This document shows, piece after piece, positions 1 through 64,000 of a DNA stretch of 64,000 nt. Every line of letters begins with the position of its first letter. Position 1 is the first letter of the stretch. The DNA is from Shimia isoporae (GTDB lineage Bacteria > Pseudomonadota > Alphaproteobacteria > Rhodobacterales > Rhodobacteraceae). Position numbers and translations under genes: made by a program. The stretch covers positions 62,001 to 126,000 of the forward strand of contig NZ_SMGR01000002.1 in assembly GCF_004346865.1 (NCBI RefSeq). The letters run 5' to 3'. The notes beneath the pieces are model-generated. The model searched no databases. It was not told where the DNA came from and was given only the letters and a program-made list of their open reading frames with translations.

Positions 1-73
1 CAACAACCAACGCGGACGCCTTCGTCGGTGCCATAAGGTTCATTCCGCTAAGCGACTTGCCGGACCAAATTTC

Positions 74-817
74 CTAGTCCCTGTCACTTCTGAGATAGGC
101 CAATCGTAATAAGGAGCTTTGTGTCCAAGGCACCTGTTGACCTGCCGTTTCTGTGGTCACCCGTAGTCGCACTTTGCGCATCTTTTCCTCGAGCGCACCG
201 CTCGAGCTACGCAATTCCTCGAGGAGTGCAGCGGTAAACGGGCTGTTGCCATCGAAACCATCAAATGCGGCAAAACCAGGCTGCGCTGCATAAGCGACAT
301 AGCTGCCAGCAGGAATATTGTTGCGGCCATGCCGTGACGTGGCCGGCTGCAAAACCGCTGGAACACGGCACGCGTCCCAAAAGACTATCTTTTGCCTGGG
401 TTTGTCCGAAACTGCTTTGAAAATCGTCGGAAGCGACACGCTTCCTGCCTGCCAGCCGCCTTCAAAGGCGCGCGCATCCCGCAAAAGCACATAGTTTTGT
501 GCACCAATTTGCACGCCATGACCGGCAATATAGATCACGACCTGAGATGCCTCCGACGCTCGGATACGCAGTTCTGCAAGCGCTCGCAGCATTTCAGCTC
601 TGGATGGGTTCGTCACCAACTTCGTTTCGTAACCCAGACGCTCAAACTCGATCGCCAGCACATGCGCATCCCTGGATGCGTTCTGCAGGTCATCTAGATA
701 ATCATAGTTTGAAATTCCAACGAGCAGAGCCACGTGGCTTTCTTGAGAGAGGGCCGAGGCATTCCAACCGAAAAGCAAGCCCACGAACAACAATGGCCTG
801 ATGATTTCAACAGCCAT
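74..817 (-). CDS. Exported caspase-fold (peptidase C14 family) protein
   Basis: A 247-residue protein with an N-terminal hydrophobic signal segment (about residues 5-23, ending near SALSQ), so it should act in the periplasm or be membrane-anchored. The caspase-like p20 fold is indicated by the start [12 protein letters not shown], the catalytic histidine in YIAGHG (His100) and the catalytic cysteine in FWDAC (Cys150). The later [10 protein letters not shown] and [11 protein letters not shown] stretches are also typical of bacterial C14 proteins. Proteins of this family are metacaspase-like cysteine proteases, often cutting after Arg or Lys; the substrate here is unknown. The start overlaps the end of the OmpA-domain gene by 11 bases, so the two are probably translated together. 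Fold assignment is firm, function is not. Confidence 0.8.
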
Positions 818-1403
818 CGGAACTCCGGTTTTTTGCGAGAATTTCGACCCGTCTGTTAAGCGGGTGCGCGCCGGGCACTCCCGGAAGGCCTATTTTTTCC
901 CCTCTGGCTTCGGTCCGAAGCCGGTTAGGGTCGACACCGCCTTTGGCAACCAAATAGGCGGCAACTTGTGATGCGCGCCGTTCTGAAAGCCGAAGATTAT
1001 ACGCAGCTTCGCCAGTGGTGTCCGTGTGTCCGACAAGCTTGAAGCAGCTGGCCTCCAAAGCGACGTTTCCGAGTACTCCAGCCAAACGATCCAAGTGCGC
1101 GGAATACTCTGGTGTCAACGTGTCGGAATTGAAGGCAAACCTGACAAAATAGCCCTGCTCCTCTTCCATTGTACGTAGTGGGGCCGCCTCTTTCGAAAAC
1201 TCTGACGCTGGTGGCAAGCGGCGTGTGCGGCCGAATGCACCGACGTCCGGCAGCTTACATCCTGTTGCAACCCCTCCGGTCAGAGCGAAAAAGATCGCGC
1301 AACGATCCGCCTCGACAGGCAACTCCCGAATGTCTGCCCGAACCCCTCGGTTACAGCAAATATTCAGCGCCAAAACTACTAGGAAAAATCTGAAAAACAC
1401 CAA
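807..1403 (-). CDS. OmpA C-terminal domain protein
   Basis: A 198-residue protein with an N-terminal hydrophobic segment (about residues 3-20; the Cys17 and Cys18 there could be a non-canonical lipobox) and an OmpA-type peptidoglycan-binding domain at about residues 87-190. The domain shows [27 protein letters not shown] and NRRVEI, the standard diaminopimelate-binding landmarks. It should sit in the periplasm, holding itself or its partner to the cell wall. It is the first gene of a two-gene minus-strand unit with the caspase-fold gene, which suggests that the protease works at the envelope. No beta-barrel is present. Confidence 0.85.
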
Positions 1404-1498
1404 ACGTATTTCGCCTCCAAACGCACCAAGGCCAATGGCGTCGAATCTGGGGCAAAAAAGTTAATCTGGAGTTTAGGAAACAGCTAAATTTAGCGTCT

Positions 1499-2524
1499 TC
1501 AGTCGCGCGTGCTCAACTTGACTGCTGCCCCACTGTCCGCTGAGTGCTTAATGGCCTCGACAACCATCAAACTACGCAGACCTTCTTTCCCAGCCACAAT
1601 TGGAGCCGCCCCCCGACACACATCGCAGAAGTGTTCGAACTGCTTCTGGAGCGGATCATGGTGATCTGCCTCTAGTGTTGTCTCATCCAATGGTTCCCAC
1701 CAGCCACGCGTCTCTGGATGGTGCCAGAACCGCAAATCGGGTACCGACAACGCGCCATGTGTACCTGAAATCTGATACGCTGCGGCGTTGGCATGCGGAT
1801 ACGCGGCGTTCTCACCAGCTGTGAACTCCCACGACCAAGGTGATACCGCCGCATCCGAAAGCGAGAATGTCCCCAAAGCCCCCGTCTCAAAACGCAAGAG
1901 AACGCTTGCGGTGTCCTCCACTGCAAAGCCGCGCGCCGCAGACGATTGCATTGCAACGACTTCGACAATCTCCCCAACAAAGTACCGCAAAAGATCGATA
2001 TCGTGGATAAGGTTGATAAAAATCGGGCCGGCGCCGGGTTCCCGCCGCCAGGAAACGTCGAAATAGTCATCTGGCTTATAGAGTAGAAAATGCCCGCTTG
2101 CCGCGACAATGCGACCGAGTGCGCCTTCCTCAATCGCTTTTCGTGCGCGTTGAACTATCGCGTTGTGGCGCCGGTGATGTCCTACAAGGATGGGAACACC
2201 TTGCGCCTCTGCCTCCTGCACCATCGCGGTTGCATGCGCAGCTTTATCCGCGATCGGCTTTTCGATCAGCGTCGGTATGCCCTTGTCGATGCACTGTCGT
2301 GCATGGGTAACATGCAGTTGGTTAGGGGTGGCAATAATCACACCGTCCAATTGGCACTTTTCAAGACAATCTTCCGGAGTTGAAAAATGCGCGCAGCCCA
2401 GACCATCAGCCAATTCTCGGCTTTCCGGGTTCGGATCGACAATTGCGGCAAGTGCGCTGTTCCGACCCGCTATTTCGGCGTGCTTTCGGCCTATCAATCC
2501 AGCGCCAAAAATCGCAATTCGCAT
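1499..2524 (-). CDS. Gfo/Idh/MocA-family NAD(P) oxidoreductase
   Basis: A 341-residue sugar or polyol dehydrogenase. The N-terminal Rossmann start MRIAIFGAGLIGRKH begins directly at the chosen ATG. An upstream in-frame start is rejected because AGGTGA lies correctly spaced before this ATG and overlaps the stop of the regulator gene. The EKP motif (residues 88-90) carries the family's conserved lysine, and NLIHDIDLLR holds the His/Asp typical of the substrate pocket. It lies 11 bases downstream of the GntR gene, so the two are co-transcribed. Inference: it oxidises a sugar, inositol-like compound or sugar acid in the pathway the regulator controls. The substrate cannot be read from the sequence. 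Confidence 0.85.
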   Translation of the reverse strand: MRIAIFGAGLIGRKHAEIAGRNSALAAIVDPNPESRELADGLGCAHFSTPEDCLEKCQLDGVIIATPNQLHVTHARQCIDKGIPTLIEKPIADKAAHATAMVQEAEAQGVPILVGHHRRHNAIVQRARKAIEEGALGRIVAASGHFLLYKPDDYFDVSWRREPGAGPIFINLIHDIDLLRYFVGEIVEVVAMQSSAARGFAVEDTASVLLRFETGALGTFSLSDAAVSPWSWEFTAGENAAYPHANAAAYQISGTHGALSVPDLRFWHHPETRGWWEPLDETTLEADHHDPLQKQFEHFCDVCRGAAPIVAGKEGLRSLMVVEAIKHSADSGAAVKLSTRD

Positions 2525-2535
2525 CAGACGCTCAC

Positions 2536-3252
2536 CTATAATTCGCCAAAGGTGGCTCGCACCTGCTGCCAAGCGTCATCCATATGACGGCGCAAAGCAG
2601 CCTCAGCAGCGTCAGGGTCACGATGCAAGATGGCTTCGAATATCCGGTTGTGCGACTCGAAATTTATGCGGTTGCGGTCCGGCAACCTCGGCATTTGGCG
2701 CCAATGATAAGAAAGCCAGCCGGTGTAGGCCTTGTGAATGGACGGAAGAACCGGATTGTTCGGAATTTCATATAGCACGCCATGAAAAATCACGTCGGTT
2801 TCGTAGAAACGCTCGGAATCGTCGATCGCGGCTTCGTTGGCAGCTAGCGCCTCCTTCATCCTTGCGATTTGGTCGCGGTTTGCGCGCAGGGCTGCTTCGC
2901 GCACCAGCGCCGCCTCCATCATGATACGCAAATCAAACAGATTTCGAACGCCGCCTGACTGGCGGATCAGGCTTTCGACCACGGCACCTACCGTTTCAAT
3001 AGCCGTGTCATAGCCCGGCTTACGGACAACCGGACGAAACCGAGGCTTTGCTTCGACCAGTCCCTTGTTTGACAAGGCAACCACAGCCTCGCGTACTACA
3101 GTTCGGCTGACACCGTAATTTTGAACGATCTCGCGCTCCGGAGGCAGCGGATCGCCATCCTTCAAAGTGCCGTCAAAAATTTGCTGCTCGAACGTGCGTA
3201 TCAACGCATCCGCCGCCCGCTTCTTTTTTGTCTCTGAAGGTGCGTCTTGCAT
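2536..3252 (-). CDS. GntR-family (FadR/FCD subfamily) transcriptional regulator
   Basis: A 238-residue regulator with an N-terminal winged helix-turn-helix (about residues 10-75, with PPEREIVQNYGVSRTVVREA) and an all-helical FCD ligand domain (about 95-230), which usually binds carboxylates through a metal. The start is placed at MQDAPSE with an upstream GGAG; an in-frame extension to 3330 is unlikely because it would run through the operator. It is divergent from the sugar-acid operon beginning at 3450 and co-directional with the oxidoreductase after it. Two copies of a 17-base palindrome lie between it and the divergent operon, a layout typical of an autoregulated local repressor. The likely inducer is a sugar acid or its keto-deoxy product. 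Confidence 0.88.
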   Translation of the reverse strand: MQDAPSETKKKRAADALIRTFEQQIFDGTLKDGDPLPPEREIVQNYGVSRTVVREAVVALSNKGLVEAKPRFRPVVRKPGYDTAIETVGAVVESLIRQSGGVRNLFDLRIMMEAALVREAALRANRDQIARMKEALAANEAAIDDSERFYETDVIFHGVLYEIPNNPVLPSIHKAYTGWLSYHWRQMPRLPDRNRINFESHNRIFEAILHRDPDAAEAALRRHMDDAWQQVRATFGEL

Positions 3253-3293
3253 CCCGTTCCACTCCAGACGTGAGCAAACTTGCCCACAGTCAA

Positions 3294-3310
3294 TTTTTGT
3301 ATGACAAAAA
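3294..3310. promoter_or_regulatory. Palindromic operator, copy 1 (GntR-type)
   Basis: A perfect inverted repeat TTTTTGT-ATG-ACAAAAA, 42 bases upstream of the GntR start. On the opposite strand it reads TTTTTGTCATACAAAAA, nearly identical to the copy at 3369 and sharing GTCATAC with the site at 11932. The size and A/T-flanked core suit an FCD-type GntR dimer. Assignment to the adjacent regulator is inference. Confidence 0.6.
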
Positions 3311-3368
3311 GTAAGCCAAAAGCCAAGCATAAGGGCAAATCACAACTCCCTCTCGACGCCTCTGGATT

Positions 3369-3385
3369 TTTTTGTCATACCAAAC
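3369..3385. promoter_or_regulatory. Palindromic operator, copy 2 (GntR-type)
   Basis: TTTTTGTCATACCAAAC matches the reverse complement of the copy at 3294 in 15 of 17 positions. It lies 65 bases upstream of the first gene of the plus-strand sugar-acid operon, where a bound repressor would cover the promoter. The pair is centred 75 bases apart, which would also permit looping. Confidence 0.6.
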
Positions 3386-3449
3386 TGCAAGTTGAGCGCG
3401 AATCCACTGTAGGTTCCGCGCGACCCGCAATGTACGAGGGACGGCCAAG

Positions 3450-4541
3450 ATGACAACAATCCAGGATGTCGCGGTAAACCGGTTCAACCTGCCTCTTGCC
3501 GAAGTGCTCACCGATGCCAAACACGGGGATCACACGCATTTTGAACTAATCACCGCAACCGTGCGCCTGAGCGACGGCTCTGAAGGCACTGGGTACAGCT
3601 ACACAGGAGGACGCGGTGGCCACGCGATCGCCGCCATGATCCAACACGACCTTACCCCCTTCCTGATTGGGAAAGACGCGCACGACGTCGAAAGCCTGTA
3701 CGACGCAATGCAATGGCACATGCATTACGTTGCTAGGGGAGGCGTCGCTTCTTTCGCCATTTCAGCCGTTGATATCGCACTCTGGGATATTCGCTGCAAA
3801 AAGGCGGACCAGCCACTTTGGAAAATGGCCGGGGGATCATCCGACCGTTGCAACGCATATTGCGGTGGAATTGACCTGAACTTCCCTCTCGAAAAGCTAG
3901 TAGCTCAGACAGAAGGCTACCTCGCAAGCGGATTTAACGCGGTGAAAATCAAGATCGGCCAACCTGATCTTGCAGATGACGTCACCCGAATTGCCGCAAT
4001 TCGAGATGTGCTTGGTCCAGATCGGCCTTTCATGGTTGACGCGAATTACGCAATGTCGGTGCCTCAGGCGATTGAAGCCTGCCACGCGTTCAAACCCTTC
4101 GACCTCATGTGGTTTGAAGAGCCCACGATTCCGGACGACTACTTTGGATATGGCGAGATTGCGCGTGCCACAGGTATGCCGCTCGCAATGGGTGAGAACC
4201 TGCACACGATACACGAGTTTGAATATGCATTCCGCAACTCTCAATTGAGCTTCATTCAGCCTGACGCGTCGAATTGCGGCGGGATAACCGGCTGGCTTCA
4301 GGTCGCCGAACAGTCCGTGGAGCACGACATTCCAATCTGTAGTCACGGCATGCAAGAGTTGCACGTGAGCCTTGTATCCGCTCGTTCAAACGCGGGTTGG
4401 CTCGAAGTACACAGCTTTCCGATCGACCAATACACAACGCGCCCGTTGGTGGTTGAAGACCATTTGGCAGTGGCCCCAAACACGCCCGGTACAGGTGTGG
4501 TCTTCGACTGGGACAAACTGCGCGACAGCCATCACGCGTGA
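3450..4541 (+). CDS. Enolase-superfamily acid-sugar dehydratase (mandelate racemase/MLE type)
   Basis: A 363-residue enzyme of the mandelate racemase/muconate lactonizing subgroup. The residues of the (beta/alpha)7-beta barrel are in place: KIK at 166-168 (Lys168 as general base), metal ligands Asp197 (MVDAN), Glu223 (WFEEP) and Glu249 (GEN), and a His299/Asp272 pair (CSHG, QPDAS). This set is used to abstract a proton alpha to a carboxylate and, in sugar-acid members, eliminate water to give a 2-keto-3-deoxy acid. It leads the plus-strand operon with an alcohol dehydrogenase and an SDR, so dehydration of an aldonate or similar acid is the likely role. Exact substrate unknown. Confidence 0.85.
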
Positions 4542-4552
4542 AAGGGAAAACT

Positions 4553-5590
4553 ATGACCACCACAATCAAAGCCGCCCACTATCGCGGTAACAAGACCTTC
4601 ACCGTCGAAACCATGGAGGCCCCAGCCCCTGCAAAAGGCGAAGTTGCAGTTCGCATCGCGTTTTGCGGTATCTGCGGCACGGACATGCACGTTTTTCACG
4701 GAAACATGGACGGACGCGTTGGGTTCGAGCGCGTTATCGGGCACGAAATGTCAGGCACCGTCGCCTCCGTTGGCGAAGGTGTGACCAACGTCTCTGTTGG
4801 AGAAAAGGTGGTTGTCCGACCGCTGGACCACTGCGGCAACTGCCCTGCCTGCGATGCCGGCCATCAACACATCTGCCATAACCTCAAGTTTCTTGGACTC
4901 GATACAAACGGCGCGATGCAGGAGATCTGGAACGTGCCCGCTCATACACTGCACGTTCTGCCAAACGACATGCGGATGGATCATGCTGCGCTCATTGAAC
5001 CTGTCGCGGTCGCCTGCCATGACATTCGCCTTTCCGGGCTCAAACCGGGCGAAGATGTCCTGGTGATCGGCGGTGGGCCCATTGGGATTTTGTGCGCGAT
5101 GGTCGCCCGTGATGCAGGCGGCAACGTGGTTATCTCCGAGGTGAACACGTATCGTCTCGCAATCGCGCAGGCGATGGGATTTGACACGATCAATCCGGTT
5201 GAAGCTGACTTGCCGAACACTATCAACGAAAGGACGTCCGGCAAGGGCGCGGATGTTGTGTTCGAGGTTTCGGGCACGCAACCCGGGGTGGATGCAATGA
5301 CCGCTTGCGCGGCGACCCGCGCCCGAATCGTTATGGTCGCCATCCACGCTCAGAAGCCGCAGATCGACTTATTCCAGTTTTTCTGGAGGGAACTGAAACT
5401 GATCGGCGCGCGCGTGTACGAACCGGAAGACTATGAAAAAGCAATCCAACTTGTCGTTTCCGGCGCAATTGATTCCGAACGGGTCATTACAGACGTGAGT
5501 CCTCTGGAGGACATCCAGCAAGCTTTTGAGTCTCTGGACAACAGCCCAACTGCAATGAAAAGCCTCATCAAAGTCGGAGAAGACGCATGA
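4553..5590 (+). CDS. Zinc-dependent medium-chain alcohol/sugar dehydrogenase
   Basis: A 345-residue MDR-family enzyme. Catalytic zinc ligands are Cys38 (GICGTD) and His64-Glu65 (GHE). The structural zinc site is Cys94, 97, 100 and 108 (CGNCPAC...C). The nucleotide-binding motif GGGPIG follows PGEDVLVI. The ATG at 4553 is preferred over a GTG 15 bases upstream because AAAGGGA lies directly before it. Relatives act on sorbitol, threonine, galactonate and similar polyols. It follows the dehydratase by 11 bases and overlaps the next gene's start by 4, so all three are one operon. It probably oxidises a hydroxyl of a sugar acid or of the dehydration product. Confidence 0.85.
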   Translation: MTTTIKAAHYRGNKTFTVETMEAPAPAKGEVAVRIAFCGICGTDMHVFHGNMDGRVGFERVIGHEMSGTVASVGEGVTNVSVGEKVVVRPLDHCGNCPACDAGHQHICHNLKFLGLDTNGAMQEIWNVPAHTLHVLPNDMRMDHAALIEPVAVACHDIRLSGLKPGEDVLVIGGGPIGILCAMVARDAGGNVVISEVNTYRLAIAQAMGFDTINPVEADLPNTINERTSGKGADVVFEVSGTQPGVDAMTACAATRARIVMVAIHAQKPQIDLFQFFWRELKLIGARVYEPEDYEKAIQLVVSGAIDSERVITDVSPLEDIQQAFESLDNSPTAMKSLIKVGEDA

Positions 5591-6357
5591 CCATTCTCTC
5601 AAGTTTTGATCTCTCCGGCAAAACGGCCCTCGTAACCGGCTGCAAACGCGGCATCGGTCGAGGCATGGCCGAAGCACTGGCGTCAGCAGGGGCCGATATC
5701 ATCGGGGTGAGCGCCTCTCTCGAGCTCAATGGCTCGGATGTAGAGAAGGCTGTTACCGGAATGGGGCGGTCCTTCAAAGCATATCAGTGTGATTTCTCTA
5801 ACCGGAAAGCATTGCATACATTCGTGGCCCAGCTGGAAGCCGATGGTGCAGCGCCGGACATACTGGTCAACAACGCAGGCACCATCAAACGCATGCCCGC
5901 CGCTGAGCACCCTGATGAATGGTGGGACGAAGTTGTAGAGGTCAACCTCTCTGCCCAATTTGTTCTGAGCCGAGAAATCGGCAAGGGCATGGTTGCGCGC
6001 GGATCGGGAAAAATAATTTTCACAGCGTCTCTGTTGACGTTTCAAGGCGGCATCACTGTTCCGGGCTATGCGGCTTCAAAGGGCGGAATCGGTCAACTCA
6101 CCAAGGCGCTCGCCAATGAATGGGCAGGCCAAGGGGTTAACGTAAACGCGATCGCACCCGGATACATAGCCACGGATAACACGCAGGCCTTGCAGGACGA
6201 TCCAATCCGCTCGAAGGCCATTCTGGAACGCATCCCTCAAGGTCGCTGGGGCACACCTGAAGACTTTGCCGGGCCTGCGGTGTTTCTCGCCTCAAACGCA
6301 AGCGATTACGTCAACGGAGAAATTCTTGTTGTAGACGGTGGATGGATGGGGCGCTGA
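5587..6357 (+). CDS. Short-chain dehydrogenase, KduD-like
   Basis: A 256-residue classical SDR: cofactor motif TGCKRGIG (17-24), NNAG (95-98), and catalytic Ser148, Tyr161 and Lys165 (YAASK). The C-terminal half, with YIATDNTQAL and RIPQGRWGTPEDF, closely resembles 2-dehydro-3-deoxy-D-gluconate 5-dehydrogenase (KduD) and 2-deoxy-D-gluconate 3-dehydrogenases. That fits oxidation of a keto-deoxy acid made by the dehydratase at the head of the operon. The start overlaps the preceding gene by 4 bases. It is the last gene of this transcript and converges on the D-2-hydroxyacid dehydrogenase 8 bases away. Confidence 0.82.
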   Translation: MTILSSFDLSGKTALVTGCKRGIGRGMAEALASAGADIIGVSASLELNGSDVEKAVTGMGRSFKAYQCDFSNRKALHTFVAQLEADGAAPDILVNNAGTIKRMPAAEHPDEWWDEVVEVNLSAQFVLSREIGKGMVARGSGKIIFTASLLTFQGGITVPGYAASKGGIGQLTKALANEWAGQGVNVNAIAPGYIATDNTQALQDDPIRSKAILERIPQGRWGTPEDFAGPAVFLASNASDYVNGEILVVDGGWMGR

Positions 6358-6365
6358 CGCGCCCC

Positions 6366-7322
6366 TCACTCGAATAAATGAGAACACTCCGGCACAGGAG
6401 TAATCATCCGCCCTCTGGCTTTGAACTCCAGAAGGTTGTCGATTGACAAGTCACCCATTGCGCGGCGCGTTTCAACCGTCGCGCTGCCAATATGAGGTGT
6501 GACAACCACATTGGGATTCTGCCGCAATGCCTGTGGAATGTGCGGTTCATTTTCGAACACATCCAAACCGGCACCCCCAACTTCGCCGGCATCCAGCGCC
6601 GCGACCAGCGCGACTTCGTTCACGACGGAGCCGCGCCCCACGTTCACCAAAACGCCTTCAGGTCCCAAGGCACGCAGCACCTCGGAATTCACCAGATGAT
6701 GCGTTGCAGGCCCGCCCGGCGCGATGCAAACCAGCGCGTCAACTTCTGCCGCCATCTCAGCCAAGTCGGCAAAATATCGATAGGGTACATCCTGCCTGCT
6801 GCGCCCCGTGTAGCAGATGTCTGCATTAAAGGGCTCCATCTTACGCGCGAAAGCTTTTCCGATACGGCCAAGCCCCAGAATTCCAATTTTTCTGTTGTCA
6901 GCCGAACGTGACAGACCGAGTCCGCCGTCACGTTCCCATGCTCCTGACGCAGCGTGTGCCACTTCAGCCGGGAAATTCCGCATCACGCTGAGATACAACA
7001 ACAAAGCCGTTGTCGCGACCTCATCATCCAACACGCTTGGCGTATGGGACACGGGCAAGCCCCTCGCGTTTGTGACTGTGGTGTCGATGCTATCGTATCC
7101 CACGCCGTAAGAACTGATTGCTTTGAGGTTTGGCAAACCTGCCAGAATGTTTTGAGGCACGCCAAGATGGCCGTCGGTCAGCAGGTACTCAACGGCGGCG
7201 CCCTGCGTTTCCATCCACGCATCAACATCTTCCAAATCCTTGGCCAGTTGATACTCAAAACCACCATCGAGGCGCGTGCGCATCTCATCAGTGACATTAC
7301 ATAGGACAAGTAAATCAGCCAT
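6366..7322 (-). CDS. D-2-hydroxyacid dehydrogenase (glyoxylate/2-ketoaldonate reductase type)
   Basis: A 318-residue NAD(P)-dependent D-isomer 2-hydroxyacid dehydrogenase. It has the dinucleotide motif GLGRIG (150-155) and the catalytic triad Arg230 (NVGRG), Glu259 (FENEP) and His277 (PHIGS). Family members reduce glyoxylate, hydroxypyruvate or 2-keto-gluconate. Its ATG directly follows the TAA of the IlvD/Edd dehydratase gene, so they are tightly co-translated. Inference: it interconverts a 2-keto acid and a 2-hydroxy acid made by the dehydratase pathway. Confidence 0.85.
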   Translation of the reverse strand: MADLLVLCNVTDEMRTRLDGGFEYQLAKDLEDVDAWMETQGAAVEYLLTDGHLGVPQNILAGLPNLKAISSYGVGYDSIDTTVTNARGLPVSHTPSVLDDEVATTALLLYLSVMRNFPAEVAHAASGAWERDGGLGLSRSADNRKIGILGLGRIGKAFARKMEPFNADICYTGRSRQDVPYRYFADLAEMAAEVDALVCIAPGGPATHHLVNSEVLRALGPEGVLVNVGRGSVVNEVALVAALDAGEVGGAGLDVFENEPHIPQALRQNPNVVVTPHIGSATVETRRAMGDLSIDNLLEFKARGRMITPVPECSHLFE

Positions 7323-9119
7323 TTAGTGGTTGTTCCTCGGTGTATGTTTACGTGCGATGTCGCGATAGTTTGGCGCGTCCCGCAGGGTCATGCCCTGATC
7401 AAACGGCTGCACCATCTCCCGGAAATACTGCTGCCAGGGAGACTGGCTCTCAGGAGCGGCATAACCGCCTGCCGCAACAAGATCAGAAGCCCTTTTCTGT
7501 AGCTCTTCAAAGTCGACCAACATATCCGCGGTGCATTTGTTCAGGTCAAATCGCACACGGTCGCCGTTTTGCAGCAAAGCGAGCCCGCCACCATCTGCCG
7601 CCTCAGGGGAAGCGTTCAAAATCGACGGAGACCCCGAGGTGCCTGACTGCCGCCCATCACCGACACATGGCAATTCATTGATGCCCTGCTTCAGAAGATA
7701 TGACGGGGCCCGCATGTTCACCACTTCAGCACCTCCCGGATATCCCTTCGGACCGGCGCCGCGCATGAAAAGAACGCAATTTTCGTCAATGTTCTCAGCA
7801 GGATCATCAATCCTTGCGTAAAAATCCTCTGGCCCGTCAAACACAACAGCACGGCCTTCGAACGCATTGGGGTCGTCCGGGTTTGACAAGTACTTCGCGC
7901 GGAACTCATCCGAAATCACCGAAGTCTTCATGATCGCGCTGTCAAATAGGTTTCCTGTCAAATTCACAAAGCCAGCTTCGGCTACAATCGGCTCGGAAAC
8001 CGACTTGATGACAGCAGGGTTCATCACCTCTCGCCCTTCGCAGTTCGCTCCCATGCTTTGTCCATTTGCAGTGATCGCATCGGGGTGTGGCAGCAAGCCT
8101 GCTTTCAACAATTCCGATACCACGGCAGGCACGCCACCGGCGCGGTGGTAGTCTTCACCCAGATATTCACCGGCCGGTTGGAGGTTCACCAAAAGCGGGA
8201 TCTTGTGACCGATATTCTGCCAGTCATTGTTGTCCAAAGGCACGCCAAGATGCCTCGCGATTCCATTCAGGTGGATAGGCGCATTGGTCGAGCCGCCGAT
8301 TGCTGAATTGATCGCAATCGCGTTTTCAAAAGCTTCGCGTGTCATGATGTCCGACGGACGAAGATCGTCCCAAACCATGTCAACGATGCGCTTTCCCGTC
8401 TCATATGAAATCTGTCCGCGTTCTCTGTAAGGTGCTGGAATTGCAGCGGAACCCGGCAGCTGCATTCCGAGAGCTTCCGCCAGAGAGTTCATCGTGGTGG
8501 CAGTACCCATCGTGTTGCAATACCCCACCGAAGGCGCGGAAGATGCGACCACATCCATGAAGCCCTCGTCGTCGATTTCGCCGGCAGCGTGCAGTTCGCG
8601 CGCCTTCCAGACGATGGTGCCCGAACCGGTGCGCTCGCCACGGAACCACCCATTAAGCATCGGCCCGACTGACAAAGCTATCGCAGGAATATTCACCGTT
8701 GCTGCCGCCATAAGGAGAGCGGGCGTTGTCTTGTCGCAACCGATATTTAACACAACGCCATCAATGGGATAGCCGAACAAAGTTTCCACCAGAGACAGAT
8801 ATGCAAGATTTCGGTCCAGCATGGCAGTTGGGCGTTTGCCGGTTTCCTGAATCGGGTGCACGGGGATCTCGATCACCGTGCCGCCAGCTGCAATAACACC
8901 GTCACGCACACGCTTTGTGAGCTCAATGTGGTGGCGATTACAAGGGCTTAGGTCGCTCCCCGTCTGTGCGATGCCGATGATCGGCTTGCCGCTCTGTAGC
9001 TCCTCCCGGGTCAAGCCATAATTCAGATAACGCTCGAGATAGAGCGCTGTCATTTCCTGGTCTTCCGGGTCGTTGAACCATTTGCGCGAGCGCAGTTGGT
9101 CTTTGGTGATCTTTGCCAT
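7323..9119 (-). CDS. IlvD/Edd-family sugar-acid dehydratase (XylD-like)
   Basis: A 598-residue dehydratase of the dihydroxy-acid/6-phosphogluconate dehydratase family. It belongs to the pentonate/hexonate branch, recognised by the start [19 protein letters not shown], as in Caulobacter xylonate dehydratase and Rhizobium arabinonate dehydratase. Iron-sulfur cysteines are Cys60 (SPCNR), Cys128 (GCDKT) and Cys201 (YCNTMG), spaced as in the [2Fe-2S] members. It should turn an aldonate into a 2-keto-3-deoxy acid. It is the first gene of a two-gene minus-strand operon with the D-2-hydroxyacid dehydrogenase and is divergent from the hydroxyisobutyrate dehydrogenase-like gene. Which aldonate it uses cannot be told. 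Confidence 0.87.
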
Positions 9120-9136
9120 GAGGTCCTCCCTGACCC

Positions 9137-9180
9137 GTCGGTATCATGTCGGTATTGCGTCGGCATCGCGTCGGCGCGGC
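9137..9180. repeat. 11-bp direct repeats in a divergent promoter
   Basis: Three full and one partial copy of an 11-base unit beginning GTCGG follow each other at 9137, 9148, 9159 and 9170 (GTCGGTATCAT, GTCGGTATTGC, GTCGGCATCGC, then GTCGGCG). They lie 18 bases upstream of the IlvD/Edd gene and in the shared control region with the gene at 9308. An 11-base period puts copies on about the same DNA face, consistent with a regulator array. No known family is recognised. Confidence 0.55.
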
Positions 9181-9307
9181 ATTGGTCTTCCGCGCGCCGG
9201 GTTGAGCGCTAACATCGCCGCCAAAAACACCGAGAAATCTTGCGACAGTCAAGCGCATGATGTTTTTAATGGCAAATGAACCGCTTGCCGAGAGGAGGAA
9301 TCCGGGG

Positions 9308-10186
9308 ATGGAATTGCCCAAAACAGCGCTGCTTGGTGTCGGACTTATGGGTCGCCCGATGGCGCTCAATCTGGCTCATGGCGGGGTGCCGTTGACCGTA
9401 TGGAACCGGAGCGCTGGCAAGTGCGAGGGGCTTGAGGCTGATGGCATAACAATCGCCCCAACTGCAGAGAGTGCCGTTGCCAATGCAGAAGTTGTAATCA
9501 GTATGGTCGCGGACGGCGCCATCACCAAAGCGTTGGTTGAGACCTGTGCGCCAGCGATGGATCGGGACGCCGTGTGGGTGGACATGTCCTCGACCAAACC
9601 CTCGGATGCGCGCGACGTCTCTGCAACTTTGGAAACCGCAGGAATACACTTCGTGGATGCGCCTGTATCCGGTGGCACAAAAGGTGCAGAGGCGGGATCG
9701 CTGGCGATCATGGCAGGGGGCGACACCGGGGTTATCGAACGGATTGCGCCTGTCTTGTCGCTGATGGGACGCCCGGTGCGCGTTGGGCCAACGGGGTCCG
9801 GCCAACTGGCAAAACTCGCCAACCAGGCCATTGTCGCTGTCACCATCGGAGCCGTCGCCGAAGCAATGCTTCTGCTCGAAGAAGGTGGCGCTGACCCCGA
9901 AGCCGTTCGGGATGCCCTTAAAGGCGGATTTGCGGACAGTACAATTCTTCAACAGCACGGCGCACGTATGACCACCCGCAATTTTGATCCGGGAGGATTG
10001 TCGCGGTTACAGCTCAAAGACCTGAACAACGCGCTTGAAGAAGCCTTGTCCCATTCCCTGCACCTTCCGATGACGGAGCAGGTCAGAGCACGCTTTCAGC
10101 GCTACATCGAAGACTTGAGCGGCGGCGAGCGCGACCACAGCGGCCTTTATCAGGAACTGCGTGACCTGAACGGAATGACCCAATGA
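9308..10186 (+). CDS. 3-hydroxyisobutyrate dehydrogenase-family oxidoreductase (first copy)
   Basis: A 292-residue beta-hydroxyacid dehydrogenase. It has the N-terminal dinucleotide motif GVGLMG at residues 10-15, the substrate-loop VDAPVSGGTKGAEAGSL, and the catalytic lysine in GQLAKLANQ. Relatives include tartronate-semialdehyde reductase and L-threonate dehydrogenase. The ATG at 9308 is chosen because GAGGAGGA precedes it at normal spacing; an upstream ATG at 9257 has none. The stop overlaps the DenD-like gene's start by 4 bases, linking it to C4 sugar-acid oxidation. Substrate unproven. Confidence 0.85.
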   Translation: MELPKTALLGVGLMGRPMALNLAHGGVPLTVWNRSAGKCEGLEADGITIAPTAESAVANAEVVISMVADGAITKALVETCAPAMDRDAVWVDMSSTKPSDARDVSATLETAGIHFVDAPVSGGTKGAEAGSLAIMAGGDTGVIERIAPVLSLMGRPVRVGPTGSGQLAKLANQAIVAVTIGAVAEAMLLLEEGGADPEAVRDALKGGFADSTILQQHGARMTTRNFDPGGLSRLQLKDLNNALEEALSHSLHLPMTEQVRARFQRYIEDLSGGERDHSGLYQELRDLNGMTQ

Positions 10187-11148
10187 CGAAAATTCTCATC
10201 CTCGGCGGCGCAGGCATGGTCGGGCGCAAGCTGATTTCACGTCTGGCATCAAATCCAATCACACCGGATCAAGCCATAACCGTGTGCGACATTGTCACGC
10301 CTGACTCCCCATCTGCAGGTGTCACTTATGTCGAAGCATCGCTGACCGACACCGCTGTGCTTCGAAATCTGGTAACGCGACGGCCCGATGTGATCTTTCA
10401 CCTCGCCTCGATTGTTTCTGGCGAAGCGGAGATGGATTTTGACAAAGGGTACGCGCAGAACATGTTTCCGGTCTGGGAGATGCTCGAAGCCATTCGCGCG
10501 ACATCGGCAGAAAGCGCTTATTGCCCGCGTTTGGTGTTCACGTCGTCGATTGCCGTTTTTGGCGGCCCGTTTCCAGATAAGATCGACGACGACTTCCTCT
10601 GCGCGCCGCAAACCAGCTATGGCGCGCAGAAGTTGATATGCGAAACGCTGATTTCGGACTTCAGCCGAAAAGGGTTTGTGGACGGTATTTCCATCAGGCT
10701 TCCAACGATCTGTGTGCGCCCCGGCAAACCAAATCTCGCTGCATCGAGTTTTTTCTCAGGCATCATTCGCGAACCTTTGAACGGTCAGCGCGCAGCGTTG
10801 CCTGTTTCCACCAGCGTACGGCATTGGCACGCGTCACCTCGCTCAGCAGCGGGGTTTCTGACCCATGCAGCGGCTCTGGACACGGCGCTGCTGGGCGGCC
10901 GCAGGGCGCTGAACATGCCGGGGTTAAGCGCCACTGTGGAGGAACAGATTGAAGCGCTGCGAAAAGCCGCCGGTCAGTCGGCTGTCGCCTTGATCGATAA
11001 GGTGCCGGACGCATCAATTGCCAAAATCGTCGATGGCTGGCCGCGTGACTTTGCGCCATCGCGAGCTCTGGAGTTAGGCTTTCAGGCTGAAGAGACGTTT
11101 GACGAAATCGTCTCGGTTTATCTGGAAGAGGACATGCCAAGCGCCTGA
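10183..11148 (+). CDS. denD: NAD-dependent epimerase/dehydratase-fold D-erythronate dehydrogenase
   Basis: A 321-residue extended SDR. It begins with GGAGMVGRKL, has the catalytic YGAQK (Tyr and Lys) after VFTSSIAVFGG, and carries RLPTICVRPGKPN and SGIIREPLNG. These blocks identify the DenD group, which oxidises D-erythronate at C2. Known denD loci also encode a DUF1537 kinase and an isomerase; none is seen here, so the reaction may be embedded in another route. The gene overlaps its upstream partner by 4 bases. Its last 31 bases overlap the convergent GntR gene. Confidence 0.78.
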   Translation: MTKILILGGAGMVGRKLISRLASNPITPDQAITVCDIVTPDSPSAGVTYVEASLTDTAVLRNLVTRRPDVIFHLASIVSGEAEMDFDKGYAQNMFPVWEMLEAIRATSAESAYCPRLVFTSSIAVFGGPFPDKIDDDFLCAPQTSYGAQKLICETLISDFSRKGFVDGISIRLPTICVRPGKPNLAASSFFSGIIREPLNGQRAALPVSTSVRHWHASPRSAAGFLTHAAALDTALLGGRRALNMPGLSATVEEQIEALRKAAGQSAVALIDKVPDASIAKIVDGWPRDFAPSRALELGFQAEETFDEIVSVYLEEDMPSA

Positions 11149-11813
11149 CGCCGCGCTTCAAGGCTGACGGTCAACGGCGCGGTATTTGCGTCCACTAGGC
11201 TTCGCGACAAATGCGCGGTGATACGGTTGCAAACAAGGGCTTCGTCACGGGCCAGCGCGGCGTCGATGATGCCTTGGTGCTGATCAATGTTTTCCGGCAC
11301 AAAAACAAACATCCGATCGGTCGTGATCAGTTGTTGCCGGAACTGTTGATAGACCATTTCGTGCAGGCTGAGCAAAAGCGAAGACCCGCAAGCTTCCAGC
11401 AAGGTCTGGTGGAACTCCAGCTCTGCCTGTGTCCACAAGATCAAGGTTTGGCGATCCGTCGTACCCTCTTCGACCCGTGACTCGATATGGCGCAATTTGT
11501 GGTGGGCGGCGGTGAGGCGGGCCTCCCATCCAAGATCTCCAAAGCGAATCGACAAACAGGCACCTTCGCATTCCAACAGGATACGCATCTGGGTGAGCTC
11601 CTGCTGTAATTGAAGAGAACTGGCAGGCAGACGGAAACCACGCTGCTCCTGAAAATCAACGAGACCGACAGTGGACAAACGAAACAGGGTTTCCCGCATG
11701 GCGCTTGCAGAGCATCCAAGCTCATCGCCAAGTTCTGTAGCCTTAAGCCTTTGTTCCGGCTTGAAATGTCCGTTTACGAGTCGGTCCCGCATGTTTTCAT
11801 AGATGCTCGTCAT
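11118..11813 (-). CDS. GntR-family (FCD) transcriptional regulator, second copy
   Basis: A 231-residue regulator with a winged helix-turn-helix at about residues 5-65 (AMRETLFRLSTVGLV) and a helical FCD domain at about 75-215. It differs clearly from the regulator at 2536, so it is not a recent duplicate. It is divergent from the TRAP operon starting at 12005. The palindrome at 11932 in the gap between them is a likely target of this protein, of the other GntR, or of both. Its 3' end overlaps denD convergently by 31 bases. It probably senses a sugar acid and represses uptake and catabolism. Confidence 0.85.
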   Translation of the reverse strand: MTSIYENMRDRLVNGHFKPEQRLKATELGDELGCSASAMRETLFRLSTVGLVDFQEQRGFRLPASSLQLQQELTQMRILLECEGACLSIRFGDLGWEARLTAAHHKLRHIESRVEEGTTDRQTLILWTQAELEFHQTLLEACGSSLLLSLHEMVYQQFRQQLITTDRMFVFVPENIDQHQGIIDAALARDEALVCNRITAHLSRSLVDANTAPLTVSLEARRQALGMSSSR

Positions 11814-11931
11814 CCGAATTCACGCGCCTCCGACATATGGTCCAACCAAAAATAATTTCGTGGTTCGAATAAAATCTCAAAATTTTCGATATTTCAACTA
11901 TTTTGTTGCCTCACCCTAGGTCACTGGCTAG

Positions 11932-11946
11932 TTTGGTCATACCAAA
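11932..11946. promoter_or_regulatory. Palindromic operator upstream of the TRAP operon
   Basis: TTTGGTCATACCAAA is a perfect inverted repeat with a 3-base centre, 58 bases before the binding-protein gene. It shares the GTCATACCAAA core with the site at 3369 and GTCATAC with that at 3294, both beside the other GntR gene. This suggests one regulator controls both the dehydratase operon and the transporter. Confidence 0.65.
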
Positions 11947-12004
11947 ATACATCAACGGCAAACCGTTGGGACAAGACTGACAGATCTAAGGGAGGAAAAG
12001 ATCT

Positions 12005-13018
12005 ATGAAGGCCAATAAACTGCTCGCGGCAGCCGCCGCTCTGACCATCGGAGCGTCTGCCCTGTCCGCACAGACCACACTGCGCATTCAGACGCACTTC
12101 TCGCCGGAAACCCTGTCCGGCCAGCTCGCGGAAAAATACGTCAACGACGTGATGGAAATGTCCAACGGCGAAATCCAGATCGAGATGTTCTATTCGTCCT
12201 CGGTTGTGAAATCGGCGGAAACCTTTGACGCAGCTGCAACCGGTATTCTGGATTGCGACATGACCGGCGGCGCCTACCAGACCGGTAAAAACCCGGCGTT
12301 CCAGTTCACTGGCGACCTGATGGGCGGCTATGCCAACCCATATCAGCAGATGGCGTGGTTGCTGCACGGCGACGGCCGCGCAGCTGTGGACACGCTCTAC
12401 AAACAGCACAACATGAGCTTTGTTGGCTGGTGGATCCCCGGTCCGGAATCGCTGTCATCGACCCGTCCGATCCGTGGCGTGGAAGACTTCAAAGACTGGA
12501 AATTCCGTTCGCCTCCGGGTCTCGCCACCAAGGTTTTCGCGAACCTCGGCGCATCCCCGATCGTGATGGACTTCAACGAGATCTTCACCGCGCTTGAAAC
12601 CGGCATCATCGATGGCGCCGACGCCGCGAACCTGACCAACAACATTGGTCTGGGTCTTTATGACATCGCCAAGCACACCAACTTCCCTGGTTTCCACTCG
12701 ATGCCGGCTGACCACCTGGCCTGCCGCACCGACATCTGGGAGGCGATGCCTGCGCATCACCGCAAGATCATGGAAGTGGCCATGGACAGCCTCGCGCTGC
12801 ACAACGCCACCATCAACGAGGTCAAGAACGCCCAGAACGCAAAGGTTCTGCGTGAAAAAGGCGTAAACCTCTACGAATGGTCTCCTGAAGAGCTCGCCAA
12901 GTTCCGCGCCGCTGTGAAAGCCGGCTGGGAAGAGTTTGCGACCACACCGGAAGCGAAGGCTCTGCTCCAAAGCCACATCGACTTCCTGGTAGGCATGGGC
13001 GCGATGTCTGCGGACTGA
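12005..13018 (+). CDS. TRAP transporter substrate-binding protein, DctP family
   Basis: A 337-residue periplasmic binding protein with a signal peptide (about residues 1-22, LSAQ cleavage region). DctP landmarks are present: the early SPETLSGQLAEKYVNDV, the central PTR-like PIRGVEDFKDWKFRSPPG (its arginine normally holds a substrate carboxylate) and FNEIFTALETGIIDGAD. A strong GGGAGGA precedes the ATG. It heads the operon with an enolase-superfamily dehydratase and the two membrane subunits, so it most likely delivers a sugar acid. A GC-rich hairpin follows it. Confidence 0.92.
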   Translation: MKANKLLAAAAALTIGASALSAQTTLRIQTHFSPETLSGQLAEKYVNDVMEMSNGEIQIEMFYSSSVVKSAETFDAAATGILDCDMTGGAYQTGKNPAFQFTGDLMGGYANPYQQMAWLLHGDGRAAVDTLYKQHNMSFVGWWIPGPESLSSTRPIRGVEDFKDWKFRSPPGLATKVFANLGASPIVMDFNEIFTALETGIIDGADAANLTNNIGLGLYDIAKHTNFPGFHSMPADHLACRTDIWEAMPAHHRKIMEVAMDSLALHNATINEVKNAQNAKVLREKGVNLYEWSPEELAKFRAAVKAGWEEFATTPEAKALLQSHIDFLVGMGAMSAD

Positions 13019-13035
13019 TCGCGCTGCCTCCCTGT

Positions 13036-13062
13036 TGTCGGCCGCCCCCCTCGCGGCCGACA
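13036..13062 (+). terminator. GC-rich hairpin after the TRAP binding-protein gene
   Basis: A 10-bp stem, TGTCGGCCGC paired with GCGGCCGACA, with a 7-base loop, 17 bases after the stop. No T-run follows, so it is more likely an mRNA-stabilising or partial-termination element that keeps binding protein in excess of downstream products. Confidence 0.55.
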
Positions 13063-13093
13063 GCAATCCCGCAGTCAACCTGCTGTTATCCCA

Positions 13094-14260
13094 ATGAAAA
13101 TCACCAAAATCACCAGCCACGTCCTGCAATATGACATGCCGGAGGTGCTGGGATACTCGCAACAATATTACGACAAGCGCAGCGCGCATCTGGTCGAAGT
13201 CACCACCGACGAAGGCGTGACAGGCTGGGGCGAGTGCTTTGGACCGGGCAATGTGGCTCTGGCCAACAAGGCGATTGTCGAAACAGTGATCCAGCCGCTG
13301 GTGATTGGTATGGATCCGCTGGATCGGGATGTGATCTGGCACAAGGTTTATAATCTGCTGCGCGACCACGGCCAAAAAGGCATGCCTCTGCAATCGTTGT
13401 CGGGGGTGGATATCGCACTTTGGGACATTGCCGGCAAAATCGCCGGTTTGCCCGTGTCCCAGATGATCGGCGGACGCCACCGCGAAGATGTCCCGGTCTA
13501 TGGCTATGGAATGATGCTGCGTCCCGAGCCGTTTGAAACGCTCCGCAGCCGCTTTGTGGACGAAGCCGCCGCGATCCGCGACGCCGGCTTCGCGGCGACA
13601 AAAATGAAAGTCGGCCTTGGCCCCAAAGAAGACCTCGCGCTGGCAGCGGCCGTTCGTGAGGGCGTCGGTCCGACGTTCCGGTTCATGGTCGACGCCAACC
13701 ACTGCTACACGACAAGCGACGCGCTTTACGTCGGACACGGATTGGAGGAGCTGGAGGCTTACTGGTTTGAAGAACCCGTCGCGCCTGAAGATCTGGACGG
13801 GTATCGCGAGTTACGTGCTCAGCTGAAAATCAACATTTCCGGGGGCGAGGCCGAATTCAACCGTTGGGGTTGGCGATCACTCCTTGAGGCCCGCGCGCTG
13901 GACATCGCCCAGCCCGAAGTCTGCGCACTGGGCGGGATCAGCGAATACTTGCGGGTACTTGCGCTTTGTCACGCGCATTTCACACCTGTGATCAATCACG
14001 TCTGGGGCAGTGCAGTCGCAGTGGCGACAAACCTGCAACTGCTGGCGGCCATGCCACCTCTACCGGGCGGACTGCACCCTTGGGAACCAATGCTGGAGTT
14101 TGATACCACGGACAATAAATTCCGTGACAACCTCCTGCAAGAACCGCTCAATATTCAGCAGCAAGTCAAAGACAACAACGGTCGGGTCAAAATCCCGACA
14201 GGGCCCGGGATCGGTGTGACTCCGGATCGGGCCTTCATAGAACACTACAAAGTGGCATAA
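13094..14260 (+). CDS. Enolase-superfamily acid-sugar dehydratase, second copy
   Basis: A 388-residue mandelate racemase-type enzyme. It shows KMK at 170-172, metal ligands Asp200 (MVDAN), Glu226 (WFEEP) and Glu252 (GGE), and a terminal catalytic histidine at His302 (NHVWGSA). The longer C-terminus with MPPLPGGLHPWEPMLEFD differs from the enzyme at 3450, so the two probably act on different acids. It lies between the TRAP binding protein and the TRAP membrane subunits, which implies that its substrate is the imported acid. Galactarate-, glucarate-, gluconate- and tartrate-type dehydratases are all possible. Confidence 0.85.
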   Translation: MKITKITSHVLQYDMPEVLGYSQQYYDKRSAHLVEVTTDEGVTGWGECFGPGNVALANKAIVETVIQPLVIGMDPLDRDVIWHKVYNLLRDHGQKGMPLQSLSGVDIALWDIAGKIAGLPVSQMIGGRHREDVPVYGYGMMLRPEPFETLRSRFVDEAAAIRDAGFAATKMKVGLGPKEDLALAAAVREGVGPTFRFMVDANHCYTTSDALYVGHGLEELEAYWFEEPVAPEDLDGYRELRAQLKINISGGEAEFNRWGWRSLLEARALDIAQPEVCALGGISEYLRVLALCHAHFTPVINHVWGSAVAVATNLQLLAAMPPLPGGLHPWEPMLEFDTTDNKFRDNLLQEPLNIQQQVKDNNGRVKIPTGPGIGVTPDRAFIEHYKVA

Positions 14261-14275
14261 CGCGGGGAGGGCGTC

Positions 14276-15148
14276 GTGACAGACACAGCAGAGAGATCAC
14301 CGATCATATCCACGGGGGCGCTGATCGAGTGGATTGTTCCGTTCGCGTTTCTATTGTGCGCAGGTTGGGCCGTCTGGCACACCCCCGCCTACATTCTGAG
14401 CTTTATCCCGCCGGCAAACGAAAGCCTTCTGGAGCAGATGAGCCAGCTTCACTACCGCAAGGATGTGACGCCTGACATGCCCGCTCTGTTTGGCGGCTAC
14501 GCCGATATTCTGGACTGGCTGTCTCTGGTTCTGTTGCCAATTATCTTTGTCATCGGTGTGCGTACCGTGCGGATCGCGCCAATGGAATTTCAGGACTGGA
14601 GAAAAATCGACAAGATCGCGATTTTTGTGGGCCGGATCACAATGATCCTGATCATCTCGATGACGCTGGTCATGCTTTACGAGGTTTTCCTGCGCTATGC
14701 GATCGAAGCGCCGACCCTATGGGCAAACGAACTCACGCTCTGGCTTGGCGGTTATCTGTTTCTGCTATCCGGTCTGTATGCCATGCAACAGCGCTGCCAT
14801 ATCCGGATATTTCTTCTCTATGACGTCGTACCACGGTGGATGCAGCGCACCTTCGATGTGCTTGGTGCCTTGCTGATTTGTGTGTTCGCCGTGTTCCTGA
14901 TTTTCGGCAGCTACAAACAGGTCTTTGTGACAAAATTCTACAGATGGGAAATGTTCGGCACGGCTTTTGATCCACCCATTCCGGCGACCGTGCAACCCAC
15001 CATCCTGATCGTGGTCGCTTTGATTGCCATACAGGCAGTGATCAACGTGATCTCGGACTGGAACCTCGAACCGGTGACCCATTCGGCAGCGGATGACATC
15101 GACGAGGATGAACTTGAAATGATCAAGAAAAGCGTGGGGTCTGACTGA
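14276..15148 (+). CDS. TRAP transporter small membrane subunit, DctQ type (extended)
   Basis: A 290-residue membrane protein starting at a GTG after GGGGAGGG. The core four-helix DctQ domain spans about residues 115-270 (MLYEVFLRYAIEAPTLWANE is the conserved part). An extra N-terminal region of roughly 100 residues with two further hydrophobic segments makes it longer than the usual 160-200 residues. Acidic residues crowd the C-terminus. Its stop overlaps the large-subunit start by one base. It forms the membrane complex with DctM. Confidence 0.87.
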   Translation: MTDTAERSPIISTGALIEWIVPFAFLLCAGWAVWHTPAYILSFIPPANESLLEQMSQLHYRKDVTPDMPALFGGYADILDWLSLVLLPIIFVIGVRTVRIAPMEFQDWRKIDKIAIFVGRITMILIISMTLVMLYEVFLRYAIEAPTLWANELTLWLGGYLFLLSGLYAMQQRCHIRIFLLYDVVPRWMQRTFDVLGALLICVFAVFLIFGSYKQVFVTKFYRWEMFGTAFDPPIPATVQPTILIVVALIAIQAVINVISDWNLEPVTHSAADDIDEDELEMIKKSVGSD

Positions 15149-16953
15149 TGGATATCGGCACTATTTCCATAATCGTAGTCTTCGGACTTATCGTTTTGCT
15201 GGCGATTGGCATGCCGCTTGGGTTTGCCTCGGCCGTGTTGGCCTTGCTGGTGATGATCCTCAAGTTCGAGCCTACTCTGCTGATGGCGCCCTGGACCTTT
15301 GGGGAAGGGCTTTTAACAGGAAGGCCCGGGACAGGGCCGCTTTATATTCTGACGCAGAAAATATTTGATCTGATGACGGAATACGTCCTGCTATCAGTGC
15401 CCTTGTTCATCTTCATGGCAGCCTTGCTGGAACGCTCCGGCGTCGCCAAACAGATGTATGACTCGCTCGACTTCTGGCTCAGCAGGGTCCGTGGCGGTGT
15501 TGCAATCGTGACCTCGCTCATGGCGGTGATCATGGCTGCAATGTCCGGTATCATCGGCGGCGAAGTGGTTCTTCTCGGCCTGATTGCGCTGCCGCAGATG
15601 TTGCGCTTGGGCTATAATCAGAACCTCGCCATCGGGACGATTTGTGCCTCCGGCTCTCTCGGCACCATGATCCCGCCTTCGATCGTTCTGATTATCTACG
15701 GGCTGATCACGGAAACCTCGATCAAGGCGCTGTTTACCGGTGCGTTCGTGCCCGGCTTCATGTTGGCCAGCTTCATCATCATGTACATTGTCGTCCGCAC
15801 CCAGCTGCGCCCGCAGGATGCCCCCCTGCCTGAACCGCAGCCGGGTGATCCGACAGGCCTGCAAAAACTTGGCCTGTTTGGCGCATTCCTGTGCGTGCTT
15901 GGGTCAGGCTTTGGCGCGCTCCTGTTCCTGAGAGCGCTGTATTTCACGGTGACGGGCATCAACGCGAACCCCGATCTGGTAGACGAACCAATCAAGCTCG
16001 GGATGACCTATCACTTGCTGCCCTTGGCGATCTTCTCGATTGGCGCTGCAGTGGTCGCTCTGTTTGTCTTTGGCAAGGAACGCACCGCCACAGGTTGGGA
16101 ACATGGCAAGGGTCTTGTGCCACCATTCACCGTGATCGGTGTTGTGCTTGGCTCCATCTATGGCGGGATTACCGGCATCACAGAGGCAGCAGGCATGGGA
16201 GCGCTGGCAGTGTTCCTGATTTCCGTCGCGTTGGAAAAGTCCTTTGACGAATGGAAAGCCTTCTTTGTCACGCATCGCACCAAAGCGGTCATTGTTATCG
16301 CCGGAACAATTGTGGCTGCAGTTGTGTTGCCAATGTTGATCGGCATCGGCGACAAGCTGATCGCAGGCTGGGTCATTATGTTGATTGTGATCGGATACTG
16401 GCTGATGCGGGCGCCTGGCAAAGTCGAGCTTGTCTGGGACAGCCTGATGCGTACCCTGCGCTCGACCGGCACGATCATCTGGGTCACCATCGGCGCAGCT
16501 GCACTGGCAGGAGCTTACACGCTGGCTGGCGGTCCCAACTATATCGCGAACATGATCGTTGGCAGTGAAATGCCCACAATGCTGGTGCTTTTGACGATGA
16601 TGGTCATTCTGCTCTTTATGGGGGCTTTCATGGATTGGGTCGGGATCGTTCTTTTGATCATTCCCGTTTTCCTGCCAATCGTGAAACGCCTGCCAATCGA
16701 GGAAATCGGTTTTATAGGGCAGTTGTCGCCACAGCATGTGTCGATCTGGTTCGGGGTTCTGTTCTGTATGAACATGCAGGTCAGTTTCCTGTCGCCGCCC
16801 TTTGGTCCAGCGGCCTTCTACCTGAAATCCGTAGCCCCGCCCCACATCTCTCTGACCGATATCTTCAAAGGCTTCCTGCCCTTTATCGGCATTCAGATGC
16901 TGGCTCTGTCGGTGCTGTTGATCTGGCCTAACATCGTCACCCTCTTGCTCTGA
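15148..16953 (+). CDS. TRAP transporter large membrane subunit, DctM type (extended)
   Basis: A 601-residue multi-pass protein of the ion transporter superfamily and the sodium-coupled translocation subunit. DctM landmarks include GMPLGFASAVLALLVM at the start, LERSGVAKQMYDSL, GEVVLLGLIALPQMLRLGY, SGSLGTMIPPSIVLIIYG and the late FLSPPFGPAAFYL. At 601 residues it exceeds the usual 430. The excess is a central insert (about residues 225-400) carrying several more hydrophobic helices, matched by the long DctQ. This enlarged type is known in marine bacteria. Confidence 0.9.
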   Translation: MDIGTISIIVVFGLIVLLAIGMPLGFASAVLALLVMILKFEPTLLMAPWTFGEGLLTGRPGTGPLYILTQKIFDLMTEYVLLSVPLFIFMAALLERSGVAKQMYDSLDFWLSRVRGGVAIVTSLMAVIMAAMSGIIGGEVVLLGLIALPQMLRLGYNQNLAIGTICASGSLGTMIPPSIVLIIYGLITETSIKALFTGAFVPGFMLASFIIMYIVVRTQLRPQDAPLPEPQPGDPTGLQKLGLFGAFLCVLGSGFGALLFLRALYFTVTGINANPDLVDEPIKLGMTYHLLPLAIFSIGAAVVALFVFGKERTATGWEHGKGLVPPFTVIGVVLGSIYGGITGITEAAGMGALAVFLISVALEKSFDEWKAFFVTHRTKAVIVIAGTIVAAVVLPMLIGIGDKLIAGWVIMLIVIGYWLMRAPGKVELVWDSLMRTLRSTGTIIWVTIGAAALAGAYTLAGGPNYIANMIVGSEMPTMLVLLTMMVILLFMGAFMDWVGIVLLIIPVFLPIVKRLPIEEIGFIGQLSPQHVSIWFGVLFCMNMQVSFLSPPFGPAAFYLKSVAPPHISLTDIFKGFLPFIGIQMLALSVLLIWPNIVTLLL

Positions 16954-16966
16954 AGGAAACAGCGGC

Positions 16967-18469
16967 ATGTCGCTTTTGAAACTCTCCGAAAGCGACACTG
17001 TCGCTGTTGCCACCTCCCGGTTGGATGCCGGAGAGAGGGTGGACGGCGTAGACATAAAAACAGCGGTGCCGCGCGGGCATAAAGTCTGCGTGGCACCGGT
17101 CTCCGAAGGGGCCGCTGTGCGCAAGTACGGCCAGACAATTGGTTATGCCACCCGCGACATCTCCGCGGGTGAGCGCGTGCACACAGACAACATTGCCTTT
17201 CGTGGGGTCGCGACGGAGTACCGATATGCGACCAACCTGCATACGCCTGCACCCGCCAAAAGCATCGACAGCTTTATGGGGTATCGCCGCGAGAACGGCA
17301 GCGTGGGTACCCGCAATTATATCGCGGTTGTTACATCGGTGAACTGCTCGGCCACGGCGGCGCGGATGATCGCTGCCGCCTTCGGCCCGGAGGAGTTGTC
17401 AGACTACCCAAATGTTGACGGCGTGGTTGCTTATGTGCACGGCACCGGCTGCGGCATGGCGGACTCGGGGGACGGTTTCGAGGCGCTCCAGCGTGTCATG
17501 TGGGGCTATGCCCGCCATCCGAACCACGGCGGCGTACTTATGGTCGGGCTGGGATGCGAGATGAACCAGATCGATTGGCTGCTCGAAGCCTACGGGCTGA
17601 CCTCAGGTCCCCTCTTTCAAACCATGAATATCCAAAACGTGGCCGGACTTCGCAAAACGGTGGAAACGGGCATCGCGAAAATTCGCGCGATGCTACCGCT
17701 GGCAAACGCCGCGCGACGCGAACCCTGCCCCGCCTCCGAATTGAAAGTGGCGCTGCAATGTGGCGGGTCGGATGCGTGGTCGGGGATAACTGCCAATCCA
17801 GCGCTTGGTTACGCGAGTGATCTGATCATCGCGCAGGGCGGGACCACAGTGCTTGCGGAAACGCCCGAAGTTTATGGCGCCGAACACTTGCTCACAGAGC
17901 GCGCAAAGGACCAAGCCACGGGCGAAAAGCTCATCGGGCTGATCCGCTGGTGGGAAGACTACACTGAACGCAACCGCGGCTCGATCAACAACAACCCCTC
18001 TCCCGGCAACAAGGCCGGCGGGCTGACCACCATCCTTGAAAAGTCGCTCGGTGCTGTGGCCAAGGCGGGCACCAGTCCGCTCAACGGCGTTCTGAAATAC
18101 GCGGAGCCGATCCGCGAAAGCGGCCTGATGTTCATGGACAGCCCTGGCTACGATCCCGCGTCCGTCACGGGCCAGATCGCGAGTGGCTGCAACATTGTCT
18201 GCTTCACCACGGGGCGCGGCTCCGCCTTTGGGTCAAAGCCAGCGCCCACAATCAAGCTCGCCACAAACAGCGAACTTGCGACCAAGATGTCAGAAGACAT
18301 GGACATAGACGCAGGCACGATACTGACCGGCGAGACCAGCCTGACGGAAAAGGGTCAGGAAATCTACGAAATGATCCTCGCCGTGGCGAGCGGCGAGCAA
18401 AGCAAATCCGAAGCTCAGGGATTGGGCGACTACGAGTTCGTCCCCTGGCAAATCGGGGCGGTGATGTAG
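16967..18469 (+). CDS. UxaA-family altronate/galactarate dehydratase
   Basis: A 500-residue fusion of an N-terminal SAF-type domain (about residues 1-90, with DTVAVATSRLDAGERV) and a C-terminal UxaA catalytic domain (about 100-495, with GYRRENGSVGTRNYIAVV and GCNIVCFTTGRGSAFG). This is the full-length architecture of iron-dependent altronate and galactarate dehydratases. It starts 13 bases after DctM and belongs to the TRAP operon. It is the fourth dehydratase of this region and a different fold from the other three. Altronate, galactarate or a related acid is likely; the exact substrate is not readable. Confidence 0.85.
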   Translation: MSLLKLSESDTVAVATSRLDAGERVDGVDIKTAVPRGHKVCVAPVSEGAAVRKYGQTIGYATRDISAGERVHTDNIAFRGVATEYRYATNLHTPAPAKSIDSFMGYRRENGSVGTRNYIAVVTSVNCSATAARMIAAAFGPEELSDYPNVDGVVAYVHGTGCGMADSGDGFEALQRVMWGYARHPNHGGVLMVGLGCEMNQIDWLLEAYGLTSGPLFQTMNIQNVAGLRKTVETGIAKIRAMLPLANAARREPCPASELKVALQCGGSDAWSGITANPALGYASDLIIAQGGTTVLAETPEVYGAEHLLTERAKDQATGEKLIGLIRWWEDYTERNRGSINNNPSPGNKAGGLTTILEKSLGAVAKAGTSPLNGVLKYAEPIRESGLMFMDSPGYDPASVTGQIASGCNIVCFTTGRGSAFGSKPAPTIKLATNSELATKMSEDMDIDAGTILTGETSLTEKGQEIYEMILAVASGEQSKSEAQGLGDYEFVPWQIGAVM

Positions 18470-18539
18470 CTGCCTTCAGAACAACCCTATTTGGGTCGCT
18501 CAGACGGGCGGCCGTAAACCTATTGAGAGGATCAAATCA

Positions 18540-19430
18540 ATGAGCAAACCCGCAATCGGATATATCGGCATCGGCCTGATGGGCAGCGCGATGGTCAAGC
18601 GGCTTCTGAACACCGGATACTCTGTTACTGTAACCGCCAATCGCTCCCGCCCCTTGGTGGACGAGGTTGTTGCTGCGGGCGCGACAGAGGTCTCCAACGC
18701 ACGCGAAGTTGCAGAAGCCAGCGATATCGTAATGCTCTGCGTCGCCACCAGCGCACAAGTCGAAAGCCTTATGCACGGCGAGGATGGCATTCTGGCTGGA
18801 CTGAAACCGGGCAGCACCGTGATTGACTTTGGTACGTCCCTGCCCGCGTCCACCCAGTCGCTCGGCGCAGAAACTGCTGCGGCTGGAAGTGCCTACCTTG
18901 ATGCACCGCTCGGTCGTACGCCACAACAGGCCATTGACGGATTGCTCAATATCATGGGCGCCGGCGACAAGGCGGCGTTTGAAAAGGTAAAACCGGTTCT
19001 GGACGACCTCGGCGAAAACGTATTCCATCTTGGCCCTCTTGGTGCGGGCCACGCCACCAAGCTCATCAACAATTTCTTTGCGCAATGCATGGTCAACGCA
19101 CTGACGGAAGGGTTCGCGATGGCTGACAAGATGGGCATCGAACGACAGGATCTCTACAACGTAGTGTCCTCTGGTCCCCTACACTCGATGATGATGGATT
19201 TCATTGCCGGGTACGCGCTCCAAGGCGATGCGTCCAAGATGCAGTTCTCTATCAAGAACGCGACCAAAGACGTCGGGTACTATGTCCAGATGACCAAGGA
19301 TGCCGGACTGGAAACCCTGATGGGGGGCAACACGCTTGACGCCCTCCAAGGCGCGGTTGACGCCGGCATGGGCGAGCGTCTCGTGCCGGAAGTACTGGAT
19401 CACTACGTGGATCAGTTCAAGGATGGCTGA
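18540..19430 (+). CDS. 3-hydroxyisobutyrate dehydrogenase-family oxidoreductase (second copy)
   Basis: A 296-residue beta-hydroxyacid dehydrogenase with GIGLMG at residues 10-15, substrate loop DAPLGRTPQQA and catalytic lysine in GHATKLINNF. It differs substantially from the copy at 9308; the loop has LGRTP where most members have VSGG, so a separate substrate is likely. It sits 70 bases after the UxaA-type gene and overlaps the EamA-type gene by 8 bases. Tartronate-semialdehyde or another 3-hydroxy acid semialdehyde is a reasonable guess for the substrate. Confidence 0.83.
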   Translation: MSKPAIGYIGIGLMGSAMVKRLLNTGYSVTVTANRSRPLVDEVVAAGATEVSNAREVAEASDIVMLCVATSAQVESLMHGEDGILAGLKPGSTVIDFGTSLPASTQSLGAETAAAGSAYLDAPLGRTPQQAIDGLLNIMGAGDKAAFEKVKPVLDDLGENVFHLGPLGAGHATKLINNFFAQCMVNALTEGFAMADKMGIERQDLYNVVSSGPLHSMMMDFIAGYALQGDASKMQFSIKNATKDVGYYVQMTKDAGLETLMGGNTLDALQGAVDAGMGERLVPEVLDHYVDQFKDG

Positions 19431-20331
19431 TGCCGATCAGGGCGACAGCGGTCGCAGTGCCGTCACCCTTGCGGTGGGGCTCATGCTGGCCGCCAATGCT
19501 CTGTTTACGCTGACGGACACGTCAACAAAATGGTTGCTTGCGGCGGGCTTTGGCGCGCTGCAACTGGCCTTCATGCGCTATGCTGTTCAATGCGCGATCA
19601 CATGTATCACCGTCGCTCGCGGGGATCCTGCACGCCTCAGGCTGCCCCAGCGGATTTGGGCCGTGCTTTTCTTTCGTGCGGGACTTTTGGTTGGCGCGAC
19701 AATCGTCAACTTCGTTGCTCTTAAGTTCCTGTCTCTGACCGTCACATCCGCAATCATGTTCTCCGCACCGATTTTCGTCTGTTTGCTCTCCGGTCCGCTA
19801 CTCGGAGAACACATCGGCACCCGCCAATGGGCATTTGTTGGTATCGGGTTTGCAGGCGTGCTCGTGGTCATCAGGCCCTTTGATGCCAATATCGAGTGGG
19901 CGGCAGCAATGATGCTGATCCCGGCGCTTAGCATGGCATTCTATTCCATTCTGACTCGAAAGCTTGCCGGCGATGTTCATCCGGCCATCATGCAGCTGGC
20001 ACTCGGAATCGTGGGGACAGTTTGTCTTGCCCCTTTGGCCGTCACGACGTGGCATATGCCGGACGCCCCGCTCGAATGGGGGCTCATTTTTGCAATCGGC
20101 ACATTTGCATGGGCCGGGCACGAATTCCTGATACGGGCACACAAGCTCGCCGAAGCGCATTTTCTGATGCCATTTTCCTACAGCTATCTTGTCTATATGG
20201 CGGTCGCGAGCGCTGTTGTCTTTGGCGATGCGCCAGACTTACCCACACTCATGGGGGCAGGTCTGATCACTCTGTCGGGCATACTGATCTGGCACAATCG
20301 CCGTCAGTCCGACACACAGACCCGTCAATAA
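19423..20331 (+). CDS. EamA/DMT-superfamily transporter
   Basis: A 302-residue inner-membrane protein with about ten hydrophobic helices in two EamA repeats (AANALFTLTDTSTKWLLAAG opens the first). The ATG at 19423 lies inside the end of the preceding gene (ATGGCTGA overlap); a longer in-frame reading would run far into that gene and is rejected. Members export metabolites or carry nucleotide-sugar-like or amino-acid substrates. Here it may export an intermediate of the sugar-acid pathway. Its stop overlaps the convergent oxidoreductase gene by 7 bases. Confidence 0.83.
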   Translation: MADADQGDSGRSAVTLAVGLMLAANALFTLTDTSTKWLLAAGFGALQLAFMRYAVQCAITCITVARGDPARLRLPQRIWAVLFFRAGLLVGATIVNFVALKFLSLTVTSAIMFSAPIFVCLLSGPLLGEHIGTRQWAFVGIGFAGVLVVIRPFDANIEWAAAMMLIPALSMAFYSILTRKLAGDVHPAIMQLALGIVGTVCLAPLAVTTWHMPDAPLEWGLIFAIGTFAWAGHEFLIRAHKLAEAHFLMPFSYSYLVYMAVASAVVFGDAPDLPTLMGAGLITLSGILIWHNRRQSDTQTRQ

Positions 20332-22766
20332 AAGCTGCGTAGATGCACCATGTCCGCATCATAAGGACTTGGAGTGATCACCTCAGCGGAAACCCTGCTA
20401 CCGCACATGTCGAGCTCCAGCGTCTTCCCGACTTCAGACTGGATACCCTCGACAAATGCCATCGCCAGATTCAGCCCCGTGCGATGCCCCCACGCGCCGG
20501 AGGTCACGGTCCCCACCACCTGATCGCCAAGCATCACGGACGCGCCACCATGCGCCGGTGCCCTGTCCGTTCCAACCGAGAGCGTTACCAATCGTTTCTG
20601 CGTTTGTTCGCGCTGGCGTGCTTGCAAGGCAGACCGTCCGACAAAGTCCACCTTTGACATGTCGACAAACCGGGCAAGCCCCGTTTCAAATGGGTCAAAC
20701 TCGGTCAACAACTCCGCTTTCCAGTGCAGATACCCCTTTTCCAGTCGCATTGACTCGATTGCCCGCGCTCCGAAAAACGACATACCATGCACCTCACCCG
20801 CGCGCTGCAAGGCGAGGTAGGCGCCATAGAGCTGGGCGTTCGGGACATGGATTTCATAAGCCAACTCGCCAGAAAAACTCACCGCCATGACGGTCGCAGG
20901 AGCGACGCCGACAAAGGCTTCGCGCACCGACAACCAAGGAAATCCTTCTGCTGTCCAATCCCCTCGGGATGCGGCAGATAAAACGTCCCGCGCCTTGGGG
21001 CCCGCCAAAAGCAAAATGGTCTGGTCATTGGTCAGGGACCGGATATCCACGTCCTCATCCGCACGGACATGCGCCCGTAGCCAATCCATATCGTGGAACT
21101 CGCTGGCAGCCGCAGAGCCATACCATACCCGCTCAGGTCCACGGTCGCTCGCAGGTAAGTTTGCCAGAGTTGCTTCTGCCTTGATCATCCCATGATGGTT
21201 CAGCAGATACGTCAGACCAACCCGCCCGTTTTTGCGCGGCAGGCGCCCGCAGATCATACGATCCAGAAAGGCATGCCGGTCCTTTCCTGTGATTTCGATC
21301 CGATTGAACCCGTTGATTTCACTCAACCCGACACCAGAGCTGACGGCCTCCACTTCGGCAGCTTCGACAGCGAACGCCTCGGTGAAGTCAAACCCGTGTA
21401 TTTCTTGAAATCCGGCGGTGGGCTTTATGTAATCGATCCGCTCCCAACCGTTCACCACTGTGAACTCCGCGCCTGCTGCGGCGAAAACGGGTGTCAGCGG
21501 CGTGGTTTTTATCGGACGCCCTGCCGGACGATGTTCATGTGGAAAATGAAACCGGAACTCGTTCTGGTAGTCCTCGATCGCCTTGAGCGCTGTGAGTTCC
21601 ACATTGCCATGCCCCGTGAAACGGCGCGGATCAATCACCCAAGTGTCATAGCAAGCCTCACCATGTACAATCTGTTGCGCCAGCAACCAGCCGTGTCCGC
21701 CACCTTCGCCCAAGCCCGCCCGAAGTCCGATGATGCAGAACGCATTGCGTTTCCCGGGGATCGGACCAACCAAAGGCGCTCCGTCGATGGTGTAGGTTAT
21801 GGGCCCGTTGATGACAGTATGAATGCCCGCTTCCATCAGCGCGGGCATACGCTCAAAGGCGCCTTCCAGCACGTCCGTAACACGATCCAGATCGTCGGGG
21901 CACAGCGCGTTGGCAAAGCCCGGATCGATGCCGTCCATGCCCCACGTCTTGCAATCCTGCTCATAGAACCCGAGCAGCAGTCCGTTCTTTTCCTGCCGAC
22001 AGTAGTAGTCGCTGATCGGGCAACGCAGCAGCGGCATGCGGTGGTCTGCGTCTCGGATGGCGGGGATTTCCTCTGTGAGAAAGTACTGGTGCTCCATCGA
22101 CGCTACCGGATGGTGCACACCCATCATCGCCCCCACTTCGTTCACGCGATAACCGCATGCGTTTACAACAATATCGGCGTGCACGACTCCTTTCGTGGTC
22201 GTGACTTCCCACGTGTCGTCTTTCAACTGCTTGAGCGCTGTAACCGGTGTGTGGCGATGCACCTCCGCACCTGCCTTGCGGGCGCGGCGGGCCAGCGCCT
22301 GACAAAGCTGGGCCGGATCAATGTCGCCGTCCATAGGATCCCACAATCCGCCGAGAAGATTGTCAGTGGAGATCAACGGATGCCGTCGAGCACACTCTTC
22401 GGCGTCGATGACTTCAAAGTTGACGTCCATCCCGCGTGCCATGCTCGCAAAGTGTCGGTACCCCTGCATCTGCGCTTCTGTATTGGCCAGCCTGATACCC
22501 CCGTCACCATGGTGATAATTGATGGGGTAATCCGGATCGCTGGCCAGATCCTGATAAAGGCGGATCGAGTGGCTTTTTAGGCCCACCATGGTCTGCGTCA
22601 TGCCAAAGTTGGTGACCTGTGCCGCAGAATGCCAAGTCGTCCCGGACGTCAATTCGTCACGCTCCAGCAACATCACATCGCTCCATCCCTCCTGCGTGAG
22701 GTGATAAAGCGTCGAGCATCCGGCAATGCCGCCCCCGATGACCACAACTTTGGTGCGTGATTTCAT
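20325..22766 (-). CDS. FAD-dependent oxidoreductase fused to GcvT (dimethylglycine/sarcosine dehydrogenase-like)
   Basis: An 813-residue two-part enzyme. The N-terminal DAO fold (about residues 1-390) begins VVVIGGGIAGCSTLYHL and carries a flavin-attachment-type segment SGTTWHSAAQVTNFG. The C-terminal half (about 430-813) is a tetrahydrofolate-binding GcvT domain with C-terminal barrel. Such fusions oxidatively demethylate N-methylated glycines and pass the carbon to tetrahydrofolate. The ATG at 22766 is chosen because TTGGAGG just upstream serves as its ribosome site rather than as a TTG start. It stands 105 bases after nosX on the same strand but has no evident link to N2O reduction. Confidence 0.85.
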   Translation of the reverse strand: MKSRTKVVVIGGGIAGCSTLYHLTQEGWSDVMLLERDELTSGTTWHSAAQVTNFGMTQTMVGLKSHSIRLYQDLASDPDYPINYHHGDGGIRLANTEAQMQGYRHFASMARGMDVNFEVIDAEECARRHPLISTDNLLGGLWDPMDGDIDPAQLCQALARRARKAGAEVHRHTPVTALKQLKDDTWEVTTTKGVVHADIVVNACGYRVNEVGAMMGVHHPVASMEHQYFLTEEIPAIRDADHRMPLLRCPISDYYCRQEKNGLLLGFYEQDCKTWGMDGIDPGFANALCPDDLDRVTDVLEGAFERMPALMEAGIHTVINGPITYTIDGAPLVGPIPGKRNAFCIIGLRAGLGEGGGHGWLLAQQIVHGEACYDTWVIDPRRFTGHGNVELTALKAIEDYQNEFRFHFPHEHRPAGRPIKTTPLTPVFAAAGAEFTVVNGWERIDYIKPTAGFQEIHGFDFTEAFAVEAAEVEAVSSGVGLSEINGFNRIEITGKDRHAFLDRMICGRLPRKNGRVGLTYLLNHHGMIKAEATLANLPASDRGPERVWYGSAAASEFHDMDWLRAHVRADEDVDIRSLTNDQTILLLAGPKARDVLSAASRGDWTAEGFPWLSVREAFVGVAPATVMAVSFSGELAYEIHVPNAQLYGAYLALQRAGEVHGMSFFGARAIESMRLEKGYLHWKAELLTEFDPFETGLARFVDMSKVDFVGRSALQARQREQTQKRLVTLSVGTDRAPAHGGASVMLGDQVVGTVTSGAWGHRTGLNLAMAFVEGIQSEVGKTLELDMCGSRVSAEVITPSPYDADMVHLRSFY

Positions 22767-22870
22767 TCTGCCATCCTCCAACCGCGCCGGGAACAGGGCA
22801 CTTCATGTGGCCTGTTTCGTCAAGCGTGGAGAGATGGCAATTGATGGTCTGGTCCGTTTACGACACCCAC

Positions 22871-23761
22871 TCAGATCATAGAGATCACCTCAGCACCGTC
22901 AAATTGAGCGACCATGTGCATAACGGCATCACGAGACATCAAACATGCCGCTGTCGACAGGCCGTCGGCGAGAGCCGCAGAGGGAGCTGCGATACTCGCG
23001 ACAGACTGTACAGTTTCCGCACCCTTCGGGTGAAGGATGTGACTCGCGCCGTCAGGCAGGCGGAACCCGTCAACCGCAGAGGTTGCCAGTGCACGGTCGG
23101 ACAGGGTCAGCTTACGCAGGATGTCGCCCTGTGGGGTGATCACGCCTACCCGCCAAGGCTCATTGGCAGCGCGGCTTCCCAGCGCGGAAATCTCGCCCAT
23201 ATCAATAAGCACATCGGTCAGCCCTCGGGCCTTGAGAAGTGTAGCGATCCTGTCTGTCACAGCCCCTTGGGCGATGCCGTTCAGCGTAAGGGCCATTTCA
23301 GGTGCGTTGAACCTGATCGCGGCGCTGTCAAAAGTCACATCGGTCCAGCCCACTCGTGACTTGGCGGCATCAAGATCGCCGCCTTCCGCATGGGCGTTCC
23401 AGAGCGCCTGCACCGTTGGATCGAACGCACCGCCGCTGGCGGTGTTAATTCGGTCACTCAGACTGAGAATTTCCAACAGCTCTGGTGCAGGATTGGCCAG
23501 ATTTCCCGTCCGGTTCAAGCGGGTGAGCGCGCTTTCGCGATATAGCGAAAACACCTGTTCCAGCCGCTCCAACTCAGCCTGCATTTCCGCAAAAATGCTG
23601 TCGGCCTCTGTTTGCGCAAGACCGGAAACTTTGAGGCTGGCCTGCGCGCCAAGTGCGACGCCCCGCCATTCGGCCACAGGTGCCGCTGCCGCTGCGTTTG
23701 CTGCGAAACCTGCAGCACAAGCGGACACTGCAAGAAAGCGGCGACGGTTCATTTGGCTCAT
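22871..23761 (-). CDS. nosX: NosX, ApbE-family flavin transferase of the nos cluster
   Basis: A 296-residue ApbE-type FMN transferase with a Tat signal (NRRRFLAVSACAAGFAA near the start). Family blocks are GAFDPTVQALWNAH, LNGIAQGAVTDRIA and ATSAVDGF. NosX attaches FMN covalently to the periplasmic domain of NosR. Its ATG overlaps the nosL stop (ATGA), and it is the last gene of the nos operon. Confidence 0.93.
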   Translation of the reverse strand: MSQMNRRRFLAVSACAAGFAANAAAAAPVAEWRGVALGAQASLKVSGLAQTEADSIFAEMQAELERLEQVFSLYRESALTRLNRTGNLANPAPELLEILSLSDRINTASGGAFDPTVQALWNAHAEGGDLDAAKSRVGWTDVTFDSAAIRFNAPEMALTLNGIAQGAVTDRIATLLKARGLTDVLIDMGEISALGSRAANEPWRVGVITPQGDILRKLTLSDRALATSAVDGFRLPDGASHILHPKGAETVQSVASIAAPSAALADGLSTAACLMSRDAVMHMVAQFDGAEVISMI

Positions 23762-24282
23762 GTCGGTGTCTCCAATGGTGCGTTCAGATCAACGGCGCCC
23801 AGCGCGGCGGCGTCCGGTATCGCGTCCAATGCCATTACCGTTCCACCCCAGCGCGCAACAAATTCTGCGGCATCGTCCAGTTCCGCGAATGGTACTATTT
23901 CCGGCGCGCCCATTCCACCGGCAACCTGTGCATCCACTACAAAATGCGCCTGATCCGCAGCGATCCAGTTTTCCACTCCGGGTTCCTGCCAGCTTGCGGC
24001 GACACCCATGTCGCTCACATACACACCCACAATTGGCGCGTCCCGCTCCGGAATTTTGAGATAAGCAACCAGATCTCGCACCTGCGCAAAAAACAACGGC
24101 GCTGGATAACCCTCAAGATGAATTTGTCCCTTCGGTCCACCATGTTCAGCCACGTTCATCTGGCAAAAGAAACTCAAGGCCTCTTCGGTCAAGGGCACCG
24201 GAGAGGGCGGCGCCTTGGCCACGTCTTCCTTGCAGGCAACAAGCGCAAATACTGCCATTAACGGAAAAAGATAGTGTTTCAT
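23758..24282 (-). CDS. nosL: NosL, copper chaperone lipoprotein
   Basis: A 174-residue lipoprotein with lipobox LVAC (acylated Cys17) and a NosL/MerB-like fold. The FFCQMNVAEHGGPKG block holds the Cys/Met/His residues that bind Cu(I). It delivers copper to apo-NosZ in the periplasm together with NosDFY. It overlaps nosY and nosX by 4 bases on each side. Confidence 0.93.
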   Translation of the reverse strand: MKHYLFPLMAVFALVACKEDVAKAPPSPVPLTEEALSFFCQMNVAEHGGPKGQIHLEGYPAPLFFAQVRDLVAYLKIPERDAPIVGVYVSDMGVAASWQEPGVENWIAADQAHFVVDAQVAGGMGAPEIVPFAELDDAAEFVARWGGTVMALDAIPDAAALGAVDLNAPLETPT

Positions 24283-25100
24283 GGCTCAACTCTCCGAAAC
24301 GCAGCGCGCGCCAGTGCGAAGCCGATCAGCGGCCAGACGAGCAGCGAAAGAGGCGCGGCCCATACCGGCAGTACACTTGCCGCGCCAACCATGCCGCTGC
24401 TGAGTGCGACGCCTTCAGAGGCCGCAATATTCCACAGTCGGAAGGCATCTGCCGGATTGGCGACCATGACCCAAGGGAAGACGGTTTGCGTGAACCAGCC
24501 CCCACCGTCCATGACGACCGCTCCGAGCAAGCCGAGATCGTAAAGCACGACAAAAATCAGCCAGAGGCCCGCGGCCATACCGGCTGCCGCGGCGCTGCTG
24601 CGTGCGAGCGCAGAAACAAAATAGCCTAGAGTCAGGAACACGCCACCTAGCAGGATCGATGTGCCAATCAGACGACACAGCGCAAGAACGCTCTCCGCAC
24701 TGGCACCCCCGTTGAACGCGGCCACCGCGCCAGCCGCACCAAATCCGGTGATCATCGCAATGGCCAGCGCCGCAAGATGGGCCGCAAACTTGCCCAAAAG
24801 CACCTCTCCTCTCCCAGCCGGATAGCTGAGCAAGAGACCAAGGCTACCGCGTTCGGCCTCGCCGGCCACCGCATCAAATGAAATCATCAAGGCCAGCAAG
24901 GGGGCCAGATAAACCGAAAGTGTCGTCATGGACGTCACTGACACCGTCAGCATATCGACACCCAGCGTGCCAGTCGGCGCGCTGCCGGCAAATGTAAGTG
25001 CAAGCGCGAAAAGCAGCATGATCAGTGTCGCCACAAACAGCCATCTGTTGCGCGCCAGAATGCGCATCTCTGCATGTGCAATTGCAAGAAAACGTGTCAT
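24279..25100 (-). CDS. nosY: NosY, ABC permease for NosZ copper-site maturation
   Basis: A 273-residue inner-membrane protein with six hydrophobic helices. It opens with MTRFLAIAHAEMRILARNRW and has the conserved SFDAVAGEAERGSLGLLLSY loop that contacts the ATPase. It pairs with NosF, and NosD docks on its periplasmic face, to supply what is needed to build the CuZ centre. It overlaps both neighbours by 4 bases. Confidence 0.93.
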   Translation of the reverse strand: MTRFLAIAHAEMRILARNRWLFVATLIMLLFALALTFAGSAPTGTLGVDMLTVSVTSMTTLSVYLAPLLALMISFDAVAGEAERGSLGLLLSYPAGRGEVLLGKFAAHLAALAIAMITGFGAAGAVAAFNGGASAESVLALCRLIGTSILLGGVFLTLGYFVSALARSSAAAAGMAAGLWLIFVVLYDLGLLGAVVMDGGGWFTQTVFPWVMVANPADAFRLWNIAASEGVALSSGMVGAASVLPVWAAPLSLLVWPLIGFALARAAFRRVEP

Positions 25101-25993
25101 TGCGCGCCCTCCTGAGCAAAGTGGCGATAAAGGTCTTCGAGTTTGGGTGGCGCGATATCGACATCCACAACCACGTCGCCAAGCGTCGCGATACGGCGCA
25201 GCGCGTCCATCTTGTCCGGCGTTTCGATTTCAATCTCGACAGAGGCACCGTTGATCCTGAGCCCACCGGTCTGGGCCGCCAGTTGATCGGCCTTGCCTTC
25301 GGAGGCTCTCATACGCAGGCGTGTCCGCAATCCTGCCTGAGCCGACAACCCGGCCAATGAATCATCCGCAACCAGATGTCCCTTGCGCAATATTGCGATC
25401 CGATCAGTGCGGGCCTCAACTTCGGTCAGCGCATGGCTGGCGATCAACACAGCGCAGCCGTCTTGCGCCAGTTCGTCAATGATAGCGTACAAGTCCTGAC
25501 GGGAGATCGGATCAAGCCCGCTGGTCGGTTCATCCAGAAGCGCCAGTTTCGGCTTGCCGAGCAACACCTGCGCCAACCCGAGACGTTGTCGCATACCTTT
25601 GGAATAGGTTCCGATCCGACGGTCCAACGCATCCGCCAGACCGACCCTTTCCATGATACCGGCGATGTCGGCCTTCACTCCAGACAGGCGCGCAAACAGA
25701 GCGAGTTGCTCGCGTCCGCTCAGGGCCGGGTGAAAACTCACGGCCTCGGGTAGGAAAGCTGTGGCCGCGCGCGCTGCACTGCTGCCTGGTTTGTGACCGG
25801 CGATTGCGACAGCGCCATCGCTGATTGGCGTCAGACCGAGAACCGTCTTGATAAGTGTCGACTTGCCCGCGCCATTGTGGCCCAACAGGGCGACACGTTC
25901 TCCGGCTTTCACGGACAGGGACACATCGTGCAACACACGCGTTCTGCCGCGATCCTTGCTCAGACGATCAATGTTCAGAATGTTATCCGTCAT
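25097..25993 (-). CDS. nosF: NosF, ABC ATPase for NosZ maturation
   Basis: A 298-residue ATPase with Walker A GHNGAGKST (38-46), a signature-like YSKGMRQRLGLAQ and Walker B LALLDEPTSGLDP. It energises NosY. It overlaps nosD by 11 bases and nosY by 4. Confidence 0.94.
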   Translation of the reverse strand: MTDNILNIDRLSKDRGRTRVLHDVSLSVKAGERVALLGHNGAGKSTLIKTVLGLTPISDGAVAIAGHKPGSSAARAATAFLPEAVSFHPALSGREQLALFARLSGVKADIAGIMERVGLADALDRRIGTYSKGMRQRLGLAQVLLGKPKLALLDEPTSGLDPISRQDLYAIIDELAQDGCAVLIASHALTEVEARTDRIAILRKGHLVADDSLAGLSAQAGLRTRLRMRASEGKADQLAAQTGGLRINGASVEIEIETPDKMDALRRIATLGDVVVDVDIAPPKLEDLYRHFAQEGAQ

Positions 25994-27245
25994 GGTCCAC
26001 CTTTCTTGCGGCTTCCGGTTTTACCGGTGCCATTAGGGGAAAACTGTCGATCACGCCGCCGGGAAGAAGTGCAGGAAAGGCGGATTGCGACCAGCGCACC
26101 AGCTGTACTGCAGGCGAACCAAGCAAAAGCTTGGCCGAAGGTTGCTGCCAAAGGATGTGATCCATGCTGTCATTGGGCCGGTAGGGCGCGTCACCAATTC
26201 CGTCCCCGTTTACATCGTAGGCCGCGTTGTCGCTCCAGAAATTGCCGCGCCCGTCTTCGGACCACTCGTGCCATTTGGTACTTACAAGTTTCACCTGCGT
26301 GCGATTTGCGATGAATGCATTGCCGTGGATCTTGTTGTCCTGACTGCCCGCTGTGAAGTGGATGCCAATACCGCAGCCTTCAAACCAGTTATCGGCAAAT
26401 GTGTTCTTGTTCGCATTGTAGAGAAACGTGCATTTCTCTTTGGCACCGCGCACATAATTTCCGGTGATCACCGACCGGTTGGCATAGTTCAGCATGACCC
26501 CATGCTCTCGGTCGTTGATCGACACATTGTCTTTGACCTCGACGTTCGAGGTGAACATCACCGCATAGCCAAGGTCGTTGTTGATCGAAATATTACCGCT
26601 GACCTCGGATCGGTCTGCGTACATGTAGTGCACGGCAAATCGCAGGTCCCGGAACAGGTTGTTGCGGAAAACGTTCTTCTTGCTGGAATTCACAAAAATT
26701 CCGTCTCGACCCCAGCGCACCTTGTTGTTTTCAACGATGGCGCCCGGTGCGTTCCAGACGTAAATCCCGTTGCCGCGCCGGTTCATGAGGCGATCCTGTC
26801 GACCCTCGATCCGGTTGCCCGAAACCAGCGCATCTTTGGCGCCGTGTATATCGATGCCATAGAGATTGCCGATCAGCACGTTATCTAGAATTTGTGGTGC
26901 ATAGGCTGTTTTTTTCAGCTGGATCCCGCTGTCGATTGTGTCGTGACTGTCTCCTGATCCGACAAGCGTCAGGCCTTTGACTGTGACACCATCGCCGGTG
27001 ACTGTGACCACGCTACCCTGCCCTTGGGCATCCAAGGTGGCATGACCACGGCCATCCAGCGTCACGGGGCGGTCCAGCACAACCGCCTCGTGATAGGTGC
27101 CGGCGCTCAGGCGAAGGATGTCTCCATCCGCCGCCTGTGCCAGTGTTTGTGCTATGGCCCCGTCCCGCAACGGAACGTCCCATTCCGCCGCCCACAAGGG
27201 CAACGTCACAAGGCTCAAAGCCAAAGAAAGGGGCCAGAGTTTCAT
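25983..27245 (-). CDS. nosD: NosD, periplasmic right-handed beta-helix maturation protein
   Basis: A 420-residue exported protein (signal peptide about residues 1-19) made of parallel beta-helix (CASH/pectate-lyase-like) repeats: runs of N/G-V-I/I-x-N such as VSGNRIEGR, VENNKVRWG and VFRNNLFRD. NosD receives copper from NosL and hands it to NosZ while bound to NosFY. It starts 2 bases after the nosZ stop. Confidence 0.93.
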   Translation of the reverse strand: MKLWPLSLALSLVTLPLWAAEWDVPLRDGAIAQTLAQAADGDILRLSAGTYHEAVVLDRPVTLDGRGHATLDAQGQGSVVTVTGDGVTVKGLTLVGSGDSHDTIDSGIQLKKTAYAPQILDNVLIGNLYGIDIHGAKDALVSGNRIEGRQDRLMNRRGNGIYVWNAPGAIVENNKVRWGRDGIFVNSSKKNVFRNNLFRDLRFAVHYMYADRSEVSGNISINNDLGYAVMFTSNVEVKDNVSINDREHGVMLNYANRSVITGNYVRGAKEKCTFLYNANKNTFADNWFEGCGIGIHFTAGSQDNKIHGNAFIANRTQVKLVSTKWHEWSEDGRGNFWSDNAAYDVNGDGIGDAPYRPNDSMDHILWQQPSAKLLLGSPAVQLVRWSQSAFPALLPGGVIDSFPLMAPVKPEAARKVDHDG

Positions 27246-27247
27246 GG

Positions 27248-29158
27248 TTACGCGTCCCGTGGTTCAACAAACATGCGACCGCGCATTTCCATGTGCAACG
27301 CATGGCAGAACCACTGGCAGTAGTACCAATGCACGCCGGGCCGTTCCGCTACGAATGTCACCGATGCGGTCTGTTGAGGCCCGACTTCCATTGCGACACC
27401 AAAGTTCGCCATACAGAAGCCGTGAGTCAGGTCATCGATGTCATCAAGGTTGGTCACGATGACTGTCACCTCGTCGCCTTGCTTCACGGTGAAGCTCTCC
27501 ATCGAGAACGTCGGCGCCTGGCTGGACATATAGACACGCACCTTGTTGCCATCGCGGATGAACTCTTCCTGATAGTCATCAAGATCGACGCCGTCTGCTT
27601 CTGCCTGGGCACGTGTTTCCGCCCAAGTCGGGTCGTTTCGGTCATAGGCGTTGAGAGGGTTCACGATGTCACGGCGCACGATGATGCTGTCATGCGGTTC
27701 GGCAAACGTCGGACCGTCGTGCACAACTTCAAAGTTGTTGCCTGAGATGTCGATCAACTGCTCATTCTCCGGTTTCAGCGGGCCGACATTCAGGAAGCGG
27801 TCCTTGGAGAACTTGTTCATCGACACCAGCCATTTGCCATCGGCATCCTTGGTTTCACCCATGGAGGTCGAGTTGTGACCCGGCTGATACTGCACATCGA
27901 CTTTGTCGAGGATCGGATCAACATCTTCGCCTGCGAACTGACGAATTGCCGCGTCGAGGTTCCACTTCACCACCTGACTGTCGAGGAACAGGGTGGTGAA
28001 AGCATTGCCTTGACCGTCGTACGCAGTGTGTAGCGGGCCAAGCCCCAACTGAGGTTCTGCCACGATTGCAGAGCGTGGATCCGCATCGTTGTAGAACACA
28101 TCGTCCAACTTCTCGACATCCATCACCGACACTGTCGGGGACAGCTTGCCGGCGATACAAACATGTTTGCCGTCGGGGGCGGTGTTGATGCCGTGCGGCG
28201 AGTTCGGGATCGGAATGTAACGGGTGTAGTTTTTGTTCGACCCTTTGCGACCGTCCACAACCTTTACGCCATTCAGTTCCTGGTAGTCGCCTGCCGCGAT
28301 GCCCGCCTCGATTTCCTTAAGGTTGAACACAACAACATGGTCGAGTTCGTTCTCGGTCATCTCGGCGAGGTTCATGCCCATTTCCGAGTTGTAGGAGGTC
28401 GAGAAGGCATATTTGCCCTGATAGTCGCAGTCAGTGTTGTCGAGGTTACCCGACACCATGACCTGCCATGCGATCTCCATGGTGTCGCCGTCAATGGCGG
28501 TATAAATGTTCACGTACTGGCTTGGATCATCCAGTACGGAACCATCGTTCACCAATGGTGCTTCGTGCTCGCCATTCGCAAAGACATACCCCGTGCGCGG
28601 ATACTTTTGCGGACGCAGACCGTGAATGTCATGCGCATTCGGGATCTCGATGATCTTGTCGCACTTCATGATGTCAACGCGGACGCGAGCGACCCGTGTG
28701 TTCGCCTTATCGTTCATAAACAGGTAGCGGCCATCATAGGTGCCGTCCGTGAATGACATATGCGGGTGGTGCAAATCGCCGTTGTCGTAGGTCTGTTTGC
28801 CATTGGCCGCGAGGAAGGCTTTGGTGTCCTCGGTCAACCCTTCGGTCAGGATTTTCAGCGACTCGTTGGTCTGTCCCCAGCCAGTGGCCGAGCAGCGGTT
28901 AAACACCGGAACGCGCATCAACTCGCGCATGGACGGCACACCAAGAATGCGCAATTCGCCGGTCTGACCCGAGGACCAGAAACCGTAATACTCGTCGAGA
29001 TCTCCCGGCTGGAGATGCCAGTTGTTAGCCGCCACAGCAGGGGTGGCTCCCATCATGGTCGCGCCTACGCCGGTGGTCGCCAGAACGGCCCCTGTTGCAG
29101 TTGCACCAAGCATGCCGCGGCGGGTCATGGTGAGGTTGTTTTTGGTGTCTTCAGACAT
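27248..29158 (-). CDS. nosZ: Nitrous oxide reductase (clade I)
   Basis: A 636-residue periplasmic N2O reductase, the terminal step of denitrification (N2O to N2). The Tat signal TRRGMLGA (Arg13-Arg14) marks the clade I type. A seven-bladed propeller holds the CuZ histidines (HPHMSF, HDIHG, PHGI and later His residues). The C-terminal cupredoxin domain keeps the CuA ligands Cys614, Cys618, His622 and Met625 in [14 protein letters not shown]. Length and all recognisable ligand motifs are normal, so the enzyme should be functional. It lies 18 bases after nosR behind a GAAGGAGG ribosome site. Confidence 0.97.
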
Positions 29159-29176
29159 TCTTGCCTCCTTCAGAGA

Positions 29177-31360
29177 TTATGTCTTCTTCGCATTGGGATG
29201 GTTCTTCGGAGCGTCCTTGCTAGGGATCTTGATCTCCGAAGAGCCTGTTGCCGCCCGTCGTTTCAGTTGACGGATGACAACGGGACATTTGTCTTCACTC
29301 TGGTAGAGCACCTGACAGTGAAGACAGTTCACGCATTCATTGGGGTTGATCTCGCCGGTGGGATGGATCGCCTGCACCGGACATTCGTTGGCGCAGGTTT
29401 GGCAGGGCGAACCGCATTCCTTGTAGCGTCGCAGCCAGTCGAACATCCGCATTCGGGCCGGAATGGCCAACGCGCCGCCCAGTGGACACAGGTAGCGACA
29501 GTAGAACCGCTCGACAAAAAGACCTGCGAGAAGGATCAACAACGCGAAGACCACAAACGGCCAGTCACGCACAAATTTGAGAATAATGGCGGTCTTGAAC
29601 GGCTCGACTTCCGCAAGCTGTTCCGCAACCGGAATGGACGCCAGCGAAACACCGAATAGACCGAGGAAGACCATGTATTTGATCGGCCACAAACGCTCGT
29701 GCAGGCCCCACGGCAAGGTCCATTGCGGCACTTTGAAATAGCGCGCGATCTGATTGGTCAGTTCCTGAAGGGCACCAAACGGACACAACCAGCCGCAATA
29801 GGCCCCGCGCCCCCAGAACAGCAATGCCGCGGCAATTGCAAACCACTGGATAAAGACCAGTGGATCCATCAGGAAAGCGTCCCACGTGAACCCGGATCGC
29901 AGGCTGCCAGCCAAAGCCATTATGTTCACGACCGAAAGCTGGGCGTTGGCATACCAGCCGATGAAAAACAGCGTCATGGTAAGGAAACCGATGCGGAACC
30001 AGTAGAACCGGCGCGGCTTCCAGGTTGCCTGAAACTGGAAGAAGAAAGTCGCCGTCAGTACCAAGAGCATGCTGCATAGGACCGCAATCTCGACGGTTTT
30101 GTCCTTCCAGATGCGCTTCCAAAGGTCGGCCTTGGCCGCCGCTTCGTCCGACGCATCGTCTACGACCGCGAGCTTTGGAAGCGGCAACATGAAACGTTCC
30201 GGTAAAGTGTACCCGAGGTCCCATGTAAGAAAGACCCGGTCCAACGCCCCGACGGAGCGCTGTACCAGAAGTTGCAGGCGAAACCCCTCGGTCGGGTCAA
30301 ACTCCGCATCTGCAGGGATTTTGAAAATATCCAATTCGCGGAAACTCGGGGCGTCATCCGTGGCTAGTGCCCCCAGACGACGATGCATTTTGTCAAAAAA
30401 ACGCACCGAATTATCACCCTGAATAAGTTGGATACGGTCGAATATCCCACCGCGGACATACCCTGATCCCTTGAACGAATAGGTTCCGCGTCCGAGCACC
30501 AGGATGGCGTGCTCACCCTCGTCGAGCCAGTCGACAAGGTTGCGGTATTCGTGTTCGCCGAGCAAAGAGCGCCCGATCGCCGGCACGCTGACCAGCGCCA
30601 TATGCATATCAATGAAGGTGTCGTCAGGTTCACCCTTTTCGGGTCGCTTGGCCGCCCGCGCGTCTTCCATCTTCTCGAAAGCGGCGTTCACCTGACCCAC
30701 ATCAAGGGTCAGTCGCCGGACCGATCCGTCACCGGCAAGGGTTGTCCAGTCTTCGGTCTCGGTGATCGACAAATCCAGTTCCCGTTTGGGCCCTGTCTGG
30801 ACCGGAGACAGACCCCCCAGCCCGAGGGCCCGCGCCACCTTGATGCCGCCACGCACCAGACTGTCATCAATCACCATGATCGTGACGGTGGCTCCGGAAA
30901 TAATATCAAGGTCATGCCCCTCACCACCCGTGGCTGCCTCGATCTTGAGGTCGAGCCCCGTGTAACCTTCGGTCAGTTCCACCATGCGGGAATTCGGAAT
31001 GCCAATCAGCACAATCGGCTCGCTGTGCTTGACCAGTTTCACCCCGGTCAAAACCGCGTCCGCGTCGATGGCGGCGACCACATGGATCGGCTTGCCGGAA
31101 TAACCTGTCGTTCCAACAAAGTCAGAGGTTAGAAATGCCCAGGCAACCGTGTCTCCGTCTTTGATAACAGGCGCCACAGGGACGTCATCACGCACCGCAC
31201 CAAAAGACGTGGCACCGGGGTAAAGTTCGGCAGGTGTCAATTCCGGAAGAAAACTCTGCAGGCTATCCGCTTTGAGCGGGGTTGCCGCCGTACTTAGGAA
31301 GCTGAGCACCAGAGCCGCAATGACTGCGAGAAATCGTGAGAAGAAAGCTGTGTTCTTCAT
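29177..31360 (-). CDS. nosR: NosR, flavo-iron-sulfur membrane electron donor/regulator
   Basis: A 727-residue membrane protein. It has a signal, a periplasmic FMN-binding domain (about residues 90-180; the acceptor threonine lies in ISGATVT), several transmembrane helices (about 420-640) and a cytoplasmic polyferredoxin with CxxCxxxC clusters (CQTCANEC, CVNCLHC). The GAYCGWLCPFGAL and FYCRYLCPLGGAL motifs are the paired membrane cysteine motifs typical of NosR/NapH. It feeds electrons to NosZ and is needed for nosZ expression and activity. It overlaps the upstream CxxCxxC gene by 4 bases. Confidence 0.95.
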   Translation of the reverse strand: MKNTAFFSRFLAVIAALVLSFLSTAATPLKADSLQSFLPELTPAELYPGATSFGAVRDDVPVAPVIKDGDTVAWAFLTSDFVGTTGYSGKPIHVVAAIDADAVLTGVKLVKHSEPIVLIGIPNSRMVELTEGYTGLDLKIEAATGGEGHDLDIISGATVTIMVIDDSLVRGGIKVARALGLGGLSPVQTGPKRELDLSITETEDWTTLAGDGSVRRLTLDVGQVNAAFEKMEDARAAKRPEKGEPDDTFIDMHMALVSVPAIGRSLLGEHEYRNLVDWLDEGEHAILVLGRGTYSFKGSGYVRGGIFDRIQLIQGDNSVRFFDKMHRRLGALATDDAPSFRELDIFKIPADAEFDPTEGFRLQLLVQRSVGALDRVFLTWDLGYTLPERFMLPLPKLAVVDDASDEAAAKADLWKRIWKDKTVEIAVLCSMLLVLTATFFFQFQATWKPRRFYWFRIGFLTMTLFFIGWYANAQLSVVNIMALAGSLRSGFTWDAFLMDPLVFIQWFAIAAALLFWGRGAYCGWLCPFGALQELTNQIARYFKVPQWTLPWGLHERLWPIKYMVFLGLFGVSLASIPVAEQLAEVEPFKTAIILKFVRDWPFVVFALLILLAGLFVERFYCRYLCPLGGALAIPARMRMFDWLRRYKECGSPCQTCANECPVQAIHPTGEINPNECVNCLHCQVLYQSEDKCPVVIRQLKRRAATGSSEIKIPSKDAPKNHPNAKKT

Positions 31361-31848
31361 GCCGGGGCCTCAATTTTGCAGTGGCCCGCAGCGGTCTGCG
31401 CACGTATGGCGCCGTTCGTTTCAACAAACTCAGGTTGTGTTGGCGGGCCGCGTTCCTGCGGGTCATCGAACCGCAATCGGACCACAGCTGTGCTTTCACA
31501 CACCTGCCATTGAAGCGGCACAGTTTCCTGTTTTTCGAAAGTAATCCCGACCCGATCCAAAGCATCGCCGCCAGATACGGCGGTACAGGCGTCACATGTT
31601 ACGCAGTCGGATCCCGGAGCGGTGCGTCCTTGTCCTTGGGCGATCTCTTCGACCTCTCCACTCGGCAAAATTCGCACCAGTTGCGCCCCGTTCGCGCCGC
31701 AGATCACGATCAGGTCGTCTGCCAAAAATCCCATCGCCGCCGCGTGGCCGATCTGGGGAAATGCCACGCCAGCCATGAAAAGCAACATGGCGACACATCC
31801 CATTAGGGAGCCTGTGAATTTGAGGTAACGCGAGTCAGCGCGGCGCAC
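31357..31848 (-). CDS. nosC: NosC-like CxxCxxC protein leading the nos operon
   Basis: A 163-residue protein from a GTG start with AAGGA 8 bases before it. It has one hydrophobic segment near the N-terminus (about residues 13-38) and a CVTCDAC motif with Cys82, 85 and 88 (CxxCxxC). Position and motif match the poorly understood NosC described at the head of the Paracoccus denitrificans nosCRZDFYLX operon; similarity is judged from context and motif rather than by alignment. A periplasmic or membrane-attached metal- or redox-related role is plausible. It is co-translated with nosR through an ATGA overlap. Confidence 0.7.
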   Translation of the reverse strand: MRRADSRYLKFTGSLMGCVAMLLFMAGVAFPQIGHAAAMGFLADDLIVICGANGAQLVRILPSGEVEEIAQGQGRTAPGSDCVTCDACTAVSGGDALDRVGITFEKQETVPLQWQVCESTAVVRLRFDDPQERGPPTQPEFVETNGAIRAQTAAGHCKIEAPA

Positions 31849-31904
31849 GGCGAAGTCCTTTCGACAGTACGCTGCTGAAATAGTAAGCAGTTTGTTAACC
31901 GGCC

Positions 31905-31918
31905 TTGATCCACGTCAA
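31905..31918 (-). promoter_or_regulatory. FNR/NNR-type box of the nos promoter
   Basis: TTGATCCACGTCAA lies 57 bases before the nosC start codon. The left half TTGAT is an FNR half-site; the right half GTCAA matches FNR/NNR-type half-sites. On the minus strand a TACTAT -10-like hexamer lies at 31885-31880, which places the box near -41.5, the class II activator position. Control by low oxygen and nitric oxide is expected. Confidence 0.7.
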
Positions 31919-32019
31919 CTGACGGTCAATCCTTTCGAAAACCGACGCGCCGTGTAATTAAATTTTTAACAATAACAGAAGCTTGAGCTGGGTATGCTGC
32001 GGACTCAAGGCTGATAGTT

Positions 32020-33159
32020 TTAGCTTGGGAAAGGCAAAAAATCTGAAAGGTCAGCGTGCAAACGAATAACCGACGAGAGTGAGTCGCCCAGTTTCAGGCT
32101 CCCCATATCCGGACGATTTATGGCTGCTGCTGGGCCCGACGTCGCGGCCCGTAAAGCTGTCTCCAAAGGCACCCCGACGTCTGTTGTCAGAATTCGAATT
32201 GCAGTCGTCAGATCAAGATCCGCGCCTGCCAGCGTGCCGTCGGAAAGAGTCAATCGGCCTTCTTTTCGATTGATCCTGCGGCCTTCCAGTTCGAAGCCGT
32301 CCAAAGCGGTTCCTGCGACGGCCATTGCGTCGCTCACAAGAAAAATCTCACCGGGCCCGCGTTTTGCATCCCATGCCGCGCGCATGGTCTGCGGGTGCAC
32401 ATGAATGCCGTCAGCGATCAGTCCAGCCGCCGCCTTTCCCGAGGCCAGAACTGCCCCAACAAGCCCCGGTTCGCGATTGCCCAGCTGGCTCATGGCGTTG
32501 AAAAGATGGGTCGCGCAACTCGCGCCTGAGGAGAAGTAGTCCATGCAAGTGTCAAAACCCGCGTCTGTGTGACCGAGGGACACAACCGCCCCAGCAGACA
32601 CGAGTGCCGCGACCTGTTCCCGAGTGACGTTTTCGGGTGCAAGCGTGATCAAAAGCGCAGGCAAATCCATAGCAGCTTGTAAGAGTTCTGCCAGGTCATG
32701 GTCCGTCATTGGACGGATCAACGCGGCATCATGGGCACCTTTGCGCGCCACCGACAGATGCGGTCCTTCAAGGTGCAAGCCACCGATCCCGTCAACACCC
32801 TGCTTTACGGCCTCAACTGCCGCGGCGATGGTTGCCGTGGTTTTTTCGGGTGTGTCCGTGATCAATGTGGGCAGGATCATCCGACAACCGAGGCTGCGAT
32901 GCGCCTGCGCCATGCGCGCAAGCGTGTCCACCGTTGGCGCATCGTTCAGCATGACGCCATCGCCGCCATTAACCTGTACATCCACATAGCCCGGTAGAAG
33001 AATGTCGCTGCCAAGGTCTACGACCTCGTTGCTCGAGACATCTGCCGCCGCACCGAGTTCAACCAACCGTCCGTCTTCAAAACGCGCAGCCCAGCCTTCA
33101 TGCAGGCAATTGCCATCAAAAATCAGGCCACCTCTAAATGTGGTGTTCAGCGAGGTCAT
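32020..33159 (-). CDS. nagA: N-acetylglucosamine-6-phosphate deacetylase
   Basis: A 379-residue amidohydrolase that removes acetate from GlcNAc-6-phosphate. Metal and catalytic motifs are present: PGYVDVQVNGGDG, HLEGPHL (metal Glu), GHTDAGFD and THLFNAMSQL (metal His), and LVSDAMA (catalytic Asp). It is the last gene of the minus-strand amino-sugar operon and overlaps the SIS deaminase gene by 4 bases. Confidence 0.93.
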   Translation of the reverse strand: MTSLNTTFRGGLIFDGNCLHEGWAARFEDGRLVELGAAADVSSNEVVDLGSDILLPGYVDVQVNGGDGVMLNDAPTVDTLARMAQAHRSLGCRMILPTLITDTPEKTTATIAAAVEAVKQGVDGIGGLHLEGPHLSVARKGAHDAALIRPMTDHDLAELLQAAMDLPALLITLAPENVTREQVAALVSAGAVVSLGHTDAGFDTCMDYFSSGASCATHLFNAMSQLGNREPGLVGAVLASGKAAAGLIADGIHVHPQTMRAAWDAKRGPGEIFLVSDAMAVAGTALDGFELEGRRINRKEGRLTLSDGTLAGADLDLTTAIRILTTDVGVPLETALRAATSGPAAAINRPDMGSLKLGDSLSSVIRLHADLSDFLPFPS

Positions 33160-34187
33160 ACAGTTTCCGTCACTTTCTTTAGATGCCGCGGCGCGTCGGG
33201 GTTGATGCCTCGTGCTGCCGCAACTTGCTCCACCATGCCGTAAAACGACACGATGGCCGCAATCGGGTCTGTAATCCAGTGATCCGTGCGCACGTGTGGC
33301 AGGGTCACGGCGTCTTGCACTTTGTCTGTTGTCGCAAAAACATGCGCGCCCTTGGCGACCAGGGCGTCAGCGACCTCGGCCACACTCTCCTCGGCTGCAT
33401 CTCCCGCTGCAAAGGCAATTACCGGAAACCCGCTTTCGACGATCGACACAGGCCCATGCAAGACTTCAGCGGTGGAGTAACTTTCCGCGTGAATCTGACA
33501 GGTCTCCTTGAACTTCAAGGCCGCCTCATTTGAGACTGCCCAGCTTGGGCCACGGCCCAACGCAAACAGCGACCGCCCGTCAACGGCGTCCACGACAGGG
33601 GACCAGTCACACGCAGTCGCTTTTTCGAGATGTTCCGGCAAAGCATAGATCGCATCGAGCAGGTCCGCGTCGCCTTTGATCTCAGCCAACAACCAAAGGC
33701 CCGCGACCATCGAGGTCACAAACGTCTTTGTCGCGGCCACACTCAGCTCAGGTCCCGCATGAATATCGAGGGTCGCATTTGTTGCCATGGCAAGCGGCGA
33801 AGTGACGTCGTTTGTGACCGCCACAGTATACGCACCCGTTTTGCCAAAGGCCTCCGTCAGGCGGACGATATCGGGACTTTGACCCGACTGAGATACAGAG
33901 ATGCAGAGCGCGCCGTCACCGGCCACATCCACCCCATAGATAGATTTGATCGACGGACCAACCGATGCCATCGGCAGGCCAAGGAGTAACTCGCTCGCAT
34001 ACTTCATAAAGCTGGCGGCGTGGTCTGAAGACCCCCGCGCTACAGATAGAAGAAATCGAGGATCGCGTTCGCGAATTTCGGCAGCCGTTTTTTGTACCGA
34101 CGTTTTACCGACGCCAAACAGACGTTCTACAGCCTCCGGAATTTCCAGAATTTCACGCTTCATTCGGGTCGCGGTTTGAGCAGACAT
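33156..34187 (-). CDS. SIS-domain glucosamine-6-phosphate deaminase (NagB-II type)
   Basis: A 343-residue protein with two SIS domains (about residues 35-170 and 200-335) and no glutaminase domain, similar to the isomerase half of GlmS. SVARGSSDHAA, SVSQSGQSPD and ALKFKETCQIHAES are the sugar-phosphate and catalytic regions. Such stand-alone proteins act as GlcN-6-P deaminases giving fructose-6-phosphate, replacing classical NagB, which is absent here. The start codon follows AAAGG. Confidence 0.88.
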   Translation of the reverse strand: MSAQTATRMKREILEIPEAVERLFGVGKTSVQKTAAEIRERDPRFLLSVARGSSDHAASFMKYASELLLGLPMASVGPSIKSIYGVDVAGDGALCISVSQSGQSPDIVRLTEAFGKTGAYTVAVTNDVTSPLAMATNATLDIHAGPELSVAATKTFVTSMVAGLWLLAEIKGDADLLDAIYALPEHLEKATACDWSPVVDAVDGRSLFALGRGPSWAVSNEAALKFKETCQIHAESYSTAEVLHGPVSIVESGFPVIAFAAGDAAEESVAEVADALVAKGAHVFATTDKVQDAVTLPHVRTDHWITDPIAAIVSFYGMVEQVAAARGINPDAPRHLKKVTETV

Positions 34188-34212
34188 TTCGGCAGCCTTT
34201 CGCAGAAAAGGG

Positions 34213-34968
34213 TCAGGAGGAGAGGCGCAACTCGGCCACGAAATCGTAGGCGTCGCCGCGATAGATAGATCGGGTCAACTCAGCGACCCGACCGGTTTCG
34301 AGATAAGACGTCCGTTGAATGCTGAGGCCCGCCGTGCCTTCAGCAACCCCCAGAAGCTCTGCTTCCACCGGCTCAAGATTGATCGCGGAAATCTTTTGGA
34401 CAGCACGCACCGGCCGAAGGCCATTGCGTTCCAGCACAGCATAAAGCGACGTCGTAACTTCCGTCGGATTTGGCAGAATATCGAGTGGTAGGGACGCACG
34501 CTCCAGCGCCATCGGCTGCCCGCCCGCCTCACGCAAACGGTAAATGCGCGAAACTGAATCTCCCGCAGCAAGACCCAGCGCGACCACCTCGTCCGGCGAA
34601 GGCATGAATACTCCGCGCTCCAACCACTTGGATGTCGTGTCCTTTCCGCGCCGCTTCATATCTTCAGTAAAAGACGTGAGGTGAGACAGTGATTGCTCCA
34701 CTTTTTCAACGGGCGCACGCACGAAAGAGCCGGATCCTTGACGCTGCTCGATTGCCCCCTGCCGCACAAGTTCCTGAATGGCCTTGCGAACGGTCACACG
34801 AGACAGTTCGGTGAGTTCCGCGATTTCCCGCTCTGGCGGCAAAGAGCTATTTGGAGGCAGAACGCCAGAGGAAATGCCCTCTTCCAGACGGCGGCGAAGT
34901 TGTACGTAGCGCGGACCCGCAGATCGGCCAAGCCACTCTTTGGGCGAAAGAAATTCAGTCACGTCCAT
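34213..34968 (-). CDS. GntR-family (HutC/UTRA) transcriptional regulator of the amino-sugar locus
   Basis: A 251-residue regulator with a winged helix-turn-helix (about residues 12-80, PPEREIAELTELSRVTVRKA) and a UTRA ligand domain (about 100-245), like NagR/DasR proteins that sense GlcN-6-P or GlcNAc-6-P. The ATG at 34968 follows AAGGAGAT and overlaps the kinase gene by 14 bases. It probably binds the phased GGTAT repeats in the divergent promoter at 35847-35965. Confidence 0.88.
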   Translation of the reverse strand: MDVTEFLSPKEWLGRSAGPRYVQLRRRLEEGISSGVLPPNSSLPPEREIAELTELSRVTVRKAIQELVRQGAIEQRQGSGSFVRAPVEKVEQSLSHLTSFTEDMKRRGKDTTSKWLERGVFMPSPDEVVALGLAAGDSVSRIYRLREAGGQPMALERASLPLDILPNPTEVTTSLYAVLERNGLRPVRAVQKISAINLEPVEAELLGVAEGTAGLSIQRTSYLETGRVAELTRSIYRGDAYDFVAELRLSS

Positions 34969-35842
34969 CTGCGATCTCCTTGCCGAACTCTTCTGCCAGC
35001 GCCAATGCACCATCCAACGGCTCGCCCTGTCTTTCTGAAAGACAAACCTGCATTTCCTCAGGCATGTACTCGGCGAAGAAAGGACCAATGCCGCCCGTTA
35101 AACAGATCGCCATTCCTTGCTTCCAACCCATCTTTTGCATGGTTTCGGCCATGCCTTTCGCGCCATCCCGCAGGATCGATCGCGCCAAGACATCACCTTG
35201 GGCCGCCGCTTTGGTAACGGCCGGTGCCAACCCGCCAAACGCAGCTGGAGATGCTGTTGCCGCAAACGCCACAATACCAGCGGTGCCATCAAACCGTTCC
35301 AGAAGAGCTTCGGATAGTTCCGACTTTGCAGCCAGCCCGTCGGCCACATCCAGAGTTCGTGCAAGCGATTGACGACCGACCCATTGTGCAGACGATGGAT
35401 CGCCGAGAACCGCACCCCATCCTCCGGCGAAGCGCATGACGCCATTCACCCGCGCCGCCATAAACGACCCTGTCCCACAATGAGCGACAAACCCCTCGCG
35501 ATCGCCAACTGCGCCGCGTAGTGCGGAGGGTCTGTCATCTTCGACTTTGATGCTTTGCAGCGGCAATGATGCCGCAACCCTATCGGCGATGCGCGCACCG
35601 GTCACACCAGCCAGACCTGCATATGCCGGCACCTCGCAAAGGGCCTGCATCGACACACCAGCTTCTTCGCAGAGGGTTGCCAGGCCGCCGCGAATCTGCC
35701 GAATCGCCGCCTCAAAATCGGTCGATACGTTCGCAGATCCGGCTTCGACACGCACAAGATTCCCCTTGTCGTGAAGGGCGAGCCGGCATCGCGTACCGCC
35801 ACCATCTATGGCCAAAACTGGAATGGTATGCGTTTTTGTCAT
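34955..35842 (-). CDS. BadF/BadG-family amino-sugar kinase (GlcNAc/MurNAc kinase)
   Basis: A 295-residue ASKHA-fold kinase. It has phosphate-1 loop LAIDGGGTRCRLAL near residue 10, GTGSFMAARV and LTGGIGPF. Relatives phosphorylate N-acetylglucosamine; the clostridial MurK of this family accepts MurNAc as well. With murQ directly across the divergent promoter, this is the expected entry kinase for non-phosphorylated amino sugars brought in by the ABC importer. The first gene of the minus-strand operon, starting at MTKTH rather than an upstream in-frame Met that would cover the repeats. Confidence 0.83.
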   Translation of the reverse strand: MTKTHTIPVLAIDGGGTRCRLALHDKGNLVRVEAGSANVSTDFEAAIRQIRGGLATLCEEAGVSMQALCEVPAYAGLAGVTGARIADRVAASLPLQSIKVEDDRPSALRGAVGDREGFVAHCGTGSFMAARVNGVMRFAGGWGAVLGDPSSAQWVGRQSLARTLDVADGLAAKSELSEALLERFDGTAGIVAFAATASPAAFGGLAPAVTKAAAQGDVLARSILRDGAKGMAETMQKMGWKQGMAICLTGGIGPFFAEYMPEEMQVCLSERQGEPLDGALALAEEFGKEIADGRD

Positions 35843-35846
35843 GAAG

Positions 35847-35865
35847 ATACCTATATAATACCTAT
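35847..35865 (-). promoter_or_regulatory. Two phased ATAGGTAT sites before the kinase gene
   Basis: ATACCTAT occurs at 35847 and 35858 on the plus strand (ATAGGTAT on the minus), exactly 11 bases apart, just 5 bases upstream of the kinase start. They mirror the three GGTA-type sites before murQ. Confidence 0.55.
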
Positions 35866-35938
35866 GCCGGCGTGTGAACCCACAAAACAAAACCATTAGC
35901 CCTGCATTTACCAAAATTCAGCAGCTACAAAACAAAAT

Positions 35939-35965
35939 GGTAGACAAATGGTATCTAAAAGGTAT
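35939..35965 (+). promoter_or_regulatory. Three phased GGTA[G/T] sites before murQ
   Basis: GGTAG at 35939 and GGTAT at 35950 and 35961 repeat every 11 bases, 30-56 bases before the murQ start. With the opposite-strand pair at 35847 they form a divergent array, probably the operator of the local GntR/UTRA regulator. Confidence 0.55.
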
Positions 35966-35994
35966 TCTCACTAGAAATCGAGAGGGGGAATCAC

Positions 35995-36882
35995 GTGTCT
36001 GCAAAGGCCACAGAACAACGACATGAAAGCGCCGTCGGGCTTGATGCGCGACCGCTTGCCGATGTGGCCGAAATTCTCGCGGAAGCCCAAGCGGAAGCTG
36101 CGCAGGCGACTCTCCCTGCACGACTAAGTATCGCCGCAGGTGGAGAGGCGATGGCCCGCACCATTGCGGCAGGCGGCACGCTCCATTACGTCGCTGCGGG
36201 TTCGTCGGGCTTGATGGCCGCTGCGGATGCAATGGAGCTTGGCGGCACGTTCTCGATACCTCCCAAGCAAATTCGAATTCATATGGCCGGCGGCATCCCA
36301 CACGACGCGGAAATGCCCGGCGACACCGAAGATGCAACCGACACCCTTGAGGCCGAACTGGCGGAGCTAAACGCTGTGGACACGGTTATCGCTGTGTCAG
36401 CCAGTGGTACGACGCCATATACGCTCGCGGCTCTCAATCTCGCCCGAACTGCCGAAGCAACTGTCATCGGGATCGCAAACAACGCAGGGTCACCGCTTCT
36501 CGAAGAAGCCAATATCTCTGTTTGCTTGGAGACGCCGCCGGAAGTTCTCTCCGGCTCGACACGAATGGGCGCGGGAACAGCTCAAAAAATCGCGCTTAAC
36601 ATGATGTCCACGCTCATGGCTGTGAAGCTTGGCCACGTGCACGATGGTTTGATGGTCAACCTTCGCGCCGACAACATCAAATTGCGCGAGCGGGCCAAAG
36701 CAATCGTAAAAACAGTCGCCGGGTGCGATGACGACAGCGCATCCACTGCACTCCGGAGAACCGGCGGAGACGTAAAGGCCGCCATTCTATGTGCAAGCGG
36801 CGCGCCTTCGGCAGAGGCCGCCCAAAGCCTGCTGGAGGAAACAGGCGGGCACCTACGCGAAGCCTTGAAGAAACTAACCTGA
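35995..36882 (+). CDS. murQ: N-acetylmuramic acid 6-phosphate etherase
   Basis: A 295-residue SIS-fold etherase that splits MurNAc-6-P into GlcNAc-6-P and D-lactate. YVAAGSSGLMAAADAME, AVSASGTTPYT and LSGSTRMGAGTAQKIALNM are hallmark MurQ blocks. The start is GTG after GAGAGGGGG. It leads the plus-strand operon that also encodes the ABC sugar importer and lies across from the kinase/NagA/deaminase operon, completing a MurNAc route. Confidence 0.92.
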   Translation: MSAKATEQRHESAVGLDARPLADVAEILAEAQAEAAQATLPARLSIAAGGEAMARTIAAGGTLHYVAAGSSGLMAAADAMELGGTFSIPPKQIRIHMAGGIPHDAEMPGDTEDATDTLEAELAELNAVDTVIAVSASGTTPYTLAALNLARTAEATVIGIANNAGSPLLEEANISVCLETPPEVLSGSTRMGAGTAQKIALNMMSTLMAVKLGHVHDGLMVNLRADNIKLRERAKAIVKTVAGCDDDSASTALRRTGGDVKAAILCASGAPSAEAAQSLLEETGGHLREALKKLT

Positions 36883-36909
36883 AAAGAAAACCAACCCTGG
36901 GAGGACACT

Positions 36910-38163
36910 ATGAAACGCAATATCCTAAAGATGGCATTGGCCAGCACAGCGCTGGTTGCCACGACGGCCTACGCCGAAGACGTGACACTAACAATCGAAA
37001 GCTGGCGCAACGACGACCTCGCGCTGTGGCAAGAGCAGATCATTCCGGCGTTCGAAGCGGCCAATCCAGGTATCAAGGTAAAATTTACACCCTCTGCGCC
37101 AGCTGAGTACAACGCAGTTCTGAATTCCAAACTGGATGCCGGATCCGCAGGAGACCTGATCACTTGCCGTCCGTTTGACGCCTCCCTCGCGCTGTATGAA
37201 GCGGGGCACCTGAGCGACCTGAGTGACATGGACGCGATGAACAACTTCTCCGACGTTGCCAAATCCGCATGGCAGACAGACGACGGCTCGGCGAGCTTCT
37301 GTGTTCCAATGGCGTCGGTCATTCACGGCTTCATCTACAACAAGGACGCCTTTTCAGAGCTGGGCTTGGAAGTTCCTACCACCGAGGCAGAGTTCTTTGC
37401 GGCGCTGGAAGCCATCAAGGCAGATGGCAACTACATTCCGATGGCGATGGGCACCAACGACCAATGGGAAGCAGCCACAATGGGCTACAACAACATTGGT
37501 CCGAACTACTGGAAGGGTGAAGAAGGTCGTCGAGCGCTTATCGCTGGTGAACAGAAGTTGACCGACGAACAGTGGGTTGCTCCTTACGCGACGCTCGCAA
37601 AATGGGGCGCATACCTTGGCGATGGCTACGAGGCACAAACCTATCCGGACAGCCAGAACCTCTTCACACTTGGCCGTGCAGCGATTTATCCGGCGGGCAG
37701 CTGGGAAGTGTCAGGCTTCAACAACCTTGCCGACTTCGAAATGGGTGCATTTAAGCCGCCGGTGATGAATGCCGGTGACACCTGCTATATTTCCGACCAC
37801 ACCGACATTGGCATCGGCATGAATGCGGCAAGCCCGAACGCAGATGCTGCGCGCACCTTCCTTGCATGGGTCGGCAGCTCGGAATTCGCGACAATCTTCG
37901 CCAACGCGCTGCCGGGCTTCTATCCTTTGTCCAACTCTCCGGTAGAGATCGAAGATCCGCTTGCGAAGGAATTCATCAGCTGGCGTGGCGAATGCGAGAG
38001 CACCATCCGTTCGACGTATCAAATATTGTCGCGCGGCACTCCAAACCTCGAGAACGATACCTGGGGTGCGTCTGTGGCGGCGATCAAAGGAACCTCCTCG
38101 CCTGAAGAACTGGGCGCCAAGCTGCAAGAAGGTCTTGCCAGCTGGTACGCCCCGCAACAGTAA
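36910..38163 (+). CDS. CUT1-type ABC importer, sugar-binding protein
   Basis: A 417-residue periplasmic binding protein with signal peptide (about residues 1-22, ending TTAYA). The family 1 extracellular solute-binding fold is shown by IIPAFEAANPGIKVKF, SVIHGFIYNKDAF and AAIYPAGSWE. Context (murQ, nagA, kinase) points to MurNAc, GlcNAc or a muropeptide sugar. A GC-rich hairpin separates it from the permease genes. Confidence 0.9.
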   Translation: MKRNILKMALASTALVATTAYAEDVTLTIESWRNDDLALWQEQIIPAFEAANPGIKVKFTPSAPAEYNAVLNSKLDAGSAGDLITCRPFDASLALYEAGHLSDLSDMDAMNNFSDVAKSAWQTDDGSASFCVPMASVIHGFIYNKDAFSELGLEVPTTEAEFFAALEAIKADGNYIPMAMGTNDQWEAATMGYNNIGPNYWKGEEGRRALIAGEQKLTDEQWVAPYATLAKWGAYLGDGYEAQTYPDSQNLFTLGRAAIYPAGSWEVSGFNNLADFEMGAFKPPVMNAGDTCYISDHTDIGIGMNAASPNADAARTFLAWVGSSEFATIFANALPGFYPLSNSPVEIEDPLAKEFISWRGECESTIRSTYQILSRGTPNLENDTWGASVAAIKGTSSPEELGAKLQEGLASWYAPQQ

Positions 38164-38185
38164 TTCTCCCTGCTGTTGCTGACCT

Positions 38186-38208
38186 CCGGGCGGCCTCGTG
38201 CCGCCCGG
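38186..38208 (+). terminator. GC-rich hairpin after the amino-sugar binding-protein gene
   Basis: CCGGGCGG pairs with CCGCCCGG over a 7-base loop, between the binding-protein and first permease genes and without a T-run. Like the hairpin at 13036 it probably sets differential expression. Confidence 0.55.
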
Positions 38209-38230
38209 TCTCCCAAGGAGTTACTCTCTT

Positions 38231-39145
38231 ATGCAACCCCGACGCATCCGATGGCATATCATAGTGTTCCTCGCCCCAGCGGTGCTGGTCTACACAGCCG
38301 TGATGATCTTTCCCCTCTTCAATACTCTGCGCCTCGCGCTCTATAGCCGGATCGATCAGGAACGTGTTTTCGTCGGGCTTGAGAACTTCCGCACTCTGTT
38401 CTTTGACCCGATCTGGGCCGAGCAATTCTGGAACGCGCTTGGCAACAACTTCTGGTTTTTCATCGTGCACATGCTGGTGCAGAACCCGATCGGTGTGGCA
38501 CTCGCTGCAATCCTCAGCCACCCGCGCCTGCGCTTTGCCGCGCTCTATCGTTCCGCCATCTTTATCCCCACGATCCTGTCTTTCGTGATCGTCGGTTTTG
38601 CCTGGAAACTGATCCTGTCGCCGATCTGGGGCATCGCCCCCGATATGCTGGACATGATTGGTCTCAAATCGCTCTTCGCCCCGTGGCTCGGCAAAGAAGA
38701 ATACGCGCTGACCACACTCGCTCTTGTATCCGTCTGGCAGTTTGTCGGCATCCCGATGATGTTGATCTACGCAGCCCTTCTCACAATTCCGGAAGAAATC
38801 CTGGAGGCAGGCGAGATCGACGGGATTACGGGATTTGCAGCATTCTGGAAAATCAAACTTCCTCTTATCCTGCCTTCGATCGGTATCATTTCGATCCTTA
38901 CATTTGTGGGCAACTTCAATGCCTTCGACCTGATATACACGACGCAGGGAGCGCTGGCTGGGCCGGATTTCTCCACCGATATCCTCGGCACCTTCATGTA
39001 TCGCACCTTCTTTGGCTTCCAGTTGCAACTGGGGGATCCACATATGGGCTCTGCCATCGCGGGTGCCATGTTTGCGATCATTCTGGTCGGGGTCTGCATC
39101 TATCTTTTTGGCATCCAGACGCGCATGCGTCGGTACCAGATGTGA
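38231..39145 (+). CDS. CUT1-type ABC importer permease 1 (MalF-like)
   Basis: A 304-residue inner-membrane permease with six helices. The EAA loop (PEEILEAGEIDGITGFAAFW) that docks to the ATPase is present. The ATG at 38231 has AAGGAG 10 bases before it; an earlier in-frame start lies in the hairpin and is rejected. Partner of the following permease. Confidence 0.9.
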   Translation: MQPRRIRWHIIVFLAPAVLVYTAVMIFPLFNTLRLALYSRIDQERVFVGLENFRTLFFDPIWAEQFWNALGNNFWFFIVHMLVQNPIGVALAAILSHPRLRFAALYRSAIFIPTILSFVIVGFAWKLILSPIWGIAPDMLDMIGLKSLFAPWLGKEEYALTTLALVSVWQFVGIPMMLIYAALLTIPEEILEAGEIDGITGFAAFWKIKLPLILPSIGIISILTFVGNFNAFDLIYTTQGALAGPDFSTDILGTFMYRTFFGFQLQLGDPHMGSAIAGAMFAIILVGVCIYLFGIQTRMRRYQM

Positions 39146-39155
39146 GGCCGGCATC

Positions 39156-39995
39156 ATGAACAAAGCACGTTCCAACCCGCTCAACACGACGCTGATGCAT
39201 GTGGCCTTGGTGGCTTACACGCTGGTCGCGCTCTTCCCGGTCTTTGTGATCCTGATCAACAGCTTCAAGACGCGTAAGGCGATTTTCAGGGAACCTCTGG
39301 CCCTGCCAAATTCGGACAGCTTCTCGCTGATCGGTTATGAGACCGTGCTGAAGCAAGGGGACTTTTTCCTCTACTTCCAGAACAGTTTCATTGTCACAGT
39401 GGCGTCCCTTTTCTTCATCTTGCTTTTCGGTGCAATGGCGGCGTTCGCGCTGAGCGAATATCGCTTCAAAGGCAACACGCTGATGGGACTTTATCTGGCC
39501 CTTGGCATTATGATCCCGATCCGCATCGGCACCGTCGCGATCCTTGAAATGATGGTGGCCACCGGCCTTGTGAACACGCTCTGGGCGCTGATCCTCGTCT
39601 ATACGGCGCAAGGTTTACCGCTGGCGGTGTTCATTCTGTCCGAATTCATGCGCGGAGTTTCTGATGATCTCAAAAACGCGGGCCGCATCGACGGACTGTC
39701 AGAATACGCGATCTTCTTCAAACTCGCCCTGCCGCTGGTGCGCCCTGCGATGGCGACAGTCGCGGTGTTCAACATGATCCCGATATGGAACGATCTGTGG
39801 TTCCCACTGATCCTTGCGCCTGCTGAAGAAGTCAAAACGCTAACCCTCGGCAGCCAGGTTTTCATCGGTCAGTTCGTGACCAACTGGAACGCGGTTCTCT
39901 CGGCCCTGTCGATGGCGATCATTCCGGTGCTGATCCTCTATGTGATCTTCTCGCGCCAGCTGATCCGCGGCATCACCTCGGGAGCGGTAAAATGA
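39156..39995 (+). CDS. CUT1-type ABC importer permease 2 (MalG-like)
   Basis: A 279-residue permease with six helices and EAA loop SDDLKNAGRIDGLSEYAIFF. It starts 10 bases after permease 1; the long upstream reading through the previous gene is rejected. Its stop overlaps the oxidoreductase start by 4 bases. Confidence 0.9.
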   Translation: MNKARSNPLNTTLMHVALVAYTLVALFPVFVILINSFKTRKAIFREPLALPNSDSFSLIGYETVLKQGDFFLYFQNSFIVTVASLFFILLFGAMAAFALSEYRFKGNTLMGLYLALGIMIPIRIGTVAILEMMVATGLVNTLWALILVYTAQGLPLAVFILSEFMRGVSDDLKNAGRIDGLSEYAIFFKLALPLVRPAMATVAVFNMIPIWNDLWFPLILAPAEEVKTLTLGSQVFIGQFVTNWNAVLSALSMAIIPVLILYVIFSRQLIRGITSGAVK

Positions 39996-41026
39996 TACGA
40001 GTATTGATAGCAGGTCTCGGAAACATGGGATTAAGCCACGCTCTTGCCCATCACCGTCACCTAGACTCGGAGATCGTCGGGCTTGTGAACCGCACCGGCG
40101 ACGTGCGTCACGCGGAATTGACAGGATATCCGGTGTTTACCGACTTCTACGAAGCGCTGGACGCCTGCAAGCCGGACATTGCCGTCATTGCGACCTATTC
40201 TGATAGTCATGCCGACTTTGCGATCGCGGCAATGGAGTCGGGGGCGCATGTTTTTGTCGAAAAACCACTGGCAACCACTGTCGCTGACGCCCAACGGGTT
40301 GTCGATTGCGCCAAGCGCCTTGGCCGCAAGCTGGTGGTTGGCTACATCCTGCGCCATCACCCGTCCTGGATGCGATTGATCAAGGAAGCGCGCGCTTTGG
40401 GTGGCCCCTATGTGTTTCGCATGAACCTCAATCAACAGAGCGAGGGCGCCGAATGGGAAACCCATAAAGCGCTTATGCAGACCACGGCTCCAATCGTCGA
40501 CTGTGGCGTGCACTATGTGGACGTTTGGTGCCAGATCACAGACGCTAAACCGGTGAGCGTGAACGGCATGGGCCTGCGGCTTTCTGAAGAAATTGCCGAA
40601 GACATGTACAACTACGGGCAGTTTCAGGTGACTTTCGACGATGGATCGGTCGGCTGGTACGAAGCAGGCTGGGGACCAATGATGTCCGAAACGGCTTTCT
40701 TCGTAAAAGATGTGATATCCCCGAACGGTTCGGTCTCGATCACCGAAGCCGACAAGTCCGGTAGCTCGGATGTGGACGGACACACTAAGGTTGGAGGGCT
40801 GCTGTTGCATCGTCCCGACATTGACCGTCTGATTGAGCTGCCAGATGAACCAGGTCATCAGGAGCTTTGCGACGCCGAACAGGATTATGTTCTGCGCGCG
40901 ATTCAGCAAAACACCGATTTGACCCGCCACATGCAGGACGCAGTGCAGTCGCTGGCCATTTGTCTGGCTGCAGACGAAAGCGTCCGAACCGGAAAACCCG
41001 TAAACCTGAAGGAGGCGACCCTATGA
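39992..41026 (+). CDS. Gfo/Idh/MocA-family oxidoreductase in the amino-sugar operon
   Basis: A 344-residue NAD(P)-dependent enzyme with start MIRVLIAGLGNMGLSHA (Rossmann), catalytic EKPLATT and CGVHYVDVWCQI carrying the active-site His/Asp region. It is embedded between permease and ATPase genes with ATGA overlaps on both sides, so it serves the same substrate. It could oxidise lactate-bearing or modified amino sugars, or handle an anhydro sugar; not determinable here. Confidence 0.83.
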   Translation: MIRVLIAGLGNMGLSHALAHHRHLDSEIVGLVNRTGDVRHAELTGYPVFTDFYEALDACKPDIAVIATYSDSHADFAIAAMESGAHVFVEKPLATTVADAQRVVDCAKRLGRKLVVGYILRHHPSWMRLIKEARALGGPYVFRMNLNQQSEGAEWETHKALMQTTAPIVDCGVHYVDVWCQITDAKPVSVNGMGLRLSEEIAEDMYNYGQFQVTFDDGSVGWYEAGWGPMMSETAFFVKDVISPNGSVSITEADKSGSSDVDGHTKVGGLLLHRPDIDRLIELPDEPGHQELCDAEQDYVLRAIQQNTDLTRHMQDAVQSLAICLAADESVRTGKPVNLKEATL

Positions 41027-42021
41027 CGGCGCTGACCCTGAAAAACGTGAACAAGTCCTTTGGCGAGGTTCATGTTCTGAAAGACATCAACATCGATATC
41101 GAAGACGGCGAGTTTGTAGTTTTCGTTGGCCCATCCGGGTGCGGGAAATCAACGCTCTTGCGGGTTATTGCCGGTCTGGAAGATGCCTCCTCTGGCGAGG
41201 TTCGGATCGGCGATGATTTGGTCAACACCACGCCTCCCTCCAAACGCGGGATCGCAATGGTTTTCCAGTCTTATGCGCTTTATCCGCACCTAAATGTGCG
41301 TAAGAACATGACGCTCGCCCTTAAACAGGAAAAGCAGTCAAAAGAAGTCATTGAGGAACGCGTGGCGGAAGCCAGTCGCATGCTCAATCTCGAAGACTAC
41401 CTTGACCGCTACCCTTCGGAACTGTCGGGAGGTCAACGTCAACGCGTCGCCATCGGCCGCGCCATTGTACGCCACCCGCGCTTGTTCTTGTTTGACGAAC
41501 CCCTTTCAAACCTCGACGCAGCGCTGCGCATGAACACGCGGATCGAAATCGCCAACTTGCACGCGCAATTGAGCGCCTCGATGATATACGTCACTCACGA
41601 TCAAACTGAGGCTATGACTCTCGCCGACAAAATTGTTGTTCTGCGCGACGGACGGGTGGAACAGGTTGGGTCTCCGATGGAGCTGTACAACAATCCAGCA
41701 AACAAATTTGTGGCTGGCTTTCTCGGATCTCCTGCGATGAATTTCATGCCCGCCCATCTCTTTGGCGAAGGCGGCGATCATGTCGTCGGCATTCGTCCCG
41801 AGGATTTGAAAGTCGGGGACGAAGGTACGCTCAAGGCGAAGGTAAAGCATGTTGAAGAGCTAGGTGGCGACACGAATGTCGTGGCTGATCTTGATGGAAC
41901 AAGCCTAACTGTTCGCATGTTCGGTCAGTTTCCGGTTCGGACCGGCGATACCATTGCCCTAACTGCGCCTGAAGACCGGCGGTACAGATTTGATGCGGAA
42001 GGACAACGCCTGACCGCGTAA
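41023..42021 (+). CDS. CUT1-type ABC importer ATPase (MalK/UgpC-like)
   Basis: A 332-residue ATPase with Walker A GPSGCGKST, signature LSGGQRQRVAIGRA, Walker B LFLFDEPLSNLD and a C-terminal TOBE-type domain (about residues 235-330). The start at 41023 follows AAGGAGG and overlaps the oxidoreductase stop. Supplies energy for the amino-sugar importer and is the last gene of this operon. Confidence 0.92.
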   Translation: MTALTLKNVNKSFGEVHVLKDINIDIEDGEFVVFVGPSGCGKSTLLRVIAGLEDASSGEVRIGDDLVNTTPPSKRGIAMVFQSYALYPHLNVRKNMTLALKQEKQSKEVIEERVAEASRMLNLEDYLDRYPSELSGGQRQRVAIGRAIVRHPRLFLFDEPLSNLDAALRMNTRIEIANLHAQLSASMIYVTHDQTEAMTLADKIVVLRDGRVEQVGSPMELYNNPANKFVAGFLGSPAMNFMPAHLFGEGGDHVVGIRPEDLKVGDEGTLKAKVKHVEELGGDTNVVADLDGTSLTVRMFGQFPVRTGDTIALTAPEDRRYRFDAEGQRLTA

Positions 42022-42104
42022 AAGCAGAACGCTATGCATCTCGGTTTGGATCGACTTAACGTGCAACTTTCATTTCAGGTCGCCGTATGCCATGTCTCTT
42101 CGTC

Positions 42105-43130
42105 ATGGCAACGCTCAAAGACATAAGCGCCCATCTCGGGCTTTCCGTGACCCAAGTGTCCCGGGCGATCAACGATCACTCCGACGTCAGCGAAGCGACA
42201 AAGAAACGTGTGCGCGAAGCTGCTACTGAACTCGGCTATGTTGCGAACCAATCCGCTCGCTCTCTGGTGACAGGGCGTAGCGGGTTGGTGTGCCTCATCC
42301 GACCAGGTGGCTTGGCCGGACCCGCCGACATCTCTGCGCTGGAAACGGTTTCTGGGTTGTCCACCGCCTTCTTCGAGCGCGACATGCAGTTTGTTTTGCA
42401 TATGATGCCACCAGAAGAAGATGTGATCCCTGCCTATCAGCGCGCCATCGCAAGCGGATCATTTGACGGGTTTGTCATCACAGAAACCCGGCCAGACGAT
42501 GCGCGGGTATCCCTTCTCGAAGAAATGAAGGTTCCGTTTGTGGTGCATGGCCGCACAACCGAGGACGCGAGACACCCTTACTTTGATATCGACAACTTCG
42601 AAGTAGGCCGTCAGCACGTGGCATACCTCGCTGGCCTTGGCCATAAACGTATCGCTCTTTTGAATGGTCCACTGGACTTTGCCTACGCCGAGTTTCGACT
42701 GAACGGCTATAAGTCTGCTCTCGACCATGCAGGGCTGAAGTTTGATGCTGATCTGACCGTGCACGGACCGATGACTGAGGGCAATGGCATCGTGTGGACA
42801 GCGCGCCTGTTCGAAGACGGACCCAATCGGCCAACCGCACTTATCTGTGGCAATACGCTGTTGGCAAAGGGTGCATATACCGCGCTTGAAGCAATGGGCC
42901 TGAAGATTCCCGACGATGTATCGGTGGTTGCCCACGATGACTCGATTCTCGACATTCGAGGATCTGCTTTTTTCCCGTCGTTGACGGTGACAAAGTCGCC
43001 ATTTTCCGAAAGTTCGGTCAATCTGGCCGAAATTCTTTGTGCGGAAATAAATAAAGAAAATGACCGCGACATCCATCGTTTAGCCGATGTTGCTTTCATT
43101 GAACGCGCCTCGACTGCTCCCAAAAATTAG
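42105..43130 (+). CDS. LacI-family regulator of the alpha-glycoside operon
   Basis: A 341-residue regulator with N-terminal LacI helix-turn-helix ATLKDISAHLGLSVTQVSRA (residues 2-21) and a periplasmic-binding-like sensor domain (about 65-335). The start at 42105 is placed by the usual distance to the DNA-binding motif; no strong ribosome site is seen, and an ATG 18 bases upstream is possible. The 20-base palindrome at 43177, just before the importer genes, is its likely target. Confidence 0.88.
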   Translation: MATLKDISAHLGLSVTQVSRAINDHSDVSEATKKRVREAATELGYVANQSARSLVTGRSGLVCLIRPGGLAGPADISALETVSGLSTAFFERDMQFVLHMMPPEEDVIPAYQRAIASGSFDGFVITETRPDDARVSLLEEMKVPFVVHGRTTEDARHPYFDIDNFEVGRQHVAYLAGLGHKRIALLNGPLDFAYAEFRLNGYKSALDHAGLKFDADLTVHGPMTEGNGIVWTARLFEDGPNRPTALICGNTLLAKGAYTALEAMGLKIPDDVSVVAHDDSILDIRGSAFFPSLTVTKSPFSESSVNLAEILCAEINKENDRDIHRLADVAFIERASTAPKN

Positions 43131-43176
43131 TCCTCTGCTGAATAGCGCTTGACAGTACAGGCCTGCTTCGGCCAAA

Positions 43177-43196
43177 AATCCGAAACGTTTCGGATT
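43177..43196. promoter_or_regulatory. Perfect 20-bp LacI-type operator
   Basis: AATCCGAAACGTTTCGGATT is a perfect palindrome with a central CG, as LacI/GalR-family proteins prefer. It lies 22 bases downstream of a TTGACA hexamer (43149-43154), so binding would block the promoter of the importer operon. Confidence 0.78.
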
Positions 43197-43209
43197 CAAT
43201 AAAATATGA

Positions 43210-43227
43210 ACCCGAAGCGTTTTGGCT
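43210..43227. promoter_or_regulatory. Second, imperfect LacI-type operator
   Basis: ACCCGAAGCGTTTTGGCT matches the inner 18 bases of the perfect operator in 14 positions and keeps the CGAA-CG-TT core. Centres are about 32 bases (three helical turns) apart. Confidence 0.5.
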
Positions 43228-43259
43228 GGAAGGAGGTCCGGCCACAACAGGAGGAACAA

Positions 43260-44528
43260 ATGACACTTACTCTCGCTCGCTCTCTCAAGGGTGCGGTTGC
43301 TGCTCTCGCTCTTGCTTCAGGCGCACAAGCTGAGTACATCACACTTGCTTCAGGCATAACCGGTTCTCGCGTTGAGACATTCAAAGCCATTGTCGCGCCA
43401 TGGGAAAAAGCCACCGGCAACACCGTCACCCTGGTACCGATGCCCGCCTCGACCACCGATCAGTTCGGTCAATACCGGCTTTGGCTGGCAGCCGGAAACA
43501 AAGACATCGACCTCTATCAGACCGACGTGATCTGGGCACCTCAACTTGCTGACCAGTTTGTCGATTTGGCCGATGTTGCGGGCGAGCTTATGGATAGCCA
43601 CTTTCCGTCGATCGTCGAGAGCCAGACCGTGAATGGCAAGTTGGTCGCTTTGCCGCTCTACACGGATGCGCCGGCGTTATATTATCGAACCGACCTGCTT
43701 GAAAAACACGGCGCAACCGTTCCTGAAACCTGGGAAGAACTCACCGCTACGGCACAAATGGTCCAAGATGCCGAACGCGCGCAAGGAAATGCCGATCTCT
43801 GGGGCTTTGTCTGGCAGGGCAATGCGTACGAAGGCTTGACCTGCAACGCGCTGGAATGGGTCAAATCTTTCGGCGGCGGCCAAATTATCGAACCCAACGG
43901 TGATATCTCGATCAACAACCCAAAGGCGGTCGCAGCTGTGGAGCTGGCTGCCAGCTGGCCGGGCACCATTTCCCCCGAGGGCGTCTTGGCTTACAAGGAA
44001 GAGGAGGCACGTGGCGTTTGGCAAACCGGCAACGCTGTGTTTATGCGTAATTGGCCATATGCCTACGGGCTGGGCAATGGCGAAGACAGCGCAGTCAAAG
44101 GCAAGTTCGGGGTGACCACGCTGCCAACGGGCGGCGGCCACGACGTCAGTGCAGCTACCCTTGGCGGCTGGAACATCGCGGTATCGAAGTACTCCGAGAA
44201 ACAGGAAACAGCGATCTCGCTGGCGATGTATCTGGCGAGCCCCGAGGCACAGAAAACACGTGCCCTGCTGGGAAGCCGCCTCCCGACAATCGTATCACTT
44301 TACGAAGACGCGGAGATCGCTGCAGCCGCGCCAATCATCCCACAATGGAAGGACGTCTTCCTACAAGCCGTACCGCGTCCATCGGCACCGACCAAAGGCG
44401 ACTACAACGAGGTTTCCTCCAAGTTCTGGTCTGCGGTCCACAATACGCTTTCGGGTGACGGAACTGCTGCCGAAAACCTCGAACTGCTAGAGCTTGACCT
44501 GACCGACCTCAAAGGCGCCGGCTGGTAA
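43260..44528 (+). CDS. ABC alpha-glycoside-binding protein (AglE/ThuE-like)
   Basis: A 422-residue periplasmic binding protein with signal peptide (about residues 1-23). Family blocks include the YRLWLAAGNKDIDLYQTDVIWAP region and GKLVALPLYTDAPALYYRTD. The ATG at 43260 follows ACAGGAGGA; an in-frame start at 43206 would run through the second operator and is rejected. The operon's GH4 enzyme suggests melibiose-, trehalose- or sucrose-type alpha-glycosides. Confidence 0.9.
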   Translation: MTLTLARSLKGAVAALALASGAQAEYITLASGITGSRVETFKAIVAPWEKATGNTVTLVPMPASTTDQFGQYRLWLAAGNKDIDLYQTDVIWAPQLADQFVDLADVAGELMDSHFPSIVESQTVNGKLVALPLYTDAPALYYRTDLLEKHGATVPETWEELTATAQMVQDAERAQGNADLWGFVWQGNAYEGLTCNALEWVKSFGGGQIIEPNGDISINNPKAVAAVELAASWPGTISPEGVLAYKEEEARGVWQTGNAVFMRNWPYAYGLGNGEDSAVKGKFGVTTLPTGGGHDVSAATLGGWNIAVSKYSEKQETAISLAMYLASPEAQKTRALLGSRLPTIVSLYEDAEIAAAAPIIPQWKDVFLQAVPRPSAPTKGDYNEVSSKFWSAVHNTLSGDGTAAENLELLELDLTDLKGAGW

Positions 44529-44540
44529 GTCATCCTTCAA

Positions 44541-44570
44541 CAGGATGGCCGGATTGGACCGGCCGTCCTG
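44541..44570 (+). terminator. Hairpin after the alpha-glycoside binding-protein gene
   Basis: CAGGATGGCCGG pairs with CCGGCCGTCCTG (one G-T pair) around a 6-base loop, 12 bases after the stop, without a T-run. Third example in the window of such a hairpin after a binding-protein gene. Confidence 0.6.
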
Positions 44571-44597
44571 CACATACCACGTAATCTGGACCTACCC

Positions 44598-45553
44598 ATG
44601 AGCCACTCCTCTGCCCGTTCGTCAGGCCACAGCCTGACGGCTCAGCGCCGCCGCGCCGCGATGTGGTTTCTCGCACCGATGATCTGCGCACTGCTTTTTG
44701 TTGCTGCATGGCCCTTGATGCGCACCATCTACTTTTCTTTTACCAACACAACGCTCACCAGCCTCTATGGCGGCGAGTGGATCGGGTTTGACAACTACCT
44801 CAGCTATCGCAAGCTGTCCTCTGGCCGGGTGATATGGCGCGGTACGCTGGTCGACCCTGCGTGGTGGAACGCCGTCTATAATACCGTGCGCTTTTCAGTC
44901 ATTTCCGTTTCAATCGAAACTGTGCTTGGTCTAGGAGTCGCGTTGGTTTTGCACCGGAACTTTGTGGGGCGCGGATGGGTCCGCGCCGCCATTTTGATCC
45001 CCTGGGCCATTCCGACAATCATATCCGCGCGAATGTGGGGTTGGATGCTCAATGACCAATTCGGCATCATCAACGATCTCGGGCTACGCCTCGGACTGCT
45101 CAGCGAAAAAATCGCATGGACCGCAGATATCGAAACCGCGATGACCGCAGTTTTGATTGTTGATGTTTGGAAAACCACACCGTTCATGGCGCTACTCTGC
45201 CTTGCCGGGCTTCAGATGATCCCGAAAGACATTTACGAGGCAGCCAAGGTTGATGGCATACATCCAATCCGCGTTTTCTTCCGCGTTACGCTACCGCTGA
45301 TCCGGCCAGCCCTGATGGTTGCTGTGATCTTTCGCATGCTTGATGCACTAAGGATTTTCGACCTGATTTATGTGCTGACGCCGAATTCCAAGGCGACCAA
45401 AACCATGTCTGTCATCGCCCGCGAAAATCTCATCGACTTTGACAAATTTGCCTACGGATCGGCACAATCCACGCTGCTCTTTGCGCTCGTGGCGATCTTT
45501 GTTTCACTATACATCTGGCTCGGCAAAGTCGATCTGTCTGGAGAAAAATCCTG

Positions 45554-45554
<1 letters not shown>
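44598..45554 (+). CDS. ABC alpha-glycoside importer permease 1
   Basis: A 318-residue six-helix permease with EAA loop PKDIYEAAKVDGIHPIRVFF. AglF/ThuF-like by context. Its stop overlaps the next start by one base (TGATG). Confidence 0.9.
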
Positions 45555-46381
<827 letters not shown>

Positions 46382-46393
46382 GCGGAACTTCCA

Positions 46394-47401
46394 ATGGCAG
46401 AAATCAAACTCACTCAGTTGCGCAAAAAATTCGGCGCGGTCGAAGTCATCAAGGGGGTGGATCTGGAGATCCGCAAAGGAGAGTTCATGGTCTTTGTGGG
46501 GCCATCCGGATGCGGCAAGTCGACCTTGTTACGGCTCATTTCCGGTCTTGAGGAGATTTCGGACGGATCGTTGGATTTTGACGGCGAACGGGTCAATGAC
46601 CTTGTGCCATCAAAGCGCGGAATCGCAATGGTGTTCCAGTCCTACGCGCTCTACCCGCATATGACCGTGTTTCAGAATATGGCTTTTGGCATGAAACTCG
46701 CCAAAAACTCAAAAGAAGAGATGGACGCGCGGGTAACGCAGGCTGCCGAGATGCTGCAGATCGATCATTTGTTGGACCGCAAGCCCAAACAACTTTCAGG
46801 CGGCCAACGCCAACGGGTGGCCATTGGTCGGGCCATCGTGCGCGACCCTCGTGTTTTCCTATTTGATGAGCCGTTGTCCAACCTCGATGCGGCCTTGCGC
46901 GTACAGACCCGACTCGAAATTGCCAAGCTGCACCATGATATGGATGGCGTCACCATGATCTATGTAACTCATGATCAGGTCGAAGCGATGACGCTGGCGG
47001 ATCGCATCTGTGTGTTAAGGGATGGCATGGTCGAGCAAGTCGGCACTCCGGAAGAGCTCTACGACAGCCCCGACAATGTGTTTGTGGCCGGCTTTATCGG
47101 ATCTCCGAAAATGAACCTTCTAAAAGGGGCGCTGGCTGAGGCACATGAGTGCGCCACCTATGGCATTCGCGCAGAACACATCGAGGTTTGCTCCGACTCC
47201 GACGGGATATGGCAAGGTATTATTGTGCATGCCGAAAACCTCGGCTCGGACCACTATTTGTTCGTTGACATTGGTGCCGATGAACCGCTGATCGTCCGCC
47301 AGCCCGGGAAACAGAACATTGCTCTGGGCACCTCCCTGTCCCTGCGCCCGCAGGCCGGACAAGAACACCGTTTTGACGGCGCAGAACGCGCCATTCGCTG
47401 A
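46394..47401 (+). CDS. ABC alpha-glycoside importer ATPase (MalK-like)
   Basis: A 335-residue ATPase with Walker A GPSGCGKST, LSGGQRQRVAIGRA signature, Walker B VFLFDEPLSNLD and a C-terminal regulatory beta domain (about residues 240-335). Similar to but clearly distinct from the ATPase at 41023, so each importer has its own. Confidence 0.92.
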   Translation: MAEIKLTQLRKKFGAVEVIKGVDLEIRKGEFMVFVGPSGCGKSTLLRLISGLEEISDGSLDFDGERVNDLVPSKRGIAMVFQSYALYPHMTVFQNMAFGMKLAKNSKEEMDARVTQAAEMLQIDHLLDRKPKQLSGGQRQRVAIGRAIVRDPRVFLFDEPLSNLDAALRVQTRLEIAKLHHDMDGVTMIYVTHDQVEAMTLADRICVLRDGMVEQVGTPEELYDSPDNVFVAGFIGSPKMNLLKGALAEAHECATYGIRAEHIEVCSDSDGIWQGIIVHAENLGSDHYLFVDIGADEPLIVRQPGKQNIALGTSLSLRPQAGQEHRFDGAERAIR

Positions 47402-47426
47402 CTTTATACATCACAGGACAAAGACA

Positions 47427-48785
47427 ATGACCAAGATCGTTCTCGTAGGCGCTGGAAGCCTTCAATTCGGCACAGGCATGCTCGGTGATATCTTCCAAAG
47501 TGCGCATTTGAAAGGCGCAGACATCATCCTGCACGACATCAACCTGAAGGCGGCTAAGCGCACGTTGGGTGTTGCCGCGGACTACATCTCCGCCAACAAC
47601 CTGGACCATAAAGTCTCCGCCACCACCGACCTCGGGGATGCCCTTGCAGGAGCGGACTTCGTTGTGATTTCCATCGAAGTCGGAGACCGCTTTGCTCTTT
47701 GGGATTTGGATTGGAAGGTTCCTCAGCAGTATGGCATCCCTCAGGTCTATGGCGAGAATGGTGGCCCCGGTGGTCTGTTCCACTCCCTTCGCATCGTGCC
47801 GCCAATCCTCGACATATGTCAGTCGGTTGCTGACACCTGCCCCGACGCAACCGTCTTTTGTTATTCCAACCCGATGAGCCGCATCTGCACAACGGTGCAC
47901 CGCAAGTTCCCGGACCTAAAGTTTGTGGGCATGTGCCACGAAATCGTTTCACTGGAACGCCATCTCGCCCCATTGTTGGGCGTCGAACGGTCCGAAATCA
48001 CCTATCGCGCAGGCGGCCTGAACCACTTTTCAGTGATGACGGATGTGACCTACACCAAAGACGGAAGCTCTGCTTATGCAGACGTAGTAAACAAGGCAGA
48101 AGCTTATTTTGGTGCCAAGCCCGGCTATTCGGAAATTCTGCAAGCCTCTCGCAAGACCGGAACCTCCATCGAAACAGAAGGGTGGATGGAAGTGGACCTT
48201 TCCAAGGTCGAAACCATCCGCCCTTGGTCGGATCGGTGGCTGTTCGCCCATGTATTGAAAACTTTCGGTGCGCTGCCCATCACCTATGACAGCCACTTTG
48301 GAGAATATATCCAATGGGCGCACGATTGTTCGGATCATCAGGGCATTCTCGATTTCTACACCTACTACCGCAACTTCCTTGGCAAGACTGACCCCAAGAT
48401 CGAAAACACCCTCAAGGAACGTGTTGTACCAATCATCGAAGCCTTGATCGGTGCCACACCGGCCTACGAGGAGTATGCGGTGAACATTCCCAACAAGGGC
48501 TTCATCAAAAATCTACCGGAATGGATATGCGTCGAAGTGCCAGCGATTATCGACGAGACAGGCATCCAAGGCATCTCTGTAGATGTTCCCGCCGGTGTCC
48601 GCGGCTTGCTAAGCAACCAGATAGGCGTGCATGACATGACCGCTGAAGCCATACTGAATCAGAGTCGGGAACTTGTGGTTCAGGCGCTGTTGGTGGATCC
48701 GGTGGTGATCAAAAGCCAGGGAATGGAAGCCCTTGTGGATCACATGATTGCAGAGCAATCGCCTTGGTTGGACTACCTTTCCTGA
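47427..48785 (+). CDS. GH4-family alpha-glucosidase/alpha-galactosidase
   Basis: A 452-residue NAD+- and Mn2+-dependent glycosidase of family GH4. It starts KIVLVGAGSLQFG (NAD site), has NPM (148-150), the metal-binding MCHEI (Cys170-His171) and GGLNH (His200). GH4 enzymes work by oxidation at C3 and elimination, inside the cell, on imported glycosides. The CHEI tetrad resembles the CHEV signature reported for alpha-glucosidases rather than the CHSV of alpha-galactosidases, but family calls from this motif alone are tentative. The ATG at 47427 follows AGGAC; earlier in-frame Mets lie in the ATPase gene. Last gene of the operon before a strong terminator. Confidence 0.85.
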   Translation: MTKIVLVGAGSLQFGTGMLGDIFQSAHLKGADIILHDINLKAAKRTLGVAADYISANNLDHKVSATTDLGDALAGADFVVISIEVGDRFALWDLDWKVPQQYGIPQVYGENGGPGGLFHSLRIVPPILDICQSVADTCPDATVFCYSNPMSRICTTVHRKFPDLKFVGMCHEIVSLERHLAPLLGVERSEITYRAGGLNHFSVMTDVTYTKDGSSAYADVVNKAEAYFGAKPGYSEILQASRKTGTSIETEGWMEVDLSKVETIRPWSDRWLFAHVLKTFGALPITYDSHFGEYIQWAHDCSDHQGILDFYTYYRNFLGKTDPKIENTLKERVVPIIEALIGATPAYEEYAVNIPNKGFIKNLPEWICVEVPAIIDETGIQGISVDVPAGVRGLLSNQIGVHDMTAEAILNQSRELVVQALLVDPVVIKSQGMEALVDHMIAEQSPWLDYLS

Positions 48786-48803
48786 TCCCGTCCAAAAACG
48801 AAA

Positions 48804-48830
48804 AAAGCCGCGCGATCAACGCGCGGCTTT
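48804..48830. terminator. Bidirectional rho-independent terminator
   Basis: AAAGCCGCGCG pairs with CGCGCGGCTTT around a 5-base loop. An A-run precedes and a T-rich stretch follows, so it can stop both the plus-strand GH4 operon and the convergent minus-strand importer operon. Confidence 0.88.
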
Positions 48831-48854
48831 CCTATTTTCCGAATGGGCCGGAGA

Positions 48855-49808
48855 TTATCCGTCAATCCAGGACTGTACGGTCTTCATGTTGTCCGCAATC
48901 CAGTCTTCGGCAACCTCACGCGGATCACGCTTGTTCTCGAACATCTCGACGATCCAAGCATTGATCTCGTCGCCGGTGAACTGCACGTTGGAGAGCATCT
49001 TAGCCACTGGCGGGTTGCGTGTTTCCAAAGATTTAGAGTAGGCCACGTAGATGTCGTTGGAAGCGATCACGCAGTTAAACTCGGACACTTCCAGCCAATC
49101 TTCAGCGTCAAGGTTCACGTCTTCACAGCCTTCGGAGCGCGCCGGTTCTTTGACCGCAACAAGATCGTATTTCACGTGAATAGCTTCAGGTGTCCAATAG
49201 TAGAACAGCTGCGGCTTTTCAGCAGTATACGCGGCTTCCAGACCAGCTTTGAATGTGTCTGCAGATACAATGTTCGGCTCCCACAGGCCGTCCAGACCAT
49301 AGGATTTGAACTTGATCTGCCAGCGCTTGGTGGACGCCCAAGTCACGTCCCCCGCCCAGTATTCGCCTTTGCCGTTGCCATCGGTGTCGAACATTGCGGC
49401 GACCTCTGGATTGCGAAGGTCGTCAATACTGTCGACGGTACCGCGCATATAGCTCGGGACATAGATGTTGGACGTACCTTTGTAGGGCGAGTTGGTCACG
49501 ACAGTGCCGTTGCCGTCGATGTATTCATCCCAAAGAGCCTGCTGGTTTGGCATCCAGAGATCCGTGAAAACGTCGATGGATCCGTCACCCTTGTCCATGC
49601 CTGCCATAATCACGGCAGCCTGGTTCATGCCTGAGACGATTTCAGCGTCTCCGCCCATCTGGTCTTCAATGATGGCGGACAGCACATGACCGATGGCCTG
49701 TGCTCCGTTCCAGCTCAGGTCGGAGAAAGTGATTTTCTCCTGAGCCGAGACGCTTCCGGCCGCGGCCACAAGGGCGGCCAGTGCTACGGTTGTCTTAATG
49801 GTCTTCAT
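48855..49808 (-). CDS. Glycine betaine/quaternary amine ABC substrate-binding protein (ProX/OpuAC-like)
   Basis: A 317-residue periplasmic binding protein (signal about residues 1-22, ending SVSA). OpuAC-type blocks are ITFSDLSWNGAQAIGHVLSA, GSIDVFTDLWMPNQQ and PQLFYYWTPEAIHVKYDL, with Trp and Tyr residues like those that form the aromatic cage for a quaternary ammonium group. It is the distal gene of the minus-strand operon with permease, ATPase and the DUF1989-GcvT enzyme, so it probably feeds a methylated amine to that enzyme. Confidence 0.88.
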   Translation of the reverse strand: MKTIKTTVALAALVAAAGSVSAQEKITFSDLSWNGAQAIGHVLSAIIEDQMGGDAEIVSGMNQAAVIMAGMDKGDGSIDVFTDLWMPNQQALWDEYIDGNGTVVTNSPYKGTSNIYVPSYMRGTVDSIDDLRNPEVAAMFDTDGNGKGEYWAGDVTWASTKRWQIKFKSYGLDGLWEPNIVSADTFKAGLEAAYTAEKPQLFYYWTPEAIHVKYDLVAVKEPARSEGCEDVNLDAEDWLEVSEFNCVIASNDIYVAYSKSLETRNPPVAKMLSNVQFTGDEINAWIVEMFENKRDPREVAEDWIADNMKTVQSWIDG

Positions 49809-49841
49809 TGGTAGTTCTCCCTGTGTATTTTGGTGGTTGAT

Positions 49842-51644
49842 TTAGATGCGGCTGAACGAATTGCGGATACCGCGAAGGATGCGGTCGATCATCATCGCCA
49901 CCAAAGCGATTGCGATCCCCGCGAGGAGGCCCTTGCCCGCCTGCGCATCCCCGAGCGCAGCCGTTACGATTGCGCCGAGGCCTTCGGCGCCGATAAAGGC
50001 CGAGATGGTGGCCATCGAAAGGGCCAACATGATTGTCTGGTTAAGCCCCGCCATTATGGACGGGACCGCCATTGGCAGCTCTACTTTTCGCAATAGCTGC
50101 CGTTCTGATGCACCAAAAGCCAGAGCGGCTTCCTTGGTGCTTTCGGGGACTTGCCGAATGCCCAGCGCCGTGAGCTTGATCATAGGCGGCATGGCAAACA
50201 CCACTGTCGCCAACACAGCGGGTGGCTGCGAAATGCCGAAGAACGCCACCGCTGGCACAAGATAACTCAGCGACGGGATGGTCTGCATCACGTCCAGTAT
50301 GGGTTCGGTTATGAACCTCGCTATCTTGTTCTTGGCCATCCAGATTCCGATTGGCAGGCCGACAAAGACGCACACCGCCGTTGAAACAACAACCAAGGCC
50401 ATTGTCTGCATCGCGATCTGCCACAACTCGAAAAGCGCGAGGAAGGCGAGCGACGAAGCCACAAAGGCTGTTGTCCCCCAGCCCGTGTAGGCCCAACTCA
50501 GGACAAGGAAGAGGAATGCGACAACCGGCCAGGGCGTTTGCATGAACGCAACCTCAACCCGGATCAGGGACTGTCGCAATACGTTGGTCATGGCATCAAA
50601 GGCACCGGCAAAGGAAGCGCGAAGCCAATTGATCGAGATGTCGATGCTTTCGGCCGAGTATGTGAACAAGGTGACCTTGCGGCCCTCAACAGGCGGTTTG
50701 ATTTGGGCAACAACCTCTGTGCTGCCGTCGTCACCGGTCACACGGCGATACGTGACGTCCTCCGGCGGATCGAGCCTCGCCAGCGTTGGGAAATCGTCAA
50801 TGAAGAAGCAATCAAACCGGTCACGGGGAGTGATTGTCATGTATTCCTCAACCAAGTCGGAACTACGGCCAAGATCGCGCGCTTCGGCGCGAGCCACTTT
50901 GCGGGCTTCGTTTTGCTCAGCAGTACGATCCGAAATTGCATCCAGTTCGTCGAACCTGGACTGTGCGGCGGCTGCATCGTCCGCGACACGCCCGCTTAGA
51001 GAAGCAACATCGGGCAGCTGGTATCTCGCAAGCAGACTCTCAACACTTTCGGTTGCGCGGATCTGGTTGAAACATGCCCTTTCGTCGAGCCGCAACTGCG
51101 TCGCTCGATATGTGGTGATCGGCGTGCATAGCAGCATGATCGCGCAGCCGATCAGAAGCCTCTTGAGGGACACGCCGTTGGCCACAGTCGGGTCGATGCG
51201 CCAGCGATTGTATTGATCATAGTACCAGCGGTTGGCCTGGCTTCCCATCCAGATACGACCCGCGACAAGCAACAGCCAGCCGATGCTGCCATAGGTGCTG
51301 ATCCAGTTCGTATAGCGAGGGATGAGCGTACGGTTGGCCTCGGGATCAAGCTGGGCCTCGGCAAGAAGCGGAGAGAATTTCACCACCTGCATCAGGCACA
51401 CGATCGCCACCACATCGATGGCGAGCGACACCCAGAACATCAGCCAGACACCGCGCCATGCCGCCCAGAACCAAGGTACGATCAAACCCCAGATGTTTAT
51501 GTGCCAGCGTGGCAGCTTGCCTCTCTGGTGACGCTCGAACACCGGCGCGTAGTAGGTTTCCTTGGTGTCGCAGAATGCGCCAATGGAGACATCGCGCTCT
51601 TCGATTTCGCGCTGCTCCGCGCCGCTATTTACTGTCGTGCTCAT
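49842..51644 (-). CDS. Quaternary amine ABC permease with long N-terminal extension
   Basis: A 600-residue membrane protein. The C-terminal part (about residues 400-600) is a ProW/OpuAB-type permease with EAA-like PESTKEAALAFGASERQLLR. The first 380 or so residues are unusual. There are aromatic-rich helices (NIWGLIVPWFWAAWRGVWLM and ANRWYYDQYNRWR, reminiscent of DUF2628 membrane domains). Then comes a charged helical region of about 150 residues rich in Arg and Ala (about 175-340) before the next helix. ProW itself also has an N-terminal extension, but much shorter. It overlaps the ATPase gene by 4 bases. Confidence 0.85.
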   Translation of the reverse strand: MSTTVNSGAEQREIEERDVSIGAFCDTKETYYAPVFERHQRGKLPRWHINIWGLIVPWFWAAWRGVWLMFWVSLAIDVVAIVCLMQVVKFSPLLAEAQLDPEANRTLIPRYTNWISTYGSIGWLLLVAGRIWMGSQANRWYYDQYNRWRIDPTVANGVSLKRLLIGCAIMLLCTPITTYRATQLRLDERACFNQIRATESVESLLARYQLPDVASLSGRVADDAAAAQSRFDELDAISDRTAEQNEARKVARAEARDLGRSSDLVEEYMTITPRDRFDCFFIDDFPTLARLDPPEDVTYRRVTGDDGSTEVVAQIKPPVEGRKVTLFTYSAESIDISINWLRASFAGAFDAMTNVLRQSLIRVEVAFMQTPWPVVAFLFLVLSWAYTGWGTTAFVASSLAFLALFELWQIAMQTMALVVVSTAVCVFVGLPIGIWMAKNKIARFITEPILDVMQTIPSLSYLVPAVAFFGISQPPAVLATVVFAMPPMIKLTALGIRQVPESTKEAALAFGASERQLLRKVELPMAVPSIMAGLNQTIMLALSMATISAFIGAEGLGAIVTAALGDAQAGKGLLAGIAIALVAMMIDRILRGIRNSFSRI

Positions 51645-52696
51645 TCGTCCGCGCTCCCCTGAAGGCCGTGCAGCAATGTGTTCTTGTCGACAACCCCGAC
51701 AAGTTTTCCGTCAGCCTTGATGAGGACCGGAAGGTCAGCGTGCGTGCTGAGTTCAACCAATGAATCAAGGTCATCTTCGGGGCGTGCTTCGGGGTGTTGT
51801 TGCGTCAGATCCAATGGATGCCGCTTGGCTTGATACTCGTCAGGCGGCACCATTATTTTCGCTGCGGAAACAAGTTTCAATCGGGAGATTCCCGCAACAA
51901 AATCAGCGACATAATCATCTGCTGGGGCTGTAACGATATCTTCGGCCGTGCCAATCTGGACGATCTCCCCATCCTTCATAATCCCGATGCGGTCCCCCAT
52001 ACGGATCGCCTCATCCAGATCGTGGGTGATAAAGACAGTGGTCTTTTTCAGGTTGGCCGAAAGTCCCAGAAATTCGTCCTGCAGATTGCGGCGAATGAGC
52101 GGATCCAATGCAGAGAACGGTTCGTCCATCAGTAGAATTTCAGGGTCCGCGGCCAGCGCACGGGCCAATCCAACCCGTTGCTGCATTCCGCCGGAGAGCT
52201 CTGATGGAAGCCGGTCCCCGTATCCGTGCAAGGAAACAGTTTCCAAAGCCTCATCCGCAAGCTTGGCGCGGTGATAGGCGTCCATCCCGCGCAGCTCGAG
52301 TGCGAAGCCGATATTGTCTCGCACCGACCGGTGCGGCAACAGCGCCATATTCTGAAACACCATCCCGATCTTGGTGCCACGCAAGGCGCGCAATGCATCT
52401 GGGCGCATCTTGCCGATGTCCTCACCCAAAATCCTGATCGAGCCCGCAGACGGTTCTATCAATCGGTTGATGTGGCGCACCAACGTCGACTTACCGGAGC
52501 CAGACAACCCCATCAGGCAGAATATCTCTCCCTCGCCAACGGCAAAACTCGCGTCCTTGACGCCAACGACGGCACCAAAACGTGCAAGCACCTCCGCCTT
52601 GCCAATTCCTTCTGCCCTGATCGCGTCCATCGCTTCCTGCGCGCGATCTCCAAAGACTTTCCAGACACCATCCAGTGCCACAACCGGGTCGCTCAT
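51641..52696 (-). CDS. Quaternary amine ABC ATPase with CBS domain (ProV/OpuAA-like)
   Basis: A 351-residue ATPase with Walker A GLSGSGKST, LSGGMQQRVGLARAL, Walker B ILLMDEPFSALDP and a single C-terminal CBS-like unit (about residues 290-345). The N-terminal insert EAMDAIRAEGIGKAEVLARF before the P-loop is typical of the betaine class. CBS units in OpuA sense ionic strength; with only one unit that function is uncertain. Overlaps both neighbouring genes by 4 bases. Confidence 0.9.
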   Translation of the reverse strand: MSDPVVALDGVWKVFGDRAQEAMDAIRAEGIGKAEVLARFGAVVGVKDASFAVGEGEIFCLMGLSGSGKSTLVRHINRLIEPSAGSIRILGEDIGKMRPDALRALRGTKIGMVFQNMALLPHRSVRDNIGFALELRGMDAYHRAKLADEALETVSLHGYGDRLPSELSGGMQQRVGLARALAADPEILLMDEPFSALDPLIRRNLQDEFLGLSANLKKTTVFITHDLDEAIRMGDRIGIMKDGEIVQIGTAEDIVTAPADDYVADFVAGISRLKLVSAAKIMVPPDEYQAKRHPLDLTQQHPEARPEDDLDSLVELSTHADLPVLIKADGKLVGVVDKNTLLHGLQGSADE

Positions 52697-55017
52697 GCCC
52701 TTGCCCTCTCTCGTTTTGGGTCAAAAAACGGCACGTCGCACACTGTCGCGGTCAATCTCTTCATCCTTCCGTCAAGTTGGCCCACCTCCAGCGTTTCGCC
52801 GGCAACTGCAAATTCGATTGCGAGGCGGGCCATCGCAATGCTGCATTCAAACATTGGGGATCGGGTGGCCGAGGTAATCACGCCAACTTGCCGTTCTCCC
52901 GCGAATATTGGCGCACCATGTGCTGGCACGTCATTGCACGCGAACTTTAACCCGCTCAGCACCCGACGTGGGTCGCGGGCATTGCGCTCAAGTGCTGCCT
53001 TGCCGATGAAGTCGGCCTTTCTGAGATCAACTGCAAACCCCAGCCCAGCCTCAAAGGCATCAATTCCAGCCGCAAACTCGTTGCGAGAAGCCAATCCAGC
53101 CTCGATGCGGATTGTTTCCAGCGCCTCACCGCCCATGGGAGTAATCCCCAAATCCTCGCCGGCAGTCATCACCGCATCCCACAACGCAGGCGCATCGCTG
53201 GCCGCGCAGAACAATTCGTAACCGAGCTCACCAGTGTAGCCGGAGCGGGAAAGCATAAATGGTATTCCCTCACGATCGCCCACTCGCGCGATCGTCACCC
53301 CAAACCACTTTAGCTCCTGCAAAGAGGGATGCGTCGGTTGAGTGAAGACAAAGCGCTCAAGTATCTCCCGCGACCTTGGTCCTTGCAGCGCGAGGTTTGG
53401 CAGAGCGCTTTCCATCCCGTGAACCCGAACCTGAAGGTTGTCCCGCTGTGCGACGTCCTCAAAGACGCGCGCGCTTTCTTCGGATCCGCAGCACCAGCGA
53501 TATAGGTCGGGCGCCAGGCGGAACAGTGTTCCGTCGTCCACAACTGTACCGGCTTCATCACAAATCAAGGCATAAGTGCCTCGCCAAACGGCAACCCGGG
53601 ACACGTCACGGGTGAGCGATTTCTGCAAAAGCGTTTCCGCGTCCGGACCAATGATGTCGTATTTTCTCAGGGACGACATGTCCTGCAAAGTCGCCTTCTC
53701 GCGACACGCCCAATATTCCCCGACGGTCCCGACCGACGGAAAGCTGGCTGGTGCCCACACATCGCGCGCCGGGGCAAAATGATTTGTCAATCTGGACGTC
53801 GCGGGGTGAAAAGCACTTTCCCGGCTAATTGTCATGGCCGCATCTTCCTTTTCACGATAAGCGATCGCACGCCGGATCGGGGCATCCGGACGATAGATGC
53901 GCACATGCACATCAGTTGGGTTCCAGCCGTTGATCGGATCGATGTCGTCAGGACAGGCCGTTGTCACACAAACCAACTCTTCCAGCGCCCGCATCGCCAC
54001 GTAGTCGCCGGGTCGAGAGTGGCTTTCCTCCGTATGAATTTGATGACTATGCGGATCGACCCATGTGCTCCAAAAGAAGTTGATCGCCGGCCATGCGGCT
54101 CTGGCGGCCACACCTCGAGACGACAGAGCGCCTGAAATATTGTCCGAGCAGTTCAGATGTCCGGGAAAGCCTCGGTCAGCATATCCTCTGTCCGTACAAG
54201 CCATACCGAACGCATCGTGACGCCCGCAGGTATCCTGCAGAACCTGCATCATCGGCCTCAAGTCCTGATCGTAGAACTTGTCATACAGGCCCGGGCCCGG
54301 ATAGGCACCGCGCACCATTGTGCGCGTGGCCGTCGTATCGATCATAATGTCGCGGCCTTCGTCCAGCGCTTTGCTTCTGAGCGCAACAAAGTCTGAACAC
54401 TGCTGCCCTTCCACATCAATAATCTGAACAATTTCCCCCGGGCGCAGGTCGTAAGCCATCGCAGTCCCACGACGGACAGTAAATTCCTCTCGCACGTCGC
54501 CAAGCGGCGGTGGGAGAGCCACTCCCGCATCTACCGCGGCAGGCTTGACGGACACTTGGACCGCACCAAGAGCGGCGGCACTCACCAGTTCATTTGCGCT
54601 CTGCGGGCGGACGACCCAAACGGTACATGTCGCGGATGCGGACAGCGCTAGAAGGTCGTCAAGCGGCACCCAAGCGGCTGGAAGAGCCGCGTTACGATCG
54701 CCACCGTTCGCAGATACCCAGCCTAACAATTCGTCACTTTGAAAGGACGAGGGCGCCAAGTCCTCTCCGGCCTCCAACCCAAGAATTGTGGGCGCAACTT
54801 TACCCCGCGCGTCAAAAACCAGAACCGCAACCGATTGATCGCCCCCCATCGGGCGCAAACTCAGCATGTCGTGTTTTTTGAGATCGAAGCGCGCCGTTTC
54901 ACGTGCCGCAATCACGTCAGTCCGACTGTGAGATCTTGGGACAAAACCGGGGAACGCTCTGCCGTTGCCGGCAAAACCGATGTTTTCAAAGCTATGTAGT
55001 AACGCGCTATTCAACAC
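52693..55017 (-). CDS. DUF1989-GcvT fusion enzyme (aminomethyltransferase-like)
   Basis: A 774-residue, apparently three-part protein starting at a GTG. Residues about 30-160 form a divergent first domain (KKHDMLSLRPMGGDQSVAVL) that looks like a degenerate copy of the second. Residues about 176-376 are a DUF1989 (urea-carboxylase-associated) domain with IDVEGQQCSDFVAL, HDAFGMACTDRG, CSDNISGAL and VTTACPDDIDPINGW, whose Cys/His set suggests a metal site. Residues about 400-774 are a GcvT tetrahydrofolate-binding methyltransferase (LQDMSSLRKYDIIG, RSGYTGELGYELF). DUF1989 proteins are subunits of carboxyguanidine deiminase in other bacteria; GcvT proteins demethylate amines or DMSP. Co-transcribed with a betaine-type importer, it may degrade a methylated nitrogen compound. 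Confidence 0.82.
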   Translation of the reverse strand: MLNSALLHSFENIGFAGNGRAFPGFVPRSHSRTDVIAARETARFDLKKHDMLSLRPMGGDQSVAVLVFDARGKVAPTILGLEAGEDLAPSSFQSDELLGWVSANGGDRNAALPAAWVPLDDLLALSASATCTVWVVRPQSANELVSAAALGAVQVSVKPAAVDAGVALPPPLGDVREEFTVRRGTAMAYDLRPGEIVQIIDVEGQQCSDFVALRSKALDEGRDIMIDTTATRTMVRGAYPGPGLYDKFYDQDLRPMMQVLQDTCGRHDAFGMACTDRGYADRGFPGHLNCSDNISGALSSRGVAARAAWPAINFFWSTWVDPHSHQIHTEESHSRPGDYVAMRALEELVCVTTACPDDIDPINGWNPTDVHVRIYRPDAPIRRAIAYREKEDAAMTISRESAFHPATSRLTNHFAPARDVWAPASFPSVGTVGEYWACREKATLQDMSSLRKYDIIGPDAETLLQKSLTRDVSRVAVWRGTYALICDEAGTVVDDGTLFRLAPDLYRWCCGSEESARVFEDVAQRDNLQVRVHGMESALPNLALQGPRSREILERFVFTQPTHPSLQELKWFGVTIARVGDREGIPFMLSRSGYTGELGYELFCAASDAPALWDAVMTAGEDLGITPMGGEALETIRIEAGLASRNEFAAGIDAFEAGLGFAVDLRKADFIGKAALERNARDPRRVLSGLKFACNDVPAHGAPIFAGERQVGVITSATRSPMFECSIAMARLAIEFAVAGETLEVGQLDGRMKRLTATVCDVPFFDPKRERARA

Positions 55018-55039
55018 GACAGCCCCGAGAATCCTCAGA

Positions 55040-55053
55040 TGTAACTAGTTACA
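55040..55053. promoter_or_regulatory. LacI-type operator, copy 1
   Basis: TGTAACTAGTTACA is a perfect 14-base palindrome, 22 bases upstream of the DUF1989-GcvT start. Half-site TGTAAC is shared with the second copy 45 bases away. Confidence 0.72.
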
Positions 55054-55084
55054 CAACAGCGTCACATTCGGAGTCAACAAAATT

Positions 55085-55098
55085 TGTAACCAGTTACA
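55085..55098. promoter_or_regulatory. LacI-type operator, copy 2
   Basis: TGTAAC-CA-GTTACA has perfect 6-base arms and lies 21 bases before the LacI start. Paired with copy 1 it covers both divergent promoters, as expected for an autoregulated repressor. Confidence 0.72.
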
Positions 55099-55119
55099 TT
55101 TCGTGCTTTATGTGTGTGC

Positions 55120-56133
55120 ATGACCAGGAAACGAGACAAGAAGCGCGCAAACCTCCGCGACGTGGCACGTGCAGCCGAGGTCTCGGTGGCGACAGTTTCG
55201 CGTGTTCTCAACACACCTGATGTCGTTCAAAAGAAAACCCGCGAGAAAGTTGAAAAGGTCATCGCGGAGCTCGGATTTCACCCCAGCGCTGCCGCCCGCG
55301 CAATCAATTCCGGCCGCACCAAGATCATCGGAGCGCTGATCCCTACTTTGGACAGCGATATCTTTGCGATAACGATAGACGCAATCGAGAGCCGCTTGGG
55401 AGACTTTGGATTTTCCTTGGTCGTCGCCACAACCGGTGAAGACCCGGACGTGGAAGCGGCACGTGCCAGGGAATTGCTCGATATTGGTGTTGAAGGCCTG
55501 TTCTTCCCGGGCATCCATCACAGTCAAGAACTATACGATCTTCTTGACCGCACTAAGGTGCCGACGATCGCGATTTCATATTTCGATGCGACTTTTGCAT
55601 ATCCGACCATTGGCTATGACAACCGCGAAGCCGCGCGTCTGGCGCTGGACCATTTGCTCGATCTGGGGCACCGCCGTATCGCTGTCGTACATGGACCGAA
55701 AGACCACAACGACCGCACACGCGCCCGCGTCACTGGGGCGTCGACGCAACGCTCTGGTACGGAACTGGCTTTCTTTGAAACAGATCTATCTGTTGCCGGA
55801 GGCGCCAAAGCCGCACGCGATGCAATGAAACAACCGACAGAGTTCGACGCCTATCTCTGTACCTCGGACACGCAAGCCTTTGGGGCCATTTTCGAATTGC
55901 AACGCGCAGGTATTCAGGTTCCCAACGACGTATCCGTGATGGGGTTACATGATCTACCCAGTGCGCAATATGTAAATCCAAGCCTGTCCACGATTGAACT
56001 TCCGGTCAGGGAAATGGGCACTTTGGCAGCTGAATCTCTGGCGCGATGGGTGGAAAAAGACGTTCGTCCCGCGCCTGTATGCCTTCCCTCACAACTACGC
56101 GCCCGCGCCTCCACCGCCCGCAAAGAGAATTGA
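55120..56133 (+). CDS. LacI-family regulator divergent from the DUF1989-GcvT operon
   Basis: A 337-residue regulator with helix-turn-helix ANLRDVARAAEVSVATVSRV (about residues 10-29) and a sensor domain (about 65-330). ATG at 55120 is chosen; a GTG 6 bases upstream is equally possible, and no ribosome site is evident. LacI-type proteins mostly sense sugars, so controlling a quaternary-amine system is unusual. Two matched operators lie in the shared 102-base promoter region. Confidence 0.88.
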   Translation: MTRKRDKKRANLRDVARAAEVSVATVSRVLNTPDVVQKKTREKVEKVIAELGFHPSAAARAINSGRTKIIGALIPTLDSDIFAITIDAIESRLGDFGFSLVVATTGEDPDVEAARARELLDIGVEGLFFPGIHHSQELYDLLDRTKVPTIAISYFDATFAYPTIGYDNREAARLALDHLLDLGHRRIAVVHGPKDHNDRTRARVTGASTQRSGTELAFFETDLSVAGGAKAARDAMKQPTEFDAYLCTSDTQAFGAIFELQRAGIQVPNDVSVMGLHDLPSAQYVNPSLSTIELPVREMGTLAAESLARWVEKDVRPAPVCLPSQLRARASTARKEN

Positions 56134-56850
56134 TTTTGGAACGGTAGCGCATGCCCGCCCACTTCAAAAAGGCAAGAAAACGGGCGTAACCCAGCCCTCC
56201 ATGCCCCCTGACGATGTACGTCCGCGGCAAGCCAACCATCCCCGTCGGCATCCAAGTCACGCCTGCACCTTCCCATGCAGCTTGCAACTAAATTGCTGCC
56301 GCTCCGGGAGACTGATCATTTTCCGGAAAGGTAAACCCATGCCATCCATCACAACGATCAATCTTCGAATTGAACATGAACCCGAACAGTTGACCCGGGA
56401 TGTGTTTGCGCGCGCCAATCGAAGACAGGAACGCCGCCGCGTACATACCAGAGCATTTAGTGCATGCACGCTTTGGCGAGCTTGAGCGCCTCATGCGCAA
56501 GGCCACATCCGGCGGCGACGCCGCAATCGTACCTGAACATACCGAAGAGAAATTGAACCCACATGAGGCCCAAGTACAAACTGCAGTGGACAATCAAAAA
56601 AGAAAAACCGCTGGCAGGCGTGAGCGTCAAAAAAAAGAATAGACGGGCCCCAGCAACGCAACAAAATCCGAAAAACACAGAGTGCCCCACAGGAACGCAC
56701 TCTGACGACTTATCAATTCGACGGATTCCAGAGACCTGAGCCGGTTGCTTGCCAACCGCGGTGCTGACAGTGTCTACTTCCACGCATTTAGTCCGCACCG
56801 CAGCCGTGGGAAATTCGACAACGGCGCCCCCTCTCCTTCAAGAGAACCAA
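56134..56850 (+). other. 717-base gap with a possible broken small gene
   Basis: No recognisable gene. A short frame (56340-56485, 48 codons, GGAAAGG before its ATG) and an overlapping frame (56400-56642, 80 codons, ending in a lysine/arginine-rich tail RKTAGRRERQKKE) could be one small gene split by a frameshift near 56420. Neither resembles a known family. The rest seems non-coding. Confidence 0.3.
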
Positions 56851-58287
56851 ATGACCAAAATCAAGTTTCCCACAGCTTTCACAATCCTGTTTTTGTTGAT
56901 CGCAGTTGTGGCTGCGTTGACCTGGCTCGTTCCGGCTGGCGAATACACTAGGGAGATGAACGAAACCCTCGGCAGCGTCGCGCCGGTTCCGGGAACGTAC
57001 CGACAGGTCGCGCAAAACCCTCAAGGCCTCTCCGCGATAGTTCTGGCGCCGATCGCCGGCCTGTACGATCCCGCTCTGCTTGGATCCTCAGCCAGCGCCG
57101 CGATCGATGTTGCCCTATTTGTTCTGGTCATCGGAGGATTTCTGATGGTCGTTACCCGAACCGGCGCGATTGATGCCGGCATCGGCTGGCTCCTGACCAA
57201 GCTTCAGGGGCGCGAACATCTTATGATACCGATCCTGATGACCGCCTTTGCATTGAGCGGCACTTCATACGGTATGGCCGAGGAATCTCTGGCTTTCTAC
57301 GCCCTGATCATCCCCGTGTTTCTCCGCGCCGGTTACGACACCTTGACCGCAGTGGCGGTTGTCATGCTCGGAGCCGGCATCGGCACCATGGGTTCCACCT
57401 TCAACCCCTTCGCGACAGTTGTCGCATCACAGGGTGCGGGCATCGCATTCACCGACGGCATTGTTTTGAGATTCGCGATCTTTCTAGTGAGCCTTGCAGC
57501 GGGCATTGCCTTCGTTATGCGGTATGCCGCAAGGGTGAAGTCGGACCCGGCCGCATCTTTGGTTGCCAATATGGCAGATGAAAACCGCGCGCATTTCCTG
57601 ACCTTGGATAACAGCGGGGAAATGCCCGCCATGACCTTCACTCGCGGGATCATCCTTGGCCTTTTTGGTCTTAGCTTCGTTGCAATGATCTATGGGGTTC
57701 TCATGCTGGGCTGGTGGATGGGTGAGATGTCCGCGCTCTTTTTATCGATGTCTGTAGTTGTCTGGGGCGTGGGAAAACTGTCTCCTGCGACACGGATGGA
57801 TGAGGCAACTTTCGTCGAGACGTTTCTCGACGGAGCCCGTGACTTGCTTGGGGTGGCACTGATCATCGGAGTTGCGCGTGGCGTGGTCGTGGTCATGGAC
57901 GCAGGCAAAATCACGGACACCATACTTTTTGCCGCGGAAGGCATGATTTCTGGCCTGTCCGAGTTTCTGTTCATCAACGTGATGTTTGGCATCCAGTTTC
58001 TGATGTCTTTTCTGGTTCCCTCCTCCTCAGGGCTGGCGACGCTCACTATGCCCGTCATGGCGCCGCTGGCAGACTTTGCCGGCGTTGGGCGTGACCTTGT
58101 GGTGACCGCTTACCAATCAGCCAATGGCCTCGTGAACCTGTTCAACCCGACCTTTGCCGTCGTGATGGGGGGACTTGCAATTGGACGCGTCCCCTATGAC
58201 CGCTGGCTCCGGTTCGTTGGACCGCTTGTACTGTTATTCATCCTGATCATTGTTGCCCTTCTCAGCATCGGCGCGGCCTTTTCCTGA
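56851..58287 (+). CDS. YfcC/DcuC-type membrane carrier
   Basis: A 478-residue inner-membrane protein with about 11-12 helices of the YfcC (C4-dicarboxylate/basic amino acid carrier) family. Landmarks are LTWLVPAGEYTR early, SGTSYGMAEESLAFYALIIP and MGSTFNPFATVVASQGAG in the middle, and LVPSSSGLATLTMPVMAPL late. The ATG at 56851 puts the first helix at the usual position; an earlier in-frame start has no ribosome site. Isolated gene. The substrate could be an amino acid, a peptide or a dicarboxylate. Confidence 0.85.
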   Translation: MTKIKFPTAFTILFLLIAVVAALTWLVPAGEYTREMNETLGSVAPVPGTYRQVAQNPQGLSAIVLAPIAGLYDPALLGSSASAAIDVALFVLVIGGFLMVVTRTGAIDAGIGWLLTKLQGREHLMIPILMTAFALSGTSYGMAEESLAFYALIIPVFLRAGYDTLTAVAVVMLGAGIGTMGSTFNPFATVVASQGAGIAFTDGIVLRFAIFLVSLAAGIAFVMRYAARVKSDPAASLVANMADENRAHFLTLDNSGEMPAMTFTRGIILGLFGLSFVAMIYGVLMLGWWMGEMSALFLSMSVVVWGVGKLSPATRMDEATFVETFLDGARDLLGVALIIGVARGVVVVMDAGKITDTILFAAEGMISGLSEFLFINVMFGIQFLMSFLVPSSSGLATLTMPVMAPLADFAGVGRDLVVTAYQSANGLVNLFNPTFAVVMGGLAIGRVPYDRWLRFVGPLVLLFILIIVALLSIGAAFS

Positions 58288-58699
58288 TCGCTGCCCTACG
58301 GGAAGGCGGAGACGTCTCCGAATTTGAAATCGCAAAACGCAATATCAACGCCTTCATTCCGAACGGCGCCGGCAAATTTCACCTCGAACACCGAAAATCT
58401 ATTCCCGACATTATTTTGGAGCAGGCAGCAGACGAACTCTCTCGATGCTCGCCGTTCATGACCCGAGGTCAATGAATGAACGTTTGCGAAAATGCGCAGA
58501 AATCTGCCGGTCAAACGGCAAAACTCCGCGCCTTCTAAGGTGACAAGCCCGCTTTCGGTTAACCCTCTCTTAACCCGCCGATCAGGCGCCCTAGATCTAA
58601 AGGGTACCCACCTCGAGCCTATTCTGTCGCGGCGCCATTCTCGGAACCGCACCTTGGCAGCAGAAGCCCGCACCTGCCAAAATTTTGGGGAGTGACCCA
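58288..58699. other. 412-base intergenic region
   Basis: Separates the YfcC-type gene from the P-ATPase gene on the same strand. I see no convincing gene, hairpin or repeat. A minus-strand open frame here lacks any family features and is probably chance. Confidence 0.4.
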
Positions 58700-61435
58700 A
58701 TGAATGAAATGACCAACTTCGACCACCAAATCACGGCGGATCGGCCACACTGGGCGCGCCCGGCAAATGAAGTAGAGCAGGCGCTGAAAACCTCTTCCGC
58801 AAAGGGTCTCTCGACACCTGAAGCTACGGAGAAGCTTGCTGAAGTTGGGGAAAACAAACTGGCCGATACGGCCAAAGTCTCGCCTTTCCTGCTTTTCCTT
58901 GAGCAATTCAAAAGCCCGCTTCTCATCATCCTGATGGTCGGTGCAGCCATTTCTTTTTACACCAACCACCTCGTCGACGCCGTTGCCATCGGAGTCATCG
59001 TTCTGCTGAACGCGACCATCAGTTTCTTTCAGGAATTCAAAGCCGCTCAGTCTCTGGCCGCGCTAAAGGACATGGCTGCGCCTATGGCCATGGTCAAAAG
59101 GGATGGGCAATGGGTCGAAATCCCGGCGGCGCAACTCGTGCCGGGCGACCTCCTGCGTTTCAAAGCAGGCGACATAATCGCCGCAGATGTCCGCTTTACC
59201 GACGCTGCACGGTTGGCCGTTGACGAAGCTGCGCTTACCGGAGAGTCGGAACCGGTCGACAAGCACACCCTGCCAATCGACGACGACACCCTTGTTCTGG
59301 CAGATCGCCTGAACATGGGTTTTATGAGCACCAAGGTGACCAACGGCACGGGTGAAGGCATCGTTGTTGCCACGGGCATGGACACAGAAGTTGGCCATAT
59401 CGCGCACCTGATGGCGACCGCTGAAGACCCCAAGACGCCTCTACAGGAGCGTATCGAGAAACTCTCCAAAGTGCTGATTGGTGCTGCACTGGCCGTGGTC
59501 GCTGTTGTGATCGGGATCGGCATTTTTCAGGGCATGGATCTCAACGAGATGCTGAGCACCGGTATTTCGTTGTCGGTCGCCGCCATTCCCGAAGGCCTTC
59601 CAACCGTTGTGACCATTGTGTTGACCCTCGGCTCGCAACGTATGGCATCCAACAACGCTTTGGCACGAAAACTGTCTGCAGTGGAAACTCTTGGTACAAC
59701 GTCGGTCATCTGCTCTGACAAAACTGGCACGCTAACGCAGAACCAGATGCAGGTGATGCGCGCATGGGCAGGTGGCAAAACTTGGGACGTCACAGGCGAA
59801 GGCTTTGATCCCAATGGCGCATTTGTGGATGCCAACGGAGTCGAAGCCGACATCCGCAAAGAATTCGACTTGCGTCAGATGCTAAACATCTCGGCCTACT
59901 GCAACGACGCCGAACTGGTCATCAAGGACGGACGGCCGATGGTGCAGGGCAACCCTACTGAGGGCGCTCTCGTTGTGGCCGCTGCCAAAGTCGGCCTCTC
60001 AAGAGAACGGCTACAGGAGCGCAAAGTGCGGACGCTTGAAGCATTTCCCTTCGACAGCACCCGCAAGATGATGAGTGTACATGTTCAGACCCCTAACGGA
60101 GAGAATTTTCTCGTCGCGAAAGGCGCTCCCGACGTCATCCTGAACCGCGCCAAAGGCGTTTGGATGGATGGCGCAGTCCATCCATTGACCGCGGACATGC
60201 GGGCACAGGTTGAAGCCGTCATAGATGACTTCGGCTCCCGCGCGCTGAGGACGTTGGCCGTCGCCTTTCGGCAAACGGACGACGGGAGTTTTGACCCGGA
60301 AGACCCGGAACAGAACATCGTTCTTATTGGTATTCACGGCATCATGGATCCTCCGAGGCCTGAAGTGCGCGATGCCGTCGCCGACGCAACGAGCGCGGGC
60401 ATCCGTACTGTCATGATTACTGGCGACCACGCCAAAACCGCAGAGGCGATTGCCACGCAAATCGGAATCAAGACGCACGACGTACAGACGGTCCATACCG
60501 GCGCCGAACTCGACCAGATGTCAGACGAGGAACTCGAGGCCATCGTGCCACATGCTGCCGTTTTTGCGCGGGTCACGCCAGAGCACAAACTTCGCATCGT
60601 GAGTGCAATGCAAAAGACCGGCGAGGTGGCTGCCATGACCGGCGACGGCGTGAATGACGCCCCTGCCCTCCGCAAAGCCGATATTGGCGTCGCGATGGGC
60701 ATCACCGGGACTTCCGTCGCCAAAGACAGCGCCGCATTGGTGCTTCTGGATGACAACTTCTCCACTATCGTGAAAGCGGTGAAAGAAGGTCGTCGAATCT
60801 ACGACAACCTGCTCAAATTTGTCCGCCAGGCGCTGACCGCCAACGTTGCCGAGGTCTCCACGATCCTCTTTGCCTTCATGCTAATGGGCGCAGACCCCCT
60901 GATGCCGCTGACACCCTTGATGATCCTCTGGGTCAATCTTGTTTCTGACGGCATTCCCGCTCTGGCGCTTGGTTTTGAGAAAGCCGAGGGCGACATCATG
61001 CAGCGTCAACCAAGGGCGCGTGACGAAGATATCTTTGCCGGTGGGCTCAAACAGCGCATCCTGATCCGCGGTCTCGCGGTGGGCGCTGTCAGCTATTGGG
61101 CATTCCAGGAAGCGCTCAGCCTCGATCTCGACCTTGCAACGGCGCAGACAATGGCGTTTGTCACGATCATGTTTGCCCAACTGTGGCATGTGTTTGATGC
61201 ACGGACGACAACCACGCTCTTCCGCAAGTCACCCTTCGGAAACCCGAAACTGCTCATGGCGGTGGGCCTGTCGCTGGCTTTGTCGTCCGTCGCAGTCTTC
61301 ACCCCGTTGGGACACTATGTGCTGGGCACATCAAGCCTGTCGCCCCAGTTGTTGCTCGGCTGCGCCTTCGTCGCTGCCTTGCCCACACTTGTCCTGTCCG
61401 GAGCCAAAGAAATCTTCGGATGGAAATGGCTCTAA
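58700..61435 (+). CDS. Ca2+-type (P2A) cation-transporting P-ATPase
   Basis: A 911-residue P-type ATPase. It has N-terminal cation-ATPase domain, TGES actuator motif, IPEGLP in the fourth membrane helix (typical of SERCA-like P2A pumps), phosphorylated Asp340 in CSDKTGTLT, MITGDHAKT and TGDGVNDAPAL hinge, and C-terminal helices with PLMILWVNLVSDG. No CPC motif, so not a heavy-metal pump. Export of Ca2+ (or Mn2+) across the inner membrane, driven by ATP, is likely. ATG 58700 follows GGGGAG; a TTG 15 bases upstream is rejected. Terminated by the hairpin at 61459. Confidence 0.92.
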   Translation: MNEMTNFDHQITADRPHWARPANEVEQALKTSSAKGLSTPEATEKLAEVGENKLADTAKVSPFLLFLEQFKSPLLIILMVGAAISFYTNHLVDAVAIGVIVLLNATISFFQEFKAAQSLAALKDMAAPMAMVKRDGQWVEIPAAQLVPGDLLRFKAGDIIAADVRFTDAARLAVDEAALTGESEPVDKHTLPIDDDTLVLADRLNMGFMSTKVTNGTGEGIVVATGMDTEVGHIAHLMATAEDPKTPLQERIEKLSKVLIGAALAVVAVVIGIGIFQGMDLNEMLSTGISLSVAAIPEGLPTVVTIVLTLGSQRMASNNALARKLSAVETLGTTSVICSDKTGTLTQNQMQVMRAWAGGKTWDVTGEGFDPNGAFVDANGVEADIRKEFDLRQMLNISAYCNDAELVIKDGRPMVQGNPTEGALVVAAAKVGLSRERLQERKVRTLEAFPFDSTRKMMSVHVQTPNGENFLVAKGAPDVILNRAKGVWMDGAVHPLTADMRAQVEAVIDDFGSRALRTLAVAFRQTDDGSFDPEDPEQNIVLIGIHGIMDPPRPEVRDAVADATSAGIRTVMITGDHAKTAEAIATQIGIKTHDVQTVHTGAELDQMSDEELEAIVPHAAVFARVTPEHKLRIVSAMQKTGEVAAMTGDGVNDAPALRKADIGVAMGITGTSVAKDSAALVLLDDNFSTIVKAVKEGRRIYDNLLKFVRQALTANVAEVSTILFAFMLMGADPLMPLTPLMILWVNLVSDGIPALALGFEKAEGDIMQRQPRARDEDIFAGGLKQRILIRGLAVGAVSYWAFQEALSLDLDLATAQTMAFVTIMFAQLWHVFDARTTTTLFRKSPFGNPKLLMAVGLSLALSSVAVFTPLGHYVLGTSSLSPQLLLGCAFVAALPTLVLSGAKEIFGWKWL

Positions 61436-61458
61436 CAAGCAACGTCCAAGAAACCAAA

Positions 61459-61478
61459 GGCGGCCCACTCGGGCCGCC
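61459..61478 (+). terminator. Rho-independent terminator after the P-ATPase gene
   Basis: GGCGGCCC pairs with GGGCCGCC over a 4-base loop, then ATTTTCG. It starts 23 bases past the stop codon. Confidence 0.85.
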
Positions 61479-61618
61479 ATTTTCGTTCGCCTTGCAGGCA
61501 AGCATTCTGAAGAGCCACCACAAATCATCATGAAAGGGCATCTCTAAAGGCTGCGGCCTTCACGGCAAAACAGACACGAAGTGCATCATCGCCGATAGTC
61601 GAACAACGTTGTTTAGAG

Positions 61619-61665
61619 TGGTGCCCGGGGGCGGAATCGAACCACCGACACGAGGATTTTCAATC
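61619..61665 (-). other. Displaced 3' part of tRNA-Phe(GAA): integration (att) site
   Basis: On the minus strand these 47 bases read as the 3' half of a tRNA-Phe: anticodon loop TTGAAAA with GAA, then TCCTC, variable loop, T-arm GGTGGTTCGATTCCGCC, acceptor CCCGGGC, discriminator A and CCA. The D-arm and 5' acceptor strand are missing upstream (from 61666). The break falls at the anticodon stem-loop, the usual crossover place for tyrosine integrases. This is what remains at the far end of an island inserted in tRNA-Phe. The functional copy should lie beyond the window, to the right. Confidence 0.85.
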
Positions 61666-62196
61666 ACATTGCCAATAATAAAATCAGTAAGTTACATCCA
61701 ACTACGCAATTTCCTACGTGACTATCACAATAGGAATCACCAGCTAACACATTGTTTAAACATGGAAAATCACCATTACCGCGACCACATGTCAGCTGTG
61801 CACACATTCCATTTCTGGTATAATAGCTATACAGCTTTGAAGAAATATTCTGAACATCGATCAAGATCAGGCAGAGGTCTATGACTCAGAGTACCCAAAA
61901 GCCATGGAACAGAGCAAAGCACTGAGCGATACAGGTCTCATCAATCGAACGGTTAATCTCGACGAAAAAACTGGCTGGTCGCTCTGACAAATGTTGCCAC
62001 AGGCATTCCAGAAGACCAGTCATTCGGGCAGATTGCAGCTAAGGTCCGGAGAGAGCCCATCCTTGACGAATGCTGCGTCGTCGACGAACGTCTGCTTGGC
62101 TAATAGAGGTATAACGTCTGGCGCAACGCTTTTTGATTGTCGGCTGAGATGATAAATACCGAGCAGCGTTTCATCAGCCGCATAAGGAAAAATTAG
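61666..62196. other. AT-richer region at the island end, no firm gene
   Basis: Base composition drops in GC relative to 58700-61435. A TATAAT hexamer lies at about 61819. An open stretch at 61841-61987 (ending in INRTVNLDEKTGWSL) reads like the C-terminus of a lost protein but has no good start. No complete gene is supported. Confidence 0.45.
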
Positions 62197-63189
62197 GTGT
62201 TGGTATTTCTTGCCCATGCGATTGAACAACTTGACCTTGCCGCTGAGCATATTTCAAAGGGTGATCCGAACAACGCACGATTTGGGCTCATGTTGACAGA
62301 CAATGTTCTGGAGCTTGTGTTGCATCAAATGGCAAAGGACGAACAGCGTGAGCGAACTAACTTCTTGAACCGCGAGAAGACCTACGCCGACGAGTCGGAC
62401 TTGAGAGCCGCACTTGGCAGGCATTTTGATGCCAAAATCTCATTTTTCAGATCACACAACAAACTGAGTGCCGAAGAAGCAGAAAGTATCACAATCTGCC
62501 ATAGCTATCGTAACGAGGTCTACCATATCGGCTTGCACCATCAGGACATCCTGCCTGCTCTTGCGCGTTTCTACTTCTATTTGGTTTGCGGTGTTCTTGG
62601 CCGCTATAAAACCAATACGATGAGCTATAGCCCTTCTATGGTGTTGCCAGAGCGAGCCCAGAAACACCTAGGATCAAAACCAATAAGTTTTCATGTATTT
62701 GACGAGTATCAAAGTGGTTGCCTGACGCTTCAAGAAGGCATCTCATTCGAAGCCTCCAATCTGGTTTCGTCACTGGCGGATCATATGACCGAAATCATAG
62801 AACAGCAGGACATTGGTGTTGGGATGATCGCCACGGCTGGACCGAGACAGATGACACGTGATGAAGCTATAGTTGAAAGCCAAGCTTGGCGGTTGGCGTT
62901 CAAGGAAGAAGGTAAGAAGTTTGCGACGGGAAAATGGTCCGGTGGCAGCGTGTTTGATTTTGTCAACTGGATTGGCGCAAACTATCCCTTCAAAAACAGG
63001 CGTGATCCTACTCCATCATGGCAAAAGCGCGAGCAATCTTTGCGCTTGGAAAAGAACCCGCACAAGGCGCTCAAGAAATACAAAGACTTCATGACACAAA
63101 CTGAAAATATCCGGGAAGTCATCGAAGAAAGCCACATGCAGGTCGAGATGTACATTGATGAACAGATCGACAGAATGCGCGGCAAGTAA
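62197..63189 (+). CDS. HEPN-like protein of the tRNA-Phe island
   Basis: A 330-residue protein with a GTG start after AAGGAA. I do not recognise a named family. The first 125 or so residues are mostly helical and include RNEVYH (Arg105-His110), an R-x4-H pattern typical of HEPN RNases, set at the start of a helix after CHSY. A second region (about 205-330) is charged and helical with a Trp/Phe-rich patch FATGKWSGGSVFDFVNWIG. Many HEPN proteins on islands are toxins or phage-defence nucleases. The motif match is visual and the function is inference; lower GC fits acquisition with the island. Confidence 0.6.
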   Translation: MLVFLAHAIEQLDLAAEHISKGDPNNARFGLMLTDNVLELVLHQMAKDEQRERTNFLNREKTYADESDLRAALGRHFDAKISFFRSHNKLSAEEAESITICHSYRNEVYHIGLHHQDILPALARFYFYLVCGVLGRYKTNTMSYSPSMVLPERAQKHLGSKPISFHVFDEYQSGCLTLQEGISFEASNLVSSLADHMTEIIEQQDIGVGMIATAGPRQMTRDEAIVESQAWRLAFKEEGKKFATGKWSGGSVFDFVNWIGANYPFKNRRDPTPSWQKREQSLRLEKNPHKALKKYKDFMTQTENIREVIEESHMQVEMYIDEQIDRMRGK

Positions 63190-63572
63190 CTCGAAGCAAC
63201 GACAACTCAAAACCCGTTTAACATCAGCGGCCAGCTTTGGCGAAAAAAACTAAGAGCGGACAGCAAGATCGAATTGTCCAAGTTCAGCTCCGTCCCGCTT
63301 CTGAGCCGTTCGCCAAGTTCAAGATGAACGTCGGCATATGCTCGTATCAAGCTCATGGCAACCAAGGCATTGTCGGACAGTTGGTTTCGAACTCTCAGCA
63401 GATCGGAAGACCGCTTGGTAGCTTTGCTTGCGCTTCTGATTAGAGTTTGTAACTTCCATAATCAGAAGCGGTAAGGCGCTGTTTTTTCTCGGCATTTTTC
63501 GGACACCACTTTTCAGGCTGGATGGACCTGTTAGCATCTTGCGCATCAACGCAATTTTCTAATGGGTTCACG
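63190..63572. other. 383-base gap before the integrase gene
   Basis: A 68-codon TTG-started frame at 63237-63443 (start MAKKTKSGQQDRIVQ) and a 76-codon minus-strand frame at 63319-63549 are present, but neither has a family signature or good start signal. No firm gene. Confidence 0.35.
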
Positions 63573-64000
63573 ATGGCACAAGGCAAACAGGCCAAGATAC
63601 TGACCAACGCTCAAATTCAAGCGGTGCTTCGCCACCTTGAAGCAGGGCGCAACGCAGATCGAAACAAGGTCACCTTCTTGCTGACTGTAAAAGCTGGTCT
63701 TCGCGCGAAAGAGGTTGCGGGTCTGCACTGGTCGTCAGTTCTGAATTCAGAAGGTGAGATCGGCGATCACATCGAACTGACAGATCAAACAAGCAAGGGG
63801 CGATCTGGGCGCATCATTCCGATGAACCGTGATTTGCGCAAAGCGCTTGTCGCGTGGCAGTCAGTTTGTGTGCCAAAACGTCTGCGACGTGATGCTCCGT
63901 CCTTCCCTGAACGTGCCATTATCTGCACAGAGCGAAGCGACAGCTCGCCCGCACAGGTCATCGTGAACATGTTTCATCGCTGGTACCGCGACCTCGGGTT
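63573..64000 (+). CDS. Tyrosine recombinase/integrase (runs off the window)
   Basis: The first 142 residues are seen before the window ends. The catalytic domain begins almost at once (ILTNAQIQAVLRHLEAG). It has the first catalytic arginine in AGLRAKEVAGLHW (Arg44) and the beta-hairpin lysine in TSKGRSGRIIP (Lys75). The usual N-terminal core-binding domain is absent, making it a short catalytic-domain-only type, unless translation starts upstream. It could be the enzyme that moves the island inserted at tRNA-Phe, although the island's own integrase often lies next to the intact tRNA end. Confidence 0.82.
   Translation, partial: MAQGKQAKILTNAQIQAVLRHLEAGRNADRNKVTFLLTVKAGLRAKEVAGLHWSSVLNSEGEIGDHIELTDQTSKGRSGRIIPMNRDLRKALVAWQSVCVPKRLRRDAPSFPERAIICTERSDSSPAQVIVNMFHRWYRDLG

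Follow-up and report, generated by a model that had tools for sequence, protein, structure and literature searches.

A locus of Shimia isoporae in which the gene for a DUF1989-GcvT fusion protein precedes the genes of an ABC importer and stands back to back with a gene for a LacI-family regulator raises the question of which compound its products take up and degrade. Among the important nitrogen and carbon currencies of the sea are small methylated amines and onium compounds, and a preliminary description of the locus had proposed a self-contained uptake and degradation system for a methylated nitrogen compound, in which the two DUF1989-like halves of the enzyme form a fused carboxyguanidine-deiminase A-B pair. 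We analyzed the window, a 64,000-nucleotide stretch of the genome (positions 62,001 to 126,000 of contig NZ_SMGR01000002.1), together with related loci in other genomes. The module is real and conserved; the enzyme assignment of that description is not supported, and its system-level idea fits in outline. The enzyme belongs to a separate sister clade of trimethylamine N-oxide (TMAO) demethylase (Tdm), to which we give the label Tdm2 in this analysis. Our preferred reading, which we hold to be more likely than not, is that the locus is a LacI-repressed operon for importing and demethylating a small onium or amine-oxide compound that is probably not TMAO, or not TMAO only.

Organization of the locus

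From a shared promoter, tdm2 and the ATPase, permease, and binding-protein genes are read leftward in that order and lacI is read rightward (Table 1). The ATPase gene overlaps tdm2, and the permease gene the ATPase gene, by 4 bases each; open reading frames and profile matches confirm the overlap with a ProV-type ATPase gene noted in the preliminary description, followed by the permease and binding-protein genes. The 96-base gap between tdm2 and lacI contains two perfect TGTAAC-N2-GTTACA sites, and the true start of lacI may instead be the ATG at position 55120.

Table 1. Features of the tdm2 locus (positions within the window)
Feature	Position	Strand	Details and basis
tdm2, paralogue of trimethylamine N-oxide demethylase	52693..55017	(-)	774 aa, GTG start; ORF, NF053776, PDB 9q59, tree
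N-terminal degenerate DUF1989-like domain of Tdm2, about residues 29-165	54523..54933	(-)	weak profile similarity
DUF1989 domain of Tdm2, residues 180-348	53974..54480	(-)	Pfam, conservation
GcvT domain and C-terminal barrel of Tdm2, residues 409-766	52720..53793	(-)	Pfam GCV_T and GCV_T_C
ProV/ChoV-type ABC ATPase	51641..52696	(-)	ORF, profile matches
ProW/ChoW-type permease	49842..51644	(-)	600 aa; ORF, profile matches
OpuAC-type substrate-binding protein, type A	48855..49808	(-)	Pfam, residue alignment
LacI-family regulator, divergent	55114..56133	(+)	Pfam LacI and Peripla_BP
Putative LacI operator 1, TGTAACTAGTTACA	55040..55053		exact site; conserved palindrome
Putative LacI operator 2, TGTAACCAGTTACA	55085..55098		exact site; conserved palindrome

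Domain layout and metal site of Tdm2

Pfam searches (E up to 0.001) placed DUF1989 (141.5 bits), GCV_T (187.7 bits, residues 409 to 662), and GCV_T_C (60.5 bits, residues 685 to 766) in the 774-residue protein and returned no match within residues 1 to 179, so that the DUF1989-GcvT chain first described is present as such, with a first domain that resembles DUF1989 weakly. Its best NCBIfam model is NF053776, trimethylamine N-oxide demethylase, at 1023.6 bits over residues 28 to 774, which falls short of the curated 1100-bit cut-off. Among PDB chains it comes closest to 9q59 and 9q5a, both of them Tdm and presumably from a Paracoccus. Four single comparisons of the N-terminal domain with DUF1989 profiles gave E values of 0.0002 to 0.035 and probabilities of 1.5 to 46%; a GcvT control gave 0.38. 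The domain appears weakly DUF1989-like, in line with the published layout of Tdm: the portions of PMC12560246 that concern the Methylocella enzyme describe three domains, the N-terminal one being DUF1989-like without zinc cysteines. Tdm2 likewise joins a DUF1989-like domain (weak by sequence), a DUF1989 domain, and a GcvT domain in one chain, and because this layout is already described for Methylocella Tdm in those portions of PMC12560246, the fusion is the known Tdm layout and not a new one.

The same source, in the portions mentioned, names C263, H276, C279, C343, D346, and D198 as site positions of Methylocella Tdm, and spacing together with alignment to 9q59 maps them to C274, H287, C290, C355, D358, and D209 of the window protein. 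The zinc cysteines, the iron-binding histidine and aspartate, and the catalytic aspartate of Tdm are all present (C274, C290, C355, H287, D209, D357, and D358); D209, C274, H287, and C290 lie inside the DUF1989 domain, and C355, D357, and D358 lie just past its end. An alignment of 97 Tdm2 rows, in which at least seven contigs occur twice (L044/L159, L045/L120, L049/L128, L051/L124, L053/L132, L055/L154, and L057/L087), keeps C274, H287, C290, C355, and D209 in every row, and D358 is Asp in 94 and Glu in 3. The entries 9q59 and 9q5a differ at two aspartates, whose counterparts in the window protein are D209 and D357; the latter, the counterpart of an aspartate that is altered in 9q5a, is kept in 97/97 Tdm2 rows, and the 56 canonical rows include 10 with Cys and one with Ser at its position. 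Neighboring positions separate the two groups. Position 205 is Gln in 97/97 Tdm2 rows versus Arg or Lys in 56/56 canonical rows, position 278 is Gly in 95 versus Tyr in 53, position 295 is Ser in 94 versus Asn in 54, and position 362 is Ile in 95 versus Ala in 54. Since the site residues are kept and their neighbors replaced, the chemistry of Tdm2 is probably retained, and its substrate pocket may differ. An AlphaFold model built from 17 rows (pLDDT, 69.8; pTM, 0.43) was too weak to locate the changed residues in a pocket. With this model as the query, the 50 Foldseek matches listed of 844 (E up to 10) were GcvT-fold and DUF1989 proteins, and 9q59 was absent from those 50.

Tdm2 thus shares with Tdm (NF053776, 9q59/9q5a, and the enzymes of Methylocella silvestris and Ruegeria pomeroyi) the three-domain layout, the metal-site residues, the catalytic aspartate, and the GcvT domain, but differs from it in falling below the curated cut-off, in forming its own clade, in its regulator and importer, and in the replacements beside the metal site.

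A sister clade of canonical Tdm

When 295 genomes from the family of the window were searched, 79 gave a match (E up to 1e-150), and the scores were bimodal, with 67 matches over the cut-off at 1114 to 1244 bits and 18 under it at 987 to 1066 bits; six genomes hold one match of each score group. A first tree of 49 proteins separated 17 Tdm2 proteins, the window protein included, from 32 canonical rows with branch support of 100/100. The eighteenth low-scoring protein (L056; 1003.9 bits), which is clipped by a contig end, is canonical in the tree, and its genome (G155) was counted as canonical; also canonical in the tree is L058 (genome G083), which at 1113.9 bits lies just over the cut-off. 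A second tree, built by a quick method with a midpoint root, set 31 Tdm2 rows apart from 36 other rows that include Tdm from outside the family. A search of 398 genomes of the phylum yielded matches in 26, 24 of these over the cut-off, and the 24 rows added from it, which come both from within the family and class and from beyond them, all fell on the canonical side of the second tree. The 1100-bit cut-off alone is insufficient to define Tdm2, because one of these canonical-side rows, L195, also falls below it (1078 bits).

Judged by the two trees and by scores, Tdm2 is outside the clade of the enzyme of solved structure (9q59): compared with 9q59, the canonical row L021 scores 1268.7 bits over residues 5 to 788 and Tdm2 584 bits over residues 159 to 773, a match that leaves out the N-terminal domain. 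The window protein is 49 to 69% identical to other Tdm2 proteins and 37 to 43% identical to the 56 canonical rows. Seventeen of the 295 family genomes carry Tdm2, and 11 of these have no canonical Tdm. A search of open-license PMC papers found nothing on a sister clade of Tdm or on LacI control of one.

Conservation of the lacI-tdm2-importer module

A scan of named genomes gave 202 relatives, of which the best 80 (58 to 69% identity in the best segment) were used; the 14 of these placed in the second tree all grouped with Tdm2. The best 80 of the 202 come from Ruegeria, Leisingera, Shimia, Roseovarius, Tropicimonas, Roseibium/Labrenzia, Paracoccus, and Roseobacter, and also include Planktomarina bins and records labeled Granulosicoccus, Hyphomicrobiales, and Geminicoccaceae. 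Within this set, a divergent LacI gene adjoins tdm2 at 67/80 loci; if only the 76 loci whose upstream sequence exceeds 1 kb are counted, the figure is 65. On the same strand and up to 6 kb downstream of tdm2 lie an ATPase gene at 67, a binding-protein gene at 65, and a permease gene at 64 of the 80 loci, counts made on tblastn positions, with some of the contigs short; all three are found at 63 loci, and all three plus LacI at 59. The LacI gene is missing at 13/80 loci and both LacI and importer at 9/80, some of which are clipped by contig ends; three loci have LacI and no importer gene within 6 kb, among them L112, which has only 274 bases downstream. A second set of 16 Tdm2 loci has the LacI gene in 12, and one of the other four begins about 500 bases before tdm2.

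There are two forms of the importer. In the form present in the window, a type A binding protein accompanies a permease of about 600 aa; in the other, the permease has about 505 aa and the binding protein is of type B, 31 to 37% identical to that of the window. Where the usual importer or LacI is absent, selected neighbors vary (TctA with a TctDE-like pair, a sugar-acid dehydratase, an E1 dehydrogenase, and a hydantoinase), and ORF clustering around tdm2 at the 80 loci yielded no further family near core-gene frequency that was distinguishable from antisense ORFs. An attempt to infer the substrate from the neighbors of tdm2 was rejected because the flanking genes differ from locus to locus. 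The conserved module, in Ruegeria, Leisingera, Roseovarius, Roseibium, Paracoccus, and relatives, points to a substrate not yet assigned and comprises five readily testable genes.

In 20 canonical tdm neighborhoods, some of them contig-clipped, no LacI gene resembling the two query proteins (E up to 1e-15) adjoined tdm; one of the 20 has a LacI gene about 2.3 kb off, with 25% identity. In Paracoccus aminophilus, tdm is followed at about 2.2 kb by a LacI gene.

The LacI-family regulator and its putative operators

The palindrome TGWAAC-N2-GTTWCA (TGWAACNNGTTWCA) is conserved in the divergent promoter. It occurs in 65 of 68 LacI-tdm2 promoters (the window and 67 others), in two copies in 43, and 108 sites were counted in the 68 intergenic regions, compared with an average of 0.01 over 100 first-order Markov resamplings. 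Most two-site promoters (33 of 43) have a spacing of 21 or 22 bases; that of the window is 45 bases. The three exceptions, L131, L144, and L155, have altered palindromes (for example, TGTAGACGTCTACA twice in L155), and their LacI proteins are distant, those of L131 and L144 being 39 to 40% identical to the LacI of L041 and that of L155 43% identical to the window's. In the second locus set the palindrome is present at 12/12 LacI-bearing loci, at least five of which are the same contigs as in the first set.

Across the 4.23-Mb genome of the window, TGWAACNNGTTWCA occurs at three places, namely the two promoter sites and a weaker TGAAACTTGTTTCA. The exact palindrome is confined to this promoter, and the LacI regulon is therefore probably this operon alone. 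A scan of the window with two mismatches allowed is insufficient by itself, as 21 of 100 shuffles also gave two matches; the operators stand above chance because they are rare genome-wide and recur in related promoters, and the divergent LacI gene and two sites reported in the preliminary description, exact in the sequence, gain backing from both. TTGACA lies up to 8 bases before a TGWAAC half-site in 35 of 68 promoters, a proximity that would fit repression.

The preliminary description had called LacI control of such a system unusual. This holds in relation to the TMA/TMAO pathway, whose regulators, in the parts of PMC13390433 that describe them, are TmaR (AraC type) and TmoR (GntR type), whereas the Tdm2 operon has a LacI-family regulator instead; it does not hold within the Tdm2 clade, where LacI (67/80 loci) is usual.

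The importer and its binding protein

The importer resembles the TMAO importer TmoXWV in being a ProVWX-type ABC system with an OpuAC-fold binding protein, and W33, W85, W157, and W205 of the window protein occupy the positions of the TmoX Trp box; in type B binding proteins the fourth Trp is Tyr in 6/6. It differs in that the window protein is 22% identical over the match to a close TmoX homologue and in that Glu131, Phe106, and Phe220 of TmoX are replaced by Ser113, Gln89, and Tyr203. Glu131 bonds the TMAO oxygen, according to the relevant portion of PMC8918994. Glu is found at this position in 0/11 module binding proteins (which have Ser, Gln, Ala, or Thr) and in 4/4 TmoX-like proteins, and the Phe220 position is Tyr in 11/11 module proteins. 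Such a Tyr (Tyr200) is carried by the dimethylsulfoniopropionate (DMSP)-binding protein DmpX in the portion of PMC10030565 that covers it. DmpX, of the DMSP importer DmpXWV, nevertheless resembles TmoX in having a Glu at the position where the module proteins have lost it. It is the top Foldseek and phmmer match of the window binding protein, which shares the Tyr at the RnDmpX Tyr200 position but has Ser at the position of DmpX Glu113, shows 22% identity, and is encoded by a gene linked to tdm2 and lacI. A model of the binding protein (pLDDT, 79.4; pTM, 0.72) was matched with similar scores by DmpX, TmoX, and betaine- and choline-binding proteins. Elsewhere in the window's genome, an unlinked TmoX-like binding protein has Glu at the Glu131 position and might be the one that imports TMAO.

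Proposed function and its alternatives

Genomes with Tdm2 only differ from those with canonical Tdm in the rest of the methylamine pathway: GmaS over its cut-off is found in 2/11 versus 60/68 (p = 5e-6) and high-scoring DmmA, with the high/low split set by us between 199 and 215 bits, in 0/11 versus 39/68 (p = 4e-4; both Fisher tests with kinship ignored). This difference and the loss of the TmoX Glu from the binding protein both weigh against plain TMAO as the substrate. The window's genome has no GmaS over the cut-off and no high-scoring DmmA, components that are usual, not universal, with Tdm; it has a low-scoring DmmA-family gene, and some DmmA match occurs in 229/295 family genomes. It contains no second Tdm, and its one FMO-family match, at 67 to 73 bits with the Tmm structures 6kbw and 5gsn (the latter of which we take to be one), is distant from Tmm. 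The missing DmmA is compatible with TMAO use, since SAR11, in the part of PMC5520151 that deals with it, has Tdm without Dmm. On balance we lean toward a substrate of Tdm2 that is either other than TMAO or broader than TMAO.

Sequence comparison establishes the family and domain layout of the enzyme, the retention of its metal-site and catalytic residues, and the conservation of the module and the palindrome, and a mechanism can be proposed. The ProVWX-type ABC importer would take up a small onium or amine-oxide compound, presumably TMAO-like or betaine-like and gripped by the aromatic residues of the binding protein. By analogy with Tdm, the Zn/Fe site in the second DUF1989 domain of Tdm2 would split off a methyl group as formaldehyde, and the GcvT domain would transfer the formaldehyde carbon to tetrahydrofolate. 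In the shared promoter, LacI would occupy the two palindromes until it was released by the substrate or a product. A self-contained, LacI-linked operon for the uptake and degradation of a methylated nitrogen (or onium) compound by GcvT-type C1 chemistry, the core of the preliminary description, is the best fit to the sequence comparisons.

The main competing account is that Tdm2 is a true TMAO demethylase with other control and another importer, TMAO serving as a C1 or energy source and dimethylamine exiting the cell. The retained metal-site and catalytic residues, the best-scoring family being Tdm, the four TmoX tryptophans of the binding protein, the unlinked Glu-bearing TmoX-like protein, and the SAR11 precedent (PMC5520151, in the part cited) all speak for it, and we take it seriously while regarding it as doubtful: the clade is separate and six genomes keep both enzymes, residues beside the metal site are replaced, the TMAO-binding Glu is gone from the binding protein, and the window's genome lacks GmaS over the cut-off and a second Tdm and has a sole FMO-family protein distant from Tmm.

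Two further accounts we consider very improbable. The less credible makes the protein a fused DUF1989 A-B pair, a deiminase acting on a methylated guanidino acid, with demethylation by GcvT. Its two tandem DUF1989-like domains, the first of them weak, invite the idea, and the carboxyguanidine deiminase CgdA/CgdB shares the DUF1989 domain; Tdm2, however, has a fused GcvT domain with the Tdm layout and residues, and its N-terminal domain has no Pfam match. The A-B pair is not supported, because both urea-amidolyase-associated DUF1989 models, TIGR03424 and TIGR03425, which we take to be those for CgdA and CgdB, score far below their cut-offs (85.3 versus 284.7 and 56.5 versus 205.95 bits), compared with 1023.6 bits for Tdm. 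Hardly better placed is the view that an osmolyte importer merely adjoins tdm2 and that the substrate of the enzyme is made inside the cell. It can point to the three loci with LacI and no importer gene within 6 kb (L112, with its 274 downstream bases, being one) and to L054, L137, and L147, where two genes, one CuyA-like and the other LysR-like and divergent, separate tdm2 from the importer, but has against it that tdm2 and the ATPase gene share 4 bases in the window and that the complete importer trio lies downstream of tdm2 at 63/80 loci. A 337-aa reverse ORF of L054 was judged by eye to be spurious, the LysR-like gene lying on the opposite strand.

For the LacI-repressed import and demethylation operon that we prefer, the stronger claim that Tdm2 demethylates not TMAO but a different compound (a betaine-like onium or some further methylated amine oxide), in a module so far unrecognized in many, mostly marine, Alphaproteobacteria, seems to us evenly balanced; if it is true, the module serves a nutrient outside the TMA/TMAO pathway. 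Labeling every family match Tdm would overcount TMAO users, as the sister form occurs in 17/295 genomes, 11 of them without canonical Tdm. A Paracoccus seriniphilus plasmid record labels its Tdm2 "aminomethyltransferase family protein," and a canonical one in Ponticoccus is labeled tdm.

Variation among tdm2 loci

The neighborhood of tdm2, which encodes a member of a sister clade of trimethylamine N-oxide demethylase (Tdm), varies between genomes. In three of the loci in which tdm2 is paired with lacI (L054, L137, and L147), a LysR-like gene, recognized by eye, adjoins, and a CuyA-like gene is present, followed by a related OpuAC-type importer. Scored against the NCBI model for D-cysteate sulfo-lyase, for which the cut-off is 450, the CuyA-like proteins of L054 and L147 reached 487.9 and 493.2, respectively, and that of L137 is 84% identical to that of L147. 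Importers of this OpuAC type may possibly be linked to sulfonates.

Two other loci carry tdm2 with no adjoining ProVWX-type importer and lie near genes for a TctA-type transporter and a TctDE-like two-component pair, assigned by scanning in L041 and by clustering with L041 in L053. On a plasmid of Paracoccus seriniphilus, tdm2 is annotated as two overlapping coding sequences and is therefore either broken or affected by a sequencing error; lacI and each of the three importer genes there are single annotated coding sequences. The LacI-tdm2 promoter of a further locus, L155, holds two copies of a changed palindrome, TGTAGACGTCTACA, and its divergent LacI shows 43% identity to that of the window; regulator and site could have evolved together.

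Other genes in the Shimia isoporae genome

Genes for a TmoX-like binding protein and ATPase, unlinked to tdm2, adjoin dapB and rbfA. The binding protein shares 37% identity with a close homologue of TmoX and has Glu at the position of Glu131, the TmoX residue that bonds the oxygen of TMAO. The GcvT portion of the Tdm model has 13 matching places in the genome in addition to tdm2. A second GcvT protein, 30 kb from tdm2, has the domain order of dimethylglycine/sarcosine dehydrogenase-type enzymes. The window also contains genes for nitrous oxide reduction (25983-31360, minus strand), among them one for a 4Fe-4S protein that is probably NosR.

Coordinates of tdm2 loci and other genes
Feature	Sequence	Positions	Strand	Basis
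tdm2-lacI, LysR-like and CuyA-like genes	L054	3749-7958		
tdm2-lacI, LysR-like and CuyA-like genes	L137	11337-17103		
tdm2-lacI, LysR-like and CuyA-like genes	L147	11331-17097		
tdm2 near TctA-type and TctDE-like genes	L041	12470-17907		
tdm2 near TctA-type and TctDE-like genes	L053	2412-7769		
tdm2 as two coding sequences (P. seriniphilus)	L170	6676-8923		
TmoX-like binding protein and ATPase	L167 (S. isoporae)	402-2571	-	
Second GcvT protein, 818 aa	Window	20325-22781	-	DAO + FAO_M + GCV_T layout
NosD	Window	25983-27245	-	Pfam
Nitrous oxide reductase propeller repeats	Window	27248-29158	-	Pfam
4Fe-4S protein, 727 aa	Window	29177-31360	-
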